Of a stretch of 64,000 nt of DNA, positions 1 to 64,000 are shown in pieces. The stretch spans positions 1-64,000 of the IMG/VR virus record IMGVR_UViG_3300046534_001281; one strand, 5' to 3'. Origin of the DNA: a virus. Every line of letters starts with the position of its first letter. Within the stretch, counting starts at the first letter, position 1. Made by a program: the position numbers and the translations under genes. The notes under the pieces were generated by a model. The model ran no database searches. It had not been told where the DNA came from and was given only the letters and a program-made list of their open reading frames with translations.

Positions 1-84
1 AATGATTTGTCCAAGAAAGATGTCAGTGGAGCGATTGCAAACACTGCCCGACCTTGGTTCATCGCTAAAATCAACTCATTTTAA
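1..84 (+). CDS. 3' end of an unidentified gene (partial)
   Basis: An open frame runs in from the left edge and ends at a TAA that overlaps the next ATG (TAATG). Only the last 27 residues are visible and end in ARPWFIAKINSF. The overlap suggests co-translation with the next gene. Nothing here allows a function to be named. Confidence 0.6.
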   Translation, partial: NDLSKKDVSGAIANTARPWFIAKINSF

Positions 85-272
85 TGAAGACTTATAAATA
101 CGCTCACGTTGTCTGGTGGGAAGCAACAGGATCAACAGAAACAAAATATTCGGATTCTCTTGACTGGAAGCAAGTATTACTTGACGAAGGCATTCCCTCA
201 AAAGTAATCGAAAGTGGTTTCACACTATATGTTACCTACGAATTAAAAGTTCAATACAAACTCGAAGAATAA
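84..272 (+). CDS. Hypothetical 62-aa protein
   Basis: Small protein starting inside the stop codon of the upstream gene and ending one base before the next ATG, so it sits in a translationally coupled run. It is rich in aromatic residues (WWEA, SLDWK, LYVTYELKVQY), which suggests a small folded beta-rich domain. No family recognised. Confidence 0.65.
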   Translation: MKTYKYAHVVWWEATGSTETKYSDSLDWKQVLLDEGIPSKVIESGFTLYVTYELKVQYKLEE

Positions 273-273
273 T

Positions 274-579
274 ATGACTTTAACAATTCCATTCAATCCG
301 AATGAAACGGATGTAAAGCTTAACACCAAAGTTTTCGAATACGATGGTCCTGAGTGGGCTGCTTCGGTGGTTTTAACGAAAAAAGAACTAGTGGATCTTC
401 TCGGACAAATTACTGCTGATAGGAATTCTTTCAGAAATAGAAGATTGGGTTATATTGAGCAATGGAAGGATGCTGAAGATTTTGAAGAAAAGTTAAAAAA
501 CTACGATAAAAACATTGACTTTTACGTCGAAAGAGCAGACTATATCACCAACGAAATCAACAAACAATATGGATCTTAA
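274..579 (+). CDS. Hypothetical 101-aa protein, probable helical C-terminus
   Basis: Follows its neighbour by one base. The N-terminal third (residues 1-35) looks beta-rich. From about residue 36 it is charged and helix-prone (KKELVDLLGQ, EKLKNYDKNIDFYVERADY), consistent with a coiled coil. No signal peptide or membrane segment. No family recognised. Confidence 0.65.
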   Translation: MTLTIPFNPNETDVKLNTKVFEYDGPEWAASVVLTKKELVDLLGQITADRNSFRNRRLGYIEQWKDAEDFEEKLKNYDKNIDFYVERADYITNEINKQYGS

Positions 580-733
580 AGATAAAATCAAAGCACGTAA
601 CCCAGTAGTGGAATATCCGCGCCCAAAGGAAATTATTACATCCCTAGAAAACTGTGATCAGGACACACCCACAGATAGTTTATATATTGAAAGAGTTAAA
701 AATCTTATTGAAGAGTGGAAATTATTGATCTAA
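569..733 (+). CDS. Hypothetical 54-aa protein
   Basis: Starts at an ATG overlapping the last 11 bases of the previous gene. An upstream ATG at 515 would overlap far more and is less likely. The protein is short and charged (MDLKDKIKARNPVVEY). Its 3' end overlaps the 3' end of the convergent endonuclease gene by 12 bases, as expected if that gene inserted here. Confidence 0.5.
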   Translation: MDLKDKIKARNPVVEYPRPKEIITSLENCDQDTPTDSLYIERVKNLIEEWKLLI

Positions 734-1747
734 CGATTTATTATATTCTTGGAATTTGATTTCATATTTTGGTAAAAATTTAATATCCCCCCTTTTGTGA
801 TGTTTTTTTAACAATTTATTATTGATGGGTGGGTCTATATATTTGAAGATTAAATCATTTTCTTTACAAAATACTAAAGCTGCTTCTTTTTTTGATATGT
901 TTTTTGGACTACTTTGTAATTTTTTTGGTTTTATTTCTACAAAATATCTACCATTAACGATAAAATCCCCAAAATAATTTCGGATTTTACCTGTATAGTC
1001 TTCATAAGGTATTTTGTATTTTTTCTTTTCTAAATTTTCAATATCCATATTAAATCTTTTAGCATAAATTAAAAACATTAGCTCTCGGAGACTGCGGAAA
1101 TATGTCTTATCAAACCACCCCGAATAACCATTCCCCGAACCATTGGGTGAGGGTTTTCCAAACATAGGATTGTTTTCACCCGAACTGTTTATGCTTTGTT
1201 TTTTTCTATATTCTCCCATTTTTTCTTCAGCTACTTCTTTTCCATATTTCTTCAACCAAATTTTATAATTTGAATCCCCACCGTATCTGGGGCTATTTTT
1301 TCCCGAATATTTAGTTCGATATTCTTCCTTTCTACTTTCGGGGTAAGTATAATTCTTGATTTTATTAACACAGGTTTTCATCTTTTCGTCGGCTACTTCC
1401 TTTCCATATTTGGTTAGCCATATATCATAATTATTTTCTTTACCGAATCGAGGATTCTTATTACCTATTCTGCCAAACATAGGATTTTTACTACCTGTTG
1501 TTACACATGATTTACATCTGGAATTATTATTATTGCCATTATTAAATGCAGAAATAGAGGAATAAGTTATATCTTTTTTACAATTTGGACATTTCCTTAT
1601 TTTTACTATTTTAATATTTTTTCTTTTTAGTATCGCTTTACAGCTTCTACACAAATCATTTTTAACTTCGGAGTTCTGAAAATTTTTAAACGACTTAAAA
1701 ACAATTTCTGATTGACATTCTGAACAATTTCTCTTATATTCACCCAT
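722..1747 (-). CDS. Free-standing homing endonuclease with NUMOD3 repeats and a PD-(D/E)xK-like C-terminus
   Basis: Two N-terminal zinc-finger-like Cys pairs are visible (CSEC about residue 8 with CRSC about 34; CPNC about 53 with CKSC about 78). They are followed by four NUMOD3-type DNA-binding repeats with the N-P-M/R-F-G signature between about residues 87 and 200 (SKNPMFGR, NKNPRFGK, GENNPMFGK). The C-terminal third holds FGDFIVNGRYFVEIKPKK, which fits the D...E-x-K core of PD-(D/E)xK nucleases. No GIY-YIG or HNH motif is seen. It lies opposite to its neighbours. Its start codon directly abuts the start codon of the divergent kinase gene, typical of a mobile endonuclease placed in an intergenic gap. 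Codons are more AT-rich than in flanking genes. Confidence 0.75.
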   Translation of the reverse strand: MGEYKRNCSECQSEIVFKSFKNFQNSEVKNDLCRSCKAILKRKNIKIVKIRKCPNCKKDITYSSISAFNNGNNNNSRCKSCVTTGSKNPMFGRIGNKNPRFGKENNYDIWLTKYGKEVADEKMKTCVNKIKNYTYPESRKEEYRTKYSGKNSPRYGGDSNYKIWLKKYGKEVAEEKMGEYRKKQSINSSGENNPMFGKPSPNGSGNGYSGWFDKTYFRSLRELMFLIYAKRFNMDIENLEKKKYKIPYEDYTGKIRNYFGDFIVNGRYFVEIKPKKLQSSPKNISKKEAALVFCKENDLIFKYIDPPINNKLLKKHHKRGDIKFLPKYEIKFQEYNKSLDQ

Positions 1748-2191
1748 ATGAACTTAATTAGTCCTACTAACAAACCAAAACGGAAAATTTTAACTATTTT
1801 GAGAGGAACGTCCTCCAGCGGCAAAAGTTCATTCGCAGATTACCTCGCTAGTCTCGGAACCGATACCGTAGTGTGTTGTGCTGATGATTATTTCACCGAC
1901 TCTGACGGGAATTACAATTTCGATGTTAGCCACATCAAAGATGCTCATTTCGAGTGCTTCGATAAGTTTCAGAACGCTATCGAGACTTTCAAGTCCAATA
2001 TCGTTGTTGCCAACACCAACACTTCTGACTGGGAATTTAACAAATACAAGGATTATGCTGAGAAGTATGATTATACCGTATTTGTAGTGGTCATTGAAAA
2101 GCGTCATGACAATGTAAATGATCATGGTGTTCCGCCCGATGTCTTGGAAAGGCAAGAACAAAATATCCGCAAATCGCTCAAGCTCAAATAA
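1748..2191 (+). CDS. P-loop nucleotide/polynucleotide kinase-like protein (AAA_33 type)
   Basis: A 147-aa protein with a clear Walker A motif, GTSSSGKSS, at about residues 20-28, followed by CCADDYF near residue 43, the usual DDY/F pattern of this kinase group. This matches small phage P-loop kinases related to the kinase domain of T4 PseT and to NEDD4BP2-like proteins. There is no C-terminal phosphatase domain, so it is not a full PseT. The first about 14 residues before the P-loop strand may be a replaced leader, because the start codon abuts the endonuclease start. The substrate (nucleic-acid end or small molecule) is unknown. Confidence 0.7.
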   Translation: MNLISPTNKPKRKILTILRGTSSSGKSSFADYLASLGTDTVVCCADDYFTDSDGNYNFDVSHIKDAHFECFDKFQNAIETFKSNIVVANTNTSDWEFNKYKDYAEKYDYTVFVVVIEKRHDNVNDHGVPPDVLERQEQNIRKSLKLK

Positions 2192-2195
2192 ATTT

Positions 2196-3128
2196 ATGCA
2201 AAAAGCAAAAAAGAAAGAAACAGAAGTAAAAAAGTCTCGTATTGATACATGGTATGCAGAAATGATTAAAGGTGAAACTGTGAAGTTCGAACCACCTAAA
2301 CGAAAAACACCCTTTGAGAAATCGGAAAAGCGGATTATCACTCCAGCCGAAGCAAAATATATTCTAAAATATTTTAATACAAAAAACCGAGGTATCAGTA
2401 TCCCGTCAGTGAGTAAATACGCTTCCGATATGACAACAAATAACTGGGTATATAACCGAGAGAGTATTTATTTTGATCATACAGGTAGACTACTCAACGG
2501 TCAAACCAGACTACTCGCAGTGATAAAATCAGAAACACCTGTTCTGTTTAAAATCGAATTTGGTGCAGATCCCGTAATTTTCATGTCTCTCGACGGGGGT
2601 AGACCAAGAACTAATGGACACCATTTGGGGTTGTTGGGTTACGATAACCCAACCCAACTCTCATCTTTTATGAGAACTGTTATTGCTTATGAAAAAGAAG
2701 GCCAAGTGGACACCAAAAAAACCGGAAAAAGGTTTGAGGGTTCTAATCAAATCTCGATTAATCAAATCAAAGATAGAGTCGAAGATGAACCCGAGATTAC
2801 GGGACACATGAAACGCTATACCACAAACGTAGTAAACGGAACAATTTCAGCTTTCGTTAGTTGGTTGCTATCCGCTAAAGATCCAGTTAAAGCACAAGAT
2901 TATCTTGAGCAAGTTCTTAATGGTGAACGCCTCAACCGAGATAGTCAGAATTGGGCTTTGTATCAAAAGTTGGATCGAAACAAACGCAAATCAAACAGAC
3001 GCATGTCCAGAACAGAGGTTATGGCAAATTTGGTTATTGGTTGGAATCGATTTCTAGTAGGTCGAGTTTCTAACTATAGTATCTCTTGGGACGAGAAGAA
3101 GCACAAATTTCCCACACCTAATTCCTAA
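2196..3128 (+). CDS. ParB/Srx-fold (ParB-like nuclease domain) phage protein
   Basis: 310 aa from ATG 2196, chosen because it lies four bases after the previous stop. An earlier in-frame ATG (2118) would overlap the kinase by 74 bases. The first 50 residues are very basic (MQKAKKKETEVKK). The core has RLLNGQTRLLAVIKSETPV, matching the G-x-L-x-D/N-G-Q-x-R-L signature of ParB-like domains, followed by LDGGRPRT, as in phage members of this group. The role in phage is unknown; DNA binding or nicking is possible by family. Confidence 0.6.
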   Translation: MQKAKKKETEVKKSRIDTWYAEMIKGETVKFEPPKRKTPFEKSEKRIITPAEAKYILKYFNTKNRGISIPSVSKYASDMTTNNWVYNRESIYFDHTGRLLNGQTRLLAVIKSETPVLFKIEFGADPVIFMSLDGGRPRTNGHHLGLLGYDNPTQLSSFMRTVIAYEKEGQVDTKKTGKRFEGSNQISINQIKDRVEDEPEITGHMKRYTTNVVNGTISAFVSWLLSAKDPVKAQDYLEQVLNGERLNRDSQNWALYQKLDRNKRKSNRRMSRTEVMANLVIGWNRFLVGRVSNYSISWDEKKHKFPTPNS

Positions 3129-3154
3129 TGTGTTCGTTTTTGGAATGTTCCTGC

Positions 3155-3162
3155 CATAAATA
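3155..3162 (+). promoter_or_regulatory. Late promoter element (CATAAATA)
   Basis: T4-late-like box five bases before the ATG at 3168. Confidence 0.5.
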
Positions 3163-3167
3163 AAGAT

Positions 3168-3395
3168 ATGGCAGGAACAAATCCAAGAAATGACCCATTT
3201 TATGCAGGTAATCTTAATGATGATGCTGCTACATATGCGGCGAACAAAGTTGAGGAAAAATACTGGACGGGCGGAACCAGAACACCTTACTACGGTTCAG
3301 GCGGGGAAGAAAGTCTTACGGCTTCTGATCTAGTAGCCCAAACAGATGCTTTGATTGCTTATCTCGAAGCTGACGATTACGAAGTTGTTGAATAA
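3168..3395 (+). CDS. Hypothetical 75-aa late protein
   Basis: Small acidic protein, first of a late cluster that continues with virion genes. N-terminus MAGTNPRNDPFYAGNLND, C-terminus DDYEVVE. Its late-type promoter and position beside the baseplate-like gene suggest a virion or assembly role. No family recognised. Confidence 0.65.
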   Translation: MAGTNPRNDPFYAGNLNDDAATYAANKVEEKYWTGGTRTPYYGSGGEESLTASDLVAQTDALIAYLEADDYEVVE

Positions 3396-3410
3396 TCGAG
3401 TATAAGTTTC

Positions 3411-3418
3411 TAATTATT
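3411..3418 (+). promoter_or_regulatory. Late promoter element (TAATTATT)
   Basis: AT-rich late box three bases before the ATG at 3422. Confidence 0.45.
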
Positions 3419-3421
3419 TAG

Positions 3422-4306
3422 ATGATCACTAATACTCGATTAGTATACATACCGTCATTAAACAAATATCTTAGATTCAGGGAATTTAGGAACGACCACC
3501 TTTTTGCATTATTTAAAACGCAGGATAGTCTCGTAGACTCTATGTGTGCCCAAAACGACATTATCGCGGATTGTTGGGTTGAAAAAGAATATGATATGAC
3601 AGTTCTAACATTGTTGGATGTCATGTCTATTTTTATTTATTGGAGGGTTACTTGTGTTGACAGTTCGATGGTTTTTGATTTGGGTGATAGAGAACAATAT
3701 CATGAATTAAAAGACTGGCTGGAGGTTATCAATGAGCTAGGACAGCACGACTTCCGAAAGGAGTATGAATTTGAAGGCCATACCCTAACTTTCGATATGC
3801 TCACTCTTGAGGATGATTTCGAGATGCAAAGGGAATATATGTTAAACAATTCCTCGGAAACTGAAAAGAGCTTAGAGATAAAAAGAAATCTTATTACATT
3901 ATGTGCTCTTAAAGCCTTTGACGGCGACACCATCAAAGAGTATTCAACGAGAAAGTTATTATATGATAACTTACCCTATAGTGTTTCTGATATTTTTAAA
4001 GATTATCAGAAACATGTTGATGATATTTTTTCTCTTTTCGAAGATGATAAACTCGTGATGGAGATAGGTGAAATCAAAACAACTTTCAGATTGGAGCTTA
4101 TACCTATTTTAATTAAGTATATGTTTTCCGGTAGTTCTGAAAGTCTGCTACAGAATATGACCAACCTTTCCGAAAAGGCTAAGATAAGTTTTACAGATTT
4201 TATGAAGATGTCACCTATGGAAACGCAAGACATTCTACTATATCTCAACAATAGAGAAGGCGGCGGGCAGGATATGGGTGATGATGGCGAAGAAATGTTG
4301 ACGTAA
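3422..4306 (+). CDS. Probable baseplate hub assembly protein, T4 gp26-like
   Basis: 294 aa. The N-terminus (LVYIPSLNKYLRFREFRNDH) resembles the opening of T4 gp26-family baseplate proteins, where a P-S-x-x-K/x-hydrophobic-x-F segment is followed by a helical region and the D-hydrophobic-x-hydrophobic RxxS/C stretch (here DVMSIFIYWRVTC, about residues 67-79). The C-terminal part has SFTDFMKMSPMETQDILLYL, then an acidic Gly-rich tail. T4 gp26 is about 208 aa, so this version is longer. Late promoter and virion neighbours agree. Assignment rests on pattern, not alignment. Confidence 0.5.
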   Translation: MITNTRLVYIPSLNKYLRFREFRNDHLFALFKTQDSLVDSMCAQNDIIADCWVEKEYDMTVLTLLDVMSIFIYWRVTCVDSSMVFDLGDREQYHELKDWLEVINELGQHDFRKEYEFEGHTLTFDMLTLEDDFEMQREYMLNNSSETEKSLEIKRNLITLCALKAFDGDTIKEYSTRKLLYDNLPYSVSDIFKDYQKHVDDIFSLFEDDKLVMEIGEIKTTFRLELIPILIKYMFSGSSESLLQNMTNLSEKAKISFTDFMKMSPMETQDILLYLNNREGGGQDMGDDGEEMLT

Positions 4307-4307
4307 C

Positions 4308-4315
4308 TATAAATA
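4308..4315 (+). promoter_or_regulatory. Late promoter TATAAATA
   Basis: Exact match to the T4 late promoter core, five bases before the GTG start at 4321. Confidence 0.65.
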
Positions 4316-4320
4316 CTACT

Positions 4321-5535
4321 GTGCCTTCGAACTCCAATATTTCTGCAACGGTGACCCACACCAAAATTGCTCAGGTTCCTGATACATTAATTGTCAGACC
4401 TTTGTTCAGTGATACATTGCCTGATTGTTTCTGGTCGGGGTATCCATATCCAGTTTTAATACTACCATCAAAGGATGGTTCTCCCGTATTTTATACAGAT
4501 GCAGGGAATGTGAGTCTGGCTAGTTTGGAGGTGGATGTAACTTTGACCATAGTTGACGAACTGTTCAGCGATAATTGGTTTAAAAGTGTGGATTCTTGCA
4601 CACAGACGCCCACAGGATGCGTTGTAGGCGAAATTACACCTACCTTATCGGAAACAGAACCAATAAGCATCACCGACGAATGTGGATGCGTTAGGGATGT
4701 TCCTACGGCTAGGGTGGTTGATGAAACTCTTACTTTCGCGGTAGATTATTCTGGCGGAACTTTAACAAAAGAATTGGATACATGTATTAGAGCCGACGAA
4801 GACCCATTCCATACTGAATTCTTGGGTTCCGAATTTTCGCTAATGCCTAAGATGGAACAGTTTGATATTCCCGATTATTTTGGAAAAGGCATTCTGTTCA
4901 GCAATGCTAATTCAACAACTTCTTTGATGTTAAATCGCATATTTGATGCCGACTTTACAAACACATTCCAAGAAAAGATTTCACAATTTGGCCCAAACAA
5001 TACAGATATTGATTTAACCGATATTTCCACAACAGCACAAATAGGTGAAATGTTAGGATTAGATGAGAATACATTTTTGGATAATAGCCCTACCGGTATT
5101 GTTGATTTAGTTAAGCTCGGTTCTTTAACATATGAAGATGCCTTTGGTTCTTTAGATATCTATAGTAAATATAACCCTAATAACAAAGGCCCACTTTTAA
5201 CCCCTACTAGTGAGGTATTTGTAGGTGAAAGATTATTCTACCAACAAACCAACGAACCATATAGTAGAATTCTAATATTAGTAGTTCCACCAGAAAGCTC
5301 GAACGATGAAGAAATTAATTCATCTATGACTACCGGAACTAGCTTCCCTCTCAGTGAAATGGATTATGATGGTGTTGATGTTGGGGGTTATTGTTTCTGG
5401 AGAATCGACGAAGATACCGAGGAACGAGTTGGACAGAAAATAGCAACCGACTTTTTACCCGAAATTCCCGATGCCGAAAAATGGCACGATTTGATCAACA
5501 AAAAAATCCAAAGAAATCTCTTGAATCAGATATAG
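4321..5535 (+). CDS. Putative virion structural protein (404 aa)
   Basis: Starts with GTG, supported by the perfect TATAAATA just upstream. The N-terminal half is beta-rich with regularly placed Thr/Val/Pro and several Cys (TDECGCVRD, SCTQTPTGC). The C-terminal half is mixed. No enzyme motif, signal peptide or membrane segment. Placed between two probable baseplate genes, so a baseplate or tail component is the best guess. No family recognised. Confidence 0.55.
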   Translation: MPSNSNISATVTHTKIAQVPDTLIVRPLFSDTLPDCFWSGYPYPVLILPSKDGSPVFYTDAGNVSLASLEVDVTLTIVDELFSDNWFKSVDSCTQTPTGCVVGEITPTLSETEPISITDECGCVRDVPTARVVDETLTFAVDYSGGTLTKELDTCIRADEDPFHTEFLGSEFSLMPKMEQFDIPDYFGKGILFSNANSTTSLMLNRIFDADFTNTFQEKISQFGPNNTDIDLTDISTTAQIGEMLGLDENTFLDNSPTGIVDLVKLGSLTYEDAFGSLDIYSKYNPNNKGPLLTPTSEVFVGERLFYQQTNEPYSRILILVVPPESSNDEEINSSMTTGTSFPLSEMDYDGVDVGGYCFWRIDEDTEERVGQKIATDFLPEIPDAEKWHDLINKKIQRNLLNQI

Positions 5536-5553
5536 AATCTGCTATCATAACTT

Positions 5554-5919
5554 ATGATGAAATTAGATTTACTGCGACACTCTAAAGAGGTAGGCCAAAT
5601 AGACCTCAATCAAATCTTAGAATATATGAAACCTCTTGTTGTTATGGATCAAGAGGATGCGGTCACCGAACAATGCATTGATAAAGTTCAGAAAACTTTT
5701 AAAATTGACGAAGGTGTTTCTGCGGAAGAACAGTTAATTATGTTAAGGGCGTTATACATCACATTCTGGGATGAATATGTCCAGTTCTTAAACTTACATA
5801 ATATTAGACACGGTTTTCTTGATGATCAACAACTATATGACGTATTACAAAACTCGGGAGATTTTACTCAGATTCGGAGTTTGATTGATTCTCTTTCACC
5901 CTCACCGTCCGCAATCTGA
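5554..5919 (+). CDS. Hypothetical 121-aa late protein
   Basis: Mostly helical by composition. Starts at the first of two adjacent ATGs 18 bases after the preceding stop. Its last about 56 bases overlap a convergent gene on the other strand, so its 3' end doubles as coding sequence for both. Likely part of the same virion group as its upstream neighbours. No family recognised. Confidence 0.6.
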   Translation: MMKLDLLRHSKEVGQIDLNQILEYMKPLVVMDQEDAVTEQCIDKVQKTFKIDEGVSAEEQLIMLRALYITFWDEYVQFLNLHNIRHGFLDDQQLYDVLQNSGDFTQIRSLIDSLSPSPSAI

Positions 5920-6346
5920 TCTTACCATTGCTCAATTTCTTAGCTTGATATTGCGCGGTCTTACTGTTAAGCATCTTCCAACCACCATCATCACCAAAAT
6001 TGAGAGATCTGCCACCAGAATTATTCAGTAGCTTATCAAATGCATCTTGAGACATCACTTTACTATAACCAGATCTTGATTGTTCTAAGGTTCTTTTCAT
6101 AGAACCTTTTCTAGTATTCTTTTCTTTGTCTCTATCAGAAACCATCTTACCGCTAGTGTTATCCATCCCTTTGAAATATTTACCAGCTATCTTTCCTTGG
6201 TCATTCTCATTTCTTTTTTTAGCGGGGGTGTTTGAATTGGGTGTGTAGTCTTGAGATTTTTGATATGGTTTGTCGTTGATAGTAGGGATTGCGTTATTGT
6301 CTAAAGTTCCAGCAATCTCCTCAATTATTTGATCAAATCTCTTCAT
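5864..6346 (-). CDS. Hypothetical basic 160-aa protein, probably late
   Basis: N-terminus MKRFDQIIEEIAGTLDNN, then a long polar, low-complexity, Lys/Ser/Asn-rich middle (residues 20-90) and a basic C-terminus with SNGKIRLRTVRVKE. The start MKRFDQIIEE followed by an I-x-E site recalls packaged internal proteins seen elsewhere in this window, but the match is weaker. A TATAATTA box lies 12 bases upstream on the minus strand. Possible DNA-binding or internal head protein. Confidence 0.55.
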   Translation of the reverse strand: MKRFDQIIEEIAGTLDNNAIPTINDKPYQKSQDYTPNSNTPAKKRNENDQGKIAGKYFKGMDNTSGKMVSDRDKEKNTRKGSMKRTLEQSRSGYSKVMSQDAFDKLLNNSGGRSLNFGDDGGWKMLNSKTAQYQAKKLSNGKIRLRTVRVKENQSNSESE

Positions 6347-6358
6347 ATCTCTTGCATT

Positions 6359-6366
6359 TAATTATA
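6359..6366 (-). promoter_or_regulatory. Late promoter element TATAATTA (minus strand)
   Basis: Read on the minus strand, TATAATTA lies 12 bases before the start at 6346, a little farther than usual. Confidence 0.4.
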
Positions 6367-6391
6367 GTTGGGGTAAGATCAATAATAAATT

Positions 6392-7420
6392 ATGATAGAA
6401 ATCCCTGAAACATACTTTGAAAGCAAGCTCTTTGAGCATGTAGGATTTGCAAAGAGGCAATTGAACGGTAATGTCTTAGGTTGCTGTCCGTTCTGTATGG
6501 AGGATTCTTCGTGGGGTAAGAAGAAACGATTCTATTATTACGCAGATACTAAAATATGTAAATGTTTTAACTGTGGTAAGTATTGTGACCAGATCAATTT
6601 TCTGAAAGAGATGGAAGATCTGCCCTTCGTAGATCTAATCAAAGAGATTAAGGACAATGGAGGCGAATTCATGTCACCCAATAGAGACTGGCACGTCCCC
6701 GCAGAATTCTTTAAAGAGCCAAAAGGAGTAGAACTACCCGAAGACAGTATCGACCTATTAGACGGCGGTCAGTCGGAATTCTATAAGGGTGACTACTATG
6801 TTAATAAAGCTTTGGATACAATCCAAGAGCGGAGATTGGATACAGCCAAAAACAGAGGCTCGTTATTTCTTTCGAGAAATGATTTCATCCATAAAAATCG
6901 GATCATTATCCCCTTTAGGGATGAACTACAACGGCTGAACTTCTTTCAGAGCAGAGCACAAAATAGCAAGCACATGGATATAGGTAAATACCTGTCTGCC
7001 ACAAATGGTAAGAAGACGTTCTACGGTATTGATAAATTGGATTCTTCATCTAAAAATGTGTTTGTTATTGAAGGTCCACTGGATTGTTTCTTTGTAGAAA
7101 ACTCCATAGGAGGTGGGGGTATAAAGTTTAACAATGCTCAAAATAATATACTCGAAAGTTTAGAGATACTTTATGATGTTATATATTGTCTCGACAATGA
7201 CTTTGATAAAAATGATGTGGTCAAAGTTTATATGCGTTATATTAAAGAAGGCAAGAAGGTTTTCTTATGGGGTGGTGAATTCTCTAAGTATAAAGACTTC
7301 AATGAATATGCTATAGCGAAAGAGATAGATATAATTGAGCCAGAAGAGATATTAAAACATACCCATTCTGGCTCAGAAGCTTCTAAAATTTTAGTTGGTA
7401 AACTTAAGGCTTTACGTTGA
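6392..7420 (+). CDS. DNA primase, T4 gp61-like
   Basis: 342 aa, the same length as T4 gp61. An N-terminal zinc-binding domain is visible as CCPFC (about residue 32) and CFNCGKYC (about residue 58), the pattern that recognises the priming site. The Toprim-like catalytic core has FVIEGPLDCFF (about residues 225-235) followed by IYCLDNDFDKND, giving the conserved E and DxD acidic residues. It would make RNA primers for lagging-strand synthesis with a gp41-type helicase that is not in this window. The clamp-loader subunit and Dda lie within 6 kb. Confidence 0.9.
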   Translation: MIEIPETYFESKLFEHVGFAKRQLNGNVLGCCPFCMEDSSWGKKKRFYYYADTKICKCFNCGKYCDQINFLKEMEDLPFVDLIKEIKDNGGEFMSPNRDWHVPAEFFKEPKGVELPEDSIDLLDGGQSEFYKGDYYVNKALDTIQERRLDTAKNRGSLFLSRNDFIHKNRIIIPFRDELQRLNFFQSRAQNSKHMDIGKYLSATNGKKTFYGIDKLDSSSKNVFVIEGPLDCFFVENSIGGGGIKFNNAQNNILESLEILYDVIYCLDNDFDKNDVVKVYMRYIKEGKKVFLWGGEFSKYKDFNEYAIAKEIDIIEPEEILKHTHSGSEASKILVGKLKALR

Positions 7421-7721
7421 ATTGGACAGTAGCAAAGATGCCCTGCCCTGCAAAATTAGATTTAGGCCAATCGTCATAGTAATGAAGTTCGCCAACAGGA
7501 ACCTCGGTTATGATCACCTCCAACATGCCCACAACTTGCAAAACGATATCCATAGTCTTGAAGAAATTAACTTCGCCTGTTTCTATGATAATGTTATGGT
7601 CATATTTATGTGCATTTTCAACATCACCTTTAACATACTTCTCCTCGATGGGCTGTTCTTCAACCTTTCCGTAGATACAATCTAGGAAGCTATCAACAAC
7701 ATTGCTTTTGTAATCATTCAT
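7404..7721 (-). CDS. Hypothetical 105-aa protein
   Basis: Second gene of a two-gene minus-strand operon: its ATG overlaps the stop of the 155-aa gene (TAATG). Composition suggests a small beta-rich domain (HNIIIETGEVNFF, LQVVGMLEVIITEV). Its 3' end overlaps that of the convergent primase gene by 17 bases. No family recognised. Confidence 0.65.
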   Translation of the reverse strand: MNDYKSNVVDSFLDCIYGKVEEQPIEEKYVKGDVENAHKYDHNIIIETGEVNFFKTMDIVLQVVGMLEVIITEVPVGELHYYDDWPKSNFAGQGIFATVQFNVKP

Positions 7722-8188
7722 TATACCGCATTTAATGCTTCAACTTTCTTACGAAGAGATGGTTCCGCACTTGCCATTTGGTCTAATACCGCTTTAATTT
7801 CTTGAGTAGCCTTGACACCATTGAGAATAGGTTTCTTGAGTTGTTGTAAAGCTCCGTTTGCGATAGAGTCACTTCTATCACTTAAAGCTAGCAACCTAGT
7901 TAAATTGGATTCGTTATTAGGCCCTACCAATTCTTCGTAAAATTTACTAAACATTTCATTCTTTTTGTAAATGTTTAAAATGATTTTTTCCATCTCATCA
8001 CTTTCGTCAAAACCTAAATCTTCGATTTCAAAATCCGAGGGGGTTGAATCTGGGTCCAGCGAATCTTCAAACCCTTCACCACTACCCATATCCTCTGGAG
8101 GACCGCCCCTTTCGCGGTCCTTAAAAACACTATCATCTCTCTCGCTGAGAAGATGTTGGGAAAAAAGACTCTTTACCTTGTTACTCAT
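7721..8188 (-). CDS. Hypothetical acidic 155-aa late protein
   Basis: First gene of the operon, with a perfect TATAAATA upstream. Residues 20-65 are acidic and disordered-looking (EDMGSGEGFEDSLDPD). Residues 67-155 are helical. Could be an assembly factor or scaffold-like protein. No family recognised. Confidence 0.65.
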   Translation of the reverse strand: MSNKVKSLFSQHLLSERDDSVFKDRERGGPPEDMGSGEGFEDSLDPDSTPSDFEIEDLGFDESDEMEKIILNIYKKNEMFSKFYEELVGPNNESNLTRLLALSDRSDSIANGALQQLKKPILNGVKATQEIKAVLDQMASAEPSLRKKVEALNAV

Positions 8189-8193
8189 ATTAC

Positions 8194-8201
8194 TATTTAT
8201 A
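8194..8201 (-). promoter_or_regulatory. Late promoter TATAAATA (minus strand)
   Basis: Exact T4 late core on the minus strand, five bases before the ATG of the 155-aa gene. Confidence 0.65.
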
Positions 8202-8232
8202 CTAAAATACTTGCAAAACCGGATTTCTTTGC

Positions 8233-8242
8233 TAATATAAAT
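8233..8242 (+). promoter_or_regulatory. Late-type element TAATATAAAT
   Basis: AT-rich box directly before the ATG at 8244. Confidence 0.4.
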
Positions 8243-8243
8243 T

Positions 8244-9158
8244 ATGTCTACACAACCTATAGTTGACGAAACCAGCGTTCAAATCGAAAAGATTGCAAAA
8301 GCAATCAATAAACGGTGCAAACAACTGGATAATCAAGATAACCTTAAGCTGGAGGGTCAGGAGCAAGATTTCCTTAATATCGTCGAAAAAAGAACCGTCG
8401 AATCGGCTACAAAATACGACAAGCCAGTTGTATTAGTAGTTGTGACGAACTCATCCGAAGCAAAATATAAAGAAACTTCGGAATACAAAACAATCGAAAA
8501 CCAGATCTATCTGAATAGTGTTTATACTGGTGGCTCGGTAAAGACACCACTCACATTGGAGATTGTTGCGGATAACACCATGGGTTATTCTGCTGCATAT
8601 AATAAGTTCTTTACTGAAAAGTATGAAGATCATTATGTGTGTTTCATTAAAGACGATGTTAGACTTACCGATATTAACTTCTTCCAGAAGCTACAAGAGG
8701 CTCATAGACGCTCTGAAGTCGTTGGTGTCGCGGGGGCTACCCGAGTCCAGATCCCATTCACTGTTAAGAGTCCCACACTATGGACTGCTTTATCAGAGTT
8801 CCCCGACCCAAAAACAGGAAAGCCCAGCAAACATCAATCGGGGTCGTATACCACATTTCTCGGAGGTAAAAGTATTGCTGTAAACTACGGGGCTTCTCCG
8901 GCAATTTGTAGATTCATTGATGGTGTTTTGATGAGCTTTGATGTTTCCAAAAGTATTGGTTATGGCTTTAGTTTTGACGAAAGATTCCCTCTTGATCACC
9001 ACGATCTTGCGGCTTGTCTTATTGCGGCTAAGAGTGGATTGAATATTTCGACTTGGCCTATTTCCATCGAGAAAACTACTTTCCCGAAAGATGTTGACAC
9101 TACATGGAAGCAGAGCCATACTAAGTTTGTTCAGGTATACAAAGATTTCAAAATGTAA
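8244..9158 (+). CDS. GT-A fold glycosyltransferase-like protein
   Basis: 304 aa. After a helical N-terminal region, residues about 60-280 show the family-2-like GT-A layout: VVLVVVTN strand, EIVADNTMGYSAAYNKF, then YVCFIKDDVRL (DDV, the metal-binding DxD-like site), VVGVAGATRV, and FIDGVLMSFD with a later DHHD. This resembles phage and bacterial glycosyltransferases that act on DNA bases, glycans or virion proteins. The acceptor cannot be read from sequence. Cytosine or 5-hydroxymethyl-type DNA modification enzymes are not visible in this window, so DNA as substrate is only a possibility. Confidence 0.65.
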   Translation: MSTQPIVDETSVQIEKIAKAINKRCKQLDNQDNLKLEGQEQDFLNIVEKRTVESATKYDKPVVLVVVTNSSEAKYKETSEYKTIENQIYLNSVYTGGSVKTPLTLEIVADNTMGYSAAYNKFFTEKYEDHYVCFIKDDVRLTDINFFQKLQEAHRRSEVVGVAGATRVQIPFTVKSPTLWTALSEFPDPKTGKPSKHQSGSYTTFLGGKSIAVNYGASPAICRFIDGVLMSFDVSKSIGYGFSFDERFPLDHHDLAACLIAAKSGLNISTWPISIEKTTFPKDVDTTWKQSHTKFVQVYKDFKM

Positions 9159-9159
9159 T

Positions 9160-9333
9160 ATGAGTGCTGGTAAAGGATCAAAAGATACCCGCTCACCCGA
9201 TTATGCGAAACGGGTGAGCGGGTGGGACCGAATTTTTGGTATGAATAAAAAAGATGCAGTTGAATCTATCGCCAAAAAGCCCACATTAGTAGAGCCACAT
9301 ATTAATGATATTAAAAAAAATGACACTGACTGA
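9160..9333 (+). CDS. Hypothetical 57-aa basic protein
   Basis: Starts one base after the glycosyltransferase stop and overlaps the next gene by 14 bases. Polar and basic (MSAGKGSKDTRSPDYAKR), then WDRIFGMNKKDAVESI. No family recognised. Confidence 0.6.
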   Translation: MSAGKGSKDTRSPDYAKRVSGWDRIFGMNKKDAVESIAKKPTLVEPHINDIKKNDTD

Positions 9334-9715
9334 CCATTTAAAAAACGTTGCAGAGCACAGAAAAGAGCCTGTTTATCATGGGGAGAAATTCCCCTTGTTT
9401 CTGGTAAACAGGTTTTTCTCTTTTGTTTCTGATCCTCATTGTAGGATTTTAAACCAGATGATTAATTATCCGCATTGGACAAATGTGGATGAAGAAACTA
9501 AACTGAAATTGCTACAGTCGGTTCTACCCAAAGTTAAATACAATTATTATAGCCTGTTTAGTGGTTACGTCAAAAAACCCAAGATCGAAAGAAAAATTAA
9601 ATCTGTTGACAACATCGAAAGACTGTGTAAGATGTTTGAAATATCCAAAAAAGAGGCAGAAGCTTATTTGGAAGATGAAAATGTCGAAGAGTTAATTAAG
9701 AATTATGAAAAGTAA
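9320..9715 (+). CDS. Sliding-clamp loader small subunit, gp62-type (phage clamp loader A family)
   Basis: 131 aa from MTLTDHLKN, chosen over an earlier ATG because of the shorter overlap. The core PLFLVNRFFSFVSDP...ILNQMINY (residues about 26-50) and LPKVKYNYYSLFSGYVKK (about 69-86) match the phage clamp loader A pattern: N-R-x-(L/F)-S, a helix, then L-P-K-x-K...Y-(I/V)-K-x-K. The C-terminal SKKEAEAYLED motif is also typical. T4 gp62 is 187 aa; the short form is common in distant T4-like phages. It would work with a gp44-type ATPase and gp45 clamp, neither present here. Confidence 0.65.
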   Translation: MTLTDHLKNVAEHRKEPVYHGEKFPLFLVNRFFSFVSDPHCRILNQMINYPHWTNVDEETKLKLLQSVLPKVKYNYYSLFSGYVKKPKIERKIKSVDNIERLCKMFEISKKEAEAYLEDENVEELIKNYEK

Positions 9716-9938
9716 AGTAGATAAAAGTAAATGGGTAGTATCCAATATTTGCGGTATCAAGCCTTTTGAGACATACCCCGTGTGTTATATGGTAGAAGCT
9801 GGGTCCGAGATAGAAGCTAAGAAGGAATGTTTTAAATTACATTACGGCTATACCGATGATTCGAAGTTTGGTGCGGCAGATCGTAAAGAATTTAAAGCCG
9901 TAAAGATAGATGATTTGGAAGTTGGGGAAATTTTTTAA
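9705..9938 (+). CDS. Hypothetical 77-aa protein
   Basis: Overlaps the clamp-loader gene by 11 bases. Contains FETYPVCYMVEAGSEIEAKKEC and ends DDLEVGEIF. This looks like a small phage domain of the type that handles 'xAxSEEEAxxxC' residues, but no family can be named. Part of the same short-gap operon. Confidence 0.6.
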   Translation: MKSKVDKSKWVVSNICGIKPFETYPVCYMVEAGSEIEAKKECFKLHYGYTDDSKFGAADRKEFKAVKIDDLEVGEIF

Positions 9939-9940
9939 TC

Positions 9941-10099
9941 ATGGAAGAAAAAAAAGACCAATGCAAACATATCACAGAAGACGGTAAATGTAAATTCGCC
10001 CCATACTGTAGGCCTGAACTCAAAACCGAGGAAGACTTTTGTAAAGAAAAAGATTGCTTCGTAACAAATTTTTATGGCGACAAAAAAGGAAACCGCTAA
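9941..10099 (+). CDS. Small cysteine-rich protein (52 aa), probable zinc binder
   Basis: ATG two bases after the preceding stop. Five Cys in 52 residues at positions 8, 17, 23, 34 and 39, with a His at 10 (CKH, GKCKF, PYCRPE, DFCKEKDC). Reminiscent of small zinc or metal-binding modules. It overlaps the next gene, also Cys-containing, by 26 bases. No family recognised. Confidence 0.55.
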   Translation: MEEKKDQCKHITEDGKCKFAPYCRPELKTEEDFCKEKDCFVTNFYGDKKGNR

Positions 10100-10316
10100 T
10101 ATATGCGACCATTGCGGTAAAGAGCAAAGATTCCCTACAGAGCAAACAATGATTGGTGGACATCCTTTAAGTGGATGGGTATCGGTGAAGGAACACGGTG
10201 GAGGCACGGCATTGTCTCGGTTGAAACGAAAGAAAGAATTCGATTTTTGTGGATATGGTTGTCTGCGAGATGGTTTAGAGGATATTATAGATAGTAAAGA
10301 AGAAAATTGGTATTGA
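10074..10316 (+). CDS. Small zinc-ribbon-like protein (80 aa)
   Basis: CDHCGK at residues 11-16 and FCGYGCL at about 59-64 form a probable four-cysteine zinc ribbon separated by about 45 residues. Small zinc ribbons in phages often bind host RNA polymerase or nucleic acid, but nothing here proves that. Confidence 0.65.
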   Translation: MATKKETANICDHCGKEQRFPTEQTMIGGHPLSGWVSVKEHGGGTALSRLKRKKEFDFCGYGCLRDGLEDIIDSKEENWY

Positions 10317-10338
10317 TAATTTATGAGGAAAGCCTAAA

Positions 10339-10409
10339 GTAGATATAGGGCGGGAGAAATGGCATAGGGTTCGTCACCGACTACTCATTTCTAAAAAACA
10401 GCGATCTAC
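10339..10409 (+). ncRNA. Putative structured RNA between genes
   Basis: The 169-base gap before 10486 has nested complementary arms: GTAGAT (10339-10344) with ATCTAC (10404-10409), AGAAATG (10355-10361) with CATTTCT (10386-10392), and an inner GGT/ACC hairpin around GGTTCGTCACC. It is followed by the palindrome GTGTGTCACAC at about 10421-10431. Nested pairing with no open frame suggests an RNA or a structured leader. It does not fold as a tRNA. Strand is assumed from the neighbouring genes. Confidence 0.4.
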
Positions 10410-10485
10410 GTATTCATTGTGGTGTGTCACACACTTTAAATAACACGATGGTAAGAACTGACTCCCTACTCATATAATTATTGAT

Positions 10486-10878
10486 ATGGCTATTAATAGA
10501 GATTTCTTTGAAAATATCACTAAAAACAATGTAGTTGAGATGCGCTGGGTCCGTAGGCTCCCCGAAAGAGGTAACACCCTAACTCGAAGAGCTTTAGCTA
10601 CAAACAGCTACAATTTATTAAATTCTGAATTTGGTTTAAAGATTTTACGGTTCAGACCACCAACTCAGAAAAATCCAATCGATCAAAGGGTGCATAATCT
10701 CACCACATACTGGGATTGTTTTCGCAATTCTTATCGAAACGCCGCTTGTGAATCATTACATATGGTTAAAATTTGGCCAGTTACTAACGAAAAACAAATC
10801 AATGATTGGTGGATCTATTTTAGGGATTATATCAGAGATATGACACCGCAAGAGAAAATCGCATTCATGGATAAATAG
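10486..10878 (+). CDS. Hypothetical 130-aa protein
   Basis: Preceded by the structured gap and a TATAAT-like box at 10473-10478. N-terminus MAINRDFFENITKNN. The rest is rich in Arg and Trp (WWIYFRDYIRDMTPQEKIAF). It is followed by a strong terminator. No family recognised. Confidence 0.65.
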   Translation: MAINRDFFENITKNNVVEMRWVRRLPERGNTLTRRALATNSYNLLNSEFGLKILRFRPPTQKNPIDQRVHNLTTYWDCFRNSYRNAACESLHMVKIWPVTNEKQINDWWIYFRDYIRDMTPQEKIAFMDK

Positions 10879-10883
10879 TCACG

Positions 10884-10914
10884 AAAAAGCCAACTTATAA
10901 CAAGTTGGCTTTTT
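10884..10914. terminator. Intrinsic terminator, bidirectional
   Basis: AAAGCCAACTT and AAGTTGGCTTT arms with a short loop, with A-run on one side and T-run on the other, between convergent genes. Confidence 0.85.
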
Positions 10915-10940
10915 CTTTGAATTTTAATTAAATATAATTT

Positions 10941-11621
10941 TTATTTAGCAGGTTGCTCGCCGACTTTAAGTCCATTTTGGCGACCAGATCCCTTAACGAT
11001 AAGATGGCTGAGGATATTAATCAGCTTCTGCGGAGTTCCGCTCTTGTCTTTACCGTTACCACCACCACTGCCAGTTTTACCAATTCCTCGGGTTCCTAGC
11101 TTATCATTTTGAACAGTCTTACCTTTTACGACAAGATCGCCCAGTTTGTTGCTGAGAGCAGAAGGCGTTCCGTCGTTGCTCTCTTCAAGCTCAAGATCAA
11201 GCTCAACGTCAAGATTCTCAACATCAGATCCATCCTCAGATCCCATAGAATCCTCAAGATATGCGTAAAGCTCTCTGATAACAGATGAAGGCACTTGGAT
11301 CATATCATCCTCACCACCTTCGTAGTCGATAGATGCTTCGTCCTCATACTCTCCTTCACCACCCATACCAAGGGATAGCTCGTCGTTTTCGGAGACCAAA
11401 GTATCACCATAACACGCATTGTAGATTTCGTTAAATTTAGAACCTACAGCCTTGCTTTGTGTATTTTCTTTGATAGTCTCGGTTTTAGGAGACACTTCGT
11501 TATTCTCAACAATAACTTTTTTCTCAACAGGCTTAACCTTCTCTTCCACAAGAGTAGGGTTAATCATATTTTGAAACTTAGATTGAAGAGACTCATGGTT
11601 TTCGTCGTTGAATACGCTCAT
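10941..11621 (-). CDS. Hypothetical acidic 226-aa late protein
   Basis: Highly acidic middle (residues 70-155) with Gly-rich and Glu/Asp-rich stretches, low complexity before and after, and a repeated element: LVVKGKTVQNDKLG and LIVKGSGRQNGLKVG (about residues 167-180 and 208-222). The late-type box upstream and the composition suggest a prohead core, scaffold or virion protein. No family recognised. Confidence 0.6.
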   Translation of the reverse strand: MSVFNDENHESLQSKFQNMINPTLVEEKVKPVEKKVIVENNEVSPKTETIKENTQSKAVGSKFNEIYNACYGDTLVSENDELSLGMGGEGEYEDEASIDYEGGEDDMIQVPSSVIRELYAYLEDSMGSEDGSDVENLDVELDLELEESNDGTPSALSNKLGDLVVKGKTVQNDKLGTRGIGKTGSGGGNGKDKSGTPQKLINILSHLIVKGSGRQNGLKVGEQPAK

Positions 11622-11624
11622 GTC

Positions 11625-11634
11625 ATTAATTATG
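11625..11634 (-). promoter_or_regulatory. Late promoter element CATAATTAAT (minus strand)
   Basis: Read on the minus strand, three bases before the ATG at 11621. Confidence 0.45.
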
Positions 11635-11694
11635 CTTCGAAGTAATAAAATTTTATTTTTAACGTCAACTACTTGAAAACAACCAATATATAAT

Positions 11695-13170
11695 ATGGAA
11701 CCCTCATCGGAACTCAGAAAACCAAAAAAGCCAGATCAAAGTATTTTGATAGGCCAGCAAAATGATGCCTTCAACAGCCTTTTAAACTTTTTAGACAGCG
11801 GGGAAAGTATGTTCTGTCTGGAGGGATTTGCTGGCACAGGAAAAAGCTTTTTGACCAATATGCTCCTAGAACACAATATAGCCAAACACGGTAGCTTTAT
11901 TTGTATGTCAGCACCCACAAATAAAGCGGTTTCGGTTATCAAGAGAATGGCCGAATTTAGTTCTGATAATTTATCATACAATACCATCCATTCTTTACTA
12001 GGTTTGAGACCATTTATCACCGACCACGGAACTGAAATGTTTGTCAAAGATACACAGTCCAAAAATAAAGTTGGCGAATTCGATCTTATCGTTGTTGATG
12101 AAGCTTCACAATTAGATGACCAACTATTCGTTTATCTGATGGAGGAATTAGATAATCATCCGCATTTGAAACTCATATTCGTGGGGGACGGTAAGCAACT
12201 ACCTCCGGTGAACCACTCTAGCTCTATACCTATGTGTCCCGAGAAGCGCAAAGCGTATAAGATCGGTTATACTAATCTCACCGAAATTGTTCGACAGAAA
12301 GAAGGAAATCCTATCATCGAACTTTCGAAGCAATTTAGGGACAAGGTATATAATCCCAAAATGGATCTGAACGCTGAAAGGGAGGGTATTGTCGTGGTGA
12401 CTACTAAAAATAGAAAAGCGGTTCTTAAAAAATTGTTTTGTTCCGAAGCATATGAGAAGGACGGTGACTTCTGTAGGGCCACTGCTTGGAGAAATGATAC
12501 TGTGAATTTCTACAATGAAGAAATTCGCAAAATGATCTATAAAGAAAGAATTCGCAAGAAGGTTAAAGGATATCGCGATGAGGGCTTAACTAATGATGCA
12601 ATGATTCCACTCCTAACTAAGGAATTTCCTTTTTGGAAAAATGGTAAAATGAATCTACCGAAATACCTCGTTGGCGATAAGTTGATTGTCGATAAGCCTA
12701 TTTTTGATGTTGATACTAATCAGATCACATTCCAGACAAATGAAGAATTGATTATTGAAGATTATACAATCGAGAATAGGATGGGTAAGGAGAAAATGTA
12801 TAAGTGTTATATTGCAGATGTTAAGAACATTTTTTCGGGTAAGAAGGAGCTTCTTGAAATGGTCCACGAAGACGATGATGCGAAGTATGAGCAACATAAG
12901 AACAAGCTGCGACAGATGGCTCTTAATAACAAAAAAGGATCGAAACCTGCGAGAGCTGCTTGGGTCCATTATTATGATCTTGACAAAAGATTCGCTAGGC
13001 TCAAATATGCACCTTGTCTGACAACCTATAAGTCACAAGGGAGCACGTATGAGAATGTAATTCTCATAACTCCAGACATTCTCAGCCACCCAAAGGAGCA
13101 AGAAATGTTCCAACACCTTTATGTTGGCGTGACACGGGCTAGAAAGAGAGCATTTCTTTTTGTTCATTAA
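11695..13170 (+). CDS. dda: SF1 DNA helicase, T4 Dda-like
   Basis: 491 aa (T4 Dda is 439). Helicase motifs are in order: GFAGTGKSF (Walker A, about residues 44-52), SAPTNKAV (Ia), IVVDEASQLDD (motif II), IFVGDGKQLPPV (III), LTEIVRQ (IV), and LTTYKSQGSTYENV followed by YVGVTRARKR (V/VI) near the C-terminus. Dda is a 5'-3' helicase that helps start replication and recombination and removes bound protein. It sits near primase and the clamp-loader subunit. A TATAAT overlaps the start codon. Confidence 0.9.
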   Translation: MEPSSELRKPKKPDQSILIGQQNDAFNSLLNFLDSGESMFCLEGFAGTGKSFLTNMLLEHNIAKHGSFICMSAPTNKAVSVIKRMAEFSSDNLSYNTIHSLLGLRPFITDHGTEMFVKDTQSKNKVGEFDLIVVDEASQLDDQLFVYLMEELDNHPHLKLIFVGDGKQLPPVNHSSSIPMCPEKRKAYKIGYTNLTEIVRQKEGNPIIELSKQFRDKVYNPKMDLNAEREGIVVVTTKNRKAVLKKLFCSEAYEKDGDFCRATAWRNDTVNFYNEEIRKMIYKERIRKKVKGYRDEGLTNDAMIPLLTKEFPFWKNGKMNLPKYLVGDKLIVDKPIFDVDTNQITFQTNEELIIEDYTIENRMGKEKMYKCYIADVKNIFSGKKELLEMVHEDDDAKYEQHKNKLRQMALNNKKGSKPARAAWVHYYDLDKRFARLKYAPCLTTYKSQGSTYENVILITPDILSHPKEQEMFQHLYVGVTRARKRAFLFVH

Positions 13171-13175
13171 AATCC

Positions 13176-13204
13176 TTGACAAAATAAGTGCTGTAGAGTA
13201 TCAT
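13176..13204 (+). promoter_or_regulatory. Early promoter
   Basis: TTGACA, 17 bases, TATCAT, then 6 bases to the ATG at 13211. Confidence 0.7.
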
Positions 13205-13210
13205 GCCGGT

Positions 13211-13324
13211 ATGAATAATAATTATGTTTCCGCCATTTGTGTGATCTGTTCTTGTGTATTACTAACACAAGGAATTTATATTGGTTTGTGTTTTTTGGTC
13301 GCCGCTGTTTGTCTCGCGGAATAA
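13211..13324 (+). CDS. Small hydrophobic membrane protein (37 aa)
   Basis: Begins MNNNYVSAICVICSC and is hydrophobic from residue 6 to the end, with five Cys, and ends VCLAE. It would form one or two membrane segments. A good early promoter lies six bases before its ATG and another promoter follows its stop, which supports it as a real gene. Function unknown; small early membrane proteins often target host functions. Confidence 0.6.
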   Translation: MNNNYVSAICVICSCVLLTQGIYIGLCFLVAAVCLAE

Positions 13325-13327
13325 TCC

Positions 13328-13356
13328 TTGACAAAAGGTATTTTTTATTGTAAAAA
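13328..13356 (+). promoter_or_regulatory. Early promoter with a longer leader
   Basis: TTGACA, 17 bases, TAAAAA. The ATG is 26 bases further on, unlike the nine-base rule elsewhere. Confidence 0.5.
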
Positions 13357-13382
13357 GTGGTCTGGTAAAAAGAAATAAAATA

Positions 13383-13964
13383 ATGAGCGCATTAAGAGCA
13401 TTTAAAAAAGCAGAAACAGACTTTGACAAGAAAGGCTGGGATACCATTTATCTCCTCCTAGATGTCCACGGAACGGTCTTGGTCCCAAATTGGGATGGGT
13501 TATCGACAGAGTTCTACCCACACTCTAAGGACGTTCTACAGCACCTAAGCAAGGATTCTCGTTATAGGATCATCATGTGGACTTGCTCCAAAAAGGAAGA
13601 TCGTCTTGCATACAAGAAATATTTTGAGGATCACGGAATTCGGATTGATTATATTAATGAGAATCCAGAGATGGAGGCTCGGCTCGATTGGGGGGATTAT
13701 AGTGATAAACTTTATTGCTCGATTTTACTTGATGATAAAGCGGGTTTTTGTGCTAATACCGAATGGTTGGAGCTTAAAGAATATTTGGGTCTTGGGCCGA
13801 AGCATTTTTGGTCCATTGATGATGGTGATAAATACACCTGCGAGCATCCAAATAATCAGGGATTGTATAAATGCGAAGGGGCTTATATTTTTACCAGTTT
13901 GGAATATATGTTGGAGAACCCTGATAAATTTACTTCGGCTGAACCTATCCCAGATATACTTTAA
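13383..13964 (+). CDS. HAD-superfamily hydrolase-like protein
   Basis: 193 aa. LLLDVHGTVLVPNW (about residues 23-36) fits the HAD motif I with DxxGT. IIMWTCSKKED is a motif II candidate and CSILLDDKAGF a motif IV candidate with paired Asp. The second Asp of DxDGT is replaced by His (D-V-H-G-T), which may lower phosphatase activity. Function unknown; possible nucleotidase or 5'/3' phosphatase. Confidence 0.55.
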   Translation: MSALRAFKKAETDFDKKGWDTIYLLLDVHGTVLVPNWDGLSTEFYPHSKDVLQHLSKDSRYRIIMWTCSKKEDRLAYKKYFEDHGIRIDYINENPEMEARLDWGDYSDKLYCSILLDDKAGFCANTEWLELKEYLGLGPKHFWSIDDGDKYTCEHPNNQGLYKCEGAYIFTSLEYMLENPDKFTSAEPIPDIL

Positions 13965-13973
13965 TAAAATAAG

Positions 13974-14909
13974 ATGAATTTTGAAAACTTGTGCCCCTTC
14001 TACGAAGAAAAAATAGAAAGTAATTCCTATAAATTTAGACTTCACAAAAAAAGTCCTTGGTTTATTTTTGACAAGGAGTATGTAGAAATTCTCTATAAGT
14101 TAGATATGATTTATGTCCCTTATGAGGGGTTGATCGTCAGAGATAATGGATTCCGATTATCGGATGCTGTCCTAGAAATAACTAACATCTACGAAAGGGC
14201 TATCCACCTTAAGAACAATTTTATAGATTATAGAAAGGTAAATTTACTCAAAAAGCCGACACCTTTTGTTGAAAAGTATGCGGGTCATAAAGACCCTTTA
14301 GATCATTTTAGAGGTAATGACCGGTCAAATACACTTGCAACTATAAAGAGTAAACAAAAAAAGATCAGGCAGATTAGATCGAAAAATGATTACCACTTTA
14401 ATAAAACAAATCCAAGATACTATAAGGAAAATTCTATTATAAGAAATTGGCGAGATCCAAATTTTAGAAAACATACCTTCAAAACACACCAATACTTTAT
14501 TTTCGATAAAGATTTGAGTGGCCGTTTTGAGGGTGTCCATAGAGTTAGACAAAAAAACAGAAGAGGTAATATGAGTGATATGTTTATCACTAGTATTTCT
14601 ATTGAAAATAAAAGAATGCCGACTAGGTGTGCGTTTGGTCTTAAGTTCACAGAAAAGCAAGCCCTAATAAAAGCAATTCGGTGGAGGTTAAGTAAAATGA
14701 AAAATTTCGGATTAGAATTTACAACACCAACTCTAAAATGGCCCGAAATTATGAAGATGTGCGACGAACATCTTTCGGAGTTCCTATCAAAAGCTAAAGA
14801 ATACGAATTTAGAAATAACCCATCATTCGAAGAAAAGGTGGGCATTTTCGAAGATCCGCTAAAAATACCATATCCTTTGAAAAATAAGTCTTTTCAAAGT
14901 GAAAATTGA
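13974..14909 (+). CDS. Hypothetical basic 311-aa protein
   Basis: Follows its neighbour by 9 bases. Basic throughout, especially residues 115-200 with many Arg/Lys/Asn. There is no catalytic signature I can name, though the charge suggests nucleic acid binding. Its 3' end is close to a short gene with which it may be co-translated. Confidence 0.65.
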   Translation: MNFENLCPFYEEKIESNSYKFRLHKKSPWFIFDKEYVEILYKLDMIYVPYEGLIVRDNGFRLSDAVLEITNIYERAIHLKNNFIDYRKVNLLKKPTPFVEKYAGHKDPLDHFRGNDRSNTLATIKSKQKKIRQIRSKNDYHFNKTNPRYYKENSIIRNWRDPNFRKHTFKTHQYFIFDKDLSGRFEGVHRVRQKNRRGNMSDMFITSISIENKRMPTRCAFGLKFTEKQALIKAIRWRLSKMKNFGLEFTTPTLKWPEIMKMCDEHLSEFLSKAKEYEFRNNPSFEEKVGIFEDPLKIPYPLKNKSFQSEN

Positions 14910-14916
14910 TACTACA

Positions 14917-15228
14917 ATGGAAAATATGAAAACTCCGATTAGGAAAATTGCCATCAAATATATTCAGGATTTCATTCCAGATCCAGATTATCCAGATGAT
15001 GAAATTAGTGATGACGATGCATACGTTTGTATTAACGAGTGTCATGGACAAGATCACCTCGACGATGACAACCTCATCGAATTCAGAAATATTGAAAATT
15101 CTGAAGAAATCACTTGCCAACCCATCGAAAATATCTTAAAAGAACTCAAGCAAACGTTCGACTACACAACTGAAGAACTCGACGTTATTAGAACAACAAT
15201 TATTAAAGAACTATTTACAAACAATTAA
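14917..15228 (+). CDS. Hypothetical acidic 103-aa protein
   Basis: Residues 15-45 are Asp-rich (DPDYPDDEISDDD). The start at ATG 14917 is preferred to a GTG at 14899 that overlaps the previous gene. Follows and precedes genes with one- to seven-base gaps. No family recognised. Confidence 0.6.
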   Translation: MENMKTPIRKIAIKYIQDFIPDPDYPDDEISDDDAYVCINECHGQDHLDDDNLIEFRNIENSEEITCQPIENILKELKQTFDYTTEELDVIRTTIIKELFTNN

Positions 15229-15229
15229 A

Positions 15230-15607
15230 ATGAAAATATTTGAAGGAGGAAAATGGGGCGACAAGGTAAACTTTGTCGATGTGAACAATGTGTTCGTGGG
15301 GTATGATATGGGTCAGGATTGTTGCGAATACGCAGATTGGTTTATCTCGAACAACATCGAAAAGCAGACCGAACCAGTTGGGGTAGACTCGCCTGATGAG
15401 GATTATAGTGAATGGGTATTTGACAGAGATTTTTTTCTAGAGCCTGAAGACTTCCAAGGACTTGACGATGGCGGGGTTGTTGTGTTTAGGTTGGTGAATG
15501 GTGATTCCGAAAAGTTCCTACATCTTTTTAACTCACACAACGGATATTACGGGCATGGGTTTGAATTTGGAATCGATGGCAAAGTTTTAAATGGCGATAC
15601 CCTATAA
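15230..15607 (+). CDS. Hypothetical 125-aa protein
   Basis: One base after the preceding stop. Contains VFVGYDMGQDCCEYADWFIS and a C-terminal NSHNGYYGHGFEFGIDGK. This pattern resembles small phage proteins of unknown role. No membrane segment. Confidence 0.6.
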   Translation: MKIFEGGKWGDKVNFVDVNNVFVGYDMGQDCCEYADWFISNNIEKQTEPVGVDSPDEDYSEWVFDRDFFLEPEDFQGLDDGGVVVFRLVNGDSEKFLHLFNSHNGYYGHGFEFGIDGKVLNGDTL

Positions 15608-15614
15608 AACTATC

Positions 15615-15643
15615 TTGACAAAAATTAAAACACAAACTACAAT
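15615..15643 (+). promoter_or_regulatory. Early promoter of the NAMPT gene
   Basis: TTGACA, 17 bases, TACAAT, then nine bases to the ATG at 15653. Confidence 0.75.
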
Positions 15644-15652
15644 TACAACGTA

Positions 15653-17095
15653 ATGAACAATATAATTTTACAGACCGACTCCTATAAACTAGGTGGACAT
15701 TGGAACATGCTCATCGAAGGGACCACTAAAGCTTATGGTTACGGGGAATGTCGTTTGGGTTCTAAATATCCATTTTCAATTTTTTTCGGACTCCAAGCCA
15801 TTATACAAGAACATCTTGCTGGTGTGGTAGTCGAACAATGGATGTTGGAAGAAGCTAAAGAAATTTCTCTGCATCATTTAGGGAGAGAAGAAGCTCTCAA
15901 TATTAAAGGATGGCAACGAATTATCGATGTTCATGGAGGCAAACTACCTATCAAAATTAAAGCAGTTGCGGAAGGAATGAAAGTTCCTGTAGGAAATGCT
16001 CTTTTTGTTATCGAATCAACTGATGACGAATTGCCTTGGATTGGTCAATATGTCGAAGGACTTATTATGAAATTCTGGTATCCAACTACTGTTTGCACCC
16101 AGAGTTACCTCACGGTAGAAATTGCCAAAAAGTATCAAGACCTCACATCGGATTTGGTTGACTTCCACAAGTTTATGATTCATGACTTCGGCTATCGTTC
16201 CGCAACATGCGAGAATGCTGCTGAGATTGGCGGAGGGGCGCATTTGGTTAATTCTTTAGGGACTGACACTGTTCCAGCTCTAAAGTGGCTCAAAACTCAC
16301 TACAAGGCCGAATATAATGAAATTGGCTTTTCGGTTCCAGCCACGGAACATTTCATTGCAACTTCGTTTGGTGATGGGGGAGGTGAAACTGATTATGTCA
16401 AGTCGATGTTAGATAAGTATCCTGACGGAATTTTATCTTTGGTATCTGATAGTTATGGAATCGAGAATTTTGTGACAAATGTGATTGGTGGTCTTAAATA
16501 TGAAATCAGCAAGAGGCGGGAGGATAGTGACAATGAAATGACAGCATTAGTTATTCGACCAGACTCGCCTAGATTTGAAGGGGATACACACGAAGATCAG
16601 GTTTTGTGGATCATTAAAGAACTTGGTAAAATCTTCGGATACGAAACTAACTCTAAGGGTTATAGATGCCTACCCCCATTTATCAAATGTCTTGATGGAG
16701 ACGGGATTGCTTTTGAGGAGGTGGAAAATATCTACAAAATGTTAGCCGACAATGGTTGGTCTAGCCAAAACTGTTTACTTGGCCAAGGCTCTGGGCTACT
16801 CAACGACTGTGTAAGGGATACTCAAAGAGTTGCTATTAAATGTTCTGCTCAAATTCGCAATGGAGAACTACTTAATATTCAAAAGAATCCGTCAGACAAA
16901 ACTAAAGCTAGCAAGACCGGATTGCTGAAGTTGGTTAAAATGACCGATGATGAGGGTGTTATGGGGTATCACACCATCAACCAGCTTCACCCATTATACC
17001 ACGACCTTCGAGATGAAATGTTACCCATTTTTGTAAACGGAGAACTGGTCAAGGAATATACTCTCCAAGAAGTTAGAAATAATACTAATTTGTAA
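15653..17095 (+). CDS. nadV: Nicotinamide phosphoribosyltransferase (NAMPT/NadV)
   Basis: 480 aa, the usual length. QTDSYKLGGHWNM at the N-terminus is the NAMPT opening. HDFGYRSATCENAAEIGG, SFGDGGGE, SLVSDSYGIENF, VIRPDSPRFEGD and GQGSGLLNDCVRDTQ are all conserved active-site blocks of the family. It makes nicotinamide mononucleotide from nicotinamide and PRPP. A probable NMN adenylyltransferase follows 2 kb downstream, so the two would rebuild NAD+ from nicotinamide, a known phage answer to NAD-depleting defence. The promoter obeys the early rule. Confidence 0.92.
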   Translation: MNNIILQTDSYKLGGHWNMLIEGTTKAYGYGECRLGSKYPFSIFFGLQAIIQEHLAGVVVEQWMLEEAKEISLHHLGREEALNIKGWQRIIDVHGGKLPIKIKAVAEGMKVPVGNALFVIESTDDELPWIGQYVEGLIMKFWYPTTVCTQSYLTVEIAKKYQDLTSDLVDFHKFMIHDFGYRSATCENAAEIGGGAHLVNSLGTDTVPALKWLKTHYKAEYNEIGFSVPATEHFIATSFGDGGGETDYVKSMLDKYPDGILSLVSDSYGIENFVTNVIGGLKYEISKRREDSDNEMTALVIRPDSPRFEGDTHEDQVLWIIKELGKIFGYETNSKGYRCLPPFIKCLDGDGIAFEEVENIYKMLADNGWSSQNCLLGQGSGLLNDCVRDTQRVAIKCSAQIRNGELLNIQKNPSDKTKASKTGLLKLVKMTDDEGVMGYHTINQLHPLYHDLRDEMLPIFVNGELVKEYTLQEVRNNTNL

Positions 17096-18286
17096 TTAAA
17101 ATTTAACATATTCGGAAATATTAATATCGAATAATTCTGTAGACCATCGACGATAAATCCTATGCTCTTTAAATTCCTCTAGAAGTTCTTGCTCTTTCGT
17201 GTAGCAATTAAATAAGGTATTAGGTAATTCCTTTATGATTCGTATAGTTTTTATTTGACCTTTGGACTTGCTTCTAAGTTCGCATAAACGTTCATGAGCG
17301 GATTTAGTGGTTATACCTACTTTATAGTAGTGCCCCTCGTTAATTTCTAATAAATATAAAAATGATTCTATATCGTGTTTATCTGGATATTGCTCAAAAA
17401 ATAATTCATTATACCCACCACAGTAAGAACCCGATCTATTCTTTTCCACTAAGCTGCATTTTGGACATATTTGTGTTAGGTGTTTCTCCGCAGATTTTGT
17501 ATACAAACCATGTTCAGGGCATTTAACATCTATTTTGGAATCACAATTTTTATAATATAGATTATTGTAATCAGGAAAATTGTAATCGCGATCTTTATGT
17601 ATAGACTCTAATTCAGATTTTAAAGTTGTCCAAGGTTTTCTAAATTTGCGAGATACAAACTCTTTAGAACATTCACCACACCCAGTTTTAGATGTTAAGT
17701 GATTTCGGGCTATTTGTAGTGAAGAGCCATGCTCAGGGCATATAACTTCAACACTACTATCTACCTGATCGTTGAAGTGTAATATGTTATAACTAAATAC
17801 ATTTTTAAACTTTTTCTTAGCTTTCTCTAAAAACACATTTTTAGTAATCCTAACTCTAGGTTTCTTTTTTATTTTAGGTTTTGTAGAACACTTCCGACCG
17901 CATTGGGTGCATCCAAAAGCGTTCGGGGATAAATGTTTGTCAGGTGTTTGTTCAAACCAACCATGAATAGGGCAGTTAATTTTTATTTTAGTTTTATGGT
18001 TGAAAAAACTTTCGATATCATATTCATACTTCGTATCATATTTATTTCTGGCTTTTCGTAAGAACTTTTCCTTTCTAACATTCCTATATTTTTCCTTCAC
18101 ACACTCACCACAACCAGTTTTCTCCAACAAATAACCAGTTACCGTATCGAAGCTCCCGTGAGTTTTACATAGTGCTGATGTTTTTTGGTTGCGATCAATA
18201 TATTGGAAATCACTCTCAAGACTAATAGAATCGCCAAACGTCTCGGTTATCCTTTGTAGGAACCACGGTGTGTCGAACTGCTTCAT
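17096..18286 (-). CDS. GIY-YIG-like endonuclease with four zinc-ribbon repeats (mobile)
   Basis: 396 aa. Four repeats of about 60 residues each carry C-x-x-H-G ... G-C-x-x-C (for example CKTHG...CGECV, CPIHG...CTQCG, CPEHG...CGECS, CPEHG...CPKC). The C-terminal about 90 residues, FLYLLEINEGHYYKVGITTKS, look like a GIY-YIG/T5orf172-type domain with Y-Y-K-V-G-I-T, then R and E residues. Such proteins behave as selfish or homing nucleases. It lies opposite its neighbours, between the two NAD-salvage genes, immediately after the NAMPT stop. Confidence 0.65.
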   Translation of the reverse strand: MKQFDTPWFLQRITETFGDSISLESDFQYIDRNQKTSALCKTHGSFDTVTGYLLEKTGCGECVKEKYRNVRKEKFLRKARNKYDTKYEYDIESFFNHKTKIKINCPIHGWFEQTPDKHLSPNAFGCTQCGRKCSTKPKIKKKPRVRITKNVFLEKAKKKFKNVFSYNILHFNDQVDSSVEVICPEHGSSLQIARNHLTSKTGCGECSKEFVSRKFRKPWTTLKSELESIHKDRDYNFPDYNNLYYKNCDSKIDVKCPEHGLYTKSAEKHLTQICPKCSLVEKNRSGSYCGGYNELFFEQYPDKHDIESFLYLLEINEGHYYKVGITTKSAHERLCELRSKSKGQIKTIRIIKELPNTLFNCYTKEQELLEEFKEHRIYRRWSTELFDINISEYVKF

Positions 18287-18358
18287 TATAATAGTAGTTA
18301 GTGACGGATAACCGTTTAACTTAAAACATCGGTCTCTGGTAAAACTTTAAGAAACAGG

Positions 18359-18387
18359 TTGACATACCCCGTCAAATAGGGTATGTT
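18359..18387 (+). promoter_or_regulatory. Promoter overlapped by an inverted repeat
   Basis: TTGACA, 17 bases, TATGTT. Arms GACATACCC and GGGTATGT flank a nine-base centre, so the palindrome covers both boxes, as in the early operator-type promoters but with a different sequence. Confidence 0.6.
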
Positions 18388-18393
18388 GACCTT

Positions 18394-18560
18394 AACAAAA
18401 AATGCGGTGTTCGCAAGTAGCGAGCCTCAACTGTCTCACATTTTGTTCTCTGGATCTAGAGTAACAATTGGGGAGATCTCTCACGGAACTTTGTGGAGCT
18501 AATGAAAAAGCAGATGCAAAAGGAAATGAGATGGGTTAGGAGTTAATGATTAGAGAATCT
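18394..18560 (+). ncRNA. Putative structured RNA downstream of a dedicated promoter
   Basis: The 375-base gap between 18286 and 18662 has no convincing gene. From the promoter's expected start, AACAAAAAATG (18394-18404) can pair with CATTTTGTT (18439-18447) around an inner TCGC/GCGA hairpin (18411-18423), and further short palindromes follow (GAGATCTC at about 18473). A 20-codon frame starting at 18402 is possible but unsupported. The remainder to 18661 shows nothing I can assign. Confidence 0.4.
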
Positions 18561-18661
18561 GGATGTTAAAATTTCAACACACCAGATTGGAATGATTGTC
18601 AGTAAATAACCACCTTGGTCGGATGAACTAAAAACATCCCATCGCGCCAATTTCAAATAAC

Positions 18662-18997
18662 ATGAATGAATTTCAAAAGCGGTATACCGTCCTTAGAAAA
18701 AACCTTGAAACAGGTATAGTCGAAGGACATCTAGGAAAGCCGTATTATACATGGTCTCAACATCATTTGTATTTCCATACAAAAAAGTCAATTAACTACT
18801 CATCCAAAAACATGGGGCAGTTCCTACGGTCTGACATTTATTGGTATGAGCAAAAAGAAAAAGCCGAACAAGGAAAATTGACACACAAATATTTCGCTGT
18901 TCGATTGAACTCTAAAAATTGTCCGATCAAAACGACCGCAAATATTGGTCAAAATAGAGATCCATATAATAAGATGCTCCGATTTGAACTAAAATGA
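18662..18997 (+). CDS. Hypothetical 111-aa protein
   Basis: Basic and rich in Tyr/His/Trp (YYTWSQHHLYFHTKKS, SDIYWYEQKEKAE). It stands between the structured gap and the NMNAT gene. No family recognised. Confidence 0.6.
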   Translation: MNEFQKRYTVLRKNLETGIVEGHLGKPYYTWSQHHLYFHTKKSINYSSKNMGQFLRSDIYWYEQKEKAEQGKLTHKYFAVRLNSKNCPIKTTANIGQNRDPYNKMLRFELK

Positions 18998-19086
18998 AAA
19001 ATTTCATCAAAGAAGTCATCCTAGCTGGATGTGGGGTATCTAGTCACCTATGTTGATAAACAATTCTGTTTCAGAAAAACTATAAT

Positions 19087-20058
19087 ATGAAAAACATAAT
19101 TCCTGAAGGAAAGAAAGTCCGAGTTGTTGCACTCGGTTGTGGTTCTAAAATCCCAGAACTGCTTATGGGTGAAGGTTCCAGTGCATGGCTTCATTCTATT
19201 GAAATCTTGTATGATTATGATTCGATTGCAGATTTTATACCCAATTTTAATTCCAAAGCAGAATTGGACGGGTTTGTTGATGAAACAGGTTTCAAAATTG
19301 TTAGTTCCGAATTTGCGTCTTATACTATGGAGGCTAAAAACTTCGATAAGGACGAAGATGTCATAACTTTTGTATTCACTGCTGCTCTAGGTTATAAAGG
19401 ACAAAGAGATGGGCGGGTTAATCAGTTTTGCGTCAGCACCAGCGAAGGCATTGAAGAGGAAGTTATTTTGGATTCGAGTTTGTCAAGAGATAAACAAGAA
19501 CAAGAAGTGGCCAACTATATATTGAACTACTTCCTGATAGAGAAAACTAAAGTCATTTTTGCTGGCAGTTTCAATCCTTGGCACGAGGGTCACCAGACTA
19601 TTCTAGATTCCCTCGGTAGTGACTCTAAGGCTTCCAATAGTCCCGTTGTAATTGATATCTCGGGAGAACACCCAGAAAAGGGTGTAATCGACCAGAAAGA
19701 GATTCAGGAAAGAATTAATATTATCGAATCGGTTGAAACTGATACCGAATTTATGATTGTCCAAAGTGATGCTCCAAAATTTATTGACAAGTATCATTTC
19801 CACCAACCGCCAGAGGAATTTGGGTTTAAAGTGTTGATCGTATTTGTAATTGGATATGATGTCTGGGAAAAATACAGAAAGTCTTTCGAGAAAGAATTTG
19901 AAGGAATTGATGGCGCAAGCTTCTTGGTCTTCAATCGTTACACCAACTCCAGAAAGATCGCACCTTCCCCTATCCTCCACCCTGCCAGCTTTAAGAAGCA
20001 ATTCTCTGAAGAGTTGTTGAACATTAGCTCAACTCAAATCCGAGATAAAAATGAATAG
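19087..20058 (+). CDS. Bifunctional CinA/PncC-like and NMN adenylyltransferase protein
   Basis: 323 aa. The C-terminal half has VIFAGSFNPWHEGHQ (about residues 157-171), the nucleotidyltransferase G-x-F-x-P-x-H-x-G-H motif, and ends with ISSTQIRDK, the ISSTxxR motif of NMN adenylyltransferases. The N-terminal half (ALGCGSKIPELLMGEGSSAWLHS, FTAALGYKG) resembles the CinA C-terminal/PncC nucleotide amidohydrolase fold, a fusion also known from other NMNATs. With the NAMPT upstream it completes nicotinamide to NAD+. Confidence 0.75.
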   Translation: MKNIIPEGKKVRVVALGCGSKIPELLMGEGSSAWLHSIEILYDYDSIADFIPNFNSKAELDGFVDETGFKIVSSEFASYTMEAKNFDKDEDVITFVFTAALGYKGQRDGRVNQFCVSTSEGIEEEVILDSSLSRDKQEQEVANYILNYFLIEKTKVIFAGSFNPWHEGHQTILDSLGSDSKASNSPVVIDISGEHPEKGVIDQKEIQERINIIESVETDTEFMIVQSDAPKFIDKYHFHQPPEEFGFKVLIVFVIGYDVWEKYRKSFEKEFEGIDGASFLVFNRYTNSRKIAPSPILHPASFKKQFSEELLNISSTQIRDKNE

Positions 20059-20350
20059 TAACAAAGAATGGAAACCTGATTACACTATCACACCTAGAAG
20101 AATTGTATGCGCGGCGATGTCCAAAGAGGGACGTATCGTAACAGGAGCAAGACACTTTGATAAGGTTATGCGGAATCAAATGGAGGCTTCGGAAGGAGTC
20201 AAGTGGTGGAAAGATTGCGAACAAGGCTTTATCGACCAGTTTGGTGACTTTTTAAATCGAGATGAAGCTTGGATTGTTGCCGAAGAACAGGAACAAATTA
20301 GGCGAGATGTAGGCACTACCGGACATCTCTATAGCGAAAACTTATATTAG
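20051..20350 (+). CDS. Conserved phage hypothetical protein (99 aa)
   Basis: Overlaps the NMNAT stop by eight bases. RRIVCAAMSKEGRIVTGARHFD followed by EQGFIDQFGDFLNRDEAWIVAEEQEQI matches a conserved small phage family in which 'I-V-C-A-A' and 'Q-G-F-I-D-Q-x-G-x-F' are characteristic. Function unknown. Confidence 0.7.
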   Translation: MNSNKEWKPDYTITPRRIVCAAMSKEGRIVTGARHFDKVMRNQMEASEGVKWWKDCEQGFIDQFGDFLNRDEAWIVAEEQEQIRRDVGTTGHLYSENLY

Positions 20351-20377
20351 AAAGATTAACAAAAGACGAAAAAATAT

Positions 20378-20905
20378 ATGACAAAACCAAAATTTAATAA
20401 TACAGAAAACCCTTGCTTCACCTCCAAAGAAACTGGGAAAAAATTCTGGCACTCCCGCTCAATGGCGGTTTGTATCAGATTCCGAATCAAAACCAAAGAA
20501 GGTGTGTTCAAGCACCTTGTTACTAAAAGAGGAGACGGCGTTAGCAATACCGGTAAGTTCTGTTTCCCGTGTGGTTATTTGGATTTCTCGGAAACTCTAT
20601 TACAAGCCGCCCAACGAGAACTCTTTGAAGAGGCTGGAATTTTTATTGACGACCCTTCAAATTTGAAGCTATATGAAGTTATGGATACACCTAAAAGAGA
20701 TGAACTACAAAACGTAACATTTCATTACGATGTTCTTGTTTCGGATAAAGGTGGTGTATTGTTGGATACGTATAGCCAATTTGTGGAACAACATATTAAA
20801 GCACATCAAAGCGAAGGAGAAGTCACCAAAGCTATGTTTGTCGAAAGTCCTGATGGCTTGGATATGGCATTTAACCACCAAGACAGATTCAAAACTACCC
20901 AATAA
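20378..20905 (+). CDS. Nudix hydrolase
   Basis: 175 aa with a full Nudix box, GYLDFSETLLQAAQRELFEEAG (about residues 67-88), matching G-x5-E-x7-R-E-x-x-E-E-x-G. Nudix enzymes cleave nucleoside diphosphate derivatives. Its place after the NAD genes suggests an NAD-related or nucleotide-sanitising role, similar to NadM-Nudix pairs. A short leader, no Shine-Dalgarno. Confidence 0.85.
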   Translation: MTKPKFNNTENPCFTSKETGKKFWHSRSMAVCIRFRIKTKEGVFKHLVTKRGDGVSNTGKFCFPCGYLDFSETLLQAAQRELFEEAGIFIDDPSNLKLYEVMDTPKRDELQNVTFHYDVLVSDKGGVLLDTYSQFVEQHIKAHQSEGEVTKAMFVESPDGLDMAFNHQDRFKTTQ

Positions 20906-20906
20906 A

Positions 20907-21110
20907 ATGTTTATTTATATAAAAACCATATTCTTCTTTATATTGTTCCTCATAGCTCTCCCTTGGATCACTACGCGGGACATTATAACAGGGGATATAA
21001 AAATAAACTTGGAAAATAACAACACAGGAGCAAATAGTCTATATCTGACTTGTGTTTTTAGTTTAGTTATTCAGATTATTGTTATTGGTTTCTTAATTCG
21101 GTTATACTAG
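20907..21110 (+). CDS. Small membrane protein with two transmembrane segments (67 aa)
   Basis: ATG one base after the Nudix stop. Hydrophobic segments at residues 2-22 (FIYIKTIFFFILFLIALPWI) and about 46-64. The loop is polar. Its 3' end overlaps the convergent portal gene by four bases. Function unknown. Confidence 0.65.
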   Translation: MFIYIKTIFFFILFLIALPWITTRDIITGDIKINLENNNTGANSLYLTCVFSLVIQIIVIGFLIRLY

Positions 21111-23170
21111 ATTTCTTCTTCCTCTCCCTCGGGTGTTGGAGGAGCGGGTTCAGGCTCCAATCCTTCAGGCGGAACATCTTCAACAGGCTCTTCACCGAGA
21201 TCATCTAAAGCACCACCCGCATCTCCGAATTCGCCGACATCACCACCCCCACCGACACCCGAAGGTAAAGCAGAGCCACCACCCCCGACAGAACCCCCAT
21301 CAGCAGGGATACCCGCTTCTGCTTGAGCATCTGCTCTGAAGTTTGGACCACCTTCTTCGATATTGGTAAGTTCCCATAATTGAGCCGCTTCAATCTTTTT
21401 CCACTCATGGTTGGCTCTGATTTCGTTATCAGTCCAGCCAAGTTCTCTTTTGGCTAAGAACCAGAATGAGAATTGGGGATTTGAAATCAAAGCATTGAAG
21501 TTTTCTTGTTTAATACTTCTGAGTTGTTGCTCACGAAGTGCAAGAAAATTCGTAGGTAGGCTGAAACGAACTTTGATATCATTTTCTTTTAACTCAAATT
21601 GGCTCCAATAACTCATACCAAGAATCTTTTGGATATCGTCATCCGACTCTCCCGATTCTCTCAACTTCGGGGCATAAACTTGGTAGTGATAATTGCTCTC
21701 CACAAGTTTAATATGCTCTTCAAATAATTTGGCGGGATCTTCCAAATTAGGTTGACTCAATACCTCTCCTTTTTGGTTTGCCTCCATTATTAGGCTGTTT
21801 TGACAAGACTCGTTGTGTAGCTTTAAACCCTTAAGTTTTAAATGGGTTATCAAACTTTTTTTAATAGCATATGCAAACTTTTTCTGGACAGACTCAATTC
21901 TTTCGGCAAACGCCAATTCCTGCATCGTAATAGTTGTCCCGTCACTTTGTGCTGCATCGGGATTTAGTCTGGTAATAGGGACATGCATCGATGAATAAAC
22001 TTTTTGGTGGAAGTGATCTAACATACCGTTAAACCCCGAACCGAAAGCAGTAGAACCCGCTAAACGAGTAACAGAAGCTGCATTCCCATCCGATTTAGTG
22101 GGTATGTAAATATCCTCGGTAATACCCATTGGGTTGGTTTTCTCTGTAATAACACCAGTTGCATCAACACCCTTATTTTTTTTGTGGGCGTTCATAATAT
22201 TCTGCATGTAACGCTCTTCCGAGGGTCCGTCCATGTCTCCTGTAGGGATATTCCATAGAAGCCTCTCAGGGGCATTTACGAGAGCATTAATAACGATTGC
22301 ATCTTCGATCAAGGAAAGTTTTCTTTGTGCTTTCTGGCCTTTAAGGATATAAGGTATAACAAATTGACCATCTACATCCCATTCACCAGAGTTACAATAG
22401 GTAACCTGACTACGTGCCATAGGGATACTATCAAAAGAAGTAGTGGCTTGTTGCTTTCTCCTTTGATTACCTACCATATCATTGGCCGCATGTAAATCCG
22501 CATTGTTAGGCTTCCTTAACCAGAAAGCCTCGATTTCTTGGTTGTAGAAGTTTCTAAAAATTGGATCGACATTTTCTTGCGGAATTGCTTTGAAATCTAA
22601 AATACCCAACTCAGGTTTCTGGATAGAAAAAACGTTTTCAAAAGCCAATTCACCAGTGGTCACAAATTCAGTAAAATACTGCTGACCTTTCATATCAAGT
22701 TCGAAGAAGTCAACAATCTTTTGTAATTCTTTATTAATAATGTCCACAACCTTATCGTCGTAATCACCCTCAAGCTCAACAACGATAGGTTTTTCTTCAT
22801 GGGAAGATGCCAAACAAGAAATCGCAATTTCATGAACACAGCCTTCAATTTCTTGTTCTTTACCGAGTTCTCTATAATCGGTAATTCTTTGTTGTTTTTG
22901 ATTATTGAGGTTGAAACTCATCATCTGGCGAAATGACTTATCAGTCCAAATTGCCATAGTTGTTTTGTTACCGTCCTTACCTTTTAAGAATTCGGGGGTA
23001 ACGGTGGAAACTGCCAGCTTATCAGTCTTGCGCGATCTACTGTCACCAACTGCATCAATTATAGAAGCCTTTCTAATTGCCTTATCTAATTCGGCAGTTT
23101 TGGAAGGATCATTCGACTCGTTGTGTTCTGTTTTTTCACCACCGGAGTGTAAATTAAAGAAGTTGGGCAT
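21107..23170 (-). CDS. Portal vertex protein, T4 gp20-like
   Basis: 687 aa (T4 gp20 is 524). The middle matches gp20-family sequence: QEIEGCVHEI, DFFELDMKGQQYFTEFVTTGELAFE, LSLIEDAIVINALVNAPERLLWNI, IPTKSDGNAASVTRLAG, DHFHQKVYSSMHVPITRL, and ERIESVQKKFAYAIKKSLI. It forms the dodecameric DNA entry ring. The extra length is mainly a C-terminal tail of about 100 residues rich in Gly, Pro and Glu. Neighbouring protease, scaffold and capsid genes confirm the head module. Confidence 0.9.
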   Translation of the reverse strand: MPNFFNLHSGGEKTEHNESNDPSKTAELDKAIRKASIIDAVGDSRSRKTDKLAVSTVTPEFLKGKDGNKTTMAIWTDKSFRQMMSFNLNNQKQQRITDYRELGKEQEIEGCVHEIAISCLASSHEEKPIVVELEGDYDDKVVDIINKELQKIVDFFELDMKGQQYFTEFVTTGELAFENVFSIQKPELGILDFKAIPQENVDPIFRNFYNQEIEAFWLRKPNNADLHAANDMVGNQRRKQQATTSFDSIPMARSQVTYCNSGEWDVDGQFVIPYILKGQKAQRKLSLIEDAIVINALVNAPERLLWNIPTGDMDGPSEERYMQNIMNAHKKNKGVDATGVITEKTNPMGITEDIYIPTKSDGNAASVTRLAGSTAFGSGFNGMLDHFHQKVYSSMHVPITRLNPDAAQSDGTTITMQELAFAERIESVQKKFAYAIKKSLITHLKLKGLKLHNESCQNSLIMEANQKGEVLSQPNLEDPAKLFEEHIKLVESNYHYQVYAPKLRESGESDDDIQKILGMSYWSQFELKENDIKVRFSLPTNFLALREQQLRSIKQENFNALISNPQFSFWFLAKRELGWTDNEIRANHEWKKIEAAQLWELTNIEEGGPNFRADAQAEAGIPADGGSVGGGGSALPSGVGGGGDVGEFGDAGGALDDLGEEPVEDVPPEGLEPEPAPPTPEGEEEEI

Positions 23171-23175
23171 ATTGG

Positions 23176-23183
23176 TAATTATA
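23176..23183 (-). promoter_or_regulatory. Late promoter TATAATTA (minus strand)
   Basis: Five bases before the portal start on the minus strand. Confidence 0.5.
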
Positions 23184-23213
23184 AGGTTTTTGTGGTTTTT
23201 CTACTAATATTGC

Positions 23214-23221
23214 ATAATTAA
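23214..23221 (+). promoter_or_regulatory. Late promoter ATAATTAA
   Basis: Four bases before the protease ATG at 23226. Confidence 0.5.
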
Positions 23222-23225
23222 CTAT

Positions 23226-23900
23226 ATGGCTGATGCTTATAGATTGCTAATTGACACTCATTCTAATTCTTTTGTTGAACCTATTATGGAACAGGCGAAT
23301 AAAGATGAACCTAAAAAAATGTATCTAGAGGGGGTTTTTGCGGAAAGTGGTGTGAAAAATAAAAATGGACGTATTTACGATATCGAAGAGATGCGTAAAG
23401 ATGTTGAAAGATTTAATGTAGAGAAAGTTAAACAAGGTCGTTCGTGTAATGAAATGGAACATCCCAGCAATCCGTCGATTAATTATGAAAGAGTTTGTGA
23501 CAGGACGGTTGAGCTTAGAATGGAAAGCGACGGAACAGTATACGGTAAAGCTTTAATTTTAGATACGCCTATGGGTCGTTTAGAGAGAAGTTTGGTTGAC
23601 GGCGGGGTTCGTGTGGGTAAATCATCTAGAGCATTAGGCCAATTGACGGAGAAAGCTGACGGCAATCACGTAACAGGTATGCATATTGTTTGCCATGATT
23701 CTGTAGAAGATCCTAGCTGCATTAAAGCATTAGTAGATCCTCTAATGGAGAATAGAGAATGGATCATCGGTAGTGACGGAAATTATATGCCAATGGCTTT
23801 TGATAAATTGACTCAAGAACTTTCCACACTACCTAAACACAACAGGGAAGAATATTTCCTAGAATGTTTCCAAAATTTGATGAAGACCATCAAAGGTTAA
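23226..23900 (+). CDS. Prohead core protease, T4 gp21-like (peptidase S77)
   Basis: 224 aa, close to T4 gp21 (212). KNKNGRIYDIEEM (about residues 38-50) is the family's N-x-N-x-R-x-Y motif. CNEMEHPSNPSIN provides the catalytic His of the EHP motif, and GGVRVGKSSRALG the catalytic Ser. It cuts scaffold, capsid and internal proteins after (I/L)-x-E. Such sites are present in the capsid protein (I72-G-E74) and in the packaged protein candidates at 35.5-36.2 and 57-63 kb. Confidence 0.88.
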   Translation: MADAYRLLIDTHSNSFVEPIMEQANKDEPKKMYLEGVFAESGVKNKNGRIYDIEEMRKDVERFNVEKVKQGRSCNEMEHPSNPSINYERVCDRTVELRMESDGTVYGKALILDTPMGRLERSLVDGGVRVGKSSRALGQLTEKADGNHVTGMHIVCHDSVEDPSCIKALVDPLMENREWIIGSDGNYMPMAFDKLTQELSTLPKHNREEYFLECFQNLMKTIKG

Positions 23901-23901
23901 A

Positions 23902-23968
23902 ATGGCGCGATAACCAATTTTTTATAAAATCCCGCCATAATCGCGCCATTATGACGGGATTTTTGGCG
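23902..23968. terminator. Convergent terminator region with competing hairpins
   Basis: ATGGCGCGAT pairs with ATCGCGCCAT, while AAATCCCGCCATAAT pairs with ATTATGACGGGATTT. The two structures share bases, so only one can form at a time. It lies between the protease and the minus-strand gp15-like gene. Confidence 0.8.
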
Positions 23969-23971
23969 CGA

Positions 23972-25051
23972 TTAAAAGACCTTCAAGAATGGTTGGTGGC
24001 ACTCACTATCAACTTCAGTTGCAGTTGATAGTTTAGAACAACCACCGTGTCTGTTGATAACAAGGAAGTCGATATCATTTCCTTCGAACTCTTCCGGTAT
24101 TTGAACTGCAATGGTGTTGGTGTTTAATACATCAAACGTTTCAAACATATACCCATCAAACGCAGGACAGTCTTCTGCGAATTTCTCCGAGGCAAAGAAC
24201 GGGTCATAATTTTGAGTTACCAGACCATTACCATTCACCTGTAAAGCAAAGATTGCAGTGATATCACTCAGGTTATTACCATATAAAGTTACGTATTTTC
24301 CGGCCTTTATACAGTCGGGAACGATTTCTTGAATTTCTGGTTTAGCGGTAAGTGTGAACGTATCATCTACTTGTTCTGCCACGAAGACGCCACCCTGTTC
24401 GCTAATTGTGTTGATATTAAATTCAATACAATTCAAAGGACTTACTTCGTTTTGTTCATCGCGAAAAACCCAACCTTCTAATGTTAGATTCATGGTTCCG
24501 ATATTTCTAGCTTTCTGAGTAGAAGGTAGATCGGTCGGGAAATCGATATTAACATTACCATCCCACAAAACTTTACTAACAATCTTGTCATTCTCGAAGG
24601 GGTGTTTCCAAGAAACCATAATATCAGGATTGAATGCTGTTGTGTAGTGCGAGATTATTTGATCGAAGTCTGATTTCTTCGTGGTGACAATTTTAACAGT
24701 ATAAGAAATTTTAACAGGTGTTGGGTATTTATATGTTTTATAATTATCTGTCCCGTCCCAACCACCAACAGTTCTTTCTCTATTCTTAGCCGAGTTTTTG
24801 TCGAGATCTAAATTGAAACCATTCATAAAAACAGAAACAATAGGCAGTTTAACATGGCCTTTAATGTTAATAGTTTCTTCTAGCTGTCTGGTTTTACCTC
24901 CAAACTTGATAGGAACCTTAATTTTCTTTATAATATCGCCCCGACTTCCGTTGGTATTGTAGTCATAGCGATTAATGACAACCCCGTTGAGAGCCGCCAT
25001 CAAATGTAAAGTTAGATTAGTGATTTCATCATTAGATGCTTGATGTTCCAT
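23972..25051 (-). CDS. Tail sheath stabiliser/completion protein, T4 gp15-like, with IPT/TIG-like C-terminal domain
   Basis: 359 aa from ATG 25051. A longer frame reaching 25177 would overlap the divergent gene. The N-terminal about 210 residues follow the gp15 pattern: IKKIKVPIKFGG, KLPIVSVFMNGFNLD, YPTPVKISYTVKIVTTKKSDFDQIISHYTTAFNPD, MNLTLEGWVF. After this, PEIQEIVPDCIKAGKYVTLYGNNL resembles the opening of an IPT/TIG immunoglobulin-like domain. T4 gp15 is 272 aa, so this C-terminal domain is an addition that could decorate the neck. Confidence 0.6.
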   Translation of the reverse strand: MEHQASNDEITNLTLHLMAALNGVVINRYDYNTNGSRGDIIKKIKVPIKFGGKTRQLEETINIKGHVKLPIVSVFMNGFNLDLDKNSAKNRERTVGGWDGTDNYKTYKYPTPVKISYTVKIVTTKKSDFDQIISHYTTAFNPDIMVSWKHPFENDKIVSKVLWDGNVNIDFPTDLPSTQKARNIGTMNLTLEGWVFRDEQNEVSPLNCIEFNINTISEQGGVFVAEQVDDTFTLTAKPEIQEIVPDCIKAGKYVTLYGNNLSDITAIFALQVNGNGLVTQNYDPFFASEKFAEDCPAFDGYMFETFDVLNTNTIAVQIPEEFEGNDIDFLVINRHGGCSKLSTATEVDSECHQPFLKVF

Positions 25052-25056
25052 AACAC

Positions 25057-25064
25057 TAATTATA
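25057..25064. promoter_or_regulatory. Shared divergent late promoter (TAATTATA / TATAATTA)
   Basis: The 16-base gap between two divergent starts has a single late-type box: TATAATTA on the minus strand (five bases before ATG 25051), TAATTATA on the plus strand (three bases before GTG 25068). Confidence 0.5.
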
Positions 25065-25067
25065 TTT

Positions 25068-25835
25068 GTGTCAGCATTTAATCCATCAAGAGACAATATC
25101 ATTACATTCGATCCGAACGTATTTGATAATAACCAACATATTGCTACGAGCGGTTTGGTTGGTTGTGATGCTAACAACCGAACTCAAGAACTATTTAGAG
25201 ACTTGGCTAAAGAAGCCACAAATCTACACGGTCTTTCAGTTATTTATCATAGACAAGATTTTGACCCGAAAAAGGCCCATCCGATTTATGGAGAATCCAA
25301 TGCTAAATTTTTAAAGGGCGAGGAAATGCGTGCTTTGGTTGACATCACGGTTGACTCAACAATGTTATCAGCAATTGGTATTGAGGCTTCTAACGAATTA
25401 ACATTAGAAATTTCGTTTGAATCATTTGCAAACGCTTTTGGTGTAGGTATTTCACCACAAGCGGGAGACAAATTTGAAATTAAAGATCTTCTTTGTAATA
25501 GGCCATCAGGGTTTACCAAAATCATTTTTCAGGTTGAATCACAGGGTGATTCTGATTTGTTTGAGGTATATAAGCGTTGGCAGATTTTCGGAACCAGAAG
25601 TGATTTCTCATATATTGAAGGCGAACCTCAAGAAATTAGCTCAAATGATGTTATCGACTCCTCTTATGCTGGTCCGGTTGATCTTGTTACACACGAACCA
25701 CTCGTAGATGATCCACAAGGGCAGTTTAACGCCCAAGAGCGGGATCTTGAGGAGTTAGCTAAGGATCAGTATAAAGAGGAAGACAGCGATGCTTATGGCG
25801 GCTATTATGATGACGGAATTTATTTTGAAGAGTAA
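25068..25835 (+). CDS. Neck protein, T4 gp14-like
   Basis: 255 aa (T4 gp14 is 256), starting with GTG. The order of blocks agrees with gp14: LFRDLAKEATNLHGLSVIYHRQDFDPKKAHPIYGESNAKF (gp14: L-x-x-E-x-x-x-x-G-x-x-x-x-Y-x-x-R), FESFANAFGVGISPQAGDKFEI, and FEVYKRWQIFGTRSDFSYI. Tail of acidic residues at the end. It would form the head-to-tail joining platform with a gp13 homologue. The adjacent gp15-like gene agrees. Confidence 0.55.
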   Translation: MSAFNPSRDNIITFDPNVFDNNQHIATSGLVGCDANNRTQELFRDLAKEATNLHGLSVIYHRQDFDPKKAHPIYGESNAKFLKGEEMRALVDITVDSTMLSAIGIEASNELTLEISFESFANAFGVGISPQAGDKFEIKDLLCNRPSGFTKIIFQVESQGDSDLFEVYKRWQIFGTRSDFSYIEGEPQEISSNDVIDSSYAGPVDLVTHEPLVDDPQGQFNAQERDLEELAKDQYKEEDSDAYGGYYDDGIYFEE

Positions 25836-25837
25836 AT

Positions 25838-26266
25838 TCATAAATGCTTCGTGTTAATAATTTTAAATAGTTCTTCTTTTAATTCACCATCGATAGGATC
25901 ATTCTCGATATCCATAACACTCTTAGGTATTTCAAAAAACCTCTTATGGATATACTTCTTGTGGTTACTCAAGGCTGAGATGAAAATATTAACCACTGTA
26001 TCCCACGGTATATCTTCGTCATAGAAGTGGTGCCATTTAGTATCATTAACAATGATACTATCTTTGAACTGCCCTATAATATGTTCTGCCGTTATCCTAG
26101 CAAAAGCATTTAGTTGTCGTTTGGCGACATTAAGGACATCGTTTTCGATAAAATTATTATCAACCAAGAACTTTCTTAAAGATCTAGAAAAGATCTTATA
26201 GACCTTACTTGAACCGACTAGAACAATCATTGATGTGATTGTCACACACAGTTGACCTAGAGTCAA
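25838..26266 (-). CDS. Hypothetical 142-aa protein with N-terminal hydrophobic segment
   Basis: Residues 4-20 (GQLCVTITSMIVLVGSS) form a hydrophobic stretch, either a signal anchor or part of a fold. The rest is helical and charged. Its start overlaps the stop of the SegE-like gene by four bases, so they are probably co-transcribed. No family recognised. Confidence 0.6.
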   Translation of the reverse strand: MTLGQLCVTITSMIVLVGSSKVYKIFSRSLRKFLVDNNFIENDVLNVAKRQLNAFARITAEHIIGQFKDSIIVNDTKWHHFYDEDIPWDTVVNIFISALSNHKKYIHKRFFEIPKSVMDIENDPIDGELKEELFKIINTKHL

Positions 26267-26751
26267 CCAATAAAACCTGCGGCTAGCTCTTTTATTCTGT
26301 CAGGCAGAGTAAAATCAATCGAACCCTCTTCGAATTTCTTCTGAAGAGCCTTAGGTGGTTTGTTCTGTCTGAACCCAGCAAATCCATTTAAGAAATCATC
26401 ACGGAATACAGAATGAGAATTCATAATATATAAATTCTCGAAATAGTTCAATTCCCATTGACTCTCAACAATTCTCAATATTTCTCTCTCAACGGGAATA
26501 CCCAATTCCAACCACTTATTAAGTGATTCAGACGAAGAGGTATAATCCCTCCATTTACTATCAACGTAACAGATACGTTTTCTTTTGAAACCTTTGAGTG
26601 GTGCTCTCTTAATTCTCTTTCGAAACTTCTTAATCCCGATGTAGTAGTTGAGTTTTTCTGTATCGGGATTTTTGATAGTCATCAAATACACAAACCCATG
26701 ATCGTTTTCACTAGGTTCAAAATCTTCAGGTATACCTGTCCATGCGTTCAT
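26263..26751 (-). CDS. GIY-YIG nuclease-like protein, SegE type
   Basis: 162 aa. GFVYLMTIKN (about residues 19-28) and NYYIGIKKF (about 35-43) form the GIY-YIG pair. WRDYTSSSESLNKWL, EREIL and ELNYFENLYIM follow with the expected conserved R, E and aromatic residues. Resembles the SegE-type putative endonucleases found in T4-like head regions. Could be a mobile endonuclease or a repurposed head-linked nuclease. Confidence 0.65.
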   Translation of the reverse strand: MNAWTGIPEDFEPSENDHGFVYLMTIKNPDTEKLNYYIGIKKFRKRIKRAPLKGFKRKRICYVDSKWRDYTSSSESLNKWLELGIPVEREILRIVESQWELNYFENLYIMNSHSVFRDDFLNGFAGFRQNKPPKALQKKFEEGSIDFTLPDRIKELAAGFIG

Positions 26752-26759
26752 AGATGTAG

Positions 26760-27002
26760 TTAAGATTTCTTTTTCTTTTTACAACCACATGGCTTCTTAC
26801 ATTTACATTTCACCTTTTTAGCTCCTGCGGGGATTCTAGCATCACCAGTAGCATAGAAATCATTATTAGTAGGGTCTACCGAATTACCGAACTCACCATT
26901 AACGGGTTGTTGCTCAACTCCGGTGACTTCGGCAGTGAAAACTCCAGAAGATGTCATCTCTTCCAAATTGGCAATAAGTTGCTCGAATTTAGTATTTTCC
27001 AT
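26760..27002 (-). CDS. Small late head-cluster protein that copies a capsid-protein segment
   Basis: 80 aa, divergent from the scaffold gene and with its own late box. Residues 32-58 match residues 98-124 of the major capsid protein encoded 1 kb away at 21 of 27 positions (QPVNG, PTNNDFYA, GDAR shared). Before this lies KFEQLIANLEE with an L-x-E site, which the gp21-type protease could cut. After it, a Cys/Lys-rich tail KCKCKKPCGCKKKKKS. Probably packaged or part of the prohead core, since it occupies the slot of T4 67/68. Function unknown. Confidence 0.7.
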   Translation of the reverse strand: MENTKFEQLIANLEEMTSSGVFTAEVTGVEQQPVNGEFGNSVDPTNNDFYATGDARIPAGAKKVKCKCKKPCGCKKKKKS

Positions 27003-27007
27003 AAAGT

Positions 27008-27013
27008 TAATTA
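27008..27013 (-). promoter_or_regulatory. Late promoter element TAATTA (minus strand)
   Basis: Five bases before the ATG of the 80-aa gene. Confidence 0.5.
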
Positions 27014-27042
27014 GTAAATTAAAAAGTTAGGTGCGTAGAACA

Positions 27043-27050
27043 TAATTAAT
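27043..27050 (+). promoter_or_regulatory. Late promoter element TAATTAAT
   Basis: Three bases before the scaffold ATG at 27054. Confidence 0.5.
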
Positions 27051-27053
27051 AGC

Positions 27054-27944
27054 ATGGAAAAATTATTCGAGAGCCTATTCAGCGACCAAGAGGGTGTGTT
27101 TTCTGAATCTACCCAAAAATCTATTATGGAGGCATTCGATGCCAAAGTATTAGTAGTAGCCGAAGAAAGATCCATTCTCGCAACCGAAGCTATGGATAAG
27201 AGCCATACTATCATGTTACAGCAACTTGTAGAAAGTCACAATACAAAGCTTAAGACTGAATTGAAATCTCTTGAAGAGTCAATTGATACCGAGCATACAG
27301 AAAAGGTTGAAAACCTTTTTGTTAAGCTTGATGAAGATCGTGCCCACAAATTACAAGGGGTTAAAGATTACTACGAAGGTCTGCTTAATGAGTCTGTTAA
27401 GACCGAGAGTGATGTTCTGGTCGAAGCTGTTGATAAGTTTCTTGATACATGGTTGGAAGAAAAAGTTCCTACTGAGTTTCTAGAGGAAGCGGCTAAGAAA
27501 GATTATAGCCAAGACCTTCTTAAGAAGATTTCAAACCTAGTTGGTATTAATGAGTCGGTTGATTCTGATATCAGAGAAGGTCTTACGGATGCCCGCAATC
27601 TTATTGATCGCCAAAGCAAGATTATCGACGATCTTAAAAAGGATAACTTCCTTCGTGAATCTACTAACAAACTTCCAGTGCTTGAAAAACAGCAAATTAT
27701 GGAAAGCTTCGAAGGACACGACTTTGAATTTACTAAAAGGAATTTTAGTTTTCAACAAAAACAAATCTCTAAAGACAAAGAAGCTTCTGATCGTGTAGTT
27801 CAGGAACAAACTTCTAGTCAAAATGTTGATCAATCCCGAGTGCTTAATGAGCAAGTAGGGGTGGATAAAGAAGAGGAACCTAAATCTGTGTTGGCGGGTT
27901 GGGCAGAAATGTTAAATAGCGGTTACGGTGTTTACGGACGTTAA
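27054..27944 (+). CDS. Prohead core scaffold protein, T4 gp22-like
   Basis: 296 aa (T4 gp22 is 269). Directly upstream of the major capsid gene, as in T4. Nearly all charged helix (MEKLFESLFSDQEG, then Glu/Lys/Leu heptads from residue 45 to 150), as expected for a coiled-coil scaffold. It contains several (I/L)-x-E sites for the gp21-type protease. The C-terminus AGWAEMLNSGYGVYGR is typical of gp22-type proteins. It would be degraded and released during head maturation. Confidence 0.85.
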   Translation: MEKLFESLFSDQEGVFSESTQKSIMEAFDAKVLVVAEERSILATEAMDKSHTIMLQQLVESHNTKLKTELKSLEESIDTEHTEKVENLFVKLDEDRAHKLQGVKDYYEGLLNESVKTESDVLVEAVDKFLDTWLEEKVPTEFLEEAAKKDYSQDLLKKISNLVGINESVDSDIREGLTDARNLIDRQSKIIDDLKKDNFLRESTNKLPVLEKQQIMESFEGHDFEFTKRNFSFQQKQISKDKEASDRVVQEQTSSQNVDQSRVLNEQVGVDKEEEPKSVLAGWAEMLNSGYGVYGR

Positions 27945-27976
27945 TATTTCTTAAAAAATAAACAAACACTACAAAA

Positions 27977-27984
27977 TATAATAA
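27977..27984 (+). promoter_or_regulatory. Late-type element TATAATAA
   Basis: One base before the capsid gene ATG at 27986. Confidence 0.45.
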
Positions 27985-27985
27985 T

Positions 27986-29533
27986 ATGAATGCATATGAT
28001 ATCGACCTCACCTCGAAGCAACGCGAGGAAAGAGTCCTAAAGACATGGCAACCTCTTCTTGAATCCACAGATACAACTCTTCGTGGTTTCAAGAATACCA
28101 AACAGGCTGTCCAAACCGCTGTTCTCTTAGAGAATCAGTACCGCCACATGGCACAGAACCCAGATACTTATGGTGCTCTCCCTACCCTTAATCAGGTTAT
28201 CGGAGAATCCCTTAATACTCAAGGAACTTTCCATGCGTATGGTAATGGTGATGCTGCTTTTGGAGCAACACTTAATCAGCCAGTAAATGGCCAGTATGGT
28301 AATACTGTTTCCCCTACCAATAATGACTTCTATGCAAGAGGTGATGCTCGTCTTCCGAACGTGGTTATGCCAATGATTCGCAGAACGTTCCCAGAACTAC
28401 TTGCTAATGAGATTGTTGGAGTTCAGCCTATGTCTTCCCCCGTTGGAATGGCGTTTGCTCTTCGCTTCCAATATGATTCTGAGTCACTTGCTGATTTCTC
28501 TCCTGACGGCGGGAACACTGCTAACAGTGCCCCTCCTGCTTATAGAACTGCTAGTAATGGTGTTGAAGCATCACACAACCATCTTAACACTGCGTTCACC
28601 GGAACATTGAATGCCGATCTCGACGGTATCGAAGCTGGTGTATCTCAAGCTAACGGTGTTGATACTGATACTGCTGACTTTGCATACCCTGCACAAGATC
28701 AAGGTGTCGCTCGTCTACTCGCAGATGTTGAACTTACTACTGATATTCCTCAGATGAGTCTCACCATCGAAAAGACCGCAGTTGAAGCCGGTTCTCGTAA
28801 ACTTGCTGTTAAGTTCTCTTTGGAACTTGAGCAAGATCTTCAGAACATGCACTCAATCTCGGTTGATGATGAAATGACTAACATGATGTCTTATGAATTG
28901 CAAGCTGAAATTGATCGCGAGCTTCTTATGAGAATTATCAAGTCCACTCTTTCGGCTGGACCAGAACGTGGTTACACAATCTGGAATCCTGCTAATGCAG
29001 ATGGTCGTTGGTCCGCAGAACGTTCGGTTAACTTGTGGCAAGCAATTCGTGTTCAATCACGTTTGGTTGGTCTTCGTAACAGACGTGGAGCTGCCAACTT
29101 CGCAGTTGTAACTCCTTATGTTGCGGCTATCCTTGAAACTCTTCCTAACTTCAAAGCTTTCGAGATTGATGCAAACGTTGAGCAAGTATTCGGTAACTCT
29201 CGCGCAGGAACTCTTGGAGCACTTAAGGTGTTCGTTGATACCCGCTCTGAGTCTCAGTATCAGTCCGCTATCCGTGATACCCGTGTTGACTATATCCTTC
29301 TTGGTTATAAAGGCGCAGATACAGGTGATTGTGGTTTGGTTTATCTCCCTTACATCCCAGTTCAGGTGCAACGCACTATGGCTGCGAATGATTTCGGACA
29401 GAGAATCGGCCTATCCACTAGATATGCTATCGCCGCAAATTTGAACGGGTCTAGCAATTATTACCATATGATAATAATGAAAGGGCTTACTGACGGTATC
29501 GATGGAACCGAAACTAAGCAATTTGCTTGGTAA
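27986..29533 (+). CDS. Major capsid protein, T4 gp23-like
   Basis: 515 aa (T4 gp23 is 521). Conserved gp23 blocks are visible: VVMPMIRRTFPELLANEIVGVQPMSSPVGMAFALRF (about residues 126-161), NADGRWSAERSVNLWQAIR, and KGADTGDCGLVYLPYIPVQV near residue 460. I72-G-E74 is a good gp21-type maturation site, so mature protein would begin at about residue 75. Codon use is richer in G/C-ending codons than in its neighbours, consistent with high expression. A strong terminator follows. Confidence 0.95.
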   Translation: MNAYDIDLTSKQREERVLKTWQPLLESTDTTLRGFKNTKQAVQTAVLLENQYRHMAQNPDTYGALPTLNQVIGESLNTQGTFHAYGNGDAAFGATLNQPVNGQYGNTVSPTNNDFYARGDARLPNVVMPMIRRTFPELLANEIVGVQPMSSPVGMAFALRFQYDSESLADFSPDGGNTANSAPPAYRTASNGVEASHNHLNTAFTGTLNADLDGIEAGVSQANGVDTDTADFAYPAQDQGVARLLADVELTTDIPQMSLTIEKTAVEAGSRKLAVKFSLELEQDLQNMHSISVDDEMTNMMSYELQAEIDRELLMRIIKSTLSAGPERGYTIWNPANADGRWSAERSVNLWQAIRVQSRLVGLRNRRGAANFAVVTPYVAAILETLPNFKAFEIDANVEQVFGNSRAGTLGALKVFVDTRSESQYQSAIRDTRVDYILLGYKGADTGDCGLVYLPYIPVQVQRTMAANDFGQRIGLSTRYAIAANLNGSSNYYHMIIMKGLTDGIDGTETKQFAW

Positions 29534-29554
29534 GTTTTAATACCTAAAAATTCC

Positions 29555-29588
29555 AAAGAGCGTAACTTAAATGTTACGCTCTTTTTTT
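29555..29588 (+). terminator. Intrinsic terminator after the capsid gene
   Basis: AAAGAGCGTAAC and GTTACGCTCTTT arms around a six-base loop, followed by a T-run. Confidence 0.9.
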
Positions 29589-29589
29589 G

Positions 29590-29617
29590 TTGACAAAGGT
29601 AGCAATTTGGTTATATT
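29590..29617 (+). promoter_or_regulatory. Early promoter
   Basis: TTGACA, 16 bases, TATATT, then six bases to the GTG at 29624. Confidence 0.6.
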
Positions 29618-29623
29618 TGTCTT

Positions 29624-29935
29624 GTGAAAAAAGGTGGTAATGAAACATTCATTAAAAAATCAAAACAAAAATTTGGCGATAGATACACCTATGGAGAAAC
29701 AGTTTACAGTGGCTCAAAAACCCCTCTAAGCTTTCGTTGTAAGGAACATCAAACTCTGATTACATTAACACCAGAATCCCATTATAGGAGTAAGAACGGT
29801 GGTTGTAAAAAATGTTTTACTGCTTCTTATAGAAAAGACTCGTCTTATTTCATCGAAAAGTCTAAAAAGCAATTTCCCGATAAATTTGAATATGCAAGGT
29901 CACGGGTTCAACCGAATCTGGGATTGCGGAAATAA
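29624..29935 (+). CDS. Truncated zinc-ribbon-repeat protein related to the endonuclease at 17.1 kb
   Basis: 103 aa from GTG, supported by the promoter six bases upstream. One full repeat (FIKKSKQKFGDRYTY...FRCKEHQ...GCKKCF) and the start of a second (FIEKSKKQFPDKFEYARS) match the repeats of the 396-aa endonuclease. There is no nuclease domain. Either a remnant of a homing endonuclease or a small derived DNA-binding protein. Confidence 0.6.
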   Translation: MKKGGNETFIKKSKQKFGDRYTYGETVYSGSKTPLSFRCKEHQTLITLTPESHYRSKNGGCKKCFTASYRKDSSYFIEKSKKQFPDKFEYARSRVQPNLGLRK

Positions 29936-29959
29936 TGTTTGGATTTGGGAAGATAAATC

Positions 29960-29988
29960 TTGACGTAACTCAGGAATAGTGGTAATAT
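29960..29988 (+). promoter_or_regulatory. Early promoter, decides a GTG start
   Basis: TTGACG, 17 bases, TAATAT, then nine bases (ending GTT) to GTG at 29998. Confidence 0.75.
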
Positions 29989-29997
29989 ACCTACGTT

Positions 29998-30483
29998 GTG
30001 AGAGATTACCAGATGAATAACGTGTATGAAGCAGAAGACTTGGCCTTTGAAGGCGAGGGATTTATCAACGAACTCACCAAAGAAGAAACAGAGAAAAAAG
30101 TCTGGGATATCCTTAATTCGGAATTCGTATTCGAATTAATCGAAGAATATAGTTTTGTAAACGAGGTGGACGCAGATTTCACAATAACCCTAAACGATAA
30201 ACGACACAAATACCCTAAAGCAGACGAGACGGGTGTGGTTTTTGCGGAGAACTCAAGATCCAACATTATTGTTTTACATGAACTGGCACACTCGCTGACT
30301 ATGCATTCGTATTGTGAATCAACCACCCCTGAAGGTGTAAAATTCACGCCACATGGACCGCATTTTGCTTTCGTTTACCTCAAGCTTGTAGAAGAATTCT
30401 TAGAAGAAGAGTATCTAAACCTGCTAGCTGCATTCATTTCAACAGATGTAGATTCAACTCCAGAAGAAATCAAAACTAAATAA
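29998..30483 (+). CDS. Putative zinc metalloprotease (HExxH)
   Basis: 161 aa. The GTG start is chosen because it lies exactly nine bases after the -10 box; an ATG follows 15 bases later. VLHELAHSLTMHSY (about residues 96-109) has the HExxH zinc motif, and HGPHFAFVYL about 20 residues on may supply the third ligand. Resembles phage and bacterial proteins with 'V-L-H-E-L-A-H' and 'H-G-x-x-F'. The target is unknown. First of a three-gene run. Confidence 0.65.
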   Translation: MRDYQMNNVYEAEDLAFEGEGFINELTKEETEKKVWDILNSEFVFELIEEYSFVNEVDADFTITLNDKRHKYPKADETGVVFAENSRSNIIVLHELAHSLTMHSYCESTTPEGVKFTPHGPHFAFVYLKLVEEFLEEEYLNLLAAFISTDVDSTPEEIKTK

Positions 30484-30486
30484 ACT

Positions 30487-30810
30487 ATGACTAAAAAAGA
30501 AGCAGACGTAATAATCGAAAAGCTGTCAGAATCGGATAATCCGGATTACCCCGCAGCAAAGACCGAAGAACACGAAGATGGCGGATTTAACTTATTCGAA
30601 TCTTTACCTGTAGAGTATCGGCTGAAAGCCGTCCTCACAAAGGATATTGTAATGGGTGAAGGAATCGTCGCTTATCGATATGAGAGAAATGACACACTTG
30701 AGGATGGATGGTTCCGGTCTTCTGCGGTCACTAAGATTGAAGAGGGGGACTCAGATGAAACACTAGTCTCTACGAGAAACAGCATCTACAAAATCACACC
30801 TAACAAATAA
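30487..30810 (+). CDS. Hypothetical 107-aa protein
   Basis: Three bases after the metalloprotease and overlapping the lipoprotein gene by one base (TAATG). Acidic N-terminus (KLSESDNPDYPAAKTEEHED), then a compact domain ending VSTRNSIYKITPNK. No family recognised. Confidence 0.6.
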   Translation: MTKKEADVIIEKLSESDNPDYPAAKTEEHEDGGFNLFESLPVEYRLKAVLTKDIVMGEGIVAYRYERNDTLEDGWFRSSAVTKIEEGDSDETLVSTRNSIYKITPNK

Positions 30811-31115
30811 TGAAATATTTTATACTACCACTATTGCTCATTAGCCTGTCTTCTTGTGTTCCGCATTCGTATGTTCAAACTACGGAATATTCGGCGACAG
30901 GTGAGGTTGTTTCAAATTCTAAAGAGACCACCCCAACCGCGTCAGAACCCGTAAGACGAGTCGTGGTAAGGCGACAATACACCCCACCAGTATATTACAC
31001 ACGTTCTCCTTGGTGTTCCCAAACATCCTATGTTGACCCTTACCCTTGGTTGTCTAATAGAAGTTGCTATAGGTTCCCGACATATAGAGTATGGCACGGT
31101 GGGGGAATTCGCTAG
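30810..31115 (+). CDS. Putative lipoprotein (101 aa)
   Basis: Signal peptide MKYFILPLLLISLSSC with lipobox L-S-S-C, Cys at residue 16. The mature part is Pro, Tyr, Arg and Trp rich (YTPPVYYTRSPWCSQ). A phage lipoprotein could act at lysis (spanin-like), block superinfection, or sit in the envelope. Overlaps the convergent gene by four bases. Confidence 0.7.
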   Translation: MKYFILPLLLISLSSCVPHSYVQTTEYSATGEVVSNSKETTPTASEPVRRVVVRRQYTPPVYYTRSPWCSQTSYVDPYPWLSNRSCYRFPTYRVWHGGGIR

Positions 31116-31624
31116 TCGATATCAATAACCTTTGGTTCATCCTCTGACTTTTCGATCTTATCAAGACCCTTAAGGCAGTCGGTGATCCCGCCATAAAAAT
31201 GGTTATTGTTTTGGGTATTAGTTACTATTTTTTTAGTGTCGCCTCTCTTTTCTAATTCGATTAGTTTGTGTTCTAACTTAATATCAGCCATTGCCTTATC
31301 GTGGGCCATCTTTTCTTTCCTTGCTTCTCTGGCATCTAGCTTTCCTGCTGTGTTGTTAGCGTGTCCTATTAGGGCAGCAAGACCTTGGAGAGTTGATTCG
31401 TAGGTGTCGCCAGCTTCGACTTTATCGATTAATTCATTAGTAGCCCTTTTTAACTTATCAGCGACATCACTTAATGTTGAATAGAATGTGTCAACGACAT
31501 TATCCTCATTAATTCTTTCTGCTTCTTTTTGGATTCTGGGGGTTTTCTCTGGCAATTGATCCAATTCCAAGGTATCATCCTCTAATTCTGCCAAAAGATC
31601 GTCTAAGTCATCTGATTCGCTCAT
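31112..31624 (-). CDS. Possible terminase small subunit, T4 gp16-like
   Basis: 170 aa (T4 gp16 is 164). Acidic N-terminus, a central helical hairpin (NVVDTFYSTLSDVADKLKRA to KLDAREARKEKMAHDK), then TQNNNHFYGGITDCLKGL, like the N-N-x-x-F-x-G-S-x-x-x-L end of T4-like small terminases. The late box and nearby head genes agree. No large terminase is present in the window, so this remains tentative. Confidence 0.45.
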   Translation of the reverse strand: MSESDDLDDLLAELEDDTLELDQLPEKTPRIQKEAERINEDNVVDTFYSTLSDVADKLKRATNELIDKVEAGDTYESTLQGLAALIGHANNTAGKLDAREARKEKMAHDKAMADIKLEHKLIELEKRGDTKKIVTNTQNNNHFYGGITDCLKGLDKIEKSEDEPKVIDID

Positions 31625-31629
31625 AAAAA

Positions 31630-31635
31630 TAATTA
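31630..31635 (-). promoter_or_regulatory. Late promoter element TAATTA (minus strand)
   Basis: Five bases before the ATG at 31624. Confidence 0.5.
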
Positions 31636-31645
31636 GGTATTTTAC

Positions 31646-31674
31646 TTGTCAAAACCAACTTTTACTTATATACT
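31646..31674 (+). promoter_or_regulatory. Early promoter
   Basis: TTGTCA, 17 bases, TATACT, then six bases to the ATG at 31681. Confidence 0.65.
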
Positions 31675-31680
31675 AAACAA

Positions 31681-32442
31681 ATGACCGAAGACATGGAACC
31701 AAAAAACAAAGACAGACCCGTAATTTTGGCGGGTGACACCCACGGGGATTTTACCGCATTACATCGTTATCTGAAACAAGGGGTGTTGGATGATTCTTTG
31801 CTTATTCAGGTCGGTGATTTTATGGGGTTTGATGCTAAAGTTTGGGACGGGGATAAGAGTAAGTCTAAAATGTTTCGAAGTTTGGAAATTTTAAACAAAT
31901 CGCTCCAAGCGCATAATTGTTTTCTGGAAGCTATTCGCGGGAATCACGAAAATCCCGACTGGTGGTCCGACTCTAAAATGAATCAAGATTTTAATCAAAC
32001 TTTTAGTAATATTACACTCTTACCAGATTACTATAGTAAAACTATTAATGGTAAAAAAATTCTATTCCTAGGCGGTGGCGTATCGGTTGATCGCCATGTA
32101 AGAGTTCCAAATGTATCTTATTGGAAAGAAGAGGAAGTTAGCGAGCCAAGATTTACCCTAACTGAACACGATATTCTTATTTCACACACTTGTCCTAGTT
32201 ATTTTAACTTTGGACCTAAAAATAAAGAAAGTCTTTTGATGCGCTGGGCGCATGCGAATGATCCCGAACTTGAGGATGATTTGGTGCGAGAACGAGAGAT
32301 TATGGATCACGTTGTTCAAGTCACTCAAGTAAAAAATATTTACGGAGGACATTTCCACCACACTTCCAAAGAAGAGAAAAATGGCGTCAAATACCAATGT
32401 CTGGATATTGATGAACTACAAGAATTAACATTTGATGAATAG
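31681..32442 (+). CDS. Calcineurin-like metallophosphoesterase
   Basis: 253 aa. All metal-site motifs are present in order: LAGDTHGDF (D-x-H), QVGDFMGF (GD), IRGNHENPD (GNHE), ISHTCPSY, and YGGHFHHTS (GHxH). Similar to phage serine/threonine phosphatases and nucleic-acid phosphoesterases. The substrate is unknown. Overlaps the HAD gene by eight bases. Confidence 0.82.
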   Translation: MTEDMEPKNKDRPVILAGDTHGDFTALHRYLKQGVLDDSLLIQVGDFMGFDAKVWDGDKSKSKMFRSLEILNKSLQAHNCFLEAIRGNHENPDWWSDSKMNQDFNQTFSNITLLPDYYSKTINGKKILFLGGGVSVDRHVRVPNVSYWKEEEVSEPRFTLTEHDILISHTCPSYFNFGPKNKESLLMRWAHANDPELEDDLVREREIMDHVVQVTQVKNIYGGHFHHTSKEEKNGVKYQCLDIDELQELTFDE

Positions 32443-33040
32443 GAAAATTTATATTGACTTGGATGAGACCTTGATCAACTCACATGGAGTGTGGGAATCC
32501 AACATAGACATCAACACAGACTTTAACTACTGGGAATGGCAATGTGTGGATGGTGTTGGATATTCCATGCATGTAGAGCGTTTCGTAACATATCTTAGAC
32601 CGTTTGCCTTAGAGTTCGTGAAGGAACTACAGGACGAATATGGTTTAGATAACGTATTTATTCTAACTGCTGCCTCTGATGATTATGCAATTGCTATTAT
32701 CGATCACTTCAATTTTGATATTCCTAGAGGGCAGATCCTAGCAAGACAACATTACACTGGATCTAACCCTATTCTAAATAAACGAGATCCGGTAGATAAT
32801 CCAGTATTGATCGACAACCAATACCACAGCGAACCTAATGCAAAAAAGAAAATTAAATTTCTGGGAGGTTCTAAGGCCGTTAAATACCACAACATCGAAC
32901 CGTTTTACGTTAGTTTGAACTCAACACCAGAACATAGCGACCATAAACAAGTATTTAAACAGATTTCTGATGCCGTTCGGGATGTTAATAGAGGCGTTAT
33001 TATGCACGTTTCTAGACACAAAGGAAAAGAATACCTCTAA
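32435..33040 (+). CDS. HAD-superfamily phosphatase
   Basis: 201 aa from MNRKIYIDLDETLI. DLDETLINSH fits HAD motif I (DxDxT) and VFILTAASDDY motif II (T). NPVLIDNQYHSEPN could supply the motif IV acid. Similar to small phage NIF-like or 5'-nucleotidase-type phosphatases. Translationally coupled to the metallophosphoesterase. Confidence 0.65.
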   Translation: MNRKIYIDLDETLINSHGVWESNIDINTDFNYWEWQCVDGVGYSMHVERFVTYLRPFALEFVKELQDEYGLDNVFILTAASDDYAIAIIDHFNFDIPRGQILARQHYTGSNPILNKRDPVDNPVLIDNQYHSEPNAKKKIKFLGGSKAVKYHNIEPFYVSLNSTPEHSDHKQVFKQISDAVRDVNRGVIMHVSRHKGKEYL

Positions 33041-33093
33041 GTCGTTGAAAATCAGTGAAAAGCAATTTTTATTTAAAATAGAATAGTTTTTAC

Positions 33094-33121
33094 TGGACAA
33101 AATCTCATTTTAGGTTAAGTT
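33094..33121 (+). promoter_or_regulatory. Promoter with a structured leader
   Basis: TGGACA, 16 bases, TAAGTT. The leader of about 47 bases forms TGGAGG/CCTCCA with more pairing outside, and the ATG at 33175 follows. Unlike most early genes, this one is not leaderless. Confidence 0.55.
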
Positions 33122-33174
33122 GTTGGTGTTGGAGGGGAACAAACCTCCACAACAACCCTAAACTACCTAATAAC

Positions 33175-34260
33175 ATGTCCCACTGTATTGAAGCTAATGA
33201 TAAGATCCTCGTCCCAGCCGTAACCGGATACTCCGCATGGCACGGACTTGAAACCCCAATCCTCGGCGGGATCACTCTTGAGAGTGTCCAAGAAGAAGGT
33301 CTCCACTTCCCACTCTGCATTCACGAATGTCTCTCGTTGGATAAGGACGGCAATACCCACCAAGTGGACGGTCGCCAAATTGTCTGCGCTGACGTTTCAG
33401 AACGTCCCGACATTCCCCGCGACTTTATCCATCTCAACGTTCCCACTAAGCGGTATACGCTTATTGAGAATGAGCGGGTCTGGGAAGCAATGGCATCTTC
33501 GCTCGAAGGAGTTACTGACTACAAGGTTTCTTGTGTCGGAACACTCGGAGGTCTTAAGCGTTACTTCATCTCAGTTGAGCTTGGTGACGATTCTCGGACC
33601 ACCATCAACGGGGATGAGTTCCACTCTCACCTGAACTTCATCACATCCCACGATGGATCTATGGCTTTTGAAGCTCATGACTCTAACGTTCGGATCGTTT
33701 GCCAAAACACTCTCAATTGGAGCATGGCGGCAAAGCACAATCTCGGTCTCAGTGTCCACCACAATGCCAAGAATACCGATCTTCGTCTCAAAGGAGTTGA
33801 GCAAATGATCCAAGATGTCATGGCTGGTCGTGCAACATTCGCTGATGTCATGGTCAACTTCGCAGCAATCGAAGCTGATGCTGAGTTGGCACGGGGAATC
33901 GTTAGCGGTTACTACTCCAACCTCCCAGCCTTTAACAAAACCAAAGGGTTCTCAACCAAGGCTCGTAACCATATCGACAACATCGTTGAGTTGTCCTCAA
34001 CTGGGCGGGGCAACCACGGTAAGAGTGTTTACGACATTGTCAACGGGGCAACTGAGTTCTACACTTCAGGACTCGGAGTAGGTAATGATCGGGGAGACAA
34101 TCGCGGAAAGCAAGTCTTCTCTTCACAGTTTGGAACAGCTTCCCGCCACAAGGCAAACTTTGTAAGCCTTGTTCGTGAGAATGTAGGTAACGGTAACCTG
34201 AAAGAGTTCGCTGATGCTGGCAACAGGGCTTACGAAATCGAGGTCGCAGCAGCTAACTAA
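33175..34260 (+). CDS. DUF932 family protein
   Basis: 361 aa. Family hallmarks include WHGLETPI near residue 22, NVPTKRYTLIENERVWE, and NVRIVCQNTLNWS (about residues 170-182), with a later FNKTKGFSTKARN region. DUF932 proteins are common in phages and plasmids, some near anti-restriction genes, and their function is unsettled. Codons are more C/G-ending than in most neighbours, which suggests strong expression. A strong terminator follows. Confidence 0.75.
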   Translation: MSHCIEANDKILVPAVTGYSAWHGLETPILGGITLESVQEEGLHFPLCIHECLSLDKDGNTHQVDGRQIVCADVSERPDIPRDFIHLNVPTKRYTLIENERVWEAMASSLEGVTDYKVSCVGTLGGLKRYFISVELGDDSRTTINGDEFHSHLNFITSHDGSMAFEAHDSNVRIVCQNTLNWSMAAKHNLGLSVHHNAKNTDLRLKGVEQMIQDVMAGRATFADVMVNFAAIEADAELARGIVSGYYSNLPAFNKTKGFSTKARNHIDNIVELSSTGRGNHGKSVYDIVNGATEFYTSGLGVGNDRGDNRGKQVFSSQFGTASRHKANFVSLVRENVGNGNLKEFADAGNRAYEIEVAAAN

Positions 34261-34284
34261 AGTTAACAACTTTTCATAACACAA

Positions 34285-34316
34285 TCTCTCACCTCGAAAG
34301 GGGTGAGAGATTTTTC
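34285..34316 (+). terminator. Intrinsic terminator
   Basis: ATCTCTCACC and GGGTGAGAGAT arms followed by T-run; the next promoter begins immediately downstream. Confidence 0.88.
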
Positions 34317-34317
34317 A

Positions 34318-34346
34318 TTGACACCATAAACTTTAACTGGTAATAT
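34318..34346 (+). promoter_or_regulatory. Early promoter
   Basis: TTGACA, 17 bases, TAATAT, then six bases to the ATG at 34353. Confidence 0.7.
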
Positions 34347-34352
34347 ATAGCC

Positions 34353-34901
34353 ATGTTAACCATAGAAGAAACCAAAGAATGGGCCAAGGAACAACATGAT
34401 GCTATCGGACAGAAGCGAGCAGACGGGGCTCCTTATTGGACTCATGTCTTCCGTGTAGCCAAAACTGTATCGGATTATTATAAAGACGAACCAGATCACG
34501 ATATCGTTGTTAAGGCTGCCTTATGCCACGACATCATTGAAGACACGCCAGTAAACTTCGAAGAGTTGGTGCAGAAAATTGGAATAATAGCTTCATCGAT
34601 TGTAATTGAAGTCACGAATCAATACACTAAAGAGGATTATCCTAAATGGGATCGAAAAAAGCGTAAGGAGGGTGAGGCGAAAAAGCTCGGACTCGCTTCC
34701 TTTAATGCCAAGGTGGTCAAGCTTGCCGATATTATTGACAACCTTTCTGATGTAGATGAAAAGCGACCAAAAATGGCCAGTAAATATAAAAAGGAAAAGG
34801 GTTGGGTTTTGGACCGGATGGTGGAAGACATGCCATTCATTGTCAATACTGATATCTTCAAACGAGCAAGGTGGCTTCAAACGAGCAAGGTGGTTGGCTA
34901 A
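34353..34901 (+). CDS. HD-domain hydrolase of the SpoT/MESH1 type (possible alarmone hydrolase)
   Basis: 182 aa. GAPYWTHVFRVAKTV (His of the H-x-x-R motif), ALCHDIIEDTP (H-D with the E-D pair), and VVKLADIIDNLSD (K-L-A-D) are the motifs of (p)ppGpp hydrolases of the SpoT and small alarmone hydrolase families. There is no synthetase domain. If active it could remove (p)ppGpp and relieve host stringent arrest. A tandem 19-bp repeat alters its last residues. Confidence 0.6.
   Translation: MLTIEETKEWAKEQHDAIGQKRADGAPYWTHVFRVAKTVSDYYKDEPDHDIVVKAALCHDIIEDTPVNFEELVQKIGIIASSIVIEVTNQYTKEDYPKWDRKKRKEGEAKKLGLASFNAKVVKLADIIDNLSDVDEKRPKMASKYKKEKGWVLDRMVEDMPFIVNTDIFKRARWLQTSKVVG
34856..34893 (+). repeat. 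19-bp tandem duplication
   Basis: CTTCAAACGAGCAAGGTGG occurs twice in direct succession (34856-34874, 34875-34893). One copy would put the reading frame into a different C-terminal end, so this is a recent change. Confidence 0.9.
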
Positions 34902-34904
34902 TTA
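34899..34904 (+). promoter_or_regulatory. Late promoter element TAATTA
   Basis: Five bases before the ATG at 34910; overlaps the stop of the HD gene. Confidence 0.45.
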
Positions 34905-34909
34905 GAGAC

Positions 34910-35416
34910 ATGTCAATGTTTAATTGGGAATTATTTACAGAGGAAACAAACGTAAAGCTGCAAGGTTTATTGGACAAATATGATATTGAATATTATGTCG
35001 ATCATACCACCGAGTCTAAATATTATTACAAAGAAATCGCCACCTACCAAAGTGAATTTGGCGGCGAACCATTTTTAAGAGTAAAGTGGGGCCAAGATAG
35101 GCATTCAACCATAGACATCCTTGATAGGTCTGAAGGCACTGTTACCGAGTCTCTAGTTTTCGGAGAACCCGACTCCAAGTTAGAAGATTTTGAAGTCTTT
35201 AGCGGTATTGATAATGTAGAAGATTTTGTCCCAGACACAGAAGACTTTTCGTCCGTATACCACTTAAAAAATGGGGATTTTGATGATCCTGTTAAACGGA
35301 ACGATATGTTCCCCGATTCCGAGGTTGAGGCTTACAGGACGAAATTCTTCGAAAACCAGATTGACGCAGTCACCGATCTTTTGATCGAGATTAAAGAAGA
35401 ATATGAAGAGATGTGA
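34910..35416 (+). CDS. Hypothetical acidic 168-aa late protein
   Basis: MSMFNWELFTEETNVKLQ start; the ATG is selected because TAATTA lies five bases upstream, while an earlier ATG at 34871 falls inside the duplicated repeat. The interior is acidic. After its TGA stop the frame continues with acidic codons for ten residues to a TAA, so the gene may once have been slightly longer. No family recognised. Confidence 0.6.
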   Translation: MSMFNWELFTEETNVKLQGLLDKYDIEYYVDHTTESKYYYKEIATYQSEFGGEPFLRVKWGQDRHSTIDILDRSEGTVTESLVFGEPDSKLEDFEVFSGIDNVEDFVPDTEDFSSVYHLKNGDFDDPVKRNDMFPDSEVEAYRTKFFENQIDAVTDLLIEIKEEYEEM

Positions 35417-35443
35417 GCGGAAGAAGAGGAGGACGAAAATGAA

Positions 35444-35449
35444 TAATTA
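35444..35449 (+). promoter_or_regulatory. Late promoter element TAATTA
   Basis: TAATTAAAGAT then ATG at 35455; the same layout precedes the next gene. Confidence 0.5.
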
Positions 35450-35454
35450 AAGAT

Positions 35455-36180
35455 ATGCCCAAGTTTAAAGAATTCTACCAAAGCTTTATCAAAGAGACTC
35501 CCGACTCTACCATAGACTCTGCCGGAAATATAGTAGATTATGATGACGTAGGGGAGACATATACCTTCCTTATAGATAAGAAAACGGGCGAAAGTATTTG
35601 GGCCAAAACTATACAAGATGGTCTATCGGTGACTCATAACAATTTGTATTCATGGGTTAGTTTTTCCAACACCCACGAAGATTATGAAGAATTTGGTATA
35701 GAGGTAATTAGCCATTTAGGTAAAGATTCCACCGAACGGCTTAAGATGAATGGTGCGGGTTCCAGCAGAACTGCCGATGGGACTTTTATAGGTGGTAGGA
35801 TTTTTAAAAGTTCCAACGTCATCTCGTTTTGGAATACAGAGGTTACCGTTAAAGAGCACTCAAAAATAATTAAAGATTTCATCGAAAATGACATGAAAAT
35901 GAATTCCGATGAAATTAACTACGATCTAATCGATATTGGTGGTAATAAAACTGCATCTACCTTATTCGGGACACAGGATGTTGATGAAGACAGGCTATCG
36001 CCAGAAGAGATCAAGAGATTGATGGAAATTCAACACATAGACCCATTAGCCAAGAAAAAGCTTAGACAGAATGCTGTGTTGGATGACGAAGGCACACCTA
36101 GAATGAGAGATTGGCGACACAACCTCATGAGGAGGTTGAGTGATAGTGTTGAGCATAATACAACAACTAAATTGGTATAA
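35455..36180 (+). CDS. Putative capsid-packaged protein, paralogue A
   Basis: 241 aa. Residues 1-14, MPKFKEFYQSFIKE, form a capsid-targeting-like peptide with an I-x-E cleavage site at residues 12-14. The body has a beta-rich domain (GGRIFKSSNVISFWNTEV) and a C-terminal SPEEIKRLMEIQHIDPLAKKKLRQNA. Both segments recur in the next gene, so the pair arose by duplication. No catalytic motif recognised. The late promoter supports expression when heads are assembled. Confidence 0.65.
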   Translation: MPKFKEFYQSFIKETPDSTIDSAGNIVDYDDVGETYTFLIDKKTGESIWAKTIQDGLSVTHNNLYSWVSFSNTHEDYEEFGIEVISHLGKDSTERLKMNGAGSSRTADGTFIGGRIFKSSNVISFWNTEVTVKEHSKIIKDFIENDMKMNSDEINYDLIDIGGNKTASTLFGTQDVDEDRLSPEEIKRLMEIQHIDPLAKKKLRQNAVLDDEGTPRMRDWRHNLMRRLSDSVEHNTTTKLV

Positions 36181-36183
36181 TTA
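36176..36183 (+). promoter_or_regulatory. Late promoter TATAATTA
   Basis: Five bases before the ATG at 36189; overlaps the stop of paralogue A. Confidence 0.5.
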
Positions 36184-36188
36184 AAGAT

Positions 36189-36857
36189 ATGCCCAAGTTT
36201 AAAGAATTCTATAATACCTTCCTCAAAGAATCTCCAGACACCTTCAAACATCAAGGTGAATCTATTCATTGGAAACAGGCAGGTAATGGTATAACTTTTA
36301 CTCTATGGAATGACCACGGGGTTTATGGTAATACCTCTGATGGAATTTTCCACGGACATACTACGGAGATTTTCACAGGAGAATTACCACACTCCAATTA
36401 CCCCGATGCGAAATGGTGGAACGGTGAGCCTACAAAGGACGTTAAGGAGGCTTTGAGGCAAATCAGTCACGGCTCTAAGGATGGCCTTTCGATCCACCGT
36501 GCGATGGATGGTAAGGTTCTAGCGGGTAGGGTATTTCCTAAATATAAAACTATTAGTTTTTGGAATACTGCGGAAGAAGGTTTGAGAGATGTCAAGATGT
36601 TGGAAAGTTTCTTGAAAGATATTGGTGTCGAAATGACAGATTATGCATATGATTTTATCAACAAGAAAGACCCGATCCAATTTGGACAAAACGGAGCAGC
36701 AACGAATGATGGTGATTTGTCAAAGGAAGAGATCGATGAGCTTATGCAGGTTCAACACTTTGACCCGATAGCAAAGAAAAAGCTTAGACAGAATGCTGGA
36801 TACATAAAGTCTAAGCTCCCCCTTGGTTATAGCGTATTCAGTAGAAATTCAGATTAA
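36189..36857 (+). CDS. Putative capsid-packaged protein, paralogue B
   Basis: 222 aa. MPKFKEFYNTFLKE (L-x-E at residues 12-14) repeats the leader of paralogue A almost exactly. LAGRVFPKYKTISFWNT and SKEEIDELMQVQHFDPIAKKKLRQNA align with the same segments in A, while the middles have diverged. No enzyme motif is visible. Probably packaged in the prohead and released by the gp21-type protease. Confidence 0.65.
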   Translation: MPKFKEFYNTFLKESPDTFKHQGESIHWKQAGNGITFTLWNDHGVYGNTSDGIFHGHTTEIFTGELPHSNYPDAKWWNGEPTKDVKEALRQISHGSKDGLSIHRAMDGKVLAGRVFPKYKTISFWNTAEEGLRDVKMLESFLKDIGVEMTDYAYDFINKKDPIQFGQNGAATNDGDLSKEEIDELMQVQHFDPIAKKKLRQNAGYIKSKLPLGYSVFSRNSD

Positions 36858-36906
36858 TGAACAATTTCTAAATTTAATTTTCTCCTAAAAAGAGTGAAAA
36901 TAAACC

Positions 36907-36935
36907 TTGCAAAATAAGAAAAACCATTATACTAT
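36907..36935 (+). promoter_or_regulatory. Early promoter
   Basis: TTGCAA, 17 bases, TACTAT, then eight bases to the ATG at 36944. Confidence 0.6.
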
Positions 36936-36943
36936 AACGACTC

Positions 36944-37456
36944 ATGAATAAAACACTGAAAGACCTACTACAGGAGAAAGAAGAAAATGAATTTTCTATC
37001 GCGGAAGCAAAAAAACAAATCGAAAAAGAAGCTGCGGCTTTTTATGAACAATACCTTAAAGGTCGATTTAATAAGTTCCCTGAAGGAAAAGGGGCCAATA
37101 TGGTGGTCACCTATGAAGAAAATGGACACCAGTTTTGGGCTGTAAATGATATTGTATTAGAAGATGGGTATTGTATCTTTTTTGAATCAACCGCTTCGGG
37201 TATACAATATCCGGCTAATATGTTGAACCTAAGGCCAGAACTGGGCAACGGTTATCTAGGAGATGCAGAGGATTCCGAAACAGGGCCTTTTGATATCGCC
37301 AATCTTTTGGCAAGTTTGGAGAGGATTGTAGAAGAGGGATTTGCGGTCCCCGAAAACTCCAACCTAACGGCTACTGGATTTGCGGTCCCCGAAAACTCCA
37401 ACCTAACGGCTACTAATCTGGAAAAGCTTTATACCGTGTTGCATCCAAAAGGGTAA
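36944..37456 (+). CDS. Hypothetical 170-aa protein with an internal tandem repeat
   Basis: Helical N-terminus (MNKTLKDLLQEKEENEFS to EAAAFYEQYLKGRF), then a mixed domain. The segment GFAVPENSNLTAT occurs twice in a row near the C-terminus because of a perfect 39-bp duplication. No family recognised. Confidence 0.6.
   Translation: MNKTLKDLLQEKEENEFSIAEAKKQIEKEAAAFYEQYLKGRFNKFPEGKGANMVVTYEENGHQFWAVNDIVLEDGYCIFFESTASGIQYPANMLNLRPELGNGYLGDAEDSETGPFDIANLLASLERIVEEGFAVPENSNLTATGFAVPENSNLTATNLEKLYTVLHPKG
37337..37414 (+). repeat. 39-bp perfect tandem duplication
   Basis: Two copies (37337-37375 and 37376-37414) of a segment beginning GGATTTGCGGTC, in frame, adding 13 residues. Confidence 0.95.
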
Positions 37457-37474
37457 GCCTATTGGCAATTATAT

Positions 37475-37618
37475 ATGTTGGAATCACACAACAAGATGTG
37501 TAAAGTAATTCTGATAGTTGTTACCCTTCTGACTCCTTCTTGTGTTAGTAGTCATATAAGGAAAGCAGAGGGTTCTGAAAATATCAGGAACCTACCGATT
37601 ATTCGCAATTTGCATTGA
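37475..37618 (+). CDS. Small putative lipoprotein (47 aa)
   Basis: A second in-frame ATG at 37496 gives MCKVILIVVTLLTPSC, a compact signal peptide with lipobox L-T-P-S-C, and then about 25 mature residues. The upstream ATG adds seven polar residues. Small phage lipoproteins of this size include Rz1-type spanins, but no partner is seen next to it. No clear promoter. Confidence 0.45.
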   Translation: MLESHNKMCKVILIVVTLLTPSCVSSHIRKAEGSENIRNLPIIRNLH

Positions 37619-37658
37619 CCGTATCAATCGCTTTGGGCATCCAATTTAATTTAATATA

Positions 37659-37919
37659 ATGATCCTTTTTACTTGGTTTGTATCCCTTTTCGTTAAAGAT
37701 AAAATATGTCAGTGGTCGGATATCAACAGTGTTGGGGTTGGCCCAATCACCAGCCGCATCTGTAAATACGGCAGAGAGAAAGCATATCTCTTCCAACATA
37801 ATGATGGTAGATATTTTCCTAGTTTTATGGACAACACACCAGAACATCCTAATTTTTCTTTTGAAGATCTGGATGAAGCAAAAGAATTTGTCGAAGACTA
37901 CTTGACACAATCCAAATAA
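37659..37919 (+). CDS. Hypothetical 86-aa protein
   Basis: Hydrophobic start (MILFTWFVSLFV), then KYGREKAYLFQHNDGRYFPSF and an acidic C-terminus FEDLDEAKEFVEDYLTQ. The coding direction agrees with neighbours; an opposite-strand frame of 152 codons overlaps it but looks less natural. The -35 box of the ligase promoter lies inside its 3' end. Confidence 0.5.
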   Translation: MILFTWFVSLFVKDKICQWSDINSVGVGPITSRICKYGREKAYLFQHNDGRYFPSFMDNTPEHPNFSFEDLDEAKEFVEDYLTQSK

Positions 37920-37930
37920 CCTGCTAACAT
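37902..37930 (+). promoter_or_regulatory. Early promoter of DNA ligase
   Basis: TTGACA, 17 bases, TAACAT, then nine bases to the ATG at 37940. Confidence 0.75.
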
Positions 37931-37939
37931 ACCATAGTA

Positions 37940-39394
37940 ATGAGCCTACTAACAATCCTAAACCAAATCTCCAGCGTAAGCGGAACCAACGACAAGTTGG
38001 ATATTCTCCGCGACAACAAAGACAATGCCTTTTTGAAGGAGGTATTTTATTACGCACTCAACCCACATATTAACTTCTACCTTCAAGAGAAATCTATTCC
38101 TGAAATTGGAGTCCCTTTTGAAGATATTATTTTAGATGAGCAATCACTTGATTCATACCTTAGTCCTTTCTACAACAGAGAAGTTACGGGGAATGCAGCC
38201 AAAGAATTGCTGGCTACGCATTTCAATTATTTGTCTAATGACAATGCCGAAGTTTTGAAGCGAATCATTCTCAAAGATTTGAAATGTGGTATTTCGGGGA
38301 AGGGTGCTAATAAAGTTTGGAAAGGTCTGATTCCAGAATTTGGTTACATGCGTTGCTCCGGTCCTAATAAGGAAGGTAATATCAAATACCCCGCTATTGT
38401 GCAGACCAAAGCTGATGGTGCGTTTTGTAACGTCATCATCCGTAACGGAGTGGTTGAGTTTTTGACTCGGAATGGAAGTCCTTTTTTGTTACCAACTCTT
38501 GCAGATGTATTTCTTACACTAGGTGCGGACAACATGGTCTTTACCGGAGAGCTAACAGTTCTTGACGGTGAAGGGAAAGTTCTAAATCGTAAAACGGGGA
38601 ACGGTATGGTTAATAAGCTAATCAAAAGAGACCAAACCACAGAAAGCCACGAAGAAAAACTCAGAAATGCCAATCCAAAACAGCGGGTAAGGCTTAATGA
38701 AAAATTTGAGAAACATGTTGGGGATCTTGAGATGATCGAGGATCACACCATTATCGACTTATGGGACGCAATTCCCCTTGATCTGTGGGAAGGTGGTTTG
38801 GATAAGACACCTTACGTTAAAAGGATGGAGAATCTAATTTTTCATATGTTCACAAATGATCGCAAGAAGATCAATATCATCGAAACCAAAAGAGTTAATA
38901 ACAAGATTCAAGCACAAGATTTTTACGGACGAATGATTGCCGAAGGTAAGGAAGGAGCAGTTCTTAAAAACACCGACATGCCTTGGAAGGATGGCACATC
39001 CACACAACAGGTAAAACTTAAACAAGTTTTGGATTGTGATCTAGAAATCGTCGGTTGGTATAAGGGGAAGCAAGAATCGGAATTCAAGCACGGCATCGGA
39101 GGATTCAATCTAAGAAGCTCTTGTGGTCTTCTGGAGGTGAATGTCGGATCGGGTCTAACAAGAGCCGAGAGAGGCTTAGAGCTTGCCAATCCAGACAATG
39201 TGGCTGAAGGACTCCAACCCATTGCAGGATTTGACTTTGATCAATACACCGGTAAGATTGCCGCTATCCAATTCAACGAATGCGGTCAAGCCAAAGGAAA
39301 AGAAATTTGGAGTTTGTTCCTTCCAATCCTTGTAGAAGTTCGGGAAGATAAGACCGAAGCTGATGATCTGGTAAAAATCCAAAGTCAGAAATAA
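37940..39394 (+). CDS. ATP-dependent DNA ligase, T4 gp30-like
   Basis: 484 aa (T4 gp30 is 487). QTKADGAFCNVI (about residues 155-166) is motif I with the adenylated Lys in K-x-D-G. FTGELTVLD, EGAVLKNTDMPWKDGTSTQQVKLKQ (motifs IV and V) and the C-terminal OB-fold region agree. It seals nicks, joining Okazaki fragments made by the gp61-type primase. The N-terminal helical domain of about 130 residues is as in gp30. Confidence 0.92.
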   Translation: MSLLTILNQISSVSGTNDKLDILRDNKDNAFLKEVFYYALNPHINFYLQEKSIPEIGVPFEDIILDEQSLDSYLSPFYNREVTGNAAKELLATHFNYLSNDNAEVLKRIILKDLKCGISGKGANKVWKGLIPEFGYMRCSGPNKEGNIKYPAIVQTKADGAFCNVIIRNGVVEFLTRNGSPFLLPTLADVFLTLGADNMVFTGELTVLDGEGKVLNRKTGNGMVNKLIKRDQTTESHEEKLRNANPKQRVRLNEKFEKHVGDLEMIEDHTIIDLWDAIPLDLWEGGLDKTPYVKRMENLIFHMFTNDRKKINIIETKRVNNKIQAQDFYGRMIAEGKEGAVLKNTDMPWKDGTSTQQVKLKQVLDCDLEIVGWYKGKQESEFKHGIGGFNLRSSCGLLEVNVGSGLTRAERGLELANPDNVAEGLQPIAGFDFDQYTGKIAAIQFNECGQAKGKEIWSLFLPILVEVREDKTEADDLVKIQSQK

Positions 39395-39395
39395 C

Positions 39396-39424
39396 TTGAC
39401 TCAAGCAGTAAAGTGTGTTTAAGT
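39396..39424 (+). promoter_or_regulatory. Early promoter, decides the HNH start
   Basis: TTGACT, 17 bases, TTAAGT, then nine bases ending GTT to the ATG at 39434. Confidence 0.65.
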
Positions 39425-39433
39425 AACCCTGTT

Positions 39434-39844
39434 ATGAAAAATAAATACGGATATATTTCGCTAGAATCCCACCCCTTCTCGGAAGCGGAGGATATTTTAA
39501 CCAAGGCATGCGAGGTTAGTAGATTTCATGGAAGGAAATTGATGTGGCTGAGGTTGATAAGACACGGTGGCTCGAAATTAGTATGTCCATACACAAGTAA
39601 AACCCCACACACCATTAGACACGACCTAAGAAATCAAAAACGTGGTGGTTATACTTTTCACTGGAATATTTATTCTGAAGACGGGTCGCTACTGACCATT
39701 GACCACATCATTCCACAATCAAAAGAAGGAAGTAAAACTCACATCTCCAACCTCCAAGTTATGGAGTCTGCCGCAAATCGCGAAAAAGGCGATTTGGATG
39801 TTGATTCTAATTGGAAGGCTATTAATAATGGAACAGGCAAATAA
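39434..39844 (+). CDS. HNH endonuclease
   Basis: 136 aa from MKNKYGYISL; the promoter spacing selects this start over a GTG 21 bases upstream. LTIDHIIPQSKEGSKTHISNLQVMESAANREKGD (residues about 91-124) is a clear HNH core: D-H ... N-L-Q ... N-x-x-K. Could be a free-standing homing nuclease or take part in host DNA breakdown. Overlaps the next gene by 17 bases. Confidence 0.8.
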   Translation: MKNKYGYISLESHPFSEAEDILTKACEVSRFHGRKLMWLRLIRHGGSKLVCPYTSKTPHTIRHDLRNQKRGGYTFHWNIYSEDGSLLTIDHIIPQSKEGSKTHISNLQVMESAANREKGDLDVDSNWKAINNGTGK

Positions 39845-40034
39845 AAAACTCATCCTATGTTCGTATCAACTTCCTCGGGAGTCGGGTGAATATGACATTA
39901 AAAATAATTCAGGATGCAATAACGGCGAAGGTCGAATGTATTTTGATCCTAAAACTGGCTGGGATATCCCCGACATGATTAAATCATTTTATAAAGTAAT
40001 TGGTTGGTATGAAAAAGAAACAATTTTTAGTTGA
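39828..40034 (+). CDS. Hypothetical 68-aa protein
   Basis: Overlaps the HNH gene at its start and the next gene at its end, in a tightly coupled trio. Sequence LILCSYQLPRESGEYD and KTGWDIPDMIKSFYKVIGWYEKE. No family recognised. Confidence 0.55.
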   Translation: MEQANKKLILCSYQLPRESGEYDIKNNSGCNNGEGRMYFDPKTGWDIPDMIKSFYKVIGWYEKETIFS

Positions 40035-40485
40035 GATCGAAATTCCTGATGGAACAGGTGATCTGTGCTGGGACCAAGACGAAACAGGCTTGCAAGCATT
40101 TCATGATTGTGTTGCCAGTGTTTTGTGTCAAGTTAGTTTTCAACAGCTTATATCAGCACTAGCCGAAAGACAAGAGTATCAAGACTTTATCAAAAGACAA
40201 AATGATGTCAGAGATTCATTTAAAGTAATCGAACCAATCGCAGATTCTTGTAGAACCAAATTCACCACAGAAGAAATCCGAGAATACATTAAGGGATTCA
40301 CATGGGCTGATGGTGATGGCGAGGTTACTGGTGCTGATTTGCATAACGCATACCTAATGCTTGAAGACCACCAAGATGGTATTGAAGGCTACTTCGAAAG
40401 ACAAGACTATTACAAACAACAATCTGAAGAGCGTATCGCAATCCAAGAAATGGAAAGGGAGGAGCTTGAGGATGACTATATTTAA
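40009..40485 (+). CDS. Hypothetical 158-aa protein
   Basis: ATG 40009 follows an overlap with the previous gene. Acidic, helical C-terminus (QDYYKQQSEERIAIQEMEREELEDDYI). There is GTGDLCWDQDETGLQAFHDCVASVLCQ at the N-terminus. Directly upstream of ssb. No family recognised. Confidence 0.6.
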   Translation: MKKKQFLVEIEIPDGTGDLCWDQDETGLQAFHDCVASVLCQVSFQQLISALAERQEYQDFIKRQNDVRDSFKVIEPIADSCRTKFTTEEIREYIKGFTWADGDGEVTGADLHNAYLMLEDHQDGIEGYFERQDYYKQQSEERIAIQEMEREELEDDYI

Positions 40486-40500
40486 AACAAAAATACAAAA

Positions 40501-40905
40501 ATGAACTACAACAAAGCAATTATTGCCGGAAATCTCACAGCAGACCCTAATATTCGAGAAACAAAAAAAGGAACGATTGTAGCACAATTCTCTTTGGCTC
40601 TTAACCATAGGCGAAAGGATGGTTCAGAAGAGACTTCCTTTATTGATGTAACTTTCTTCGGAAAGAATGCAGAAACAATTAGGGATCACGTCACTAAAGG
40701 TCGGAACATCCTCGTTGAAGGTCGTTTGAAGCAGGAAACTTGGGATGCTCACGATGGAACCAAACGTTCAAAGGTCGTTGTGATCGGTGAAACTTTTAAG
40801 TTCATTGAAACTTTTAAGTTCATTGATTCCCTAAAAAAGCAAGACGTTGTAAAACCAGCCCAAAAATCTGGTGCAAAATATGACGTTGAAGATATTCCTT
40901 TTTAG
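40501..40905 (+). CDS. ssb: Single-stranded DNA-binding protein, bacterial type
   Basis: 134 aa. OB-fold signature MNYNKAIIAGNLTADPNIRETKKGTIVAQFSLALNHR and SFIDVTFFGKNAETIRDHVTKGRNILVEGRLKQE are typical of SSB. The C-terminal tip VEDIPF matches the conserved acidic tail that recruits partners. This is a bacterial-type SSB, not T4 gp32. A perfect 18-bp tandem repeat duplicates TFKFIE within the linker. Confidence 0.92.
   Translation: MNYNKAIIAGNLTADPNIRETKKGTIVAQFSLALNHRRKDGSEETSFIDVTFFGKNAETIRDHVTKGRNILVEGRLKQETWDAHDGTKRSKVVVIGETFKFIETFKFIDSLKKQDVVKPAQKSGAKYDVEDIPF
40789..40824 (+). repeat. 18-bp tandem duplication in ssb
   Basis: GAAACTTTTAAGTTCATT occurs twice in succession, in frame, duplicating six residues. 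Confidence 0.95.
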
Positions 40906-40926
40906 GATACTTCATTATTGAAATAG

Positions 40927-40934
40927 ATAATTAA
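40927..40934 (+). promoter_or_regulatory. Late promoter element ATAATTAA
   Basis: Four bases before the ATG at 40939. Confidence 0.45.
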
Positions 40935-40938
40935 CATT

Positions 40939-41727
40939 ATGAACACAAATAATTTTGACAAAAAAATAAAGAGCATTTTCGAAAATGCTATAGCAACAAG
41001 GGACCATACCATCGAATTGTTTAAAGACACTAGAAGTGGGCGTAAGCTTTCTAAGAAAAAGGCTCAAGAGATTTTTAGTAATACCATTTTAGCTGAATCT
41101 GTTTTTAACGTCCAACTATATGAGGCGGCAGAAACTAGTGATATCCAATTCGAAATCTCAGAACCCGAAAACCCAAATATAGAGTTGTTGGAGTTCTTTG
41201 CTGAATCTCTAAGAACAACTTACCGAGCATTTACACTAGAACAATACACTGTCGAAGAGATGAAGGCTTTTAGAGTATTTGTTGTTTCGGTTGGCGGCGA
41301 AATTAAAGAAGCTGGTTTTGCTTTGAAACCTTATAACGGGGGTGCTCATAGTGAAGTTGTTGCGGTTCATAAAAACCCGTTGTCAGGAAATATTGGTAAA
41401 GTTGCCGATGTATTCATGAAGGAATCCAAGAGGGAAGGTGGTAAATTTTTAGACCATTTTGATGGGCCACTTTCGAACATTTATGATTTGAATGGATTTA
41501 GTGTCTATAAAATATACGAATGGGATGACCAGTATATGCCCGATGGTTGGAACAAGTCAGAAGAAGCAATTAATATTCGTGAACAAAAAACCATTTATAG
41601 TCCCTTTGTAGGTATTGAAGATGCGGATATTAAGATTGACTACTATAGTTTCAAAGGGTTTTCCTTCGAAAGGAAGTTCGCCCAATACAGAACTGGTGCG
41701 GTTGACGTTGTAGCCCGAAAGATCTAA
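40939..41727 (+). CDS. Hypothetical 262-aa late protein
   Basis: N-terminal helical segment with Lys (NFDKKIKSIFENAI), TILAES at about residues 50-55 (an L-x-E site), then a mixed domain from about residue 65 (FEISEPENPNIELLEFFAESL, FRVFVVSVGGEIKEAGFALKPY). Late box and the L-x-E site leave open that it is a virion-internal protein. No family recognised. Confidence 0.55.
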   Translation: MNTNNFDKKIKSIFENAIATRDHTIELFKDTRSGRKLSKKKAQEIFSNTILAESVFNVQLYEAAETSDIQFEISEPENPNIELLEFFAESLRTTYRAFTLEQYTVEEMKAFRVFVVSVGGEIKEAGFALKPYNGGAHSEVVAVHKNPLSGNIGKVADVFMKESKREGGKFLDHFDGPLSNIYDLNGFSVYKIYEWDDQYMPDGWNKSEEAINIREQKTIYSPFVGIEDADIKIDYYSFKGFSFERKFAQYRTGAVDVVARKI

Positions 41728-41744
41728 AATAAATTACTTTTAAC

Positions 41745-41773
41745 TGGACAAGGTAACCTTAATCGGTTACCTT
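41745..41773 (+). promoter_or_regulatory. Early promoter with palindromic operator
   Basis: TGGACA, 17 bases, TACCTT, nine bases to ATG 41783. ACAAGGTAACC (41748-41758) and GGTTACCTTGT (41765-41775) form an 11-bp inverted repeat around a six-base centre. Confidence 0.8.
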
Positions 41774-41782
41774 GTCTTCGTT

Positions 41783-41845
41783 ATGAAAAAAGGAACCATT
41801 AAACATCTCCGAGCCACATGCCCAAGAATAAGTCTAAAACAATGA
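41783..41845 (+). CDS. Short leader frame (20 aa) upstream of a 41.8-kb gene
   Basis: The ATG placed by the nine-base rule opens a frame MKKGTIKHLRATCPRISLKQ whose TGA overlaps an internal ATG of the next gene (ATGA). It would place ribosomes on the downstream gene by re-initiation. It may instead be a by-product of the promoter cassette. Confidence 0.35.
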   Translation: MKKGTIKHLRATCPRISLKQ

Positions 41846-42108
41846 CTCGTAGAAAATATATACAGGACTTAATCCATGAGCGGTTGTGTGTATCGGTTAA
41901 GTATTCTCCTCTTACGGATGATGAGAAAAAACGTTTGAGGGAATTGCGCGGTATCTTAGAAAAGGTAAACGTGTCTCCCAGAATTGTAAATTGGGGTCTT
42001 TGGAAGGTTCACGTTTATCGCTATCCTCGTAGCTGGATTGCTACAATCGGACGGAGACAAATAGGCGGAACAAATCTAAAAGAATTGTTGACTTATCCCA
42101 AAAAATAG
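41842..42108 (+). CDS. Hypothetical basic 88-aa protein
   Basis: Start at MTRRKYIQDLIHE, which overlaps the leader's stop; an in-frame ATG at 41818 adds eight residues (MPKNKSKT). Very basic (RRKYIQDL, KVHVYRYPRSWIATIGRRQIGG). No family recognised. Confidence 0.5.
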   Translation: MTRRKYIQDLIHERLCVSVKYSPLTDDEKKRLRELRGILEKVNVSPRIVNWGLWKVHVYRYPRSWIATIGRRQIGGTNLKELLTYPKK

Positions 42109-42116
42109 AGTAACTT
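42088..42116 (+). promoter_or_regulatory. Early promoter
   Basis: TTGACT, 17 bases, TAACTT, nine bases to ATG 42126; lies inside the preceding gene's end. Confidence 0.75.
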
Positions 42117-42125
42117 AAAGTTGTT

Positions 42126-42590
42126 ATGAATGAAAAAGATTTAGATTTAAACCTTGATGGATTCAAGGTTGGGGCGCAACTTGCTGTTGTCAAGATTAAA
42201 GGGGGTATCCTAGAGTATTGCGGTCTACGGAAAATATACTTATGGGATAAACTTATGGGATTTTGGAGAACCGAGGGGAATATGAAAATTCCTGTTGACG
42301 GTAAAGGTTATTATGCCATGTCTCCAAACAAGAACAAGCCTCATTTTTATTATAGTGCAAATCCTGAGCATATCCTTGCTGCGAAAGATTCTGCTACAAA
42401 AGCAAAGGCTATTCGTATCAAAAAAGATGCGGTAGAATTGGCTCGTTTTAATGAGTTTGAGGGTAAGCTGAATGCTCTTTTGAAGGAGTATGGTGCTGAA
42501 ATTGGAGCAGAGCAACTTAGCGGTGATGACCAAGGCGTTGAAGTTGGCTGGTATATTTCTTTAGGAAAAAATAATAAAGAAATGATTTAA
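42126..42590 (+). CDS. Hypothetical 154-aa protein
   Basis: Compact mixed protein (LDLNLDGFKVGAQLAVVKIKGG; KAKAIRIKKDAVELARFNEFEGKLNALLKEYG). No signal peptide or enzyme motif. First of a long run of small early genes with individual promoters. Confidence 0.65.
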   Translation: MNEKDLDLNLDGFKVGAQLAVVKIKGGILEYCGLRKIYLWDKLMGFWRTEGNMKIPVDGKGYYAMSPNKNKPHFYYSANPEHILAAKDSATKAKAIRIKKDAVELARFNEFEGKLNALLKEYGAEIGAEQLSGDDQGVEVGWYISLGKNNKEMI

Positions 42591-42602
42591 ACCATTTTAA
42601 TC

Positions 42603-42630
42603 TAGACAAGGTAGCAATAACGTGTCTTCG
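42603..42630 (+). promoter_or_regulatory. Degenerate copy of the palindromic promoter
   Basis: TAGACAAGGTAGC is followed by only part of the usual right arm; about eight bases, including the -10 box, are missing compared with the 43.1-kb copy. Confidence 0.5.
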
Positions 42631-42632
42631 TT

Positions 42633-43124
42633 ATGAACGATAAAACACCACAACGTCTCCCGATCTCAGCCGCAAACCGACCAGTGGAGGTCATTAGCTA
42701 TTGGAAATCCACTGGGGGATTACTGTTAAACCCCCCTTATCAAAGAGGGGATGTTTGGGGTAAAATTCGCCAAAGAAATTTGATAAGGTCCGTTATTATA
42801 GGCATTCCGATTCCAGCAATTATTATTAATGACCGAGCGAGGGCTGGGTGGGACGAACTAATTGATTGTGCGGTAATCGACGGAAAGCAACGCATGACCG
42901 CGATTTTGGATTTCTTAGAAAGTAAATTGGAAGTGCCCGCTTGTTGGTTCGGTCTTGGGGATGGTAACATGCTGTTTAAAGACCTCCCTATTGGTCGTCA
43001 GCGATGTTTTAGGAGCATACCAATACCCTTTGCCGAAGGTCAATTAGAGAGCTTAGAGGCGGAACAAGAAGTGTTTGAGCTTGTTAATTTCGGAGGAGTG
43101 CCGCAAGGGGAGAGTGATTTTTAA
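42633..43124 (+). CDS. DUF262 (GmrSD/ParB-like N-terminal domain) protein
   Basis: 163 aa. NPPYQRGDVWGKIRQRNLIRSVIIGIPIPAIIIN (residues about 32-65) and CAVIDGKQRMTAILDFLESKLEVP (about 79-102) match the DUF262 domain: P-x-Y-Q-R-x-x-V-W, then D-G-x-Q-R-(L/M)-x-A-I. Full GmrS/GmrD type IV restriction proteins are much longer, so this is a stand-alone domain. It may block or imitate such a defence protein, or act alone as a nuclease. Its promoter is a damaged version of its neighbours'. Confidence 0.7.
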   Translation: MNDKTPQRLPISAANRPVEVISYWKSTGGLLLNPPYQRGDVWGKIRQRNLIRSVIIGIPIPAIIINDRARAGWDELIDCAVIDGKQRMTAILDFLESKLEVPACWFGLGDGNMLFKDLPIGRQRCFRSIPIPFAEGQLESLEAEQEVFELVNFGGVPQGESDF

Positions 43125-43141
43125 ATAAACTCATTTTAATC

Positions 43142-43170
43142 TGGACAAGGTAGCTTTAATAGGCTACCTT
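43142..43170 (+). promoter_or_regulatory. Early promoter with palindromic operator
   Basis: TGGACA, 17 bases, TACCTT, nine bases to ATG 43180. Arms ACAAGGTAGC (43145-43154) and GCTACCTTGT (43163-43172). Confidence 0.8.
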
Positions 43171-43179
43171 GTCTTCGTT

Positions 43180-44379
43180 ATGAACAACGTCACCATCCCA
43201 ACCAGCCGACTTGCAGAGTTCAACAAGAACATCCTCAAGCTTAATAAGAAAGCTGCCCGTCTCAACTTTCCTGTAGTCGAGGTTGAAATTGGAGTTCCTC
43301 GCTTTGAAACTCAAATCATCCGTTCTGTATTTGATAAGGATGGAACTGAACATACCGTTGAAGTTGTTGACATCGCTTTCAGTGACGTGTCCCTTGGTTT
43401 TGAGGTCTACAAGCTCATCGGTTTGACTGAAAATGTTGAAGGTATCGATATCCTCCACAACTTCACCGAAGGTCTTGTAGACCTCTCAGAGGAGCGCGGA
43501 ACATGTGCTTGTGATCACTGTAACATCAATCGTCGTCGCAACAAAGTGTTCTTCGTTTCCAAGAAAGGTGAAGATGGTTTCAAGCGTGTTGGTTCGTCTT
43601 GTGTCAAGGATTTCTTCCCATTTGAATCTGGTAATATTCTTCAGCGATTCAACTTCATCGAAGACATCTTCCAATTCTTCAACGATAGCAGAGGCTGGGA
43701 TTGTTTCGGTGATAACACACCAAGAGCATATCGGGTTGACGACATCTTGGCCTTGACATGCCGTTTGGCGCGGGAGGCTGGATACACTTCAGGCAGAAAA
43801 GCTGAAGAATACGGATACCAATCAACCAAGGCACAGGTTTTGGATGTTTTCTTTGACAAGAAGAAAAGCATGGATCTCACCGATGCCGATATCACGAAAG
43901 CAGAGCGGATTCTGGAGTGGTTTAATTCTAATGATGAGGAATCCTCATATTTCGAGAACTGCCGCCAGATCGTCGCTAAGGGCTACTGTGCATCAAAACT
44001 GATCGGCTACATCGTCGGTCTATATGGTGCTTGGAATTACTTCACACAAAAGAAGGAAGCAGCTAAAGCAAATACTTCAAAACATATCGAGAAGACAGGG
44101 AAACGTCAGAATTTCCAAGGTGTTATTGAGTCTGTGAAAACCTTCGAATCTGCGTATGGCGTTGGTTATATCACCAGAGTAAATTGTGACGGCAATGTTG
44201 TGATTTACTTCAACCAACTCAATATCAAAGATTTCTCTTATTCTGATTTGGAAGACTTCGTAGGACTGGTAGTTAATTTCGATGCCGCTGTCAAGGAACA
44301 CTCGGAGTTCAACGAGGTGAAGCAAACCCAAATCTCAAGAGCTACCAAGGTGAAGTTGCTCGAAGAGGCAACGGTGTAA
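43180..44379 (+). CDS. Conserved zinc-binding phage protein of unknown function (399 aa)
   Basis: Residues about 108-145 hold RGTCACDHCNINRRRNKVFFV and GFKRVGSSCVKDFF, a probable four-Cys zinc site (C-x-x-C ... C). The rest is mixed helix and strand. Strong, C-ending codon use suggests high expression. The first 10 codons and the promoter are shared with the gene at 46421, a partial duplication. No function can be named. Confidence 0.7.
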   Translation: MNNVTIPTSRLAEFNKNILKLNKKAARLNFPVVEVEIGVPRFETQIIRSVFDKDGTEHTVEVVDIAFSDVSLGFEVYKLIGLTENVEGIDILHNFTEGLVDLSEERGTCACDHCNINRRRNKVFFVSKKGEDGFKRVGSSCVKDFFPFESGNILQRFNFIEDIFQFFNDSRGWDCFGDNTPRAYRVDDILALTCRLAREAGYTSGRKAEEYGYQSTKAQVLDVFFDKKKSMDLTDADITKAERILEWFNSNDEESSYFENCRQIVAKGYCASKLIGYIVGLYGAWNYFTQKKEAAKANTSKHIEKTGKRQNFQGVIESVKTFESAYGVGYITRVNCDGNVVIYFNQLNIKDFSYSDLEDFVGLVVNFDAAVKEHSEFNEVKQTQISRATKVKLLEEATV

Positions 44380-44397
44380 AATAAACTCATTTTAATC

Positions 44398-44426
44398 TGG
44401 ACAAGGTAGCTTTAATAGGCTACCTT
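44398..44426 (+). promoter_or_regulatory. Early promoter with palindromic operator
   Basis: Identical over about 60 bases to the copy at 43.1 kb; ATG 44436 lies nine bases after the -10. Confidence 0.8.
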
Positions 44427-44435
44427 GTCTTCGTT

Positions 44436-44642
44436 ATGGAGATCGATTTTTTATACCAGTTGGCGCACCGCCATTTAATGCATATGGATGACCCTTGGCG
44501 ATGTGATTTTTGTGATTCGGGGTGTAACTGTGATCAAATAAATCTCGAAGGTTTAGCCGAGGATAACACCAGTCTCTTTCCAGATAAAACCTTACCTGAG
44601 GTTATATTATTGATTCAAGACAAGTATTTCGATATTTCTTAA
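44436..44642 (+). CDS. Small Cys-rich hypothetical protein (68 aa)
   Basis: CDFCDSGCNCD at about residues 24-34 gives four closely spaced Cys, plus His residues near the N-terminus (HRHLMHMDD). Probably binds metal. No family recognised. Confidence 0.6.
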   Translation: MEIDFLYQLAHRHLMHMDDPWRCDFCDSGCNCDQINLEGLAEDNTSLFPDKTLPEVILLIQDKYFDIS

Positions 44643-44660
44643 AATATCCCATCTTAATTC

Positions 44661-44689
44661 TTGACAAATAACGAAAAATAGAATAAGTT
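44661..44689 (+). promoter_or_regulatory. Early promoter
   Basis: TTGACA, 17 bases, TAAGTT, nine bases to ATG 44699. Confidence 0.8.
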
Positions 44690-44698
44690 CTAATCGTT

Positions 44699-45040
44699 AT
44701 GAGAAACAACCTACTAGCCAAAGATCGCAAGAGAATCAACAACATCCTTGCCAAGAATGATTTCACTTCAGGTCGTAACCGCTCAAAGTCCGTCTGTGGC
44801 GTTATTTCGGTCCTTACAGAGCTTTTGTCTGATAATGGTATCAGCTTAGACATGATCACTGGAGACCAGCTACTAGCCTCTACGGGGACTCTACGGGCTA
44901 GTTTTCGCCCAACCCATACGGAACCATTCGAGGAACATCCTCAGTTTGAAAATAGCATCGTTTCTTTCTCTTGGCACACTGATCCTAGAGATGGTCTGGT
45001 TGACCTTTCCAAGGCTGAAGTTGTCGCATACCTTTCCTAA
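44699..45040 (+). CDS. Hypothetical 113-aa protein
   Basis: Basic N-terminus (MRNNLLAKDRKRINNILAKN), then a mixed domain ending DPRDGLVDLSKAEVVAYLS. No family recognised. Confidence 0.65.
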   Translation: MRNNLLAKDRKRINNILAKNDFTSGRNRSKSVCGVISVLTELLSDNGISLDMITGDQLLASTGTLRASFRPTHTEPFEEHPQFENSIVSFSWHTDPRDGLVDLSKAEVVAYLS

Positions 45041-45073
45041 AATTAAATTTAAATTTAAACTTAAAATATTGTT

Positions 45074-45556
45074 ATGACTACTAAAGAAGAAATGAAGCAA
45101 ATTCTTTCAGATATGCAGACCGATCCAGCCAAATTTGTGGAGCATTTGGCTTCTCTAGTCACTCTATGTGAGGATATCTGTAAAGACCCCGAGCCACCAA
45201 AACCTGTTGTGGCAGAGCGATACGCAATCAGGGTTGCAGATCGCTCCAATAGAACTCACTATTATCTTAGAGGAGCTTTCGCGGGACAAGAGTATTGGAC
45301 CAAGGATGCGACAGATCCCTTTATTCTCGTCAGTTCTAAGGAAGGTGCGGAAGCAGCTATTGTGGAACTCGATTCACTAAATCGGGCAGAAATGGTCAAA
45401 CGAGACTTGGTAATTCGCCCAACAAATTATTCAGAATTCATCCCTGCATCTGGAAGTTTTTATATAGAACTGACCAATCCAAAAGAAAGCAACCAAAAGC
45501 AACCACCAGAACCCGATTGTAAGTTCTGTGATGGTGGCCATACTTACGCTGGTTAA
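45074..45556 (+). CDS. Hypothetical 160-aa protein with C-terminal Cys pair
   Basis: Helical start (TTKEEMKQILSDMQTDPAKF), then YAIRVADRSNRTHYYLRGAFAG and a C-terminal CKFCDGGH, a possible half zinc site. No canonical promoter is directly upstream, so it is probably co-transcribed with the previous gene across a 33-base AT-rich gap. Confidence 0.6.
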   Translation: MTTKEEMKQILSDMQTDPAKFVEHLASLVTLCEDICKDPEPPKPVVAERYAIRVADRSNRTHYYLRGAFAGQEYWTKDATDPFILVSSKEGAEAAIVELDSLNRAEMVKRDLVIRPTNYSEFIPASGSFYIELTNPKESNQKQPPEPDCKFCDGGHTYAG

Positions 45557-45574
45557 AATAAACTCATTTTAATC

Positions 45575-45603
45575 TGGACAAACGTTCAAAAATAAGTTAA
45601 CTT
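45575..45603 (+). promoter_or_regulatory. Early promoter
   Basis: TGGACA, 17 bases, TAACTT, nine bases to ATG 45613. Confidence 0.8.
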
Positions 45604-45612
45604 ATCTTCGTT

Positions 45613-46131
45613 ATGAGAATTAAATTTGCAGCAGAGAGTTCACCAAGATTTACTAACCACGGGTGTATTGGTGATGGGTGGGGCGTAGATCTTATCAAGA
45701 TGGTAAAAGAAGGTTTGAAGCAAATCACCCACACCCACTCGAAACTTCTAGTCAAAAGCGCACTTCGGAAAGCGATTTCAACTAAAGATCCACACTCTTT
45801 CTGGAACGCTCTCAGTAAGAAGGAAGCTAACCATATTCGCATCGCAGCAAAGCGCATGGTGTCGGGTAGGTATAGCCCAACTCAACTTCTTAATTGGAGG
45901 GAAGCTCAATCAGGGTGTCTCAAAGATTCTCTGGATCATATTTTGGAAATCTTGGCTTACAAATTTGACCACGATTCGTATCTTGCGGATTATGTTCGGG
46001 GCTACCGTTTCTACGGTATGTCAAATGAGGATGCAACTCTCCGTTTTGAAAAATACCATCAAGGGCTTTTAGATATAGAATACGTTAAAAACGTATACGA
46101 TGGTGTTAAATATTGGGGAAATAAAAAGTAG
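45613..46131 (+). CDS. Hypothetical 172-aa protein
   Basis: Helical and basic in the middle (LVKSALRKAISTKD, EANHIRIAAKRMVSGR). No membrane segment or catalytic signature. No family recognised. Confidence 0.65.
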   Translation: MRIKFAAESSPRFTNHGCIGDGWGVDLIKMVKEGLKQITHTHSKLLVKSALRKAISTKDPHSFWNALSKKEANHIRIAAKRMVSGRYSPTQLLNWREAQSGCLKDSLDHILEILAYKFDHDSYLADYVRGYRFYGMSNEDATLRFEKYHQGLLDIEYVKNVYDGVKYWGNKK

Positions 46132-46142
46132 GATTAATTATT

Positions 46143-46370
46143 ATGAAAAAACATCAGATTAACGTATGTTTCGAAGACGGGTATATTGTTTTTAGGAATA
46201 TATACGGAGAGTTGTTGTGGTCGGAATTTTCCGATGACCTTACGGATTTTCCTGTAGCGGTAGATCTTACTGAAGTAATAGACCGTAAAGACAAATCGGT
46301 AGATAGAGTGAAGAAGTCTGGAAAGTTTGAGATTCAAGCGACTTATAAATGTGGACAAAGAACAAATTAA
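46143..46370 (+). CDS. Hypothetical 75-aa protein
   Basis: Twelve bases after its neighbour, with a weak AGGA before the ATG, so probably co-transcribed. Beta-rich start (HQINVCFEDGYIVFRNIYGE). No family recognised. Confidence 0.6.
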   Translation: MKKHQINVCFEDGYIVFRNIYGELLWSEFSDDLTDFPVAVDLTEVIDRKDKSVDRVKKSGKFEIQATYKCGQRTN

Positions 46371-46382
46371 TTTATTTTAATG

Positions 46383-46411
46383 TGGACAAGGTAACCTTAA
46401 TCGGTTACCTT
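46383..46411 (+). promoter_or_regulatory. Early promoter with palindromic operator, decides the start
   Basis: TGGACA, 17 bases, TACCTT, nine bases to ATG 46421. Inverted repeat ACAAGGTAACC / GGTTACCTTGT at 46386-46413, the same as at 41.7 kb. Confidence 0.8.
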
Positions 46412-46420
46412 GTCTACGTT

Positions 46421-46804
46421 ATGAACAACGTCACCATCCCAACCAGCCGACATAAAATCACTCAAGTCCTTGCTTACATCGATGATGTTTGGGCTTACAA
46501 CAATCCAGAGATGTGCGATATGGATAATCCAACTGGTGATATTTATCATCGTCGTTGTTTGATTGTCGCGACTACTGAAGGTGGTCGCCGTTTCATCCTC
46601 CAAGATTTTAATAAAGATCCCGAAGATATTGATAAGGCTGAGTCTTTCGCAAAGCGCATTCTCGCAGTTGGTTCAATTGATTTGGCACGTTGGAACGAGA
46701 CTTACGAGGTTTATGGTTCTTCTGATTGGCAGTTTGCCGACCAGCAACGACAGTTTGCTCATGAGAGCAACCCACACACCAAAGGGACCGTTCGGGATTA
46801 TTAA
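46421..46804 (+). CDS. Hypothetical 127-aa protein sharing its start with the 43.2-kb gene
   Basis: The first ten residues, MNNVTIPTSR, and their codons are the same as in the 399-aa gene at 43180; afterwards the two differ. Body HKITQVLAYIDDVWAYN and RRCLIVATTEGGRRFILQDF. The start is fixed by the promoter; an in-frame upstream ATG would read through the operator. Confidence 0.65.
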   Translation: MNNVTIPTSRHKITQVLAYIDDVWAYNNPEMCDMDNPTGDIYHRRCLIVATTEGGRRFILQDFNKDPEDIDKAESFAKRILAVGSIDLARWNETYEVYGSSDWQFADQQRQFAHESNPHTKGTVRDY

Positions 46805-46822
46805 AATAAAATAACTTTTATC

Positions 46823-46851
46823 TAGACAAGGTAACATTAACGTGTTACCTT
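46823..46851 (+). promoter_or_regulatory. Early promoter with palindromic operator
   Basis: TAGACA, 17 bases, TACCTT, nine bases to ATG 46861. Arms ACAAGGTAAC / GTTACCTTGT at 46826-46853. Confidence 0.8.
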
Positions 46852-46860
46852 GTCTTCGTT

Positions 46861-47316
46861 ATGCAATCAGACAAATACAAAAACTCCAAAGGAGAACAAA
46901 TCGAATTCGCCATGCTTGTGTCCACTCGCCCGAACTTACGGGGTGGGAGACATAGTATGATGTCGCACGTAGGTCTAGGAGCATTGGAGACGATGTTTGA
47001 CAAGTGTGAGGTTGACGAAAGTGTAACAAGCCTGAATCTTTTTTACCCCGAACGGTGGACTAACATTTTGGAGCAGAGAGCAATCCCTCTAAAAATGCTA
47101 GCGTGCTTCCCGAATTTAACCAAAGTTGATATTGAAACCCATTCGGTTTATATTATCCAATCCGTCCATTCTGAGCACATCGGAATCACTGATATGGATT
47201 TACAGGAAACCTATACCGAAACCTCAAAGATTGAGGTAGAAACTCGATATTGCGAATCCGACAAAGGCGGAAATAACGGGCTGATGGTGTTTGGTGGGTC
47301 GATTAGGGGAAAATAA
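46861..47316 (+). CDS. Hypothetical 151-aa protein
   Basis: EFAMLVSTRPNLRGGRHSMMSHVGLG near the N-terminus, then LTKVDIETHSVYIIQSVHSEHIG. No recognised motif. The next gene begins two bases after its stop. Confidence 0.65.
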   Translation: MQSDKYKNSKGEQIEFAMLVSTRPNLRGGRHSMMSHVGLGALETMFDKCEVDESVTSLNLFYPERWTNILEQRAIPLKMLACFPNLTKVDIETHSVYIIQSVHSEHIGITDMDLQETYTETSKIEVETRYCESDKGGNNGLMVFGGSIRGK

Positions 47317-47317
47317 T

Positions 47318-47509
47318 ATGCCATTCATGAGGATTTATAAAGCCGAGGATTTATGGCACAGACATGGTTGTGTTGCTTTAGATACGGCAAAGGAACTAGA
47401 GCAACGTATTATGGGATCTATTGGACCTCCAGATCCACCAAGACATACGATGTGTCCAATTTGTTTTCTTTTCAAAAATAAACTTGACTCTAAATCAAAA
47501 ATGAGTTAA
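47318..47509 (+). CDS. Hypothetical 63-aa protein with Cys pair
   Basis: Start at MPFMRIYKAEDLWHRHGC, preceded by AGGGGA, one of the few Shine-Dalgarno-like sequences in this region, which fits a non-leaderless second gene of an operon. Contains MCPICF near the C-terminus. Confidence 0.55.
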   Translation: MPFMRIYKAEDLWHRHGCVALDTAKELEQRIMGSIGPPDPPRHTMCPICFLFKNKLDSKSKMS

Positions 47510-47512
47510 GTT
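47484..47512 (+). promoter_or_regulatory. Early promoter
   Basis: TTGACT, 17 bases, TAAGTT, nine bases to ATG 47522. Confidence 0.8.
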
Positions 47513-47521
47513 CTAATCGTT

Positions 47522-47872
47522 ATGAGAAACAATATCACCACATTAAACCGCTCCGAACTAGTTGGCCTTATCGCTTCCGCTAAAAAGGAAGAAGTTCGCA
47601 GATGTGATGCCGATTATGCCTCAAGTTTCGAAGGAATTTTGGCTCTTGATGAAAGTGGCGAGCGAGCAGTGGTAGAGCATGTTTACTGGGCTAAGGATGG
47701 GCAAGCTTGTCCTCCAATTAAACTTCTGAAGAAACTCTTCGAAGATTACCCAAAAGCCCACACCTTGTCTATTGAAGGCACTGTAAGATTTCTAGGCGGA
47801 TATGGTAACATCGCTACTCAAAGAGAAGAATCTGAGAATGCTGGATATTGGAGCGTTGAAATTAATCGATAA
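47522..47872 (+). CDS. Hypothetical 116-aa protein
   Basis: Begins MRNNITTLNRSELVGLIASAKKEE; then DYASSFEGILALDESGERAVVEHVYW. No family recognised. Confidence 0.65.
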   Translation: MRNNITTLNRSELVGLIASAKKEEVRRCDADYASSFEGILALDESGERAVVEHVYWAKDGQACPPIKLLKKLFEDYPKAHTLSIEGTVRFLGGYGNIATQREESENAGYWSVEINR

Positions 47873-47888
47873 TAAAGGCAGAAAGTTC

Positions 47889-47917
47889 TGGACAAATAAC
47901 CAAAAATAGATTAACTT
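47889..47917 (+). promoter_or_regulatory. Early promoter
   Basis: TGGACA, 17 bases, TAACTT, nine bases to ATG 47927. Confidence 0.8.
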
Positions 47918-47926
47918 CTAATCGTT

Positions 47927-48118
47927 ATGAGAAACCCAGTTAAACTTACCAAGACCGAAAACGGATACACCGCAACTTTCTTCAAACTATCCCTCGGTCG
48001 TGAATACACATACAGTATCGTTAAATGCCATGGAAAGGGATACCAGCTTGATGAATTGTATTACGAGACTCTTACCGAAATCAAAACCGACATTTTGTTT
48101 TATTCCAAAAGTGCCTAA
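47927..48118 (+). CDS. Hypothetical 63-aa protein
   Basis: Short, beta-rich (GYTATFFKLSLGREYTYSIVK). No family recognised. Confidence 0.6.
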   Translation: MRNPVKLTKTENGYTATFFKLSLGREYTYSIVKCHGKGYQLDELYYETLTEIKTDILFYSKSA

Positions 48119-48125
48119 TAAAATA

Positions 48126-48154
48126 TTGACATTTCGTTAAAAATGAGTTAACTT
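48126..48154 (+). promoter_or_regulatory. Early promoter
   Basis: TTGACA, 17 bases, TAACTT, nine bases to ATG 48164. Confidence 0.82.
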
Positions 48155-48163
48155 ATCTTCGTT

Positions 48164-48502
48164 ATGAAAAACGAAGTGATTAAACGCAAAGACATCGACG
48201 GAGATGATGAACTAGTCATATTCGTCGAGGATTATTCAGTGACCGCATACCTAGATGTGGGATACAACCACTCGTCCATATCCTTCGGACTGACTTCGGA
48301 AATGGATGCTGACGTGTCGTGGATGGACACTTTAACAGGACGCGGAGCATTCCGAACAATAGCTCTTTTAAAATCTGCGATCTCCGATTTGATCAGAGAG
48401 ATTGAGAAAATGGGTTTTGAATGGAACGTGTCTTGTTGCGAACGTAGGGCAAAACTCTATTCAAGATACCTTCCAGAAGACAAAATTAGAATCGTAAACT
48501 AA
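48164..48502 (+). CDS. Hypothetical 112-aa protein
   Basis: Acidic beta-rich N-terminal half (DDELVIFVEDYSVTAYLDVGY), then a helix (TIALLKSAISDLIREIEKMG) and two adjacent Cys (SCCERR). No family recognised. Confidence 0.65.
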   Translation: MKNEVIKRKDIDGDDELVIFVEDYSVTAYLDVGYNHSSISFGLTSEMDADVSWMDTLTGRGAFRTIALLKSAISDLIREIEKMGFEWNVSCCERRAKLYSRYLPEDKIRIVN

Positions 48503-48505
48503 AGT

Positions 48506-48534
48506 TTGACAAACGTCCGAAGATAAGTTAACCT
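48506..48534 (+). promoter_or_regulatory. Early promoter
   Basis: TTGACA, 17 bases, TAACCT, nine bases to ATG 48544. Confidence 0.8.
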
Positions 48535-48543
48535 ATCCCTGTT

Positions 48544-48846
48544 ATGAAAAAGATTACTGAACTCAAGTTTGAAGTCGTTGCTGAAATTTTCCACAAAGCA
48601 TTCGCTGCGTATGGCCATGGTAGTGTCTGGGATATTAGCTTCACTAGTTGTGGTGAGATCTACATCCACCTTGGAGGCAACGAAAAGGTATTTAAATATA
48701 CCGATAATCCCGTCGTTAAAATCCACGAAGGTTTTGTTCGGTTAACCAGCACCGAAGGAGAGGAATTTCGTCTATTGGTTCTAACACCAACCGAATTTGT
48801 TTCCAACAATCCAATCATCAAAAGAGCAATTGAAGCTCAAAAATAA
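48544..48846 (+). CDS. Hypothetical 100-aa protein
   Basis: MKKITELKFEVVAEIFHKAFAAYG then a beta-rich segment (GEIYIHLGGNEKVFKYTDNP). No family recognised. The following gene is four bases downstream. Confidence 0.65.
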   Translation: MKKITELKFEVVAEIFHKAFAAYGHGSVWDISFTSCGEIYIHLGGNEKVFKYTDNPVVKIHEGFVRLTSTEGEEFRLLVLTPTEFVSNNPIIKRAIEAQK

Positions 48847-48850
48847 AGAT

Positions 48851-49090
48851 ATGGTTAAAGATATTAAAAAAATAGGAGGGGTAATTTCTCTCAAAGAATT
48901 AGTAGCCCCTAATTATTTTCAAATAGAGGGCGAGGAAGATAAATTATACGTTGTATATCATGATGACAAAACCAACCATCATAAAATCGATGAGTTGGAT
49001 TTAGACACCTATATTAAGAAATCTCTTTTCAGAATTAACTTCAACCCCTCGGAAAAAGTTCAATTAGTTGAAGTTACTTTTGAAGTATAA
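48851..49090 (+). CDS. Hypothetical 79-aa protein
   Basis: Starts at MVKDIKKIGGVIS, four bases after its neighbour, without its own promoter. Charged (EGEEDKLYVVYHDDKTNHHKID). No family recognised. Confidence 0.6.
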   Translation: MVKDIKKIGGVISLKELVAPNYFQIEGEEDKLYVVYHDDKTNHHKIDELDLDTYIKKSLFRINFNPSEKVQLVEVTFEV

Positions 49091-49093
49091 ACG

Positions 49094-49121
49094 TTGACAA
49101 ACACAAACCCTCTGTTAATCT
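49094..49121 (+). promoter_or_regulatory. Early promoter, 16-base spacer
   Basis: TTGACA, 16 bases, TAATCT, nine bases to ATG 49131. Confidence 0.7.
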
Positions 49122-49130
49122 AAAGAAGTT

Positions 49131-49334
49131 ATGAGCCTCGAATATACTATACAAGATCGCAAATCGGAACTCAAAGGTCAGTGGAAAGCTGAATACAATA
49201 GAACCAACGATGATTTCTATCCCGATAACGAAGACTCTAAAGTTTTATTCGAGATGAATGTCCGATTGGCTGAAGAACTCGACAGACTTAAAGAAGAACT
49301 TTCCGAATTAAAATCGAAATTAGTCCTTGACTAA
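49131..49334 (+). CDS. Small coiled-coil protein (67 aa)
   Basis: Residues 8-67 form charged heptads (KSELKGQWKAEYNR, VRLAEELDRLKEELSELKSKL), consistent with a parallel coiled coil. No family recognised. Confidence 0.65.
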   Translation: MSLEYTIQDRKSELKGQWKAEYNRTNDDFYPDNEDSKVLFEMNVRLAEELDRLKEELSELKSKLVLD

Positions 49335-49355
49335 TCCAACCAAATATATTAAAGT
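49327..49355 (+). promoter_or_regulatory. Early promoter
   Basis: TTGACT, 17 bases, TAAAGT, nine bases to ATG 49365. Confidence 0.7.
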
Positions 49356-49364
49356 AAAAACACA

Positions 49365-50114
49365 ATGAATCCAAAACTACACGAACTCCTAGCCGTTGAA
49401 GGCAAACTCGAAGGTCAATCCAAAAAAGTCGTTGGCGACTTGACTCAGACCTTTCATAAGAAGCGACATCACTTTGAAGAAAAGACAGTCGTATTCACGC
49501 CGAACGCAGAAGGTGAGCGAACAGTCACCGAAGCACAGTCGGACATTCAAACCACTGTTGATAAGGAACTTAAGTGGGTTACTGATCACCTCACCAATTC
49601 CCTTGATGCTTCGTATCAAGTGGCTGAGACCAACACACAAGCAAGAGCAGATATCATCTTGACTGATGGAACAATCGTTGCTAAAAACGTCCCCGCTACA
49701 GCACTCCTTGAGCTTGAGAAGCGTGTTTCTGAAATCGCTGATCTCCTTAAGAACATCCCAACTCTTGATCCTGCTAAAGGATTCAGTCCAGACACTGCCC
49801 GTGGTGATGGTTACTTCCAAGCAAGGGAAGTAACTAAAGGACGAACCAAAAAGGTTAACAAGCCAATTGTTCTTTATGATGCAACCGAAAACCATCCTGC
49901 ACAGACTCAGATCGTGACAGAAGATGTTGAAGTCGGTAAGATTCAAGAGCAAGAATGGTCAAGCCTGTTCACTCCTGCTAAGAAGTCAGCCTTGATCAAC
50001 AAAGCCGAGGTTTTGGAGCGAGCAGTTCGCCAAGCACGTTCAAGAGCCAACGAGCAACCAGTAGATCAAACCAAGACAATCGCCAAGCAAATCTTGAGCG
50101 CAATCTTTGACTAA
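49365..50114 (+). CDS. Conserved phage/bacterial protein of the DUF7873 type
   Basis: 249 aa. The conserved opening LHELLAVEGKLEGQSKKVVGDLTQTFHKKRHHFEE, TTVDKELKWV, the central VPATALLELEKRVSEIADLLKNIPTLDP and the tail ATENHPAQTQ match a protein found in many phages and bacteria with unknown function. Codons are C-ending and well adapted. Ends in a strong hairpin. The family number is from memory. Confidence 0.6.
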   Translation: MNPKLHELLAVEGKLEGQSKKVVGDLTQTFHKKRHHFEEKTVVFTPNAEGERTVTEAQSDIQTTVDKELKWVTDHLTNSLDASYQVAETNTQARADIILTDGTIVAKNVPATALLELEKRVSEIADLLKNIPTLDPAKGFSPDTARGDGYFQAREVTKGRTKKVNKPIVLYDATENHPAQTQIVTEDVEVGKIQEQEWSSLFTPAKKSALINKAEVLERAVRQARSRANEQPVDQTKTIAKQILSAIFD

Positions 50115-50128
50115 ACAAATTTCGGGCG

Positions 50129-50165
50129 GAAGTGGTGGTCACTCGTAAAAATAAGCCACCACTTC
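50129..50165 (+). terminator. Terminator-like hairpin
   Basis: GAAGTGGTGG and CCACCACTTC, ten base pairs around a 17-base loop, directly after the 49.4-kb gene. T-run absent. Confidence 0.6.
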
Positions 50166-50267
50166 TTAAACCTAAGCTAAAGGTAATATTCAAGTTTAAA
50201 CTCAATTTAAAGTTATTACCCGAAGGCTAAACCCAGAGAACATGAAAAGCAAATGAAATAATCGATA

Positions 50268-50360
50268 AAACACCTGTGTGCGTTGATTCGAATTCAACCA
50301 CGGACTCCAGCTAAATAATACAAGTCCGTGTAGCTCAGTGGTAGAGCAGCAGTTTCAAGT
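50268..50360 (+). tRNA. Circularly permuted tRNA-like element (3' half before 5' half)
   Basis: From 50282: T-stem GTTGA, loop TTCGAAT, TCAAC, then the acceptor strand CACGGAC, a T discriminator base and CCA (50307-50309). After a 14-base AT-rich linker comes GTCCGTG (50324-50330), exactly complementary to CACGGAC, then TA, D-stem GCTC, loop AGTGGTA, GAGC, A and GCAGTTTCAAGT. So acceptor, D and T arms are all complete, but in permuted order. The anticodon stem, split between the ends, pairs imperfectly (GCAG with CTGT allowing a G-U). Anticodon uncertain, possibly CAA. Confidence 0.45.
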
Positions 50361-50408
50361 TTACATATTGGTTCGATTTCCTTGCGAAGTTCATCCATGT
50401 TCAACATA

Positions 50409-50443
50409 AGAAAGGTCGCAATAGGATATGTGCGGCCTTTCGT
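50409..50443 (+). terminator. Terminator-like hairpin after the tRNA-like element
   Basis: GAAAGGTCGCA and TGCGGCCTTTC form about 11 pairs around a ten-base loop; downstream is partly T-rich. Confidence 0.6.
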
Positions 50444-50466
50444 TTGCCCTGATACCAAAATAAACC

Positions 50467-50495
50467 TTGACTTCAGGCTAAAAATAGATTAAAGT
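50467..50495 (+). promoter_or_regulatory. Early promoter
   Basis: TTGACT, 17 bases, TAAAGT, nine bases to ATG 50505. Confidence 0.8.
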
Positions 50496-50504
50496 CTCCT
50501 TGTT

Positions 50505-50729
50505 ATGAAAAACCTACCGAAACGAGTCACCACAGTCACCAAAAAGCTTAAAACCTCCAACCCGTGGGGGTTAGGTGATCGAATTTCAGAAGCTTTTGAA
50601 GCCAACTGGGATACCGCCGAAAGAGACATTTCCAAACTGTATAAAGAACAGTGGGTTATTGATTTTTGTGAAAAAGTGAATCTGTCGCCTCGTTTCTTTA
50701 TCAAAAATCTGGTTGGAATCGCCCTATAA
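50505..50729 (+). CDS. Hypothetical 74-aa protein
   Basis: Basic start (MKNLPKRVTTVTKKLKT), then ISEAFEANWDTAERDISKLYKEQWVIDFCEKV. No family recognised. Confidence 0.6.
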   Translation: MKNLPKRVTTVTKKLKTSNPWGLGDRISEAFEANWDTAERDISKLYKEQWVIDFCEKVNLSPRFFIKNLVGIAL

Positions 50730-50747
50730 TATAATTTAAAAAAAATC

Positions 50748-50981
50748 ATGATCACAAAATCAAAAGACATTAACGGAAACTCAATTGCCAAATTCACCAA
50801 GAAAGGTGAGCGAGGGTTTTCTGTCCAAACTTGTGGAAATATGCCAGTCGCACACCGACACTCAAAGGAAAGCTGGAAAGCTGAATTTATGCAACGGAAT
50901 ATTATGGTTGAGTTGCAGGACTATATTTCACAATTCGGAACAGAACGTCAAAAAAGACTGCTTGGTGTAAAAAGTTCTTGA
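50748..50981 (+). CDS. Hypothetical 77-aa protein
   Basis: Starts 18 bases after the previous stop without its own promoter, so second in an operon. Basic (KKGERGFSVQTCGNMPVAHRHSKESWKAEFMQ). No family recognised. Confidence 0.55.
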   Translation: MITKSKDINGNSIAKFTKKGERGFSVQTCGNMPVAHRHSKESWKAEFMQRNIMVELQDYISQFGTERQKRLLGVKSS

Positions 50982-51006
50982 CTCTGACCTAAAAATAGAT
51001 TAAATT
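50978..51006 (+). promoter_or_regulatory. Early promoter
   Basis: TTGACT, 17 bases, TAAATT, nine bases to ATG 51016. Confidence 0.8.
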
Positions 51007-51015
51007 ATCCCTGTT

Positions 51016-51246
51016 ATGAAACATTACTACGCAATGAGTTGGAGTCACGGAAGAGCAGCCTGTGCCAATACCGGAAATCGGTATGGTGTTGAATACTACG
51101 CATTTTCCCGAAAAGAAAGGGATGAATGGTGTGAAGATGGTGGAGATTTTACCAGTTCTCCCAATTGGAGAGAGGCAGTCAAGTCAAATGATCCCGAACT
51201 TCGTAGGGCTATTAAAAGCGACGAAGTCCAGTATACCAATAGCTAA
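51016..51246 (+). CDS. Hypothetical 76-aa protein
   Basis: HYYAMSWSHGRAACANTGNRYGVEYYAFSRKERDEW at the N-terminus, then a polar C-terminus. No family recognised. Confidence 0.6.
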   Translation: MKHYYAMSWSHGRAACANTGNRYGVEYYAFSRKERDEWCEDGGDFTSSPNWREAVKSNDPELRRAIKSDEVQYTNS

Positions 51247-51252
51247 TAAACC

Positions 51253-51281
51253 TTGTCTCTGAATCAAAAATAGGTTAAATT
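51253..51281 (+). promoter_or_regulatory. Early promoter of the lysozyme
   Basis: TTGTCT, 17 bases, TAAATT, nine bases to ATG 51291. Confidence 0.75.
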
Positions 51282-51290
51282 ATCCCTGTT

Positions 51291-51956
51291 ATGAAAACAA
51301 AAGCAATCCACGCATTAGTCGCATCAACAACTCTCATCATGGGGTTGGTTGTATATACAGAAACCACAACCCCAACGGTTAAAGATGTTCCAATTTTGGT
51401 TAAGCCGAATATTAAACCTACCGATATCCCTATTTTGGTTAAACCCAATAGACTCCCTACCGATATCCCTATTTTGGTTAAACCTAATATTAAACATACC
51501 AAAATCGACTATCATGAAGAAATGATTAAGGGTGTTAAATATTTCGAGGGCTTCCGCTCAAAACCTTACTTTTGCAGCGGAAAAGTGAAAACTATTGGCT
51601 ATGGCTGCACCGATCCTGCAATTACTCGAAAGGGTTATATTTCAGAAAAGGGGGCGGATAAACTTCTACGAAAAACACTCCATAAAATTAGGGTTAGGGT
51701 TTTGAAGAGTGTCGATGTTGATTTGACTGAATGGCAGCTCGCTGCGCTTACCAGCTTCGCCTTCAATGCAGGGATGGGTAGTCTGGAAACATTAATTGGC
51801 CAAAAGGATCGCCTAAATGACGGGAATTATGGTAGCGTTGTTATTGTCATGCCTCTTTATCGAAACGCAGGTGGAAAAATTCGGAAAGGATTGGTCCTCC
51901 GTAGAGCTTGGGAAGTCGAACTTTATGAGGGAAAAATCATTACCGAAAGATCTTGA
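51291..51956 (+). CDS. Phage lysozyme (GH24 muramidase) with N-terminal signal-anchor
   Basis: 221 aa. Residues 5-22 (AIHALVASTTLIMGLVVY) form a weakly hydrophobic signal or signal-arrest-release segment, so export by the host Sec system is likely. Residues 33-70 are three tandem repeats of PILVKPN-x-x-x-T-D. The catalytic domain follows with FEGFRSKPYFCSGKVKTIGYGC, giving the E-8aa-C-5aa-T triad (Glu86, Cys95, Thr101), and ALTSFAFNAGMG. It cuts peptidoglycan at lysis. No holin is recognised next to it. The early-type promoter is unusual for a lysis gene. Confidence 0.88.
   Translation: MKTKAIHALVASTTLIMGLVVYTETTTPTVKDVPILVKPNIKPTDIPILVKPNRLPTDIPILVKPNIKHTKIDYHEEMIKGVKYFEGFRSKPYFCSGKVKTIGYGCTDPAITRKGYISEKGADKLLRKTLHKIRVRVLKSVDVDLTEWQLAALTSFAFNAGMGSLETLIGQKDRLNDGNYGSVVIVMPLYRNAGGKIRKGLVLRRAWEVELYEGKIITERS
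51387..51500 (+). repeat. Three tandem repeats in the lysozyme linker
   Basis: Three copies of a unit of about 36-39 bases sharing ATTTTGGTTAA, encoding PILVKPN-(I/R)-x-x-T(D)I; the second and third carry identical stretches. Confidence 0.85.
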
Positions 51957-51981
51957 CTCTAGTTCAAAAATAGATTAAAGT
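51953..51981 (+). promoter_or_regulatory. Early promoter
   Basis: TTGACT, 17 bases, TAAAGT, nine bases to ATG 51991. Confidence 0.8.
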
Positions 51982-51990
51982 CTCTTTGTT

Positions 51991-52311
51991 ATGAAAAACC
52001 TCACACCACAAAACGAGCAGGACATTTTGACCCTAGTTAAAACTCACATGGACGACACCGTAGGGTTGGAGAATCTTAGCGTGTTACTGGCTCATGGACA
52101 GTCCATCAGGGTTCGCTCCACCCGCAAAATGCCGCCTAAGGATAAAGTGGGTATGTTCGGGTTCTCCTCGGTCGAACAGTGGAAAGCGGAGTGTATTCAG
52201 GAGTGGCAGTATGACGTGGACGATTTGATCGACAAATTGGACCAAGAACTGGGTATTGATTTTGAACTCGATAGCGTTGGCCCTTCGGGATTCGCTTTAA
52301 TTACTGTATAA
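51991..52311 (+). CDS. Hypothetical 106-aa protein
   Basis: Starts MKNLTPQNEQDILTLVKTH; acidic C-terminus (DVDDLIDKLDQELGIDFELD). No family recognised. Confidence 0.65.
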   Translation: MKNLTPQNEQDILTLVKTHMDDTVGLENLSVLLAHGQSIRVRSTRKMPPKDKVGMFGFSSVEQWKAECIQEWQYDVDDLIDKLDQELGIDFELDSVGPSGFALITV

Positions 52312-52317
52312 TAATCC

Positions 52318-52356
52318 TTGACTTCGAATCGAAAAAGACTTACATTTGCTTACATT
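52318..52356 (+). promoter_or_regulatory. Early promoter with doubled -10 region
   Basis: TTGACT, 17 bases, TACATT, then a second TACATT ten bases later. The second is the one nine bases from ATG 52366, the first is the one 17 bases from the -35. Confidence 0.6.
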
Positions 52357-52365
52357 ACATTTGTT

Positions 52366-52708
52366 ATGAAAACACTTAGCTACATTATTGAAGACGGAAA
52401 ACGAATCAAAGCACCTGATTCCTTAGAGCATTATTACCACAAAACCGTATGGATTTCGGTTTGAATATCAACGTTACAAATCAATAATGGTTGAACAATA
52501 TTATAAAGAGAACCCAGACCATGAAGCATGGATGGGAATTGACTACGACTGTGGCTATCAGAGCTTTAGCGTGATTGATGCGGCTATTTCTGACGAATTC
52601 CCAGACTCATGGAACCAGAGAGTCGCTAACACTTGGCCTGATGAAGGCACTTGGGTTATGGTTAAGCGAGGTAAATGGATTCTTCTTTGTAACTTCACTT
52701 GGGATTAA
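52366..52708 (+). pseudogene. Frameshifted small gene (113 aa if repaired)
   Basis: From the promoter-selected ATG the frame gives 32 residues (MKTLSYIIEDGKRIKAPDSL...) and stops at 52464. The next frame, from 52487, reads as good protein. If one A of the AAAA run at 52441-52444 is removed the two frames join as HKPYGFRFEYQRYKSIMVEQ, a natural-looking sequence with continuous composition. So this is one gene with a one-base insertion, a sequencing error, or a +1 programmed shift. The C-terminal part has DCGYQSFSVIDAAISDEFPD. No family recognised. Confidence 0.65.
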
Positions 52709-52716
52709 AATTTATC

Positions 52717-52754
52717 CGGACAAACCATTAAAAACAATCTAACTTATCTAACTT
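52717..52754 (+). promoter_or_regulatory. Early promoter with a 9-bp duplicated -10
   Basis: CGGACA, 17 bases, TAACTTATC twice. The second TAACTT is nine bases from ATG 52764. Confidence 0.65.
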
Positions 52755-52763
52755 ATCTACGTT

Positions 52764-53255
52764 ATGAAAAATAAAAGAGCCGCAGAAATTCAAGAACGAG
52801 TCATTCGATTCAAAAACAATCAAGATTATATTGTCAGCTTCATGTCAGGGTATGACGTGAATACCACTCAGGATCGTTGGGATAATCGCATACATACATT
52901 TACAAAGGAGGTGTTCGCAACCATTTACAAAACGGTTCCTTACAAAAATACTTTCGGGGTTATTAAAACCAAGAGAGTTTTGGTATCGTCATTTTCAGTT
53001 AAGGTTCCTTGTGATGAATGTCAATATGAAATCAAGGCTAAACTCATCGACGATTCCGATGAATTCTACGACACCTTGAATAAACGTTTCTGGTCTTTAT
53101 CTAAAGTTCTTGAAATTTCATGGATCGATGAGAAGATTAGGGAAAATTTAGATACAGAACTCAATATCCACCACAAAGCAGAAAATCAAAAAATCCACTA
53201 TGCTATTGGCTGTGGCGTTGCAGCAGAGCATTTGGAAGAAATCGAAGAATTTTAA
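52764..53255 (+). CDS. Hypothetical 163-aa protein
   Basis: Basic N-terminus, CDECQYEIKAKLIDDSDEFYD in the middle, and a helical C-terminus with IHYAIGCGVAAEHLEEIEEF. No family recognised. Confidence 0.65.
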   Translation: MKNKRAAEIQERVIRFKNNQDYIVSFMSGYDVNTTQDRWDNRIHTFTKEVFATIYKTVPYKNTFGVIKTKRVLVSSFSVKVPCDECQYEIKAKLIDDSDEFYDTLNKRFWSLSKVLEISWIDEKIRENLDTELNIHHKAENQKIHYAIGCGVAAEHLEEIEEF

Positions 53256-53273
53256 AATAAACTCATTTTAATC

Positions 53274-53302
53274 TGGACAAACCATTAAAAACAATCTAAC
53301 TT
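53274..53302 (+). promoter_or_regulatory. Early promoter lacking the nine-base spacer
   Basis: TGGACA, 17 bases, TAACTT, then ATG at once. The -35 and spacer are the same as at 52.7 kb, but the nine bases before the start are deleted, so a transcript would begin inside the coding sequence. Confidence 0.6.
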
Positions 53303-53500
53303 ATGAAAAACACAAAAACTATTTGGATCGAAAACCTACAACTCTGGCTTGACTGTTGTATCCTACCACAAGATGCAACACAGCCCTCGGTCAATATTAT
53401 GAATCCTTATAGGGACGGTGACGGTGATTGGATGGTTATCGTATCAACTAACCACGATTTCCAAACATTATGCTACGAAAGATCACGTAAGCAAAAATAA
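53303..53500 (+). CDS. Hypothetical 65-aa protein
   Basis: MKNTKTIWIENLQLWLDCC and NPYRDGDGDWMVIVSTNHDFQ. The ATG directly abuts the -10 box of the only nearby promoter, so expression would need an upstream transcript or a downstream start. Confidence 0.5.
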   Translation: MKNTKTIWIENLQLWLDCCILPQDATQPSVNIMNPYRDGDGDWMVIVSTNHDFQTLCYERSRKQK

Positions 53501-53513
53501 ATTCGTTTTAATC

Positions 53514-53542
53514 TGGACAAGGTAACCGAAATAGATTACCTT
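53514..53542 (+). promoter_or_regulatory. Early promoter with palindromic operator
   Basis: TGGACA, 17 bases, TACCTT, nine bases to ATG 53552. Arms ACAAGGTAA / TTACCTTGT at 53517-53544. Confidence 0.78.
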
Positions 53543-53551
53543 GTTCTTGTT

Positions 53552-54220
53552 ATGAAAAATCAAAACTTCGCTTCCGTTTCGTCCCTCGCAAATACATACG
53601 GAGAAACCAACGACTGTGTTGTCAAGGCGGTTAGCCTAATCACAGAGCATCCTTACGAGAGGGCACACAATCACTGCCGTCTTAACGGTAGAGATAGCCA
53701 TGAAGGTTGTGAAGCCTTTAAAATGCTCGAAGAGGCTGGTGTTAAGCTTGCTTTAATCTTCCAAAAGACTCGCTATAACAATTGTCCATACGGTAAGACC
53801 GTAATGAACCTCAGTGGTTTCAATCGCAATAAGAAATATATTGCGATTACTTCCGGTCATGCTCTTGCTATTATTAATGGCAAAGTTGAGGATTGGACTG
53901 CTACGCGGCAACACCGCGTCTTGTGGATTTATGAGTGTGATACCGACAATCTGTCCAATAGCTTCCTCAACACCGAGGAGAGTGTCATAATCAACAAAAA
54001 GAAGCGCAAGCCTAGAGCCTCTCAAATCAGATGGGAGCTTGTTTATGAAAATACCGATGAGCATGGCGATATCATCGAAACTGAAGTTGTTGCTTCTTAT
54101 AAGCGCAAGCCTACGAGAGTTTGGCGTAACATTAAACACACCTTTATAAAGGGTAGGGAGGAGACTTTAGGCAAACTTTGCATCCGCAATCTTGAGGATA
54201 ATACTTACCATTACGGGTAG
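53552..54220 (+). CDS. Putative papain-like cysteine peptidase-fold protein
   Basis: 222 aa. ETNDCVVKAVSLITEHPYERAH (Cys about residue 22) and SGHALAIINGKVEDW (His about 107, Asp about 117) form the Cys-His-Asp order seen in small papain-like peptidases and related phage proteins. The C-terminal half is basic (KKKRKPRASQIRW, KRKPTRVWRNIKH). Could cut a host or phage protein early in infection. No activity can be confirmed from sequence. Confidence 0.5.
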   Translation: MKNQNFASVSSLANTYGETNDCVVKAVSLITEHPYERAHNHCRLNGRDSHEGCEAFKMLEEAGVKLALIFQKTRYNNCPYGKTVMNLSGFNRNKKYIAITSGHALAIINGKVEDWTATRQHRVLWIYECDTDNLSNSFLNTEESVIINKKKRKPRASQIRWELVYENTDEHGDIIETEVVASYKRKPTRVWRNIKHTFIKGREETLGKLCIRNLEDNTYHYG

Positions 54221-54227
54221 AAAGTTC

Positions 54228-54255
54228 TTGACAAAAGAAAAATTTCAATTATGAT
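54228..54255 (+). promoter_or_regulatory. Promoter of a putative RNA
   Basis: TTGACA, 16 bases, TATGAT. No start codon with a good frame follows within 150 bases. Confidence 0.6.
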
Positions 54256-54261
54256 AAAGAT

Positions 54262-54380
54262 ACGTTCCACCTTATCAGTGGATAGTGGGAGGCGGAAAAA
54301 CCCACGAAGAAGTCTGGTGATTTAGACAAACACGCTGTAGGTAATCCTCGCGATAGTAGTAGCGTAAGTGGGCAACGACA
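54262..54380 (+). ncRNA. Putative structured small RNA or long leader
   Basis: From the predicted start, four stems occur in sequence: TATC/GATA (54273-54284), GTGGG/CCCAC (54285-54305), GTCT/AGAC (54312-54327) and CGC/GCG (54349-54364). The adjacent first two stems share no linker. The stretch up to the ATG at 54455 has no supported gene, though an alternative start at 54368 would add 29 hydrophobic residues to the next gene. Confidence 0.45.
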
Positions 54381-54454
54381 TTAGTTTAATTACAGTGATA
54401 TGTATCGTATTCCTTTTCGAAGGTGTCCACCTACTAAATTTTCCCCTAACCAAA

Positions 54455-54664
54455 ATGAAAACACCACAAGTTAGTTGGAGTGAAGTTGAAGCTCCCAAAA
54501 TCACAGGCAAACGACCTACAAGACTCTCCAAAGAGAGGGCTACCGAAATGGCCGAAGAAAACAACCAAAATGACGATGACGGGTGGGTTTATGTCGTTGA
54601 ACCACTCAATCAACATTACGTTGTAACAGTATTTGAATACGAAACATTAATAGGAACACTTTAG
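54455..54664 (+). CDS. Hypothetical 69-aa protein
   Basis: MKTPQVSWSEVEAPKITGKRPTRLSKERATEMAEENN, then DDGWVYVVEPLNQHYVVTVFEYE. The upstream ATG at 54368 adds a hydrophobic stretch but overlaps the structured region. No family recognised. Confidence 0.55.
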   Translation: MKTPQVSWSEVEAPKITGKRPTRLSKERATEMAEENNQNDDDGWVYVVEPLNQHYVVTVFEYETLIGTL

Positions 54665-54668
54665 AATT

Positions 54669-54857
54669 ATGATACAGAAAACTATCAAAGAAACAATCAT
54701 GGAACGAGATCAGATCTCTTCAACCGAAGCTGATGAATTGATCCAAGATGCGGTCGAAGATTTCAGGGAAAATCCTGATGATCCAGAAGAGACTCTACAG
54801 GAGTGGTTTGGGCTGGAACCTGACTGGGTTATTGAGTTCCTTTACCTCACCACTTAA
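54669..54857 (+). CDS. Hypothetical acidic 62-aa protein
   Basis: MIQKTIKETIMERDQISSTEADELIQDAVEDFRENPDDPEETLQEWFGLEPDW: a small helical protein with a pattern seen in phage hypotheticals (I-x-x-T-E-A-D-E-L-I). Four bases after its neighbour. Confidence 0.6.
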   Translation: MIQKTIKETIMERDQISSTEADELIQDAVEDFRENPDDPEETLQEWFGLEPDWVIEFLYLTT

Positions 54858-54892
54858 ACACAAAGAAATCCGAGCTATAATAAGATCCTCTT

Positions 54893-55441
54893 ATGAAAGA
54901 ACTAATAAGAAAATTAATGGATCGCTCATTCAAAAAGGGGTCAAAATTCGACACATCCTATATTGAGTATAGACTTGAAGAAAGTTTTATAACAAACAAT
55001 TCTATTAAATTTACTTTTGTTGATAAAAATGTTTTTGAAGATGTCGGGTTAGGTAAAACTGTGTGTTTAGGGGTAAGGTCTTTATGTGTCGATAAATTGG
55101 ATGATCCTGTGGCAGAGATTGAGTGTGAATTTAAATTGCGAATTATTCAAATGTGTCTTAACCATGAAAGGTTTACCACAACGGACAATTTACCTGAAGC
55201 CAAACCCAATCAATGGGTGATTAACGGAATTACGGGGGATGTTAAATACAGAATAATTGGCACATCTCCAGCTTTAAAAATATATTGCGGGGATTTCATT
55301 TATATGGATAACGTCAATGTTTATAGGAGTAGATATGCGCATGAACCCCTTACTGGCGACTCGTTTTTATACATTTTAAAAAATAATGGAGATGGTGTGA
55401 TAAATACACCAAAGCAAAATAATACGAAAATGCTTGTATAA
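54893..55441 (+). CDS. Hypothetical 182-aa protein
   Basis: Preceded by TATAAT eleven bases upstream with a poor -35. Mixed composition (VCLGVRSLCVDKLDDPVAEIECEFKLRIIQ). No family recognised. Confidence 0.6.
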   Translation: MKELIRKLMDRSFKKGSKFDTSYIEYRLEESFITNNSIKFTFVDKNVFEDVGLGKTVCLGVRSLCVDKLDDPVAEIECEFKLRIIQMCLNHERFTTTDNLPEAKPNQWVINGITGDVKYRIIGTSPALKIYCGDFIYMDNVNVYRSRYAHEPLTGDSFLYILKNNGDGVINTPKQNNTKMLV

Positions 55442-55466
55442 ACAGCCCTCGAATTACAGAAAGTCC

Positions 55467-55495
55467 TTGACGTAAATCCAAAACCCTGTTAATTT
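55467..55495 (+). promoter_or_regulatory. Early promoter
   Basis: TTGACG, 17 bases, TAATTT, nine bases to ATG 55505. Confidence 0.8.
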
Positions 55496-55504
55496 CTCCT
55501 CGTT

Positions 55505-55789
55505 ATGATAAACCTCACATTCTCTCAAACCAAAGCATTCATCACAATCTGCAAGGCAGAACTTAGCGTTATCGATACGGAGGATAGTTTGTATCCTGAC
55601 GAGTATTGTGTCAAGGTGGACAATCCTGAAGATTTCAAGGCTCTCATTGATTCGGGTTTGGTTGGCTCTTGGAAGAATGGAGTTTGTGGTAAAACTACCA
55701 CCGAAGGCTGGTTGGCTATGGCCACTAGAAAGGGTATGGAAAAATATCTTGGGGAGGAGTCTTTCCGCGACATTTACAACTGCATCTAA
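55505..55789 (+). CDS. Hypothetical 94-aa protein
   Basis: MINLTFSQTKAFITICKAELSVIDTED, then KVDNPEDFKALIDSGLVGSWKNGVCGKTTTEGWLAMATRKG. No family recognised. Confidence 0.65.
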   Translation: MINLTFSQTKAFITICKAELSVIDTEDSLYPDEYCVKVDNPEDFKALIDSGLVGSWKNGVCGKTTTEGWLAMATRKGMEKYLGEESFRDIYNCI

Positions 55790-55813
55790 ATTCAGTTTAA
55801 TACACCTTTTATC

Positions 55814-55842
55814 TTGACCCAAACCCAAAATCGTGCTAATCT
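55814..55842 (+). promoter_or_regulatory. Early promoter of the AAA+ gene
   Basis: TTGACC, 17 bases, TAATCT, nine bases to ATG 55852. Confidence 0.8.
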
Positions 55843-55851
55843 TTCCTCGTT

Positions 55852-57045
55852 ATGAAAAACCTCCTCTCACAAGAAGATGCCCAAGCAATCGTTTCCAAGG
55901 CTAGCAACATCTACGGTAGCCGTTTTGGATCAACCCTAGCCAACGTCATTAACGTTCCGCCAGTCTATGTTTCAAAGGTGAAAAAGTTCGCATCATCTGG
56001 AGACGTTACAGACCTCCCTTCGAAGAATTGCTTCGCCAAGTTCCTCGCTTTCCTCGGCTCTTCTAATAAAGAAGCTCCGATCAAGCCAGCCAACAACCCT
56101 AGTAATTCGGCGGAATATGGTCTCGTAGTTACTCTCAAAAACAAAAAGACCAACCGGTTTGAATCTGGTGTCTCGGTTTCCGATGCGGATCTTAAAGAGC
56201 ATTACAATGGTGATCTTGGCTCGGATTCAGCTTTGACTGATGCGGAGATTTTGAATGAGATTCAAACCAACTTCAATATCGTTCGTCGCTCAGTTTCGTC
56301 AATGTTCTCCGAGAATGGTTGCGTATCTGGCCTCGTAGTGTCCGGTCCCGCTGGTTGCGGTAAGTCCTTTAACATCGAACAGCAGATTAAAGAGGAAGCA
56401 GTAAAGGCTGATATAGACTTCAAGGTGACCCATCTCAAGGGGGCTAACATGTCCTATACTGGACTGTATTCTCTCCTCTTCAAACATCGCAACGGTGGAG
56501 TCATCGTATTTGATGACTCCGACAAGCTTTGGGAAGACTCCGACATGCTTAACACCTTCAAGGCTGCAATGGATACGTCCTCAAAGCGTTTCCTTTCTAA
56601 TGCTAGTGGTGGTCGCTGGGTTCAAGATTTGGCAGACTCCGAAGGTGTTGAACTTGAGGATGTTCGTGAGTTTGAATTCAAAGCCAAGATCATCTTCATC
56701 ACCAACAAAGATATCGGTGTTCACGTAGAAGCTAAGAAGAAGAACCATGAGCACTTCGCAGCCATCATCGACCGTTCACTCTATATTGACCTTGAGATGT
56801 TCTCACTTCGCGCCAAGTATCTCTGGTGTGAGTATGTCTTCATGGACTTTATCGCACCGCAGTTGGGATTCTCCGATGACCTTACATTGGAAGTGATGGA
56901 GTATGTTTCGGACAATCGCTACAACCTCCGTGACGTTAGTGTTCGCGGAATTGAAATGATTGCCAAGTTCGCTGCTGATCCTGAGTTCAAAGATGGAGCT
57001 TGGAAGACTTTGATTCGTAAGACCAAGTTCAAGAAGAACCGCTAA
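55852..57045 (+). CDS. AAA+ ATPase
   Basis: 397 aa. An N-terminal domain of about 150 residues is followed by Walker A VSGPAGCGKSFN (about residues 161-172), Walker B GGVIVFDDSDKLW (about 210-222) and a sensor-1-like IIFITNKD (about 277-284). Clearly a AAA+ fold, possibly of the phage ATPase group that acts as chaperone or unwinding factor. Well-adapted codons suggest strong expression. A terminator follows. Confidence 0.8.
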   Translation: MKNLLSQEDAQAIVSKASNIYGSRFGSTLANVINVPPVYVSKVKKFASSGDVTDLPSKNCFAKFLAFLGSSNKEAPIKPANNPSNSAEYGLVVTLKNKKTNRFESGVSVSDADLKEHYNGDLGSDSALTDAEILNEIQTNFNIVRRSVSSMFSENGCVSGLVVSGPAGCGKSFNIEQQIKEEAVKADIDFKVTHLKGANMSYTGLYSLLFKHRNGGVIVFDDSDKLWEDSDMLNTFKAAMDTSSKRFLSNASGGRWVQDLADSEGVELEDVREFEFKAKIIFITNKDIGVHVEAKKKNHEHFAAIIDRSLYIDLEMFSLRAKYLWCEYVFMDFIAPQLGFSDDLTLEVMEYVSDNRYNLRDVSVRGIEMIAKFAADPEFKDGAWKTLIRKTKFKKNR

Positions 57046-57062
57046 ATTTTATCATAACACCG

Positions 57063-57102
57063 AGAATTCCCTTCAGGCTGAGTGGTCTGGAGGGAATTTT
57101 CA
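57063..57102 (+). terminator. Intrinsic terminator
   Basis: GAATTCCCTTCAG and CTGGAGGGAATT arms followed by TTTTC. Confidence 0.8.
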
Positions 57103-57126
57103 TTTACTCGAAGGATCGAAATCGAC

Positions 57127-57786
57127 TTAATTGAGCGGATCGAAAATAACTAAACCTCCGGCGCTGTCAAAACCAAAATTTTCTTCATGGATGTCGTTTT
57201 GAGCCACCCCTTTAATCCCCATTATGGTCTGTCCAAACTCCACCACTTGGGCATATGTCCTACCATACTCCCGAAACAACGCATCTAACTCTTCAATTAA
57301 ACCCCTATCTTCCGCAAAACTATCCCCTCTCATGATGTCATGAACAATTTCCTGTAAGTCCATAACTTTAGTGATAGATAATAATTCCCTACCAAATTCA
57401 TAGTTACGGTCCTCATCCACCACTAGACGCTCCATAACATATAGTTCAACCTCCTCATCAAGAGAAAGACTTGCGTGTTTTAATATACGAGGGAATAAAG
57501 GATTTGATAAACTCTGCTCCTTGGAAGCAAATGTTTTGAATAGCGGATCATCAAAAGCTAGCTTAACAACATAACCGCCAGATGAACCACTATACACATC
57601 AGCAAAACTACCTCCACCGATCCATTTACCGCCAAGCTTCGTTATATATTCCGAAGCCTTATCCTTCCACTCTGAAGCACTATCAGAACTAAAACGACTC
57701 ATATCAGTTAAATCCTTAATGATCTTATTGGCCAGTGAAAGTCGCTCCTCAATCACAGTTTCGTAATAATCTTTGAATTCACCCAT
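57127..57786 (-). CDS. Protein-kinase-like protein with capsid-targeting-like leader (kinase A)
   Basis: 219 aa from MGEFKDYYETVIEERL; a longer frame adds seven residues upstream of the late box. The leader has I-x-E at 12-14. The kinase core: Gly-rich loop GGKWIGGGSFADVY (52-65), Lys75 in GGYVVKLAF, hinge YVMERL (about 116-121), catalytic loop NDIHEENFG with Asp198, His200 and Asn203, and metal-binding Asp216 in VIFDP. All four catalytic residues are present. The core is short (about 170 aa), like APH or lipopolysaccharide-kinase-type folds. Late promoter, opposite to flanking early genes. Confidence 0.7.
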   Translation of the reverse strand: MGEFKDYYETVIEERLSLANKIIKDLTDMSRFSSDSASEWKDKASEYITKLGGKWIGGGSFADVYSGSSGGYVVKLAFDDPLFKTFASKEQSLSNPLFPRILKHASLSLDEEVELYVMERLVVDEDRNYEFGRELLSITKVMDLQEIVHDIMRGDSFAEDRGLIEELDALFREYGRTYAQVVEFGQTIMGIKGVAQNDIHEENFGFDSAGGLVIFDPLN

Positions 57787-57791
57787 ATAAC

Positions 57792-57797
57792 TATTTA
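57792..57797 (-). promoter_or_regulatory. Late promoter element TAAATA (minus strand)
   Basis: Five bases before the kinase A start. Confidence 0.45.
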
Positions 57798-57860
57798 CCC
57801 CAAACAAACACCCAGATCGAAAAGCGTCAAATCCAGATATATTACAAAGAATCTCCGAAA

Positions 57861-57941
57861 ATGACCCTAGCTGAGATTCACCAAGATTTAAACCACTTCA
57901 AGCAAGATGAAGAAAAAACTGGATTTATGGGATTTAGTTAA
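57861..57941 (+). CDS. Possible 26-aa peptide
   Basis: MTLAEIHQDLNHFKQDEEKTGFMGFS. No matching promoter; included because the composition is protein-like and the gap is otherwise empty. Confidence 0.3.
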   Translation: MTLAEIHQDLNHFKQDEEKTGFMGFS

Positions 57942-57950
57942 AGAAAGATC

Positions 57951-57979
57951 TTGATTTAAAACCAAAATGGGGTTAAGAT
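57951..57979 (+). promoter_or_regulatory. Early promoter
   Basis: TTGATT, 17 bases, TAAGAT, nine bases to ATG 57989. Confidence 0.75.
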
Positions 57980-57988
57980 CGCCTCGTT

Positions 57989-58537
57989 ATGAAAAACTCC
58001 ATCACCGCAAACGAAGAGATCCAAAACTTCATCAAAGATCTTCGCGAAAAGACTGCACTTATTAGCAACATCCACATTTGCCCTGTTTCTAGCTCCGCAT
58101 CATTTAGCGGTGGTTACACCCGTATCAATATTGAATTTTACCGCAAGGGTCAACGTTCAAAAGATTTCCGATCATGGGTTTCGGTTGACAAAGACGGGAA
58201 GTGGCAAGCTAAACTCGAAGCTAAACTCGAATTAGCTAAAATTGAGCTTGACAAAGAGTTTGAACTTCGTGCTGCCCGTGAAAAGGCTATAAATGACAAA
58301 AAGGCTAAAATTGTTACCCTTGTAACCAAATATGGCACACGTTTGGTTGAGTTGGGTGTGTGGTCTTCCATTGAAGCTAGGGGGCCTTCTCGGCACCACA
58401 AGTCTAAGATTGAGGTGCAGGAGTTGTCTTCTGGTGGTCATATTTTAGTATTTCTTGGAAAGAAATTTCCAATCGACAAGTTGGAAGAATTGGCACAGGC
58501 AGAGGCAACCGTCAATGATATTCTTGAAAAGATTTAA
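57989..58537 (+). CDS. Hypothetical 182-aa protein with coiled coil
   Basis: Residues 70-105 form charged heptads (KWQAKLEAKLELAKIELDKEFEL), partly created by a 12-bp tandem repeat (AAGCTAAACTCG, 58206-58229). C-terminal GGHILVFLGKKFPIDKLEELAQAEATVNDILEKI. No family recognised. Confidence 0.65.
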   Translation: MKNSITANEEIQNFIKDLREKTALISNIHICPVSSSASFSGGYTRINIEFYRKGQRSKDFRSWVSVDKDGKWQAKLEAKLELAKIELDKEFELRAAREKAINDKKAKIVTLVTKYGTRLVELGVWSSIEARGPSRHHKSKIEVQELSSGGHILVFLGKKFPIDKLEELAQAEATVNDILEKI

Positions 58538-58559
58538 AGGAAAATATATCCCCTTTACT

Positions 58560-58588
58560 TTGACAAGGTAACTAAAATGGGTTACCTT
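58560..58588 (+). promoter_or_regulatory. Early promoter with palindromic operator
   Basis: TTGACA, 17 bases, TACCTT, nine bases to ATG 58598. Arms ACAAGGTAAC / GTTACCTTGT at 58563-58590. Confidence 0.8.
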
Positions 58589-58597
58589 GTCTTCGTT

Positions 58598-58693
58598 ATG
58601 AAAAACAAAGAAGCAATCGCAGTCATCATCGCAGAAGGGCGGAAGTCATTCACCGACCCTAAATTAGCTTCAGAAGCGGAACCATCATACTGA
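58598..58693 (+). CDS. Short 31-aa protein (possibly truncated)
   Basis: MKNKEAIAVIIAEGRKSFTDPKLASEAEPSY from the promoter-selected ATG. It may be a real micro-protein or the start of a decayed gene; the next gene follows after 56 bases in another frame. Confidence 0.4.
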   Translation: MKNKEAIAVIIAEGRKSFTDPKLASEAEPSY

Positions 58694-58749
58694 TGCTGCC
58701 AGTCTTCGTGCAATGCTTTAAACTTGCACGAGTTAGATTAAATAATACT

Positions 58750-59055
58750 ATGGACAGCACAAAAGCCAAAAAACTAATCAAAGATAATGGTGGCTCTGTA
58801 TTTAAGACAGAAGATGGATGGAGTGCAAGGCTCGCCACTTCAGATGAGTATGAACTTTTCACAGACCGCGAATTGATCAAGGTTGCTAGAGATTACTATA
58901 CTTCGGAAAACATCCGAAGCTATAAAAAATACGTTAAACAATTCGGAAGAAGGAAAAACCGCAGAGCCACTAGGGATGCTATCGCCCACGAAAACTTCGA
59001 GTCTATTCCCCCAAATAAACGGACCAAAGATGAGGATGTCTGGGGCTGGGATTAA
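58750..59055 (+). CDS. Hypothetical basic 101-aa protein
   Basis: MDSTKAKKLIKDNGGSVFKTEDGWSARL with a basic C-terminal half (YKKYVKQFGRRKNRRATRD). Its 3' end overlaps that of kinase B by four bases. No family recognised. Confidence 0.6.
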   Translation: MDSTKAKKLIKDNGGSVFKTEDGWSARLATSDEYELFTDRELIKVARDYYTSENIRSYKKYVKQFGRRKNRRATRDAIAHENFESIPPNKRTKDEDVWGWD

Positions 59056-59693
59056 GAAATCGGGTCGAATATAACCAGACCACCTTCGTTATCAAATCCG
59101 AAGTTTCCGCCATGTGCATCATTTCTGGTGTTTCCGACTATCTTACTCAGATGCATTGCAAAGTCTCTCAAATCATCATAGCTCCGGTTCACCTGTTTTA
59201 AAACAGCATCAACCTTATCGATTTGATCTCGGTAAAGATGTCCACCTTCAGCCAAACGAGATATGATGCCCTTTAAATCCATACCAATCTCTTCTTTAAG
59301 AGTGTCGATCAATTTATAATTGAAGTCACGGTCAACCTTCAACCTCTGGATAATATAAACACCGATTGTTGTTGTGTCGATTTTGTATTGTTTTCCGTGT
59401 AGGATTTTAGGGAAGATTGGGTTAGCTATACCGCCAATACCTTCAAAGAATTGGTGGTAACGTCTATCGTCTTCAGATATCCTAACAACATAACCACCTG
59501 TCTTGCCGCCATAGACATCAGCAAAAATTCCACTGTCAATGTGTTCACCTTTACTAGACAGCAATCCCTCCATTTGTTTTATAAATTCTGCCACATTAGA
59601 TTGGTCTAGATTGTCAATCTCTTCTACAATATGGCTTGCTATGTCAAGCCTTTCCTCTACTAGATTTTGATAATATGTCTTGAAAGAACCCAT
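59052..59693 (-). CDS. Protein-kinase-like protein with capsid-targeting-like leader (kinase B, altered Lys)
   Basis: 213 aa. Leader MGSFKTYYQNLVEERL with L-x-E at 11-13. Gly-loop GEHIDSGIFADVY (about 49-61), GGYVVR with Arg71 where kinases A and C have Lys, hinge YIIQRL, catalytic loop NDAHGGNFG (Asp192, His194, Asn197), and Asp210 in VIFDP. The missing Lys could make it a weak kinase, a pseudokinase or an enzyme of altered chemistry. Late promoter. Confidence 0.68.
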   Translation of the reverse strand: MGSFKTYYQNLVEERLDIASHIVEEIDNLDQSNVAEFIKQMEGLLSSKGEHIDSGIFADVYGGKTGGYVVRISEDDRRYHQFFEGIGGIANPIFPKILHGKQYKIDTTTIGVYIIQRLKVDRDFNYKLIDTLKEEIGMDLKGIISRLAEGGHLYRDQIDKVDAVLKQVNRSYDDLRDFAMHLSKIVGNTRNDAHGGNFGFDNEGGLVIFDPIS

Positions 59694-59699
59694 AGTAAG

Positions 59700-59705
59700 T
59701 AATTA
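59700..59705 (-). promoter_or_regulatory. Late promoter element TAATTA (minus strand)
   Basis: Six bases before the kinase B start. Confidence 0.5.
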
Positions 59706-59728
59706 CTTGAATTTTGTTTCAAATTCCC

Positions 59729-59757
59729 TTGACTAGTGACACAACCCAGAATACTAT
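59729..59757 (+). promoter_or_regulatory. Promoter with a long structured leader
   Basis: TTGACT, 17 bases, TACTAT. The leader of about 145 bases to ATG 59908 contains AAAATAAT/ATTATTTT around AGG/CCT and TCTTT/AAAGA stems, then a CCC/GGG hairpin. This is unlike the leaderless early genes and could be a regulatory RNA element. Confidence 0.55.
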
Positions 59758-59907
59758 AAGAATATACCTTACCCCAGTAAGCGGAAAATTTAGTCAAAAT
59801 AATGTAGGTAGTCTTTTATACAAAGAAACCTGATTATTTTAACAAAAAGAGACAAATAAAATACCCGTAATACTAGGGGGTGGTTACATCAGGCCAAAAC
59901 AAATAAA

Positions 59908-60168
59908 ATGAATAATACAGTGAACTATAACCCGAAGAAAACGAATGCATACACCCATCATTGTGGTGACTTGTTTGAGGATCGCAGAGATGGAGAAATC
60001 TACATATTGATTAACTATTTCTTTGAGGCTAAACGCTTATACGGATTGTTCTGTCTTGAAGATGGCACAGTTTACGATGATGGACTGGAGCTAGTAAATG
60101 GACTACTCCCCTCCGAGGCTGTGGAAGATCTAAACCACCTTGGAAAAAGACATATCGAAATATCCTGA
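59908..60168 (+). CDS. Hypothetical 86-aa protein
   Basis: TNAYTHHCGDLFEDRRDGEIYILINYFFEAKRLYGLFCLEDGTVYDDG. No family recognised. Follows the structured leader and precedes the QueC-like gene. Confidence 0.6.
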   Translation: MNNTVNYNPKKTNAYTHHCGDLFEDRRDGEIYILINYFFEAKRLYGLFCLEDGTVYDDGLELVNGLLPSEAVEDLNHLGKRHIEIS

Positions 60169-60193
60169 CATTCCCTTAAATCTACACTAGAAT
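60165..60193 (+). promoter_or_regulatory. Early promoter upstream of the QueC-like gene
   Basis: CTGACA, 17 bases, TAGAAT, nine bases to ATG 60203 (a short leader frame). Confidence 0.65.
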
Positions 60194-60202
60194 AACTTCG
60201 AT

Positions 60203-60247
60203 ATGATTACAGTAACACCCAAAGAATTAAGAACTGTAGTGGTTTAA
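60203..60247 (+). CDS. 14-aa leader peptide
   Basis: The start selected by promoter spacing opens MITVTPKELRTVVV, which stops three bases before the QueC-like ATG. Probably permits re-initiation or attenuates translation. Confidence 0.35.
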   Translation: MITVTPKELRTVVV

Positions 60248-60250
60248 AGT

Positions 60251-60910
60251 ATGAGTATATTAATACCTTGGAGTGGCGGATTGGATTCGACCAAGCTGCT
60301 CATTGATGCATTGGCTGCTGGCCATACCGTCTATCCAGTCTATTTTGAATGTAAAAACAACGTTGCCAAAACCAAGAAGGAAAAGTCGGCAATCAAAAAG
60401 ATCCACAAGTCTTTGATGAAACGTTATAAAGATACGCTCACGGATATCAAGTTCCCCGTAACTATATTTCTGAACGTATGCACGGAAGAGGTAACCTTGA
60501 AGCAACCTCCACTCTGGGTGTTGGGCATCATCTACTCAATCACTAAAGATATAGATGAAGTTCATATCGGTTATGTTCAGAACGACTGCGCCGTCTCTTG
60601 GATACAGGAAATCAAAAAGCTTTACCAATCTTACAAGCCGTTCACTTCCCTCAAGAAACTACCGAAACTAAAGTTTCCCCTTATTAAAGAATACAAGAAT
60701 AGTATCTGGAAATCATTAGAACATTATGACTTCGAGAGGCAGAACACTCATTTCTGTGAATATGGCGCGGATTGCGGGGAATGCGAACCTTGTAAGAGAT
60801 ACAAATATGATGGGTTGTTTGAAGTTTATAATAGGAACAAACCCTTAGCCTCAGCCATTAATTCAGTAGATCATTTAAACCCGATAGAAGAAACAATACA
60901 AATACCTTGA
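60251..60910 (+). CDS. QueC-like PP-loop protein (7-cyano-7-deazaguanine synthase family)
   Basis: 219 aa, the typical QueC size. IPWSGGLDSTKLLID (residues 5-19) is the PP-loop S-G-G-L-D-S motif. CEYGADCGECEPCKRY at about 181-196 matches the C-terminal four-Cys zinc site. QueC makes preQ0; phages use preQ0-derived bases to protect DNA. No QueD, QueE or transglycosylase (DpdA) is seen in this window, so the pathway is incomplete here. Confidence 0.7.
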   Translation: MSILIPWSGGLDSTKLLIDALAAGHTVYPVYFECKNNVAKTKKEKSAIKKIHKSLMKRYKDTLTDIKFPVTIFLNVCTEEVTLKQPPLWVLGIIYSITKDIDEVHIGYVQNDCAVSWIQEIKKLYQSYKPFTSLKKLPKLKFPLIKEYKNSIWKSLEHYDFERQNTHFCEYGADCGECEPCKRYKYDGLFEVYNRNKPLASAINSVDHLNPIEETIQIP

Positions 60911-61164
60911 AAAACCAAATAACAATTCAATTCCCAACAGAAGAACACGCCAAACGATTCGCTAGTTGGCTATGTAATGCAGGTGAACAAGATTACTATG
61001 AAGATATGTATGAACAAAACCACAGACAACCTATCGAAGAAGTCAACCTATGTTATCATGGGGTAGAAGATACTGAGCTTGCCTTAAATGATGCCAAGCG
61101 TTATGGTAAATTCATGGAAGATGGTATCGTCCGCGCCATCGGTAGAGAAAATCCCGTCTGGTAG
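60907..61164 (+). CDS. Hypothetical 85-aa protein
   Basis: Starts with TTG overlapping the QueC-like stop (TTGA), the only start in this frame near the gap. ITIQFPTEEHAKRFASWLCNAGEQDYYEDMYEQ and an acidic C-terminus. A non-ATG start in a coupled overlap is plausible. No family recognised. Confidence 0.5.
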   Translation: MKNQITIQFPTEEHAKRFASWLCNAGEQDYYEDMYEQNHRQPIEEVNLCYHGVEDTELALNDAKRYGKFMEDGIVRAIGRENPVW

Positions 61165-61178
61165 AAATAATTGAGCCG

Positions 61179-61919
61179 TTAACCTAATTTGGTTTGCCAC
61201 TCATTCATTATATCGTGAAACTCTTGTGTTGTCTTTGTGGTCCTGTAAGGAATGCTATCAACCTTTAGGCGACTTGTTATCTGTGAAAACTTACGTTCCG
61301 ACTCAACATATTGCCAATTCACAATAGCCTCAACAACCTCATAGTTATCAACGACAACCTCATTGTATCCATATGCGGAGTCAATGAAAATGTCATGAGA
61401 TGAGTAGAACTTGGATATGTTGTTCAAGAACCATGCCTCTAATGCTTTGATGTATTGATTCACATCCTTGGAACCGTCCACTATACTTTTCAAGTCGGTC
61501 TTATCTTCGATATCCAGCCTACTATTCTTAAGAATGGTGGTAATAGGTATCCATCGCAAACCACCATTATCGGGTAGTGAACCCATATCACTCCTTCTAC
61601 CAAAGAGTGCTCGCCCTTTCAAGATTAAAGCATTGCCCATACTCTGAACACCAAGAAAATTCTTTTCAAAGCTTGTGGTTGTGGATAGTTGTCTCCTTCT
61701 GGTGTTCTGACTATCCAACACATTTATAAGACCATCCGAATCTGTGAAGTGCGCAACCAACATTGGATGGAACCAACCCAAGGCTTTTGACACAGTAGGG
61801 GTAAGCGGTAAATTTATAGATTCCTCTTTTGAGAGATCAACAGCAGATCTTTGCCATTTAGCACTAATCTTACTTTTCTCCAAAATAAGGTCATCGTAAT
61901 ACTGCTTAAAGCTGGTCAT
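61179..61919 (-). CDS. Late protein with capsid-targeting-like leader; possible ADP-ribosyltransferase
   Basis: 246 aa. Leader MTSFKQYYDDLILEK with I-x-E at 12-14. The body has LVAHFTDSDGLINVLDSQNTRRRQLSTTTSF (about residues 54-84) and SAYGYNEVVVDNYEVVE (about 181-197). An R..STT..E order is what arginine- or DNA-targeting ADP-ribosyltransferases show (R-S-E class), and T4 injects such an enzyme, Alt. The match is by motif only and the assignment is tentative. Perfect TATAAATA late promoter. Confidence 0.5.
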   Translation of the reverse strand: MTSFKQYYDDLILEKSKISAKWQRSAVDLSKEESINLPLTPTVSKALGWFHPMLVAHFTDSDGLINVLDSQNTRRRQLSTTTSFEKNFLGVQSMGNALILKGRALFGRRSDMGSLPDNGGLRWIPITTILKNSRLDIEDKTDLKSIVDGSKDVNQYIKALEAWFLNNISKFYSSHDIFIDSAYGYNEVVVDNYEVVEAIVNWQYVESERKFSQITSRLKVDSIPYRTTKTTQEFHDIMNEWQTKLG

Positions 61920-61924
61920 ATCTT

Positions 61925-61932
61925 TATTTATA
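61925..61932 (-). promoter_or_regulatory. Late promoter TATAAATA (minus strand)
   Basis: Exact T4 late core five bases before the ATG at 61919. Confidence 0.65.
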
Positions 61933-61976
61933 CTAAACTCATTGACTACTAGGTTCTCGTTGTTTTAATAACTTAG

Positions 61977-62005
61977 TTGTATTGTTGTATTGTTTCTGTT
62001 AGCAT
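61977..62005 (+). promoter_or_regulatory. Early promoter
   Basis: TTGTAT, 17 bases, TAGCAT, nine bases to ATG 62015. Confidence 0.65.
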
Positions 62006-62014
62006 AACGGGACA

Positions 62015-62617
62015 ATGAACCCATTCAGAATTACCCTATTCGATGTTGAAACCACAGGATTTCTTAATAAAGACAATCGACTTGTTCAATTCGCAGCACA
62101 CTCTTTGATGTTGCACCCTACCAACTTCCAAGCTTTCACGGTGCAGGAATTCTCATCTCTTGTGAAATGTGATATTCCCGTTCCAGACAGAGCCAGATCG
62201 ATTCATGGAATATCACAAGCAATGACTAGATTTGGTGTAGATGAAAAATCAATCTGCCGATGGTTCAATAATGCTTGTAATACTTCAGATTATATGGTGG
62301 CTCACAACTATAGTTTTGACCACAATTTCATGGAGGAAGTCTTCACAAGAAACAAACTCATCTTTCCAGACATTAAGAACAAGATCTGCACAATGAGAGA
62401 ATCCGCCGAGTTCTGTCAGATACCCAAGAACAACAACATAACAGGTTACAAACACCCAAAGCTAATTGAACTACACCAACATCTGTTTAATGAAGGATTT
62501 GATGGAGCACACGATGCCCTTGTAGATGTCAAGGCCACTAAGAGATGTTTGGTTGAGTTAATCGCCCAAGGCGTTATAAAACTCAACCATACCGAAGACT
62601 TACTCAGTAACATCTAG
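62015..62617 (+). CDS. DnaQ-like 3'-5' exonuclease (DEDDh)
   Basis: 200 aa. LFDVETTGF (Exo I, residues 8-16), VAHNYSFDHNFM (Exo II) and GAHDALVDVKAT (Exo III, H-D-A-x-x-D) give the DEDDh set. Resembles the DNA polymerase III epsilon-type and RNase T-type exonucleases of phages. Could proofread or trim DNA or RNA. Confidence 0.85.
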   Translation: MNPFRITLFDVETTGFLNKDNRLVQFAAHSLMLHPTNFQAFTVQEFSSLVKCDIPVPDRARSIHGISQAMTRFGVDEKSICRWFNNACNTSDYMVAHNYSFDHNFMEEVFTRNKLIFPDIKNKICTMRESAEFCQIPKNNNITGYKHPKLIELHQHLFNEGFDGAHDALVDVKATKRCLVELIAQGVIKLNHTEDLLSNI

Positions 62618-62648
62618 TCAGAATTAAAGCAATCAAATCTTTGTGAAG

Positions 62649-63311
62649 TTAAGAGATCGGATCGAAAAACACCAATCCACCAGAAGAGTCCAAACCAAAG
62701 TTTTCATGATGCAGGTCATTCTCATGATGACCGGTGATCTTGAAAAATAATCTGGCGAAATCATAGAATTCATCAAAAGTTCTATTATACTTCTCAAAGA
62801 ATGCATCGATCTGATCCTGTTTACCAAGAGACAGGTAATAGTATTGTTTCTTCAGTATATTCTCTATAAAATCTTCGAACCCATACTGTGATCCGGTTAT
62901 ATCCTCAAGCTCTCCAAGAATTGCCAAGTTTCGATTTTCGCTAACAACAAGACGCTCCAGAACATAGATGTCCATCATACGCTCCAACTGAATAGAGCGA
63001 TGTTCCACTATCTTTGGAAGGAATGGATTATCATCGCCTTGAATCCCTTTATAGAATTTTCTAAATGCGGTATCGTTATTGGCAATCTTCACAACATAAC
63101 CACCAGATTCACCACCATAGACAGAAGAGAAGAAACCTTTACCTAAAAACTTACCACCCGCCTCCTTCAATATTGCTTCGGCTTGATCCATGAATTCATA
63201 TTCGTGGTCTGTTTGTATATTGGATAGTTCATCGGCAATAGCAGTTGCAATGGATCGCTTTTCTAGTAAGGTGGAAAGTTGTTGATCTACAAATGATTCG
63301 AATTTACTCAT
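62649..63311 (-). CDS. Protein-kinase-like protein with capsid-targeting-like leader (kinase C)
   Basis: 220 aa from MSKFESFVDQQLSTLLEKR, with L-x-E at 15-17; a longer frame adds 11 residues but starts upstream of the late box. Gly-loop GGKFLGKGFFSSVY (52-65), Lys75 in GGYVVKIAN, hinge YVLERL, catalytic loop NDLHHENFG (Asp199, His201, Asn204), and Asp217 in VFFDP. The core parallels kinase A throughout, including NPFLPKIVEH. Late promoter. Confidence 0.7.
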   Translation of the reverse strand: MSKFESFVDQQLSTLLEKRSIATAIADELSNIQTDHEYEFMDQAEAILKEAGGKFLGKGFFSSVYGGESGGYVVKIANNDTAFRKFYKGIQGDDNPFLPKIVEHRSIQLERMMDIYVLERLVVSENRNLAILGELEDITGSQYGFEDFIENILKKQYYYLSLGKQDQIDAFFEKYNRTFDEFYDFARLFFKITGHHENDLHHENFGLDSSGGLVFFDPIS

Positions 63312-63315
63312 AATA

Positions 63316-63323
63316 TTAATTAT
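63316..63323 (-). promoter_or_regulatory. Late promoter element ATAATTAA (minus strand)
   Basis: Four bases before the kinase C start. Confidence 0.5.
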
Positions 63324-63388
63324 CCAATCGAGGCAATGGTTCAAGGATGGTAGACTTAAACTAATTTCAGATTTAATGCAGAAAGATC

Positions 63389-63417
63389 TTGACGTTAATC
63401 CAAATCTAGGCTAGTAT
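63389..63417 (+). promoter_or_regulatory. Early promoter
   Basis: TTGACG, 17 bases, TAGTAT, then five bases to ATG 63423. Confidence 0.65.
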
Positions 63418-63422
63418 TCGGC

Positions 63423-63584
63423 ATGTCCAACCTCACCGACACAATCGCATCAGAGTCATCACCAATGGATGCAGAATACGCAATAGGTATTCTGGCCCAA
63501 AATGGAATTGAGGCATTTAAAGAATGTCTGGAAACTTTTGCGGCACCCTCCGTTGTATGTGCAATCCTAAAACTTGTAAAATGA
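63423..63584 (+). CDS. Hypothetical 53-aa protein
   Basis: MSNLTDTIASESSPMDAEYAIGILAQNGIEAFKECLETF, ending in a TGA that overlaps the Nudix ATG (ATGA). The promoter five bases upstream and tight coupling support it. No family recognised. Confidence 0.55.
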   Translation: MSNLTDTIASESSPMDAEYAIGILAQNGIEAFKECLETFAAPSVVCAILKLVK

Positions 63585-63958
63585 AGACTTTTGCAGTATT
63601 CGTAGTAGCTCTAACCGAGAGCGGAAACTGGGCAGCAACAACCCGACCTAATGGCGGTATTGGTCTTGCTGGCGGAAAACTCGACGATGGAGAAACCCCA
63701 CAAGAAGCTGCTATTCGAGAAGCATACGAGGAGGGTTGGGTAATTTGTCCCGATAGCCTAATACTCATCCATGAGCAAGAAGTAGACGGAAAACCTGTGG
63801 AATATTATGTCTCAACCAAAACTGCCGTGATGCTGAAGGTTTGGAAGGAACAGGACAGACTGATGCCTGTTGCTGTTGATTACTACCAATTGTTGAATAG
63901 CGGGTTCGGTAATGAGAATGCAATGCCGAAAGCAAAACTCAAACTTGAAGAATTATGA
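63581..63958 (+). CDS. Nudix hydrolase (second)
   Basis: 125 aa from MKTFAVFVVAL; longer frames would read into the preceding gene. GGKLDDGETPQEAAIREAYEEGW (residues about 32-54) is a full Nudix box. Not closely similar to the Nudix at 20.4 kb outside the box. The substrate is unknown. Overlaps the next gene by four bases. Confidence 0.85.
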   Translation: MKTFAVFVVALTESGNWAATTRPNGGIGLAGGKLDDGETPQEAAIREAYEEGWVICPDSLILIHEQEVDGKPVEYYVSTKTAVMLKVWKEQDRLMPVAVDYYQLLNSGFGNENAMPKAKLKLEEL

Positions 63959-64000
63959 TTTACACTAAACAAGGCAAGGAGATTCGCCCTAGACACGGAT
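63955..64000 (+). CDS. 5' end of the next gene (partial)
   Basis: ATGA overlap with the Nudix stop; MIYTKQGKEIRPRHG is all that is visible before the window ends. No function can be assigned. Confidence 0.5.
   Translation, partial: MIYTKQGKEIRPRHG

What the first reader, a model, noticed from the sequence alone, without database searches (positions are those of the whole stretch)
57127..63311. Three kinase-like proteins and an ART-like protein that may be packaged and injected
Four minus-strand late genes interleave with early genes. All begin with a short F-(K/E)-x-(Y/F) peptide with an (I/L)-x-E site at residues 11-17, as do the two proteins at 35.5-36.2 kb. Three have a short kinase core with Gly-rich loop, D-x-H-x-x-N catalytic loop and an F-D-P metal site. 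The fourth has an STT and E pattern like ADP-ribosyltransferases. T4 injects the ADP-ribosyltransferase Alt, but I know of no described set of head-packaged kinases, so this may be a new injected-effector system.
Basis: partly seen in the sequence, partly recalled or inferred. Interest (0 to 1): 0.92.

Follow-up and report, generated by a model that had tools for sequence, protein, structure and literature searches.

The report
Phage head-cargo kinases, probably injected
An uncultured T4-type virus of bacteria carries at least four enzymes related to phage T7's protein kinase, each made late in infection and bearing a short tag like the one T4 uses to load proteins into its head, so it probably injects kinases together with its DNA.

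Summary
The three proteins are real kinase-domain proteins. Together with a fourth paralogue just outside the window (record positions 64979-65671) and one in a related contig, they are homologous to the kinase domain of T7 gp0.7 (profile-profile E 1.1e-8). They keep the Gly-rich loop, VV(K/R), DxHxxN and FDP. The shared N-terminal peptide is strong: 11 genes in the 71.8-kb record carry it, all 11 start right after a TAAATA/TAATTA box (10 at 5 nt, one at 6 nt) that also precedes head genes, and 0 of 86 genes without the box have the peptide (Fisher 3e-8). The record has T4-type gp20, gp21 (Peptidase_S77) and gp23. The leader resembles T4's capsid-targeting sequence and sits on unrelated domains (kinase, ART-like, GNAT, ASCH-like). 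Best reading: late-made, head-packaged, injected effectors. Packaging is inferred, not shown. The ART reading of the fourth protein is unproven (no family hit; model pLDDT 32). Trimming of the kinases is uncertain (K/R follows the putative site). Injected kinases were predicted before in 'polyvalent' proteins, and T4 internal proteins are classical: a new variant of a known kind.

The parts
57127..57786 (-). kinase-like protein 1, leader MGEFKDYYETVIEE, 219 aa; ATG at 57786
   Evidence: (phrog_15752 E 4.8e-5)
57787..57797 (-). late promoter-like TAAATA ending 5 nt before the ATG
59052..59693 (-). kinase-like protein 2, leader MGSFKTYYQNLVEE, 213 aa
59694..59705 (-). late promoter-like TAATTA ending 6 nt before the ATG
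61179..61919 (-). leader-bearing protein MTSFKQYYDDLILE, 246 aa; possible ART by motif only (HFT...STTTS...YNEVVV), unproven
   Evidence: leader and late box; no ART family hit; model pLDDT 32:
61920..61930 (-). late promoter-like TAAATA ending 5 nt before the ATG
62649..63311 (-). kinase-like protein 3, leader MSKFESFVDQQLSTLLE, 220 aa; ATG at 63311
   Evidence: (phrog_15752 E 3.4e-7)
63312..63322 (-). late promoter-like TAATTA ending 5 nt before the ATG
35455..36180 (+). leader-bearing protein MPKFKEFYQSFIKE, 241 aa, unknown fold; paralogue of the next gene
36189..36857 (+). leader-bearing protein MPKFKEFYNTFLKE, 222 aa; homologue in G002 (L007:16311-16997, - strand)
23226..23900 (+). T4 gp21-type prohead protease (Peptidase_S77), the predicted processing enzyme; late box 5 nt before ATG
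   Evidence: (PF03420 E 3e-18)
27054..27944 (+). probable scaffold by position between protease and capsid genes; late box
   Evidence: position; no convincing family hit
27986..29533 (+). gp23-type major capsid protein; VIGE/S motif near the T4 cleavage position
   Evidence: (PF07068 E 2.3e-77)
21107..23170 (-). gp20-type portal protein; late box 5 nt before ATG
   Evidence: (PF07230 E 2.8e-61)

Best explanation
The four minus-strand genes are late genes that make head cargo. The N-terminal F-K-x-(Y/F)-(Y/F) peptide is a T4-type capsid-targeting sequence that brings each protein into the prohead core; the gp21-type protease may trim it; the cargo is injected with the DNA. Three of the four (plus a fourth paralogue just outside the window) are minimal protein kinases of the T7 gp0.7 kinase-domain type. 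Once inside, they would phosphorylate host proteins (transcription, RNA decay, translation or defence) at time zero, before any phage gene is expressed. Shown: homology and conserved active-site motifs, a shared leader, a late box shared with head genes, and T4-type head and protease genes. Inferred: packaging, trimming, injection, activity and targets.
For: Kinase: phrog_15752 (T7 gp0.7) hits all four record copies and the G001 copy and none of 14 control genomes. hhalign to six gp0.7 proteins gives prob 95.6, E 1.1e-8, aligned over the G-loop, K, DxHxxN and DP(I/V)S. AlphaFold model pLDDT 76, pTM 0.73; Foldseek to viral structures finds phage proteins including named protein kinases at prob 1.00, best E 6e-6. 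Active-site D, N and D are invariant in five copies at 34-40% identity. Leader: 11 genes, all with the late box, 0/86 others, Fisher 3.3e-8. T4 ipII/ipIII start MKTYQEFIAEA and ipI starts MKTFKEF; the T4 CTS of about 10 residues packages virtually any attached protein (PMC7697877). Late box: 32 ATGs at spacing 5 against 0-5 at every other spacing; the same box precedes portal, protease and scaffold-position genes. Modularity: box plus leader precedes 24 unrelated protein families in at least 118 IMG/VR contigs, with an (ILVFM)xE site in 16 of 24 against 6.7 in shuffles. The G001 kinase sits in a run of leader genes that includes a GNAT.
Against: No virion proteomics exists for this phage. The residue after the putative (I/L)xE site is K or R in all five kinases, whereas T4 sites prefer A/G/S (general knowledge), and the model runs one helix over residues 3-30, so the kinases may not be trimmed. 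The kinases are acidic (pI 4.5-5.2), whereas T4 internal proteins are basic (general knowledge). Only 3 of 33 longer leader-bearing contigs show gp23 and S77, and the G001 fragment shows neither, so the link between leader and T4-type head is seen in few records. PDB Foldseek matches are only E 7e-3 with TM about 0.3.
Confidence: 0.7

Rival explanations
1. Late-made kinases that act inside the producing cell on phage structural or assembly proteins (or late host functions) and are not injected; the leader only docks them on the scaffold.
For: The late promoter box and a scaffold-docking leader fit this equally well; K/R after the putative site suggests that they might not be processed.
Against: The leader is shared with proteins of other kinds (GNAT, ART-like, ASCH-like and many families without a name), which makes a common assembly role unlikely. 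T4 proteins with this type of leader are head cargo and are injected (PMC7697877, PMC12373910).
Confidence: 0.15
2. Small-molecule kinases of the aminoglycoside-phosphotransferase type rather than protein kinases.
For: Best PDB Foldseek hits include APH(2'') enzymes, and D-x-H-x-x-N is shared with that class (general knowledge).
Against: The specific sequence and profile relatives are T7 gp0.7 protein kinases, and the homology ends just after FDPIS, at the end of the gp0.7 kinase core.
Confidence: 0.1
3. Pseudokinase or decoy proteins packaged as binding inhibitors of a host defence enzyme, without catalysis.
For: T4 internal proteins inhibit GmrSD enzymes specifically (PMC12373910).
Against: Catalytic D, N and metal-binding D are invariant and the lysine is K/R across five copies at 34-40% identity; decoys would be expected to lose some of them.
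Confidence: 0.08
4. Chance: a run of unrelated ORFs with aromatic N-termini and no shared signal.
For: A looser form of the motif also matches a few T4 proteins not known as cargo.
Against: Strict form 11 against 0.11 expected, perfectly associated with the late box, and repeated in other contigs.
Confidence: 0.02

Closest known systems
T7 gp0.7 protein kinase (phrog_15752)
   Same: Homologous kinase domain: G-loop, K, D-x-H-x-x-N, (T/F)-D-P-(V/I)-S.
   Different: gp0.7 is an early gene product made after entry (general knowledge) and most members carry a C-terminal extension. Here there are four paralogues, each with a late box and a head-type leader, and no extension.
T4 internal proteins IPI/IPII/IPIII with capsid-targeting sequence
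   Same: Short N-terminal M-x-x-(F/Y)-(K/Q)-E-F leader on otherwise unrelated proteins; gp21-type protease in the genome; late genes.
   Different: The characterised T4 internal proteins are small inhibitors of GmrSD enzymes, not enzymes with recognisable catalytic domains (PMC12373910). T4 ip genes have Shine-Dalgarno-like AAGGAAA, here mRNAs look leaderless. The residue after the putative cut differs in the kinases.
T4 Alt ADP-ribosyltransferase
   Same: Precedent for a packaged, injected enzyme that modifies host proteins (PMC5512222, PMC9503650).
   Different: Kinases instead of ART; the ART-like window protein has no detectable similarity to known ART families.
Kinase domains of phage polyvalent proteins (Iyer et al. 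2017; PF18762 Kinase-PolyVal)
   Same: Predicted injected kinases without the C-terminal subdomain; the same paper lists ART, GNAT, ParB and metallopeptidase domains as co-injected (PMC5512222).
   Different: PF18762 matches none of the three records at E 10. Here the domains are separate proteins, each with its own late box and leader, instead of parts of one long chain.

Membership tests
T7 gp0.7 kinase-domain family | significant profile match including catalytic motifs | tested here: met
   phrog_15752 at all four record copies (E 5.5e-12 to 2e-4) and in G001 (2.6e-4); hhalign E 1.1e-8
T7 gp0.7 kinase-domain family | phosphorylation of host proteins | not testable with these tools
   needs biochemistry
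T7 gp0.7 (full protein) | C-terminal region beyond the kinase domain | tested here: not met
   the proteins end at most one residue after FDP(I/L)(S/N)
T4-type CTS cargo (internal proteins) | short N-terminal leader shared by unrelated late proteins | tested here: met
T4-type CTS cargo (internal proteins) | gp21-type protease and gp23-type head encoded by the same phage | tested here: met
   for G000; not seen in the G001 fragment
T4-type CTS cargo (internal proteins) | (I/L)xE cleavage site after the leader | tested here: inconclusive
   site enriched in leader proteins but followed by K/R in the five kinases
T4-type CTS cargo (internal proteins) | presence in virions and injection | not testable with these tools
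   needs virion proteomics
Kinase-PolyVal (PF18762) | match to the Pfam model | tested here: not met
   no match at E 10 in G000, G001, G002
ADP-ribosyltransferase (61179-61919) | family or fold match | tested here: inconclusive
   no Pfam, PHROG or NCBIfam ART hit; model unusable, pLDDT 32; only a motif by eye

The most novel reading that the evidence does not exclude
A T4-type phage carries an expanded set of gp0.7-type kinases as head cargo, so that host proteins are phosphorylated at the moment of DNA entry, within a wider modular arsenal in which a late promoter box fused to a packaging leader is a cassette that accepts many different enzymes.
Probability: 0.6. Interest if true: 0.78.

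Novelty: new variant of a known kind. Interest (0 to 1): 0.66.

Why it matters
If true, phages deliver kinases with their DNA, as some large eukaryotic viruses bring kinases in their virions (general knowledge), and host phosphorylation would begin before any phage gene is expressed. The leader plus late box would also be a practical search tag that points to candidate injected effectors in uncultured phages where sequence similarity fails: 24 unrelated families in at least 118 contigs were found with one pattern.

Tried and rejected
DNA similarity of the region to known phages: none. Single-protein searches for kinase relatives in phages and IMG/VR: none, or only weak gp0.7 hits. Kinase profile patterns in bacterial and archaeal genomes: none confirmed. 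A more distant kinase DNA pattern in IMG/VR: only the G001 copy. ART homologues: none; ART fold: model unusable, so the third fold search was not spent on it. PDB sequence searches: nothing meaningful. Kinase-PolyVal membership: rejected. A looser leader pattern was dropped as main evidence because it also matched T4 lysozyme, gp53 and 57B. Scanning other leader-bearing contigs for kinases found none beyond G000 and G001. PHROG search of other late-box genes for head functions: only one gene hit, an unknown-function family. The commonest leader family of IMG/VR and the G001 ART-like protein have no relative in the phage records. Literature searches for packaged phage kinases or leaderless T4-type late genes found no direct precedent in the open library.

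Full report
What was checked. The window is positions 1-64000 of a 71,813-base IMG/VR record classed as linear, so it is probably a fragment. I read the rest of the record. The six proteins named in the finding exist as stated, with ATG starts that give the leaders MGEFKDYY, MGSFKTYY, MTSFKQYY, MSKFESFV, MPKFKEFY and MPKFKEFY.

Kinases. The three kinase-like proteins and a fourth paralogue at 64979-65671, just outside the window, are 36-38% identical to the first. A related 70-kb contig (G001) holds one more, with leader MQSFKSYFLTE. All five keep the glycine loop, GG(Y/F)VV(K/R), D-x-H-x-x-N-F-G and F-D-P, and all end within one residue of F-D-P-(I/L)-(S/N). The PHROG for T7 gp0.7 hits all five places and none of 14 control genomes. 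An hhalign comparison with six gp0.7 proteins, T7 itself included, gives probability 95.6 and E 1.1e-8, aligned over the whole kinase core. The five-sequence AlphaFold model (pLDDT 76, pTM 0.73) finds phage proteins, several named protein kinase, first in the viral library (prob 1.00, E from 6e-6), and kinases and aminoglycoside phosphotransferases in the PDB, weakly. The kinase domain is therefore well supported; that its substrates are proteins is inferred from gp0.7.

Late expression. Over all 2423 ATGs of the record, the hexamers TAAATA/TAATTA occur 32 times with exactly 5 nt to the ATG and 0-5 times at any other spacing from 0 to 29; the same peak is seen in G001 and G002. The box precedes the portal, protease and scaffold-position genes and all strict-leader genes. 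It resembles the T4 late promoter TATAAATA. By the known T4 geometry (general knowledge) transcription would start at or near the A of ATG, so late mRNAs would be leaderless (inference); only 3 of 72 genes without the box show a Shine-Dalgarno-like motif. Many interleaved + strand genes have TTGAC at a preferred 33 nt before the ATG, which fits sigma70-type early promoters that are also nearly leaderless (inference).

Leader. In strict form, M(x)0-3 F(K/E)x(F/Y)(F/Y/V/I/L), the leader is on 11 of 114 genes, all 11 with the late box, and on none of the 86 genes without it (Fisher 3.3e-8; 0.11 expected after shuffling). T4 ipII and ipIII begin MKTYQEFIAEA and ipI begins MKTFKEF in the T4 record. 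This record encodes gp21-type protease, gp23 and gp20, and its capsid protein has VIGE/S near the T4 gp23 site. In T4 the leader of about 10 residues carries virtually any attached protein into the head and is removed by the maturation protease (PMC7697877), and the cargo is injected (PMC12373910). A DNA pattern of box plus leader found at least 118 IMG/VR contigs and 24 unrelated families, with an (ILVFM)xE site in 16 of 24 against 6.7 expected. The pattern fixed the leader letters, so it shows how widely the cassette occurs, not how the leader varies. Most of these contigs are fragments; of 33 longer ones, the same three carry both gp23 and the S77 protease.

Cargo diversity. Other leader proteins of this record and of G001 resemble a KptA/ART-type protein (66207-66800, PF01885 E 0.013), an ASCH protein (69402-69809, PF04266 E 0.009), a GNAT (E 9e-6) and two ART-PolyVal-like proteins (E 3.5e-6 and 0.08). 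These hits lie below the curated cut-offs. ParB-like and metallopeptidase-like calls are by inspection only.

What is not shown. No virion data exist. The residue after the putative cleavage site is K or R in the kinases, and the model runs a helix through it, so trimming is uncertain. The ART call for 61179-61919 rests on a motif only: no family hit and an unusable model.

Placement. The kinases belong with the gp0.7 kinase-domain family. The proposed delivery is that of T4 internal proteins and Alt. Injected kinases were predicted in polyvalent proteins (PMC5512222), but the Kinase-PolyVal model does not match here, and the arrangement differs: separate proteins, each with its own late box and leader, and an expanded kinase set. 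I rate it a new variant of a known kind, with probability about 0.7 that the kinases are head cargo that is injected.

Noticed in passing
whole record, e.g. before 66207, 69402, 27054, 23226 (+) and 23170, 61919 (-): TAAATA/TAATTA ends exactly 5 nt before the ATG at 32 start codons: a late promoter apparently fused to the start codon, implying leaderless late mRNAs in a T4-type phage; also in G001 and G002.
   Followed up: partly
42000-58000, + strand: Early genes have TTGAC peaked at 33 nt before ATG and a recurring tail such as CTTCGTT or ATCGTT before ATG, so early mRNAs also look nearly leaderless; Shine-Dalgarno motifs are almost absent.
   Followed up: partly
L005:4980-9810 (record 64979-69809): Beyond the window a fourth kinase paralogue and further leader genes follow, including a KptA/ART-like and an ASCH-like protein.
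   Followed up: yes
L016 (G001:60654-67829, - strand): A run of leader genes with kinase, GNAT, ART-like and other domains: the same cargo logic in a related phage.
   Followed up: partly
L020, L049, L128, L034 (leader proteins listed): Leader-bearing proteins that by inspection look like a response-regulator receiver domain, two 2H phosphoesterases and a P-loop kinase.
   Followed up: no
L019:16062-16886 (-), T4 gene 2: T4 gp2, the DNA end protector, begins MAIFQIINES, which looks like a leader with an I-N-E/S site.
   Followed up: no
35455-36857 and L007:16311-16997: A leader-bearing paralogue pair with a homologue in G002 and no known fold.
   Followed up: partly
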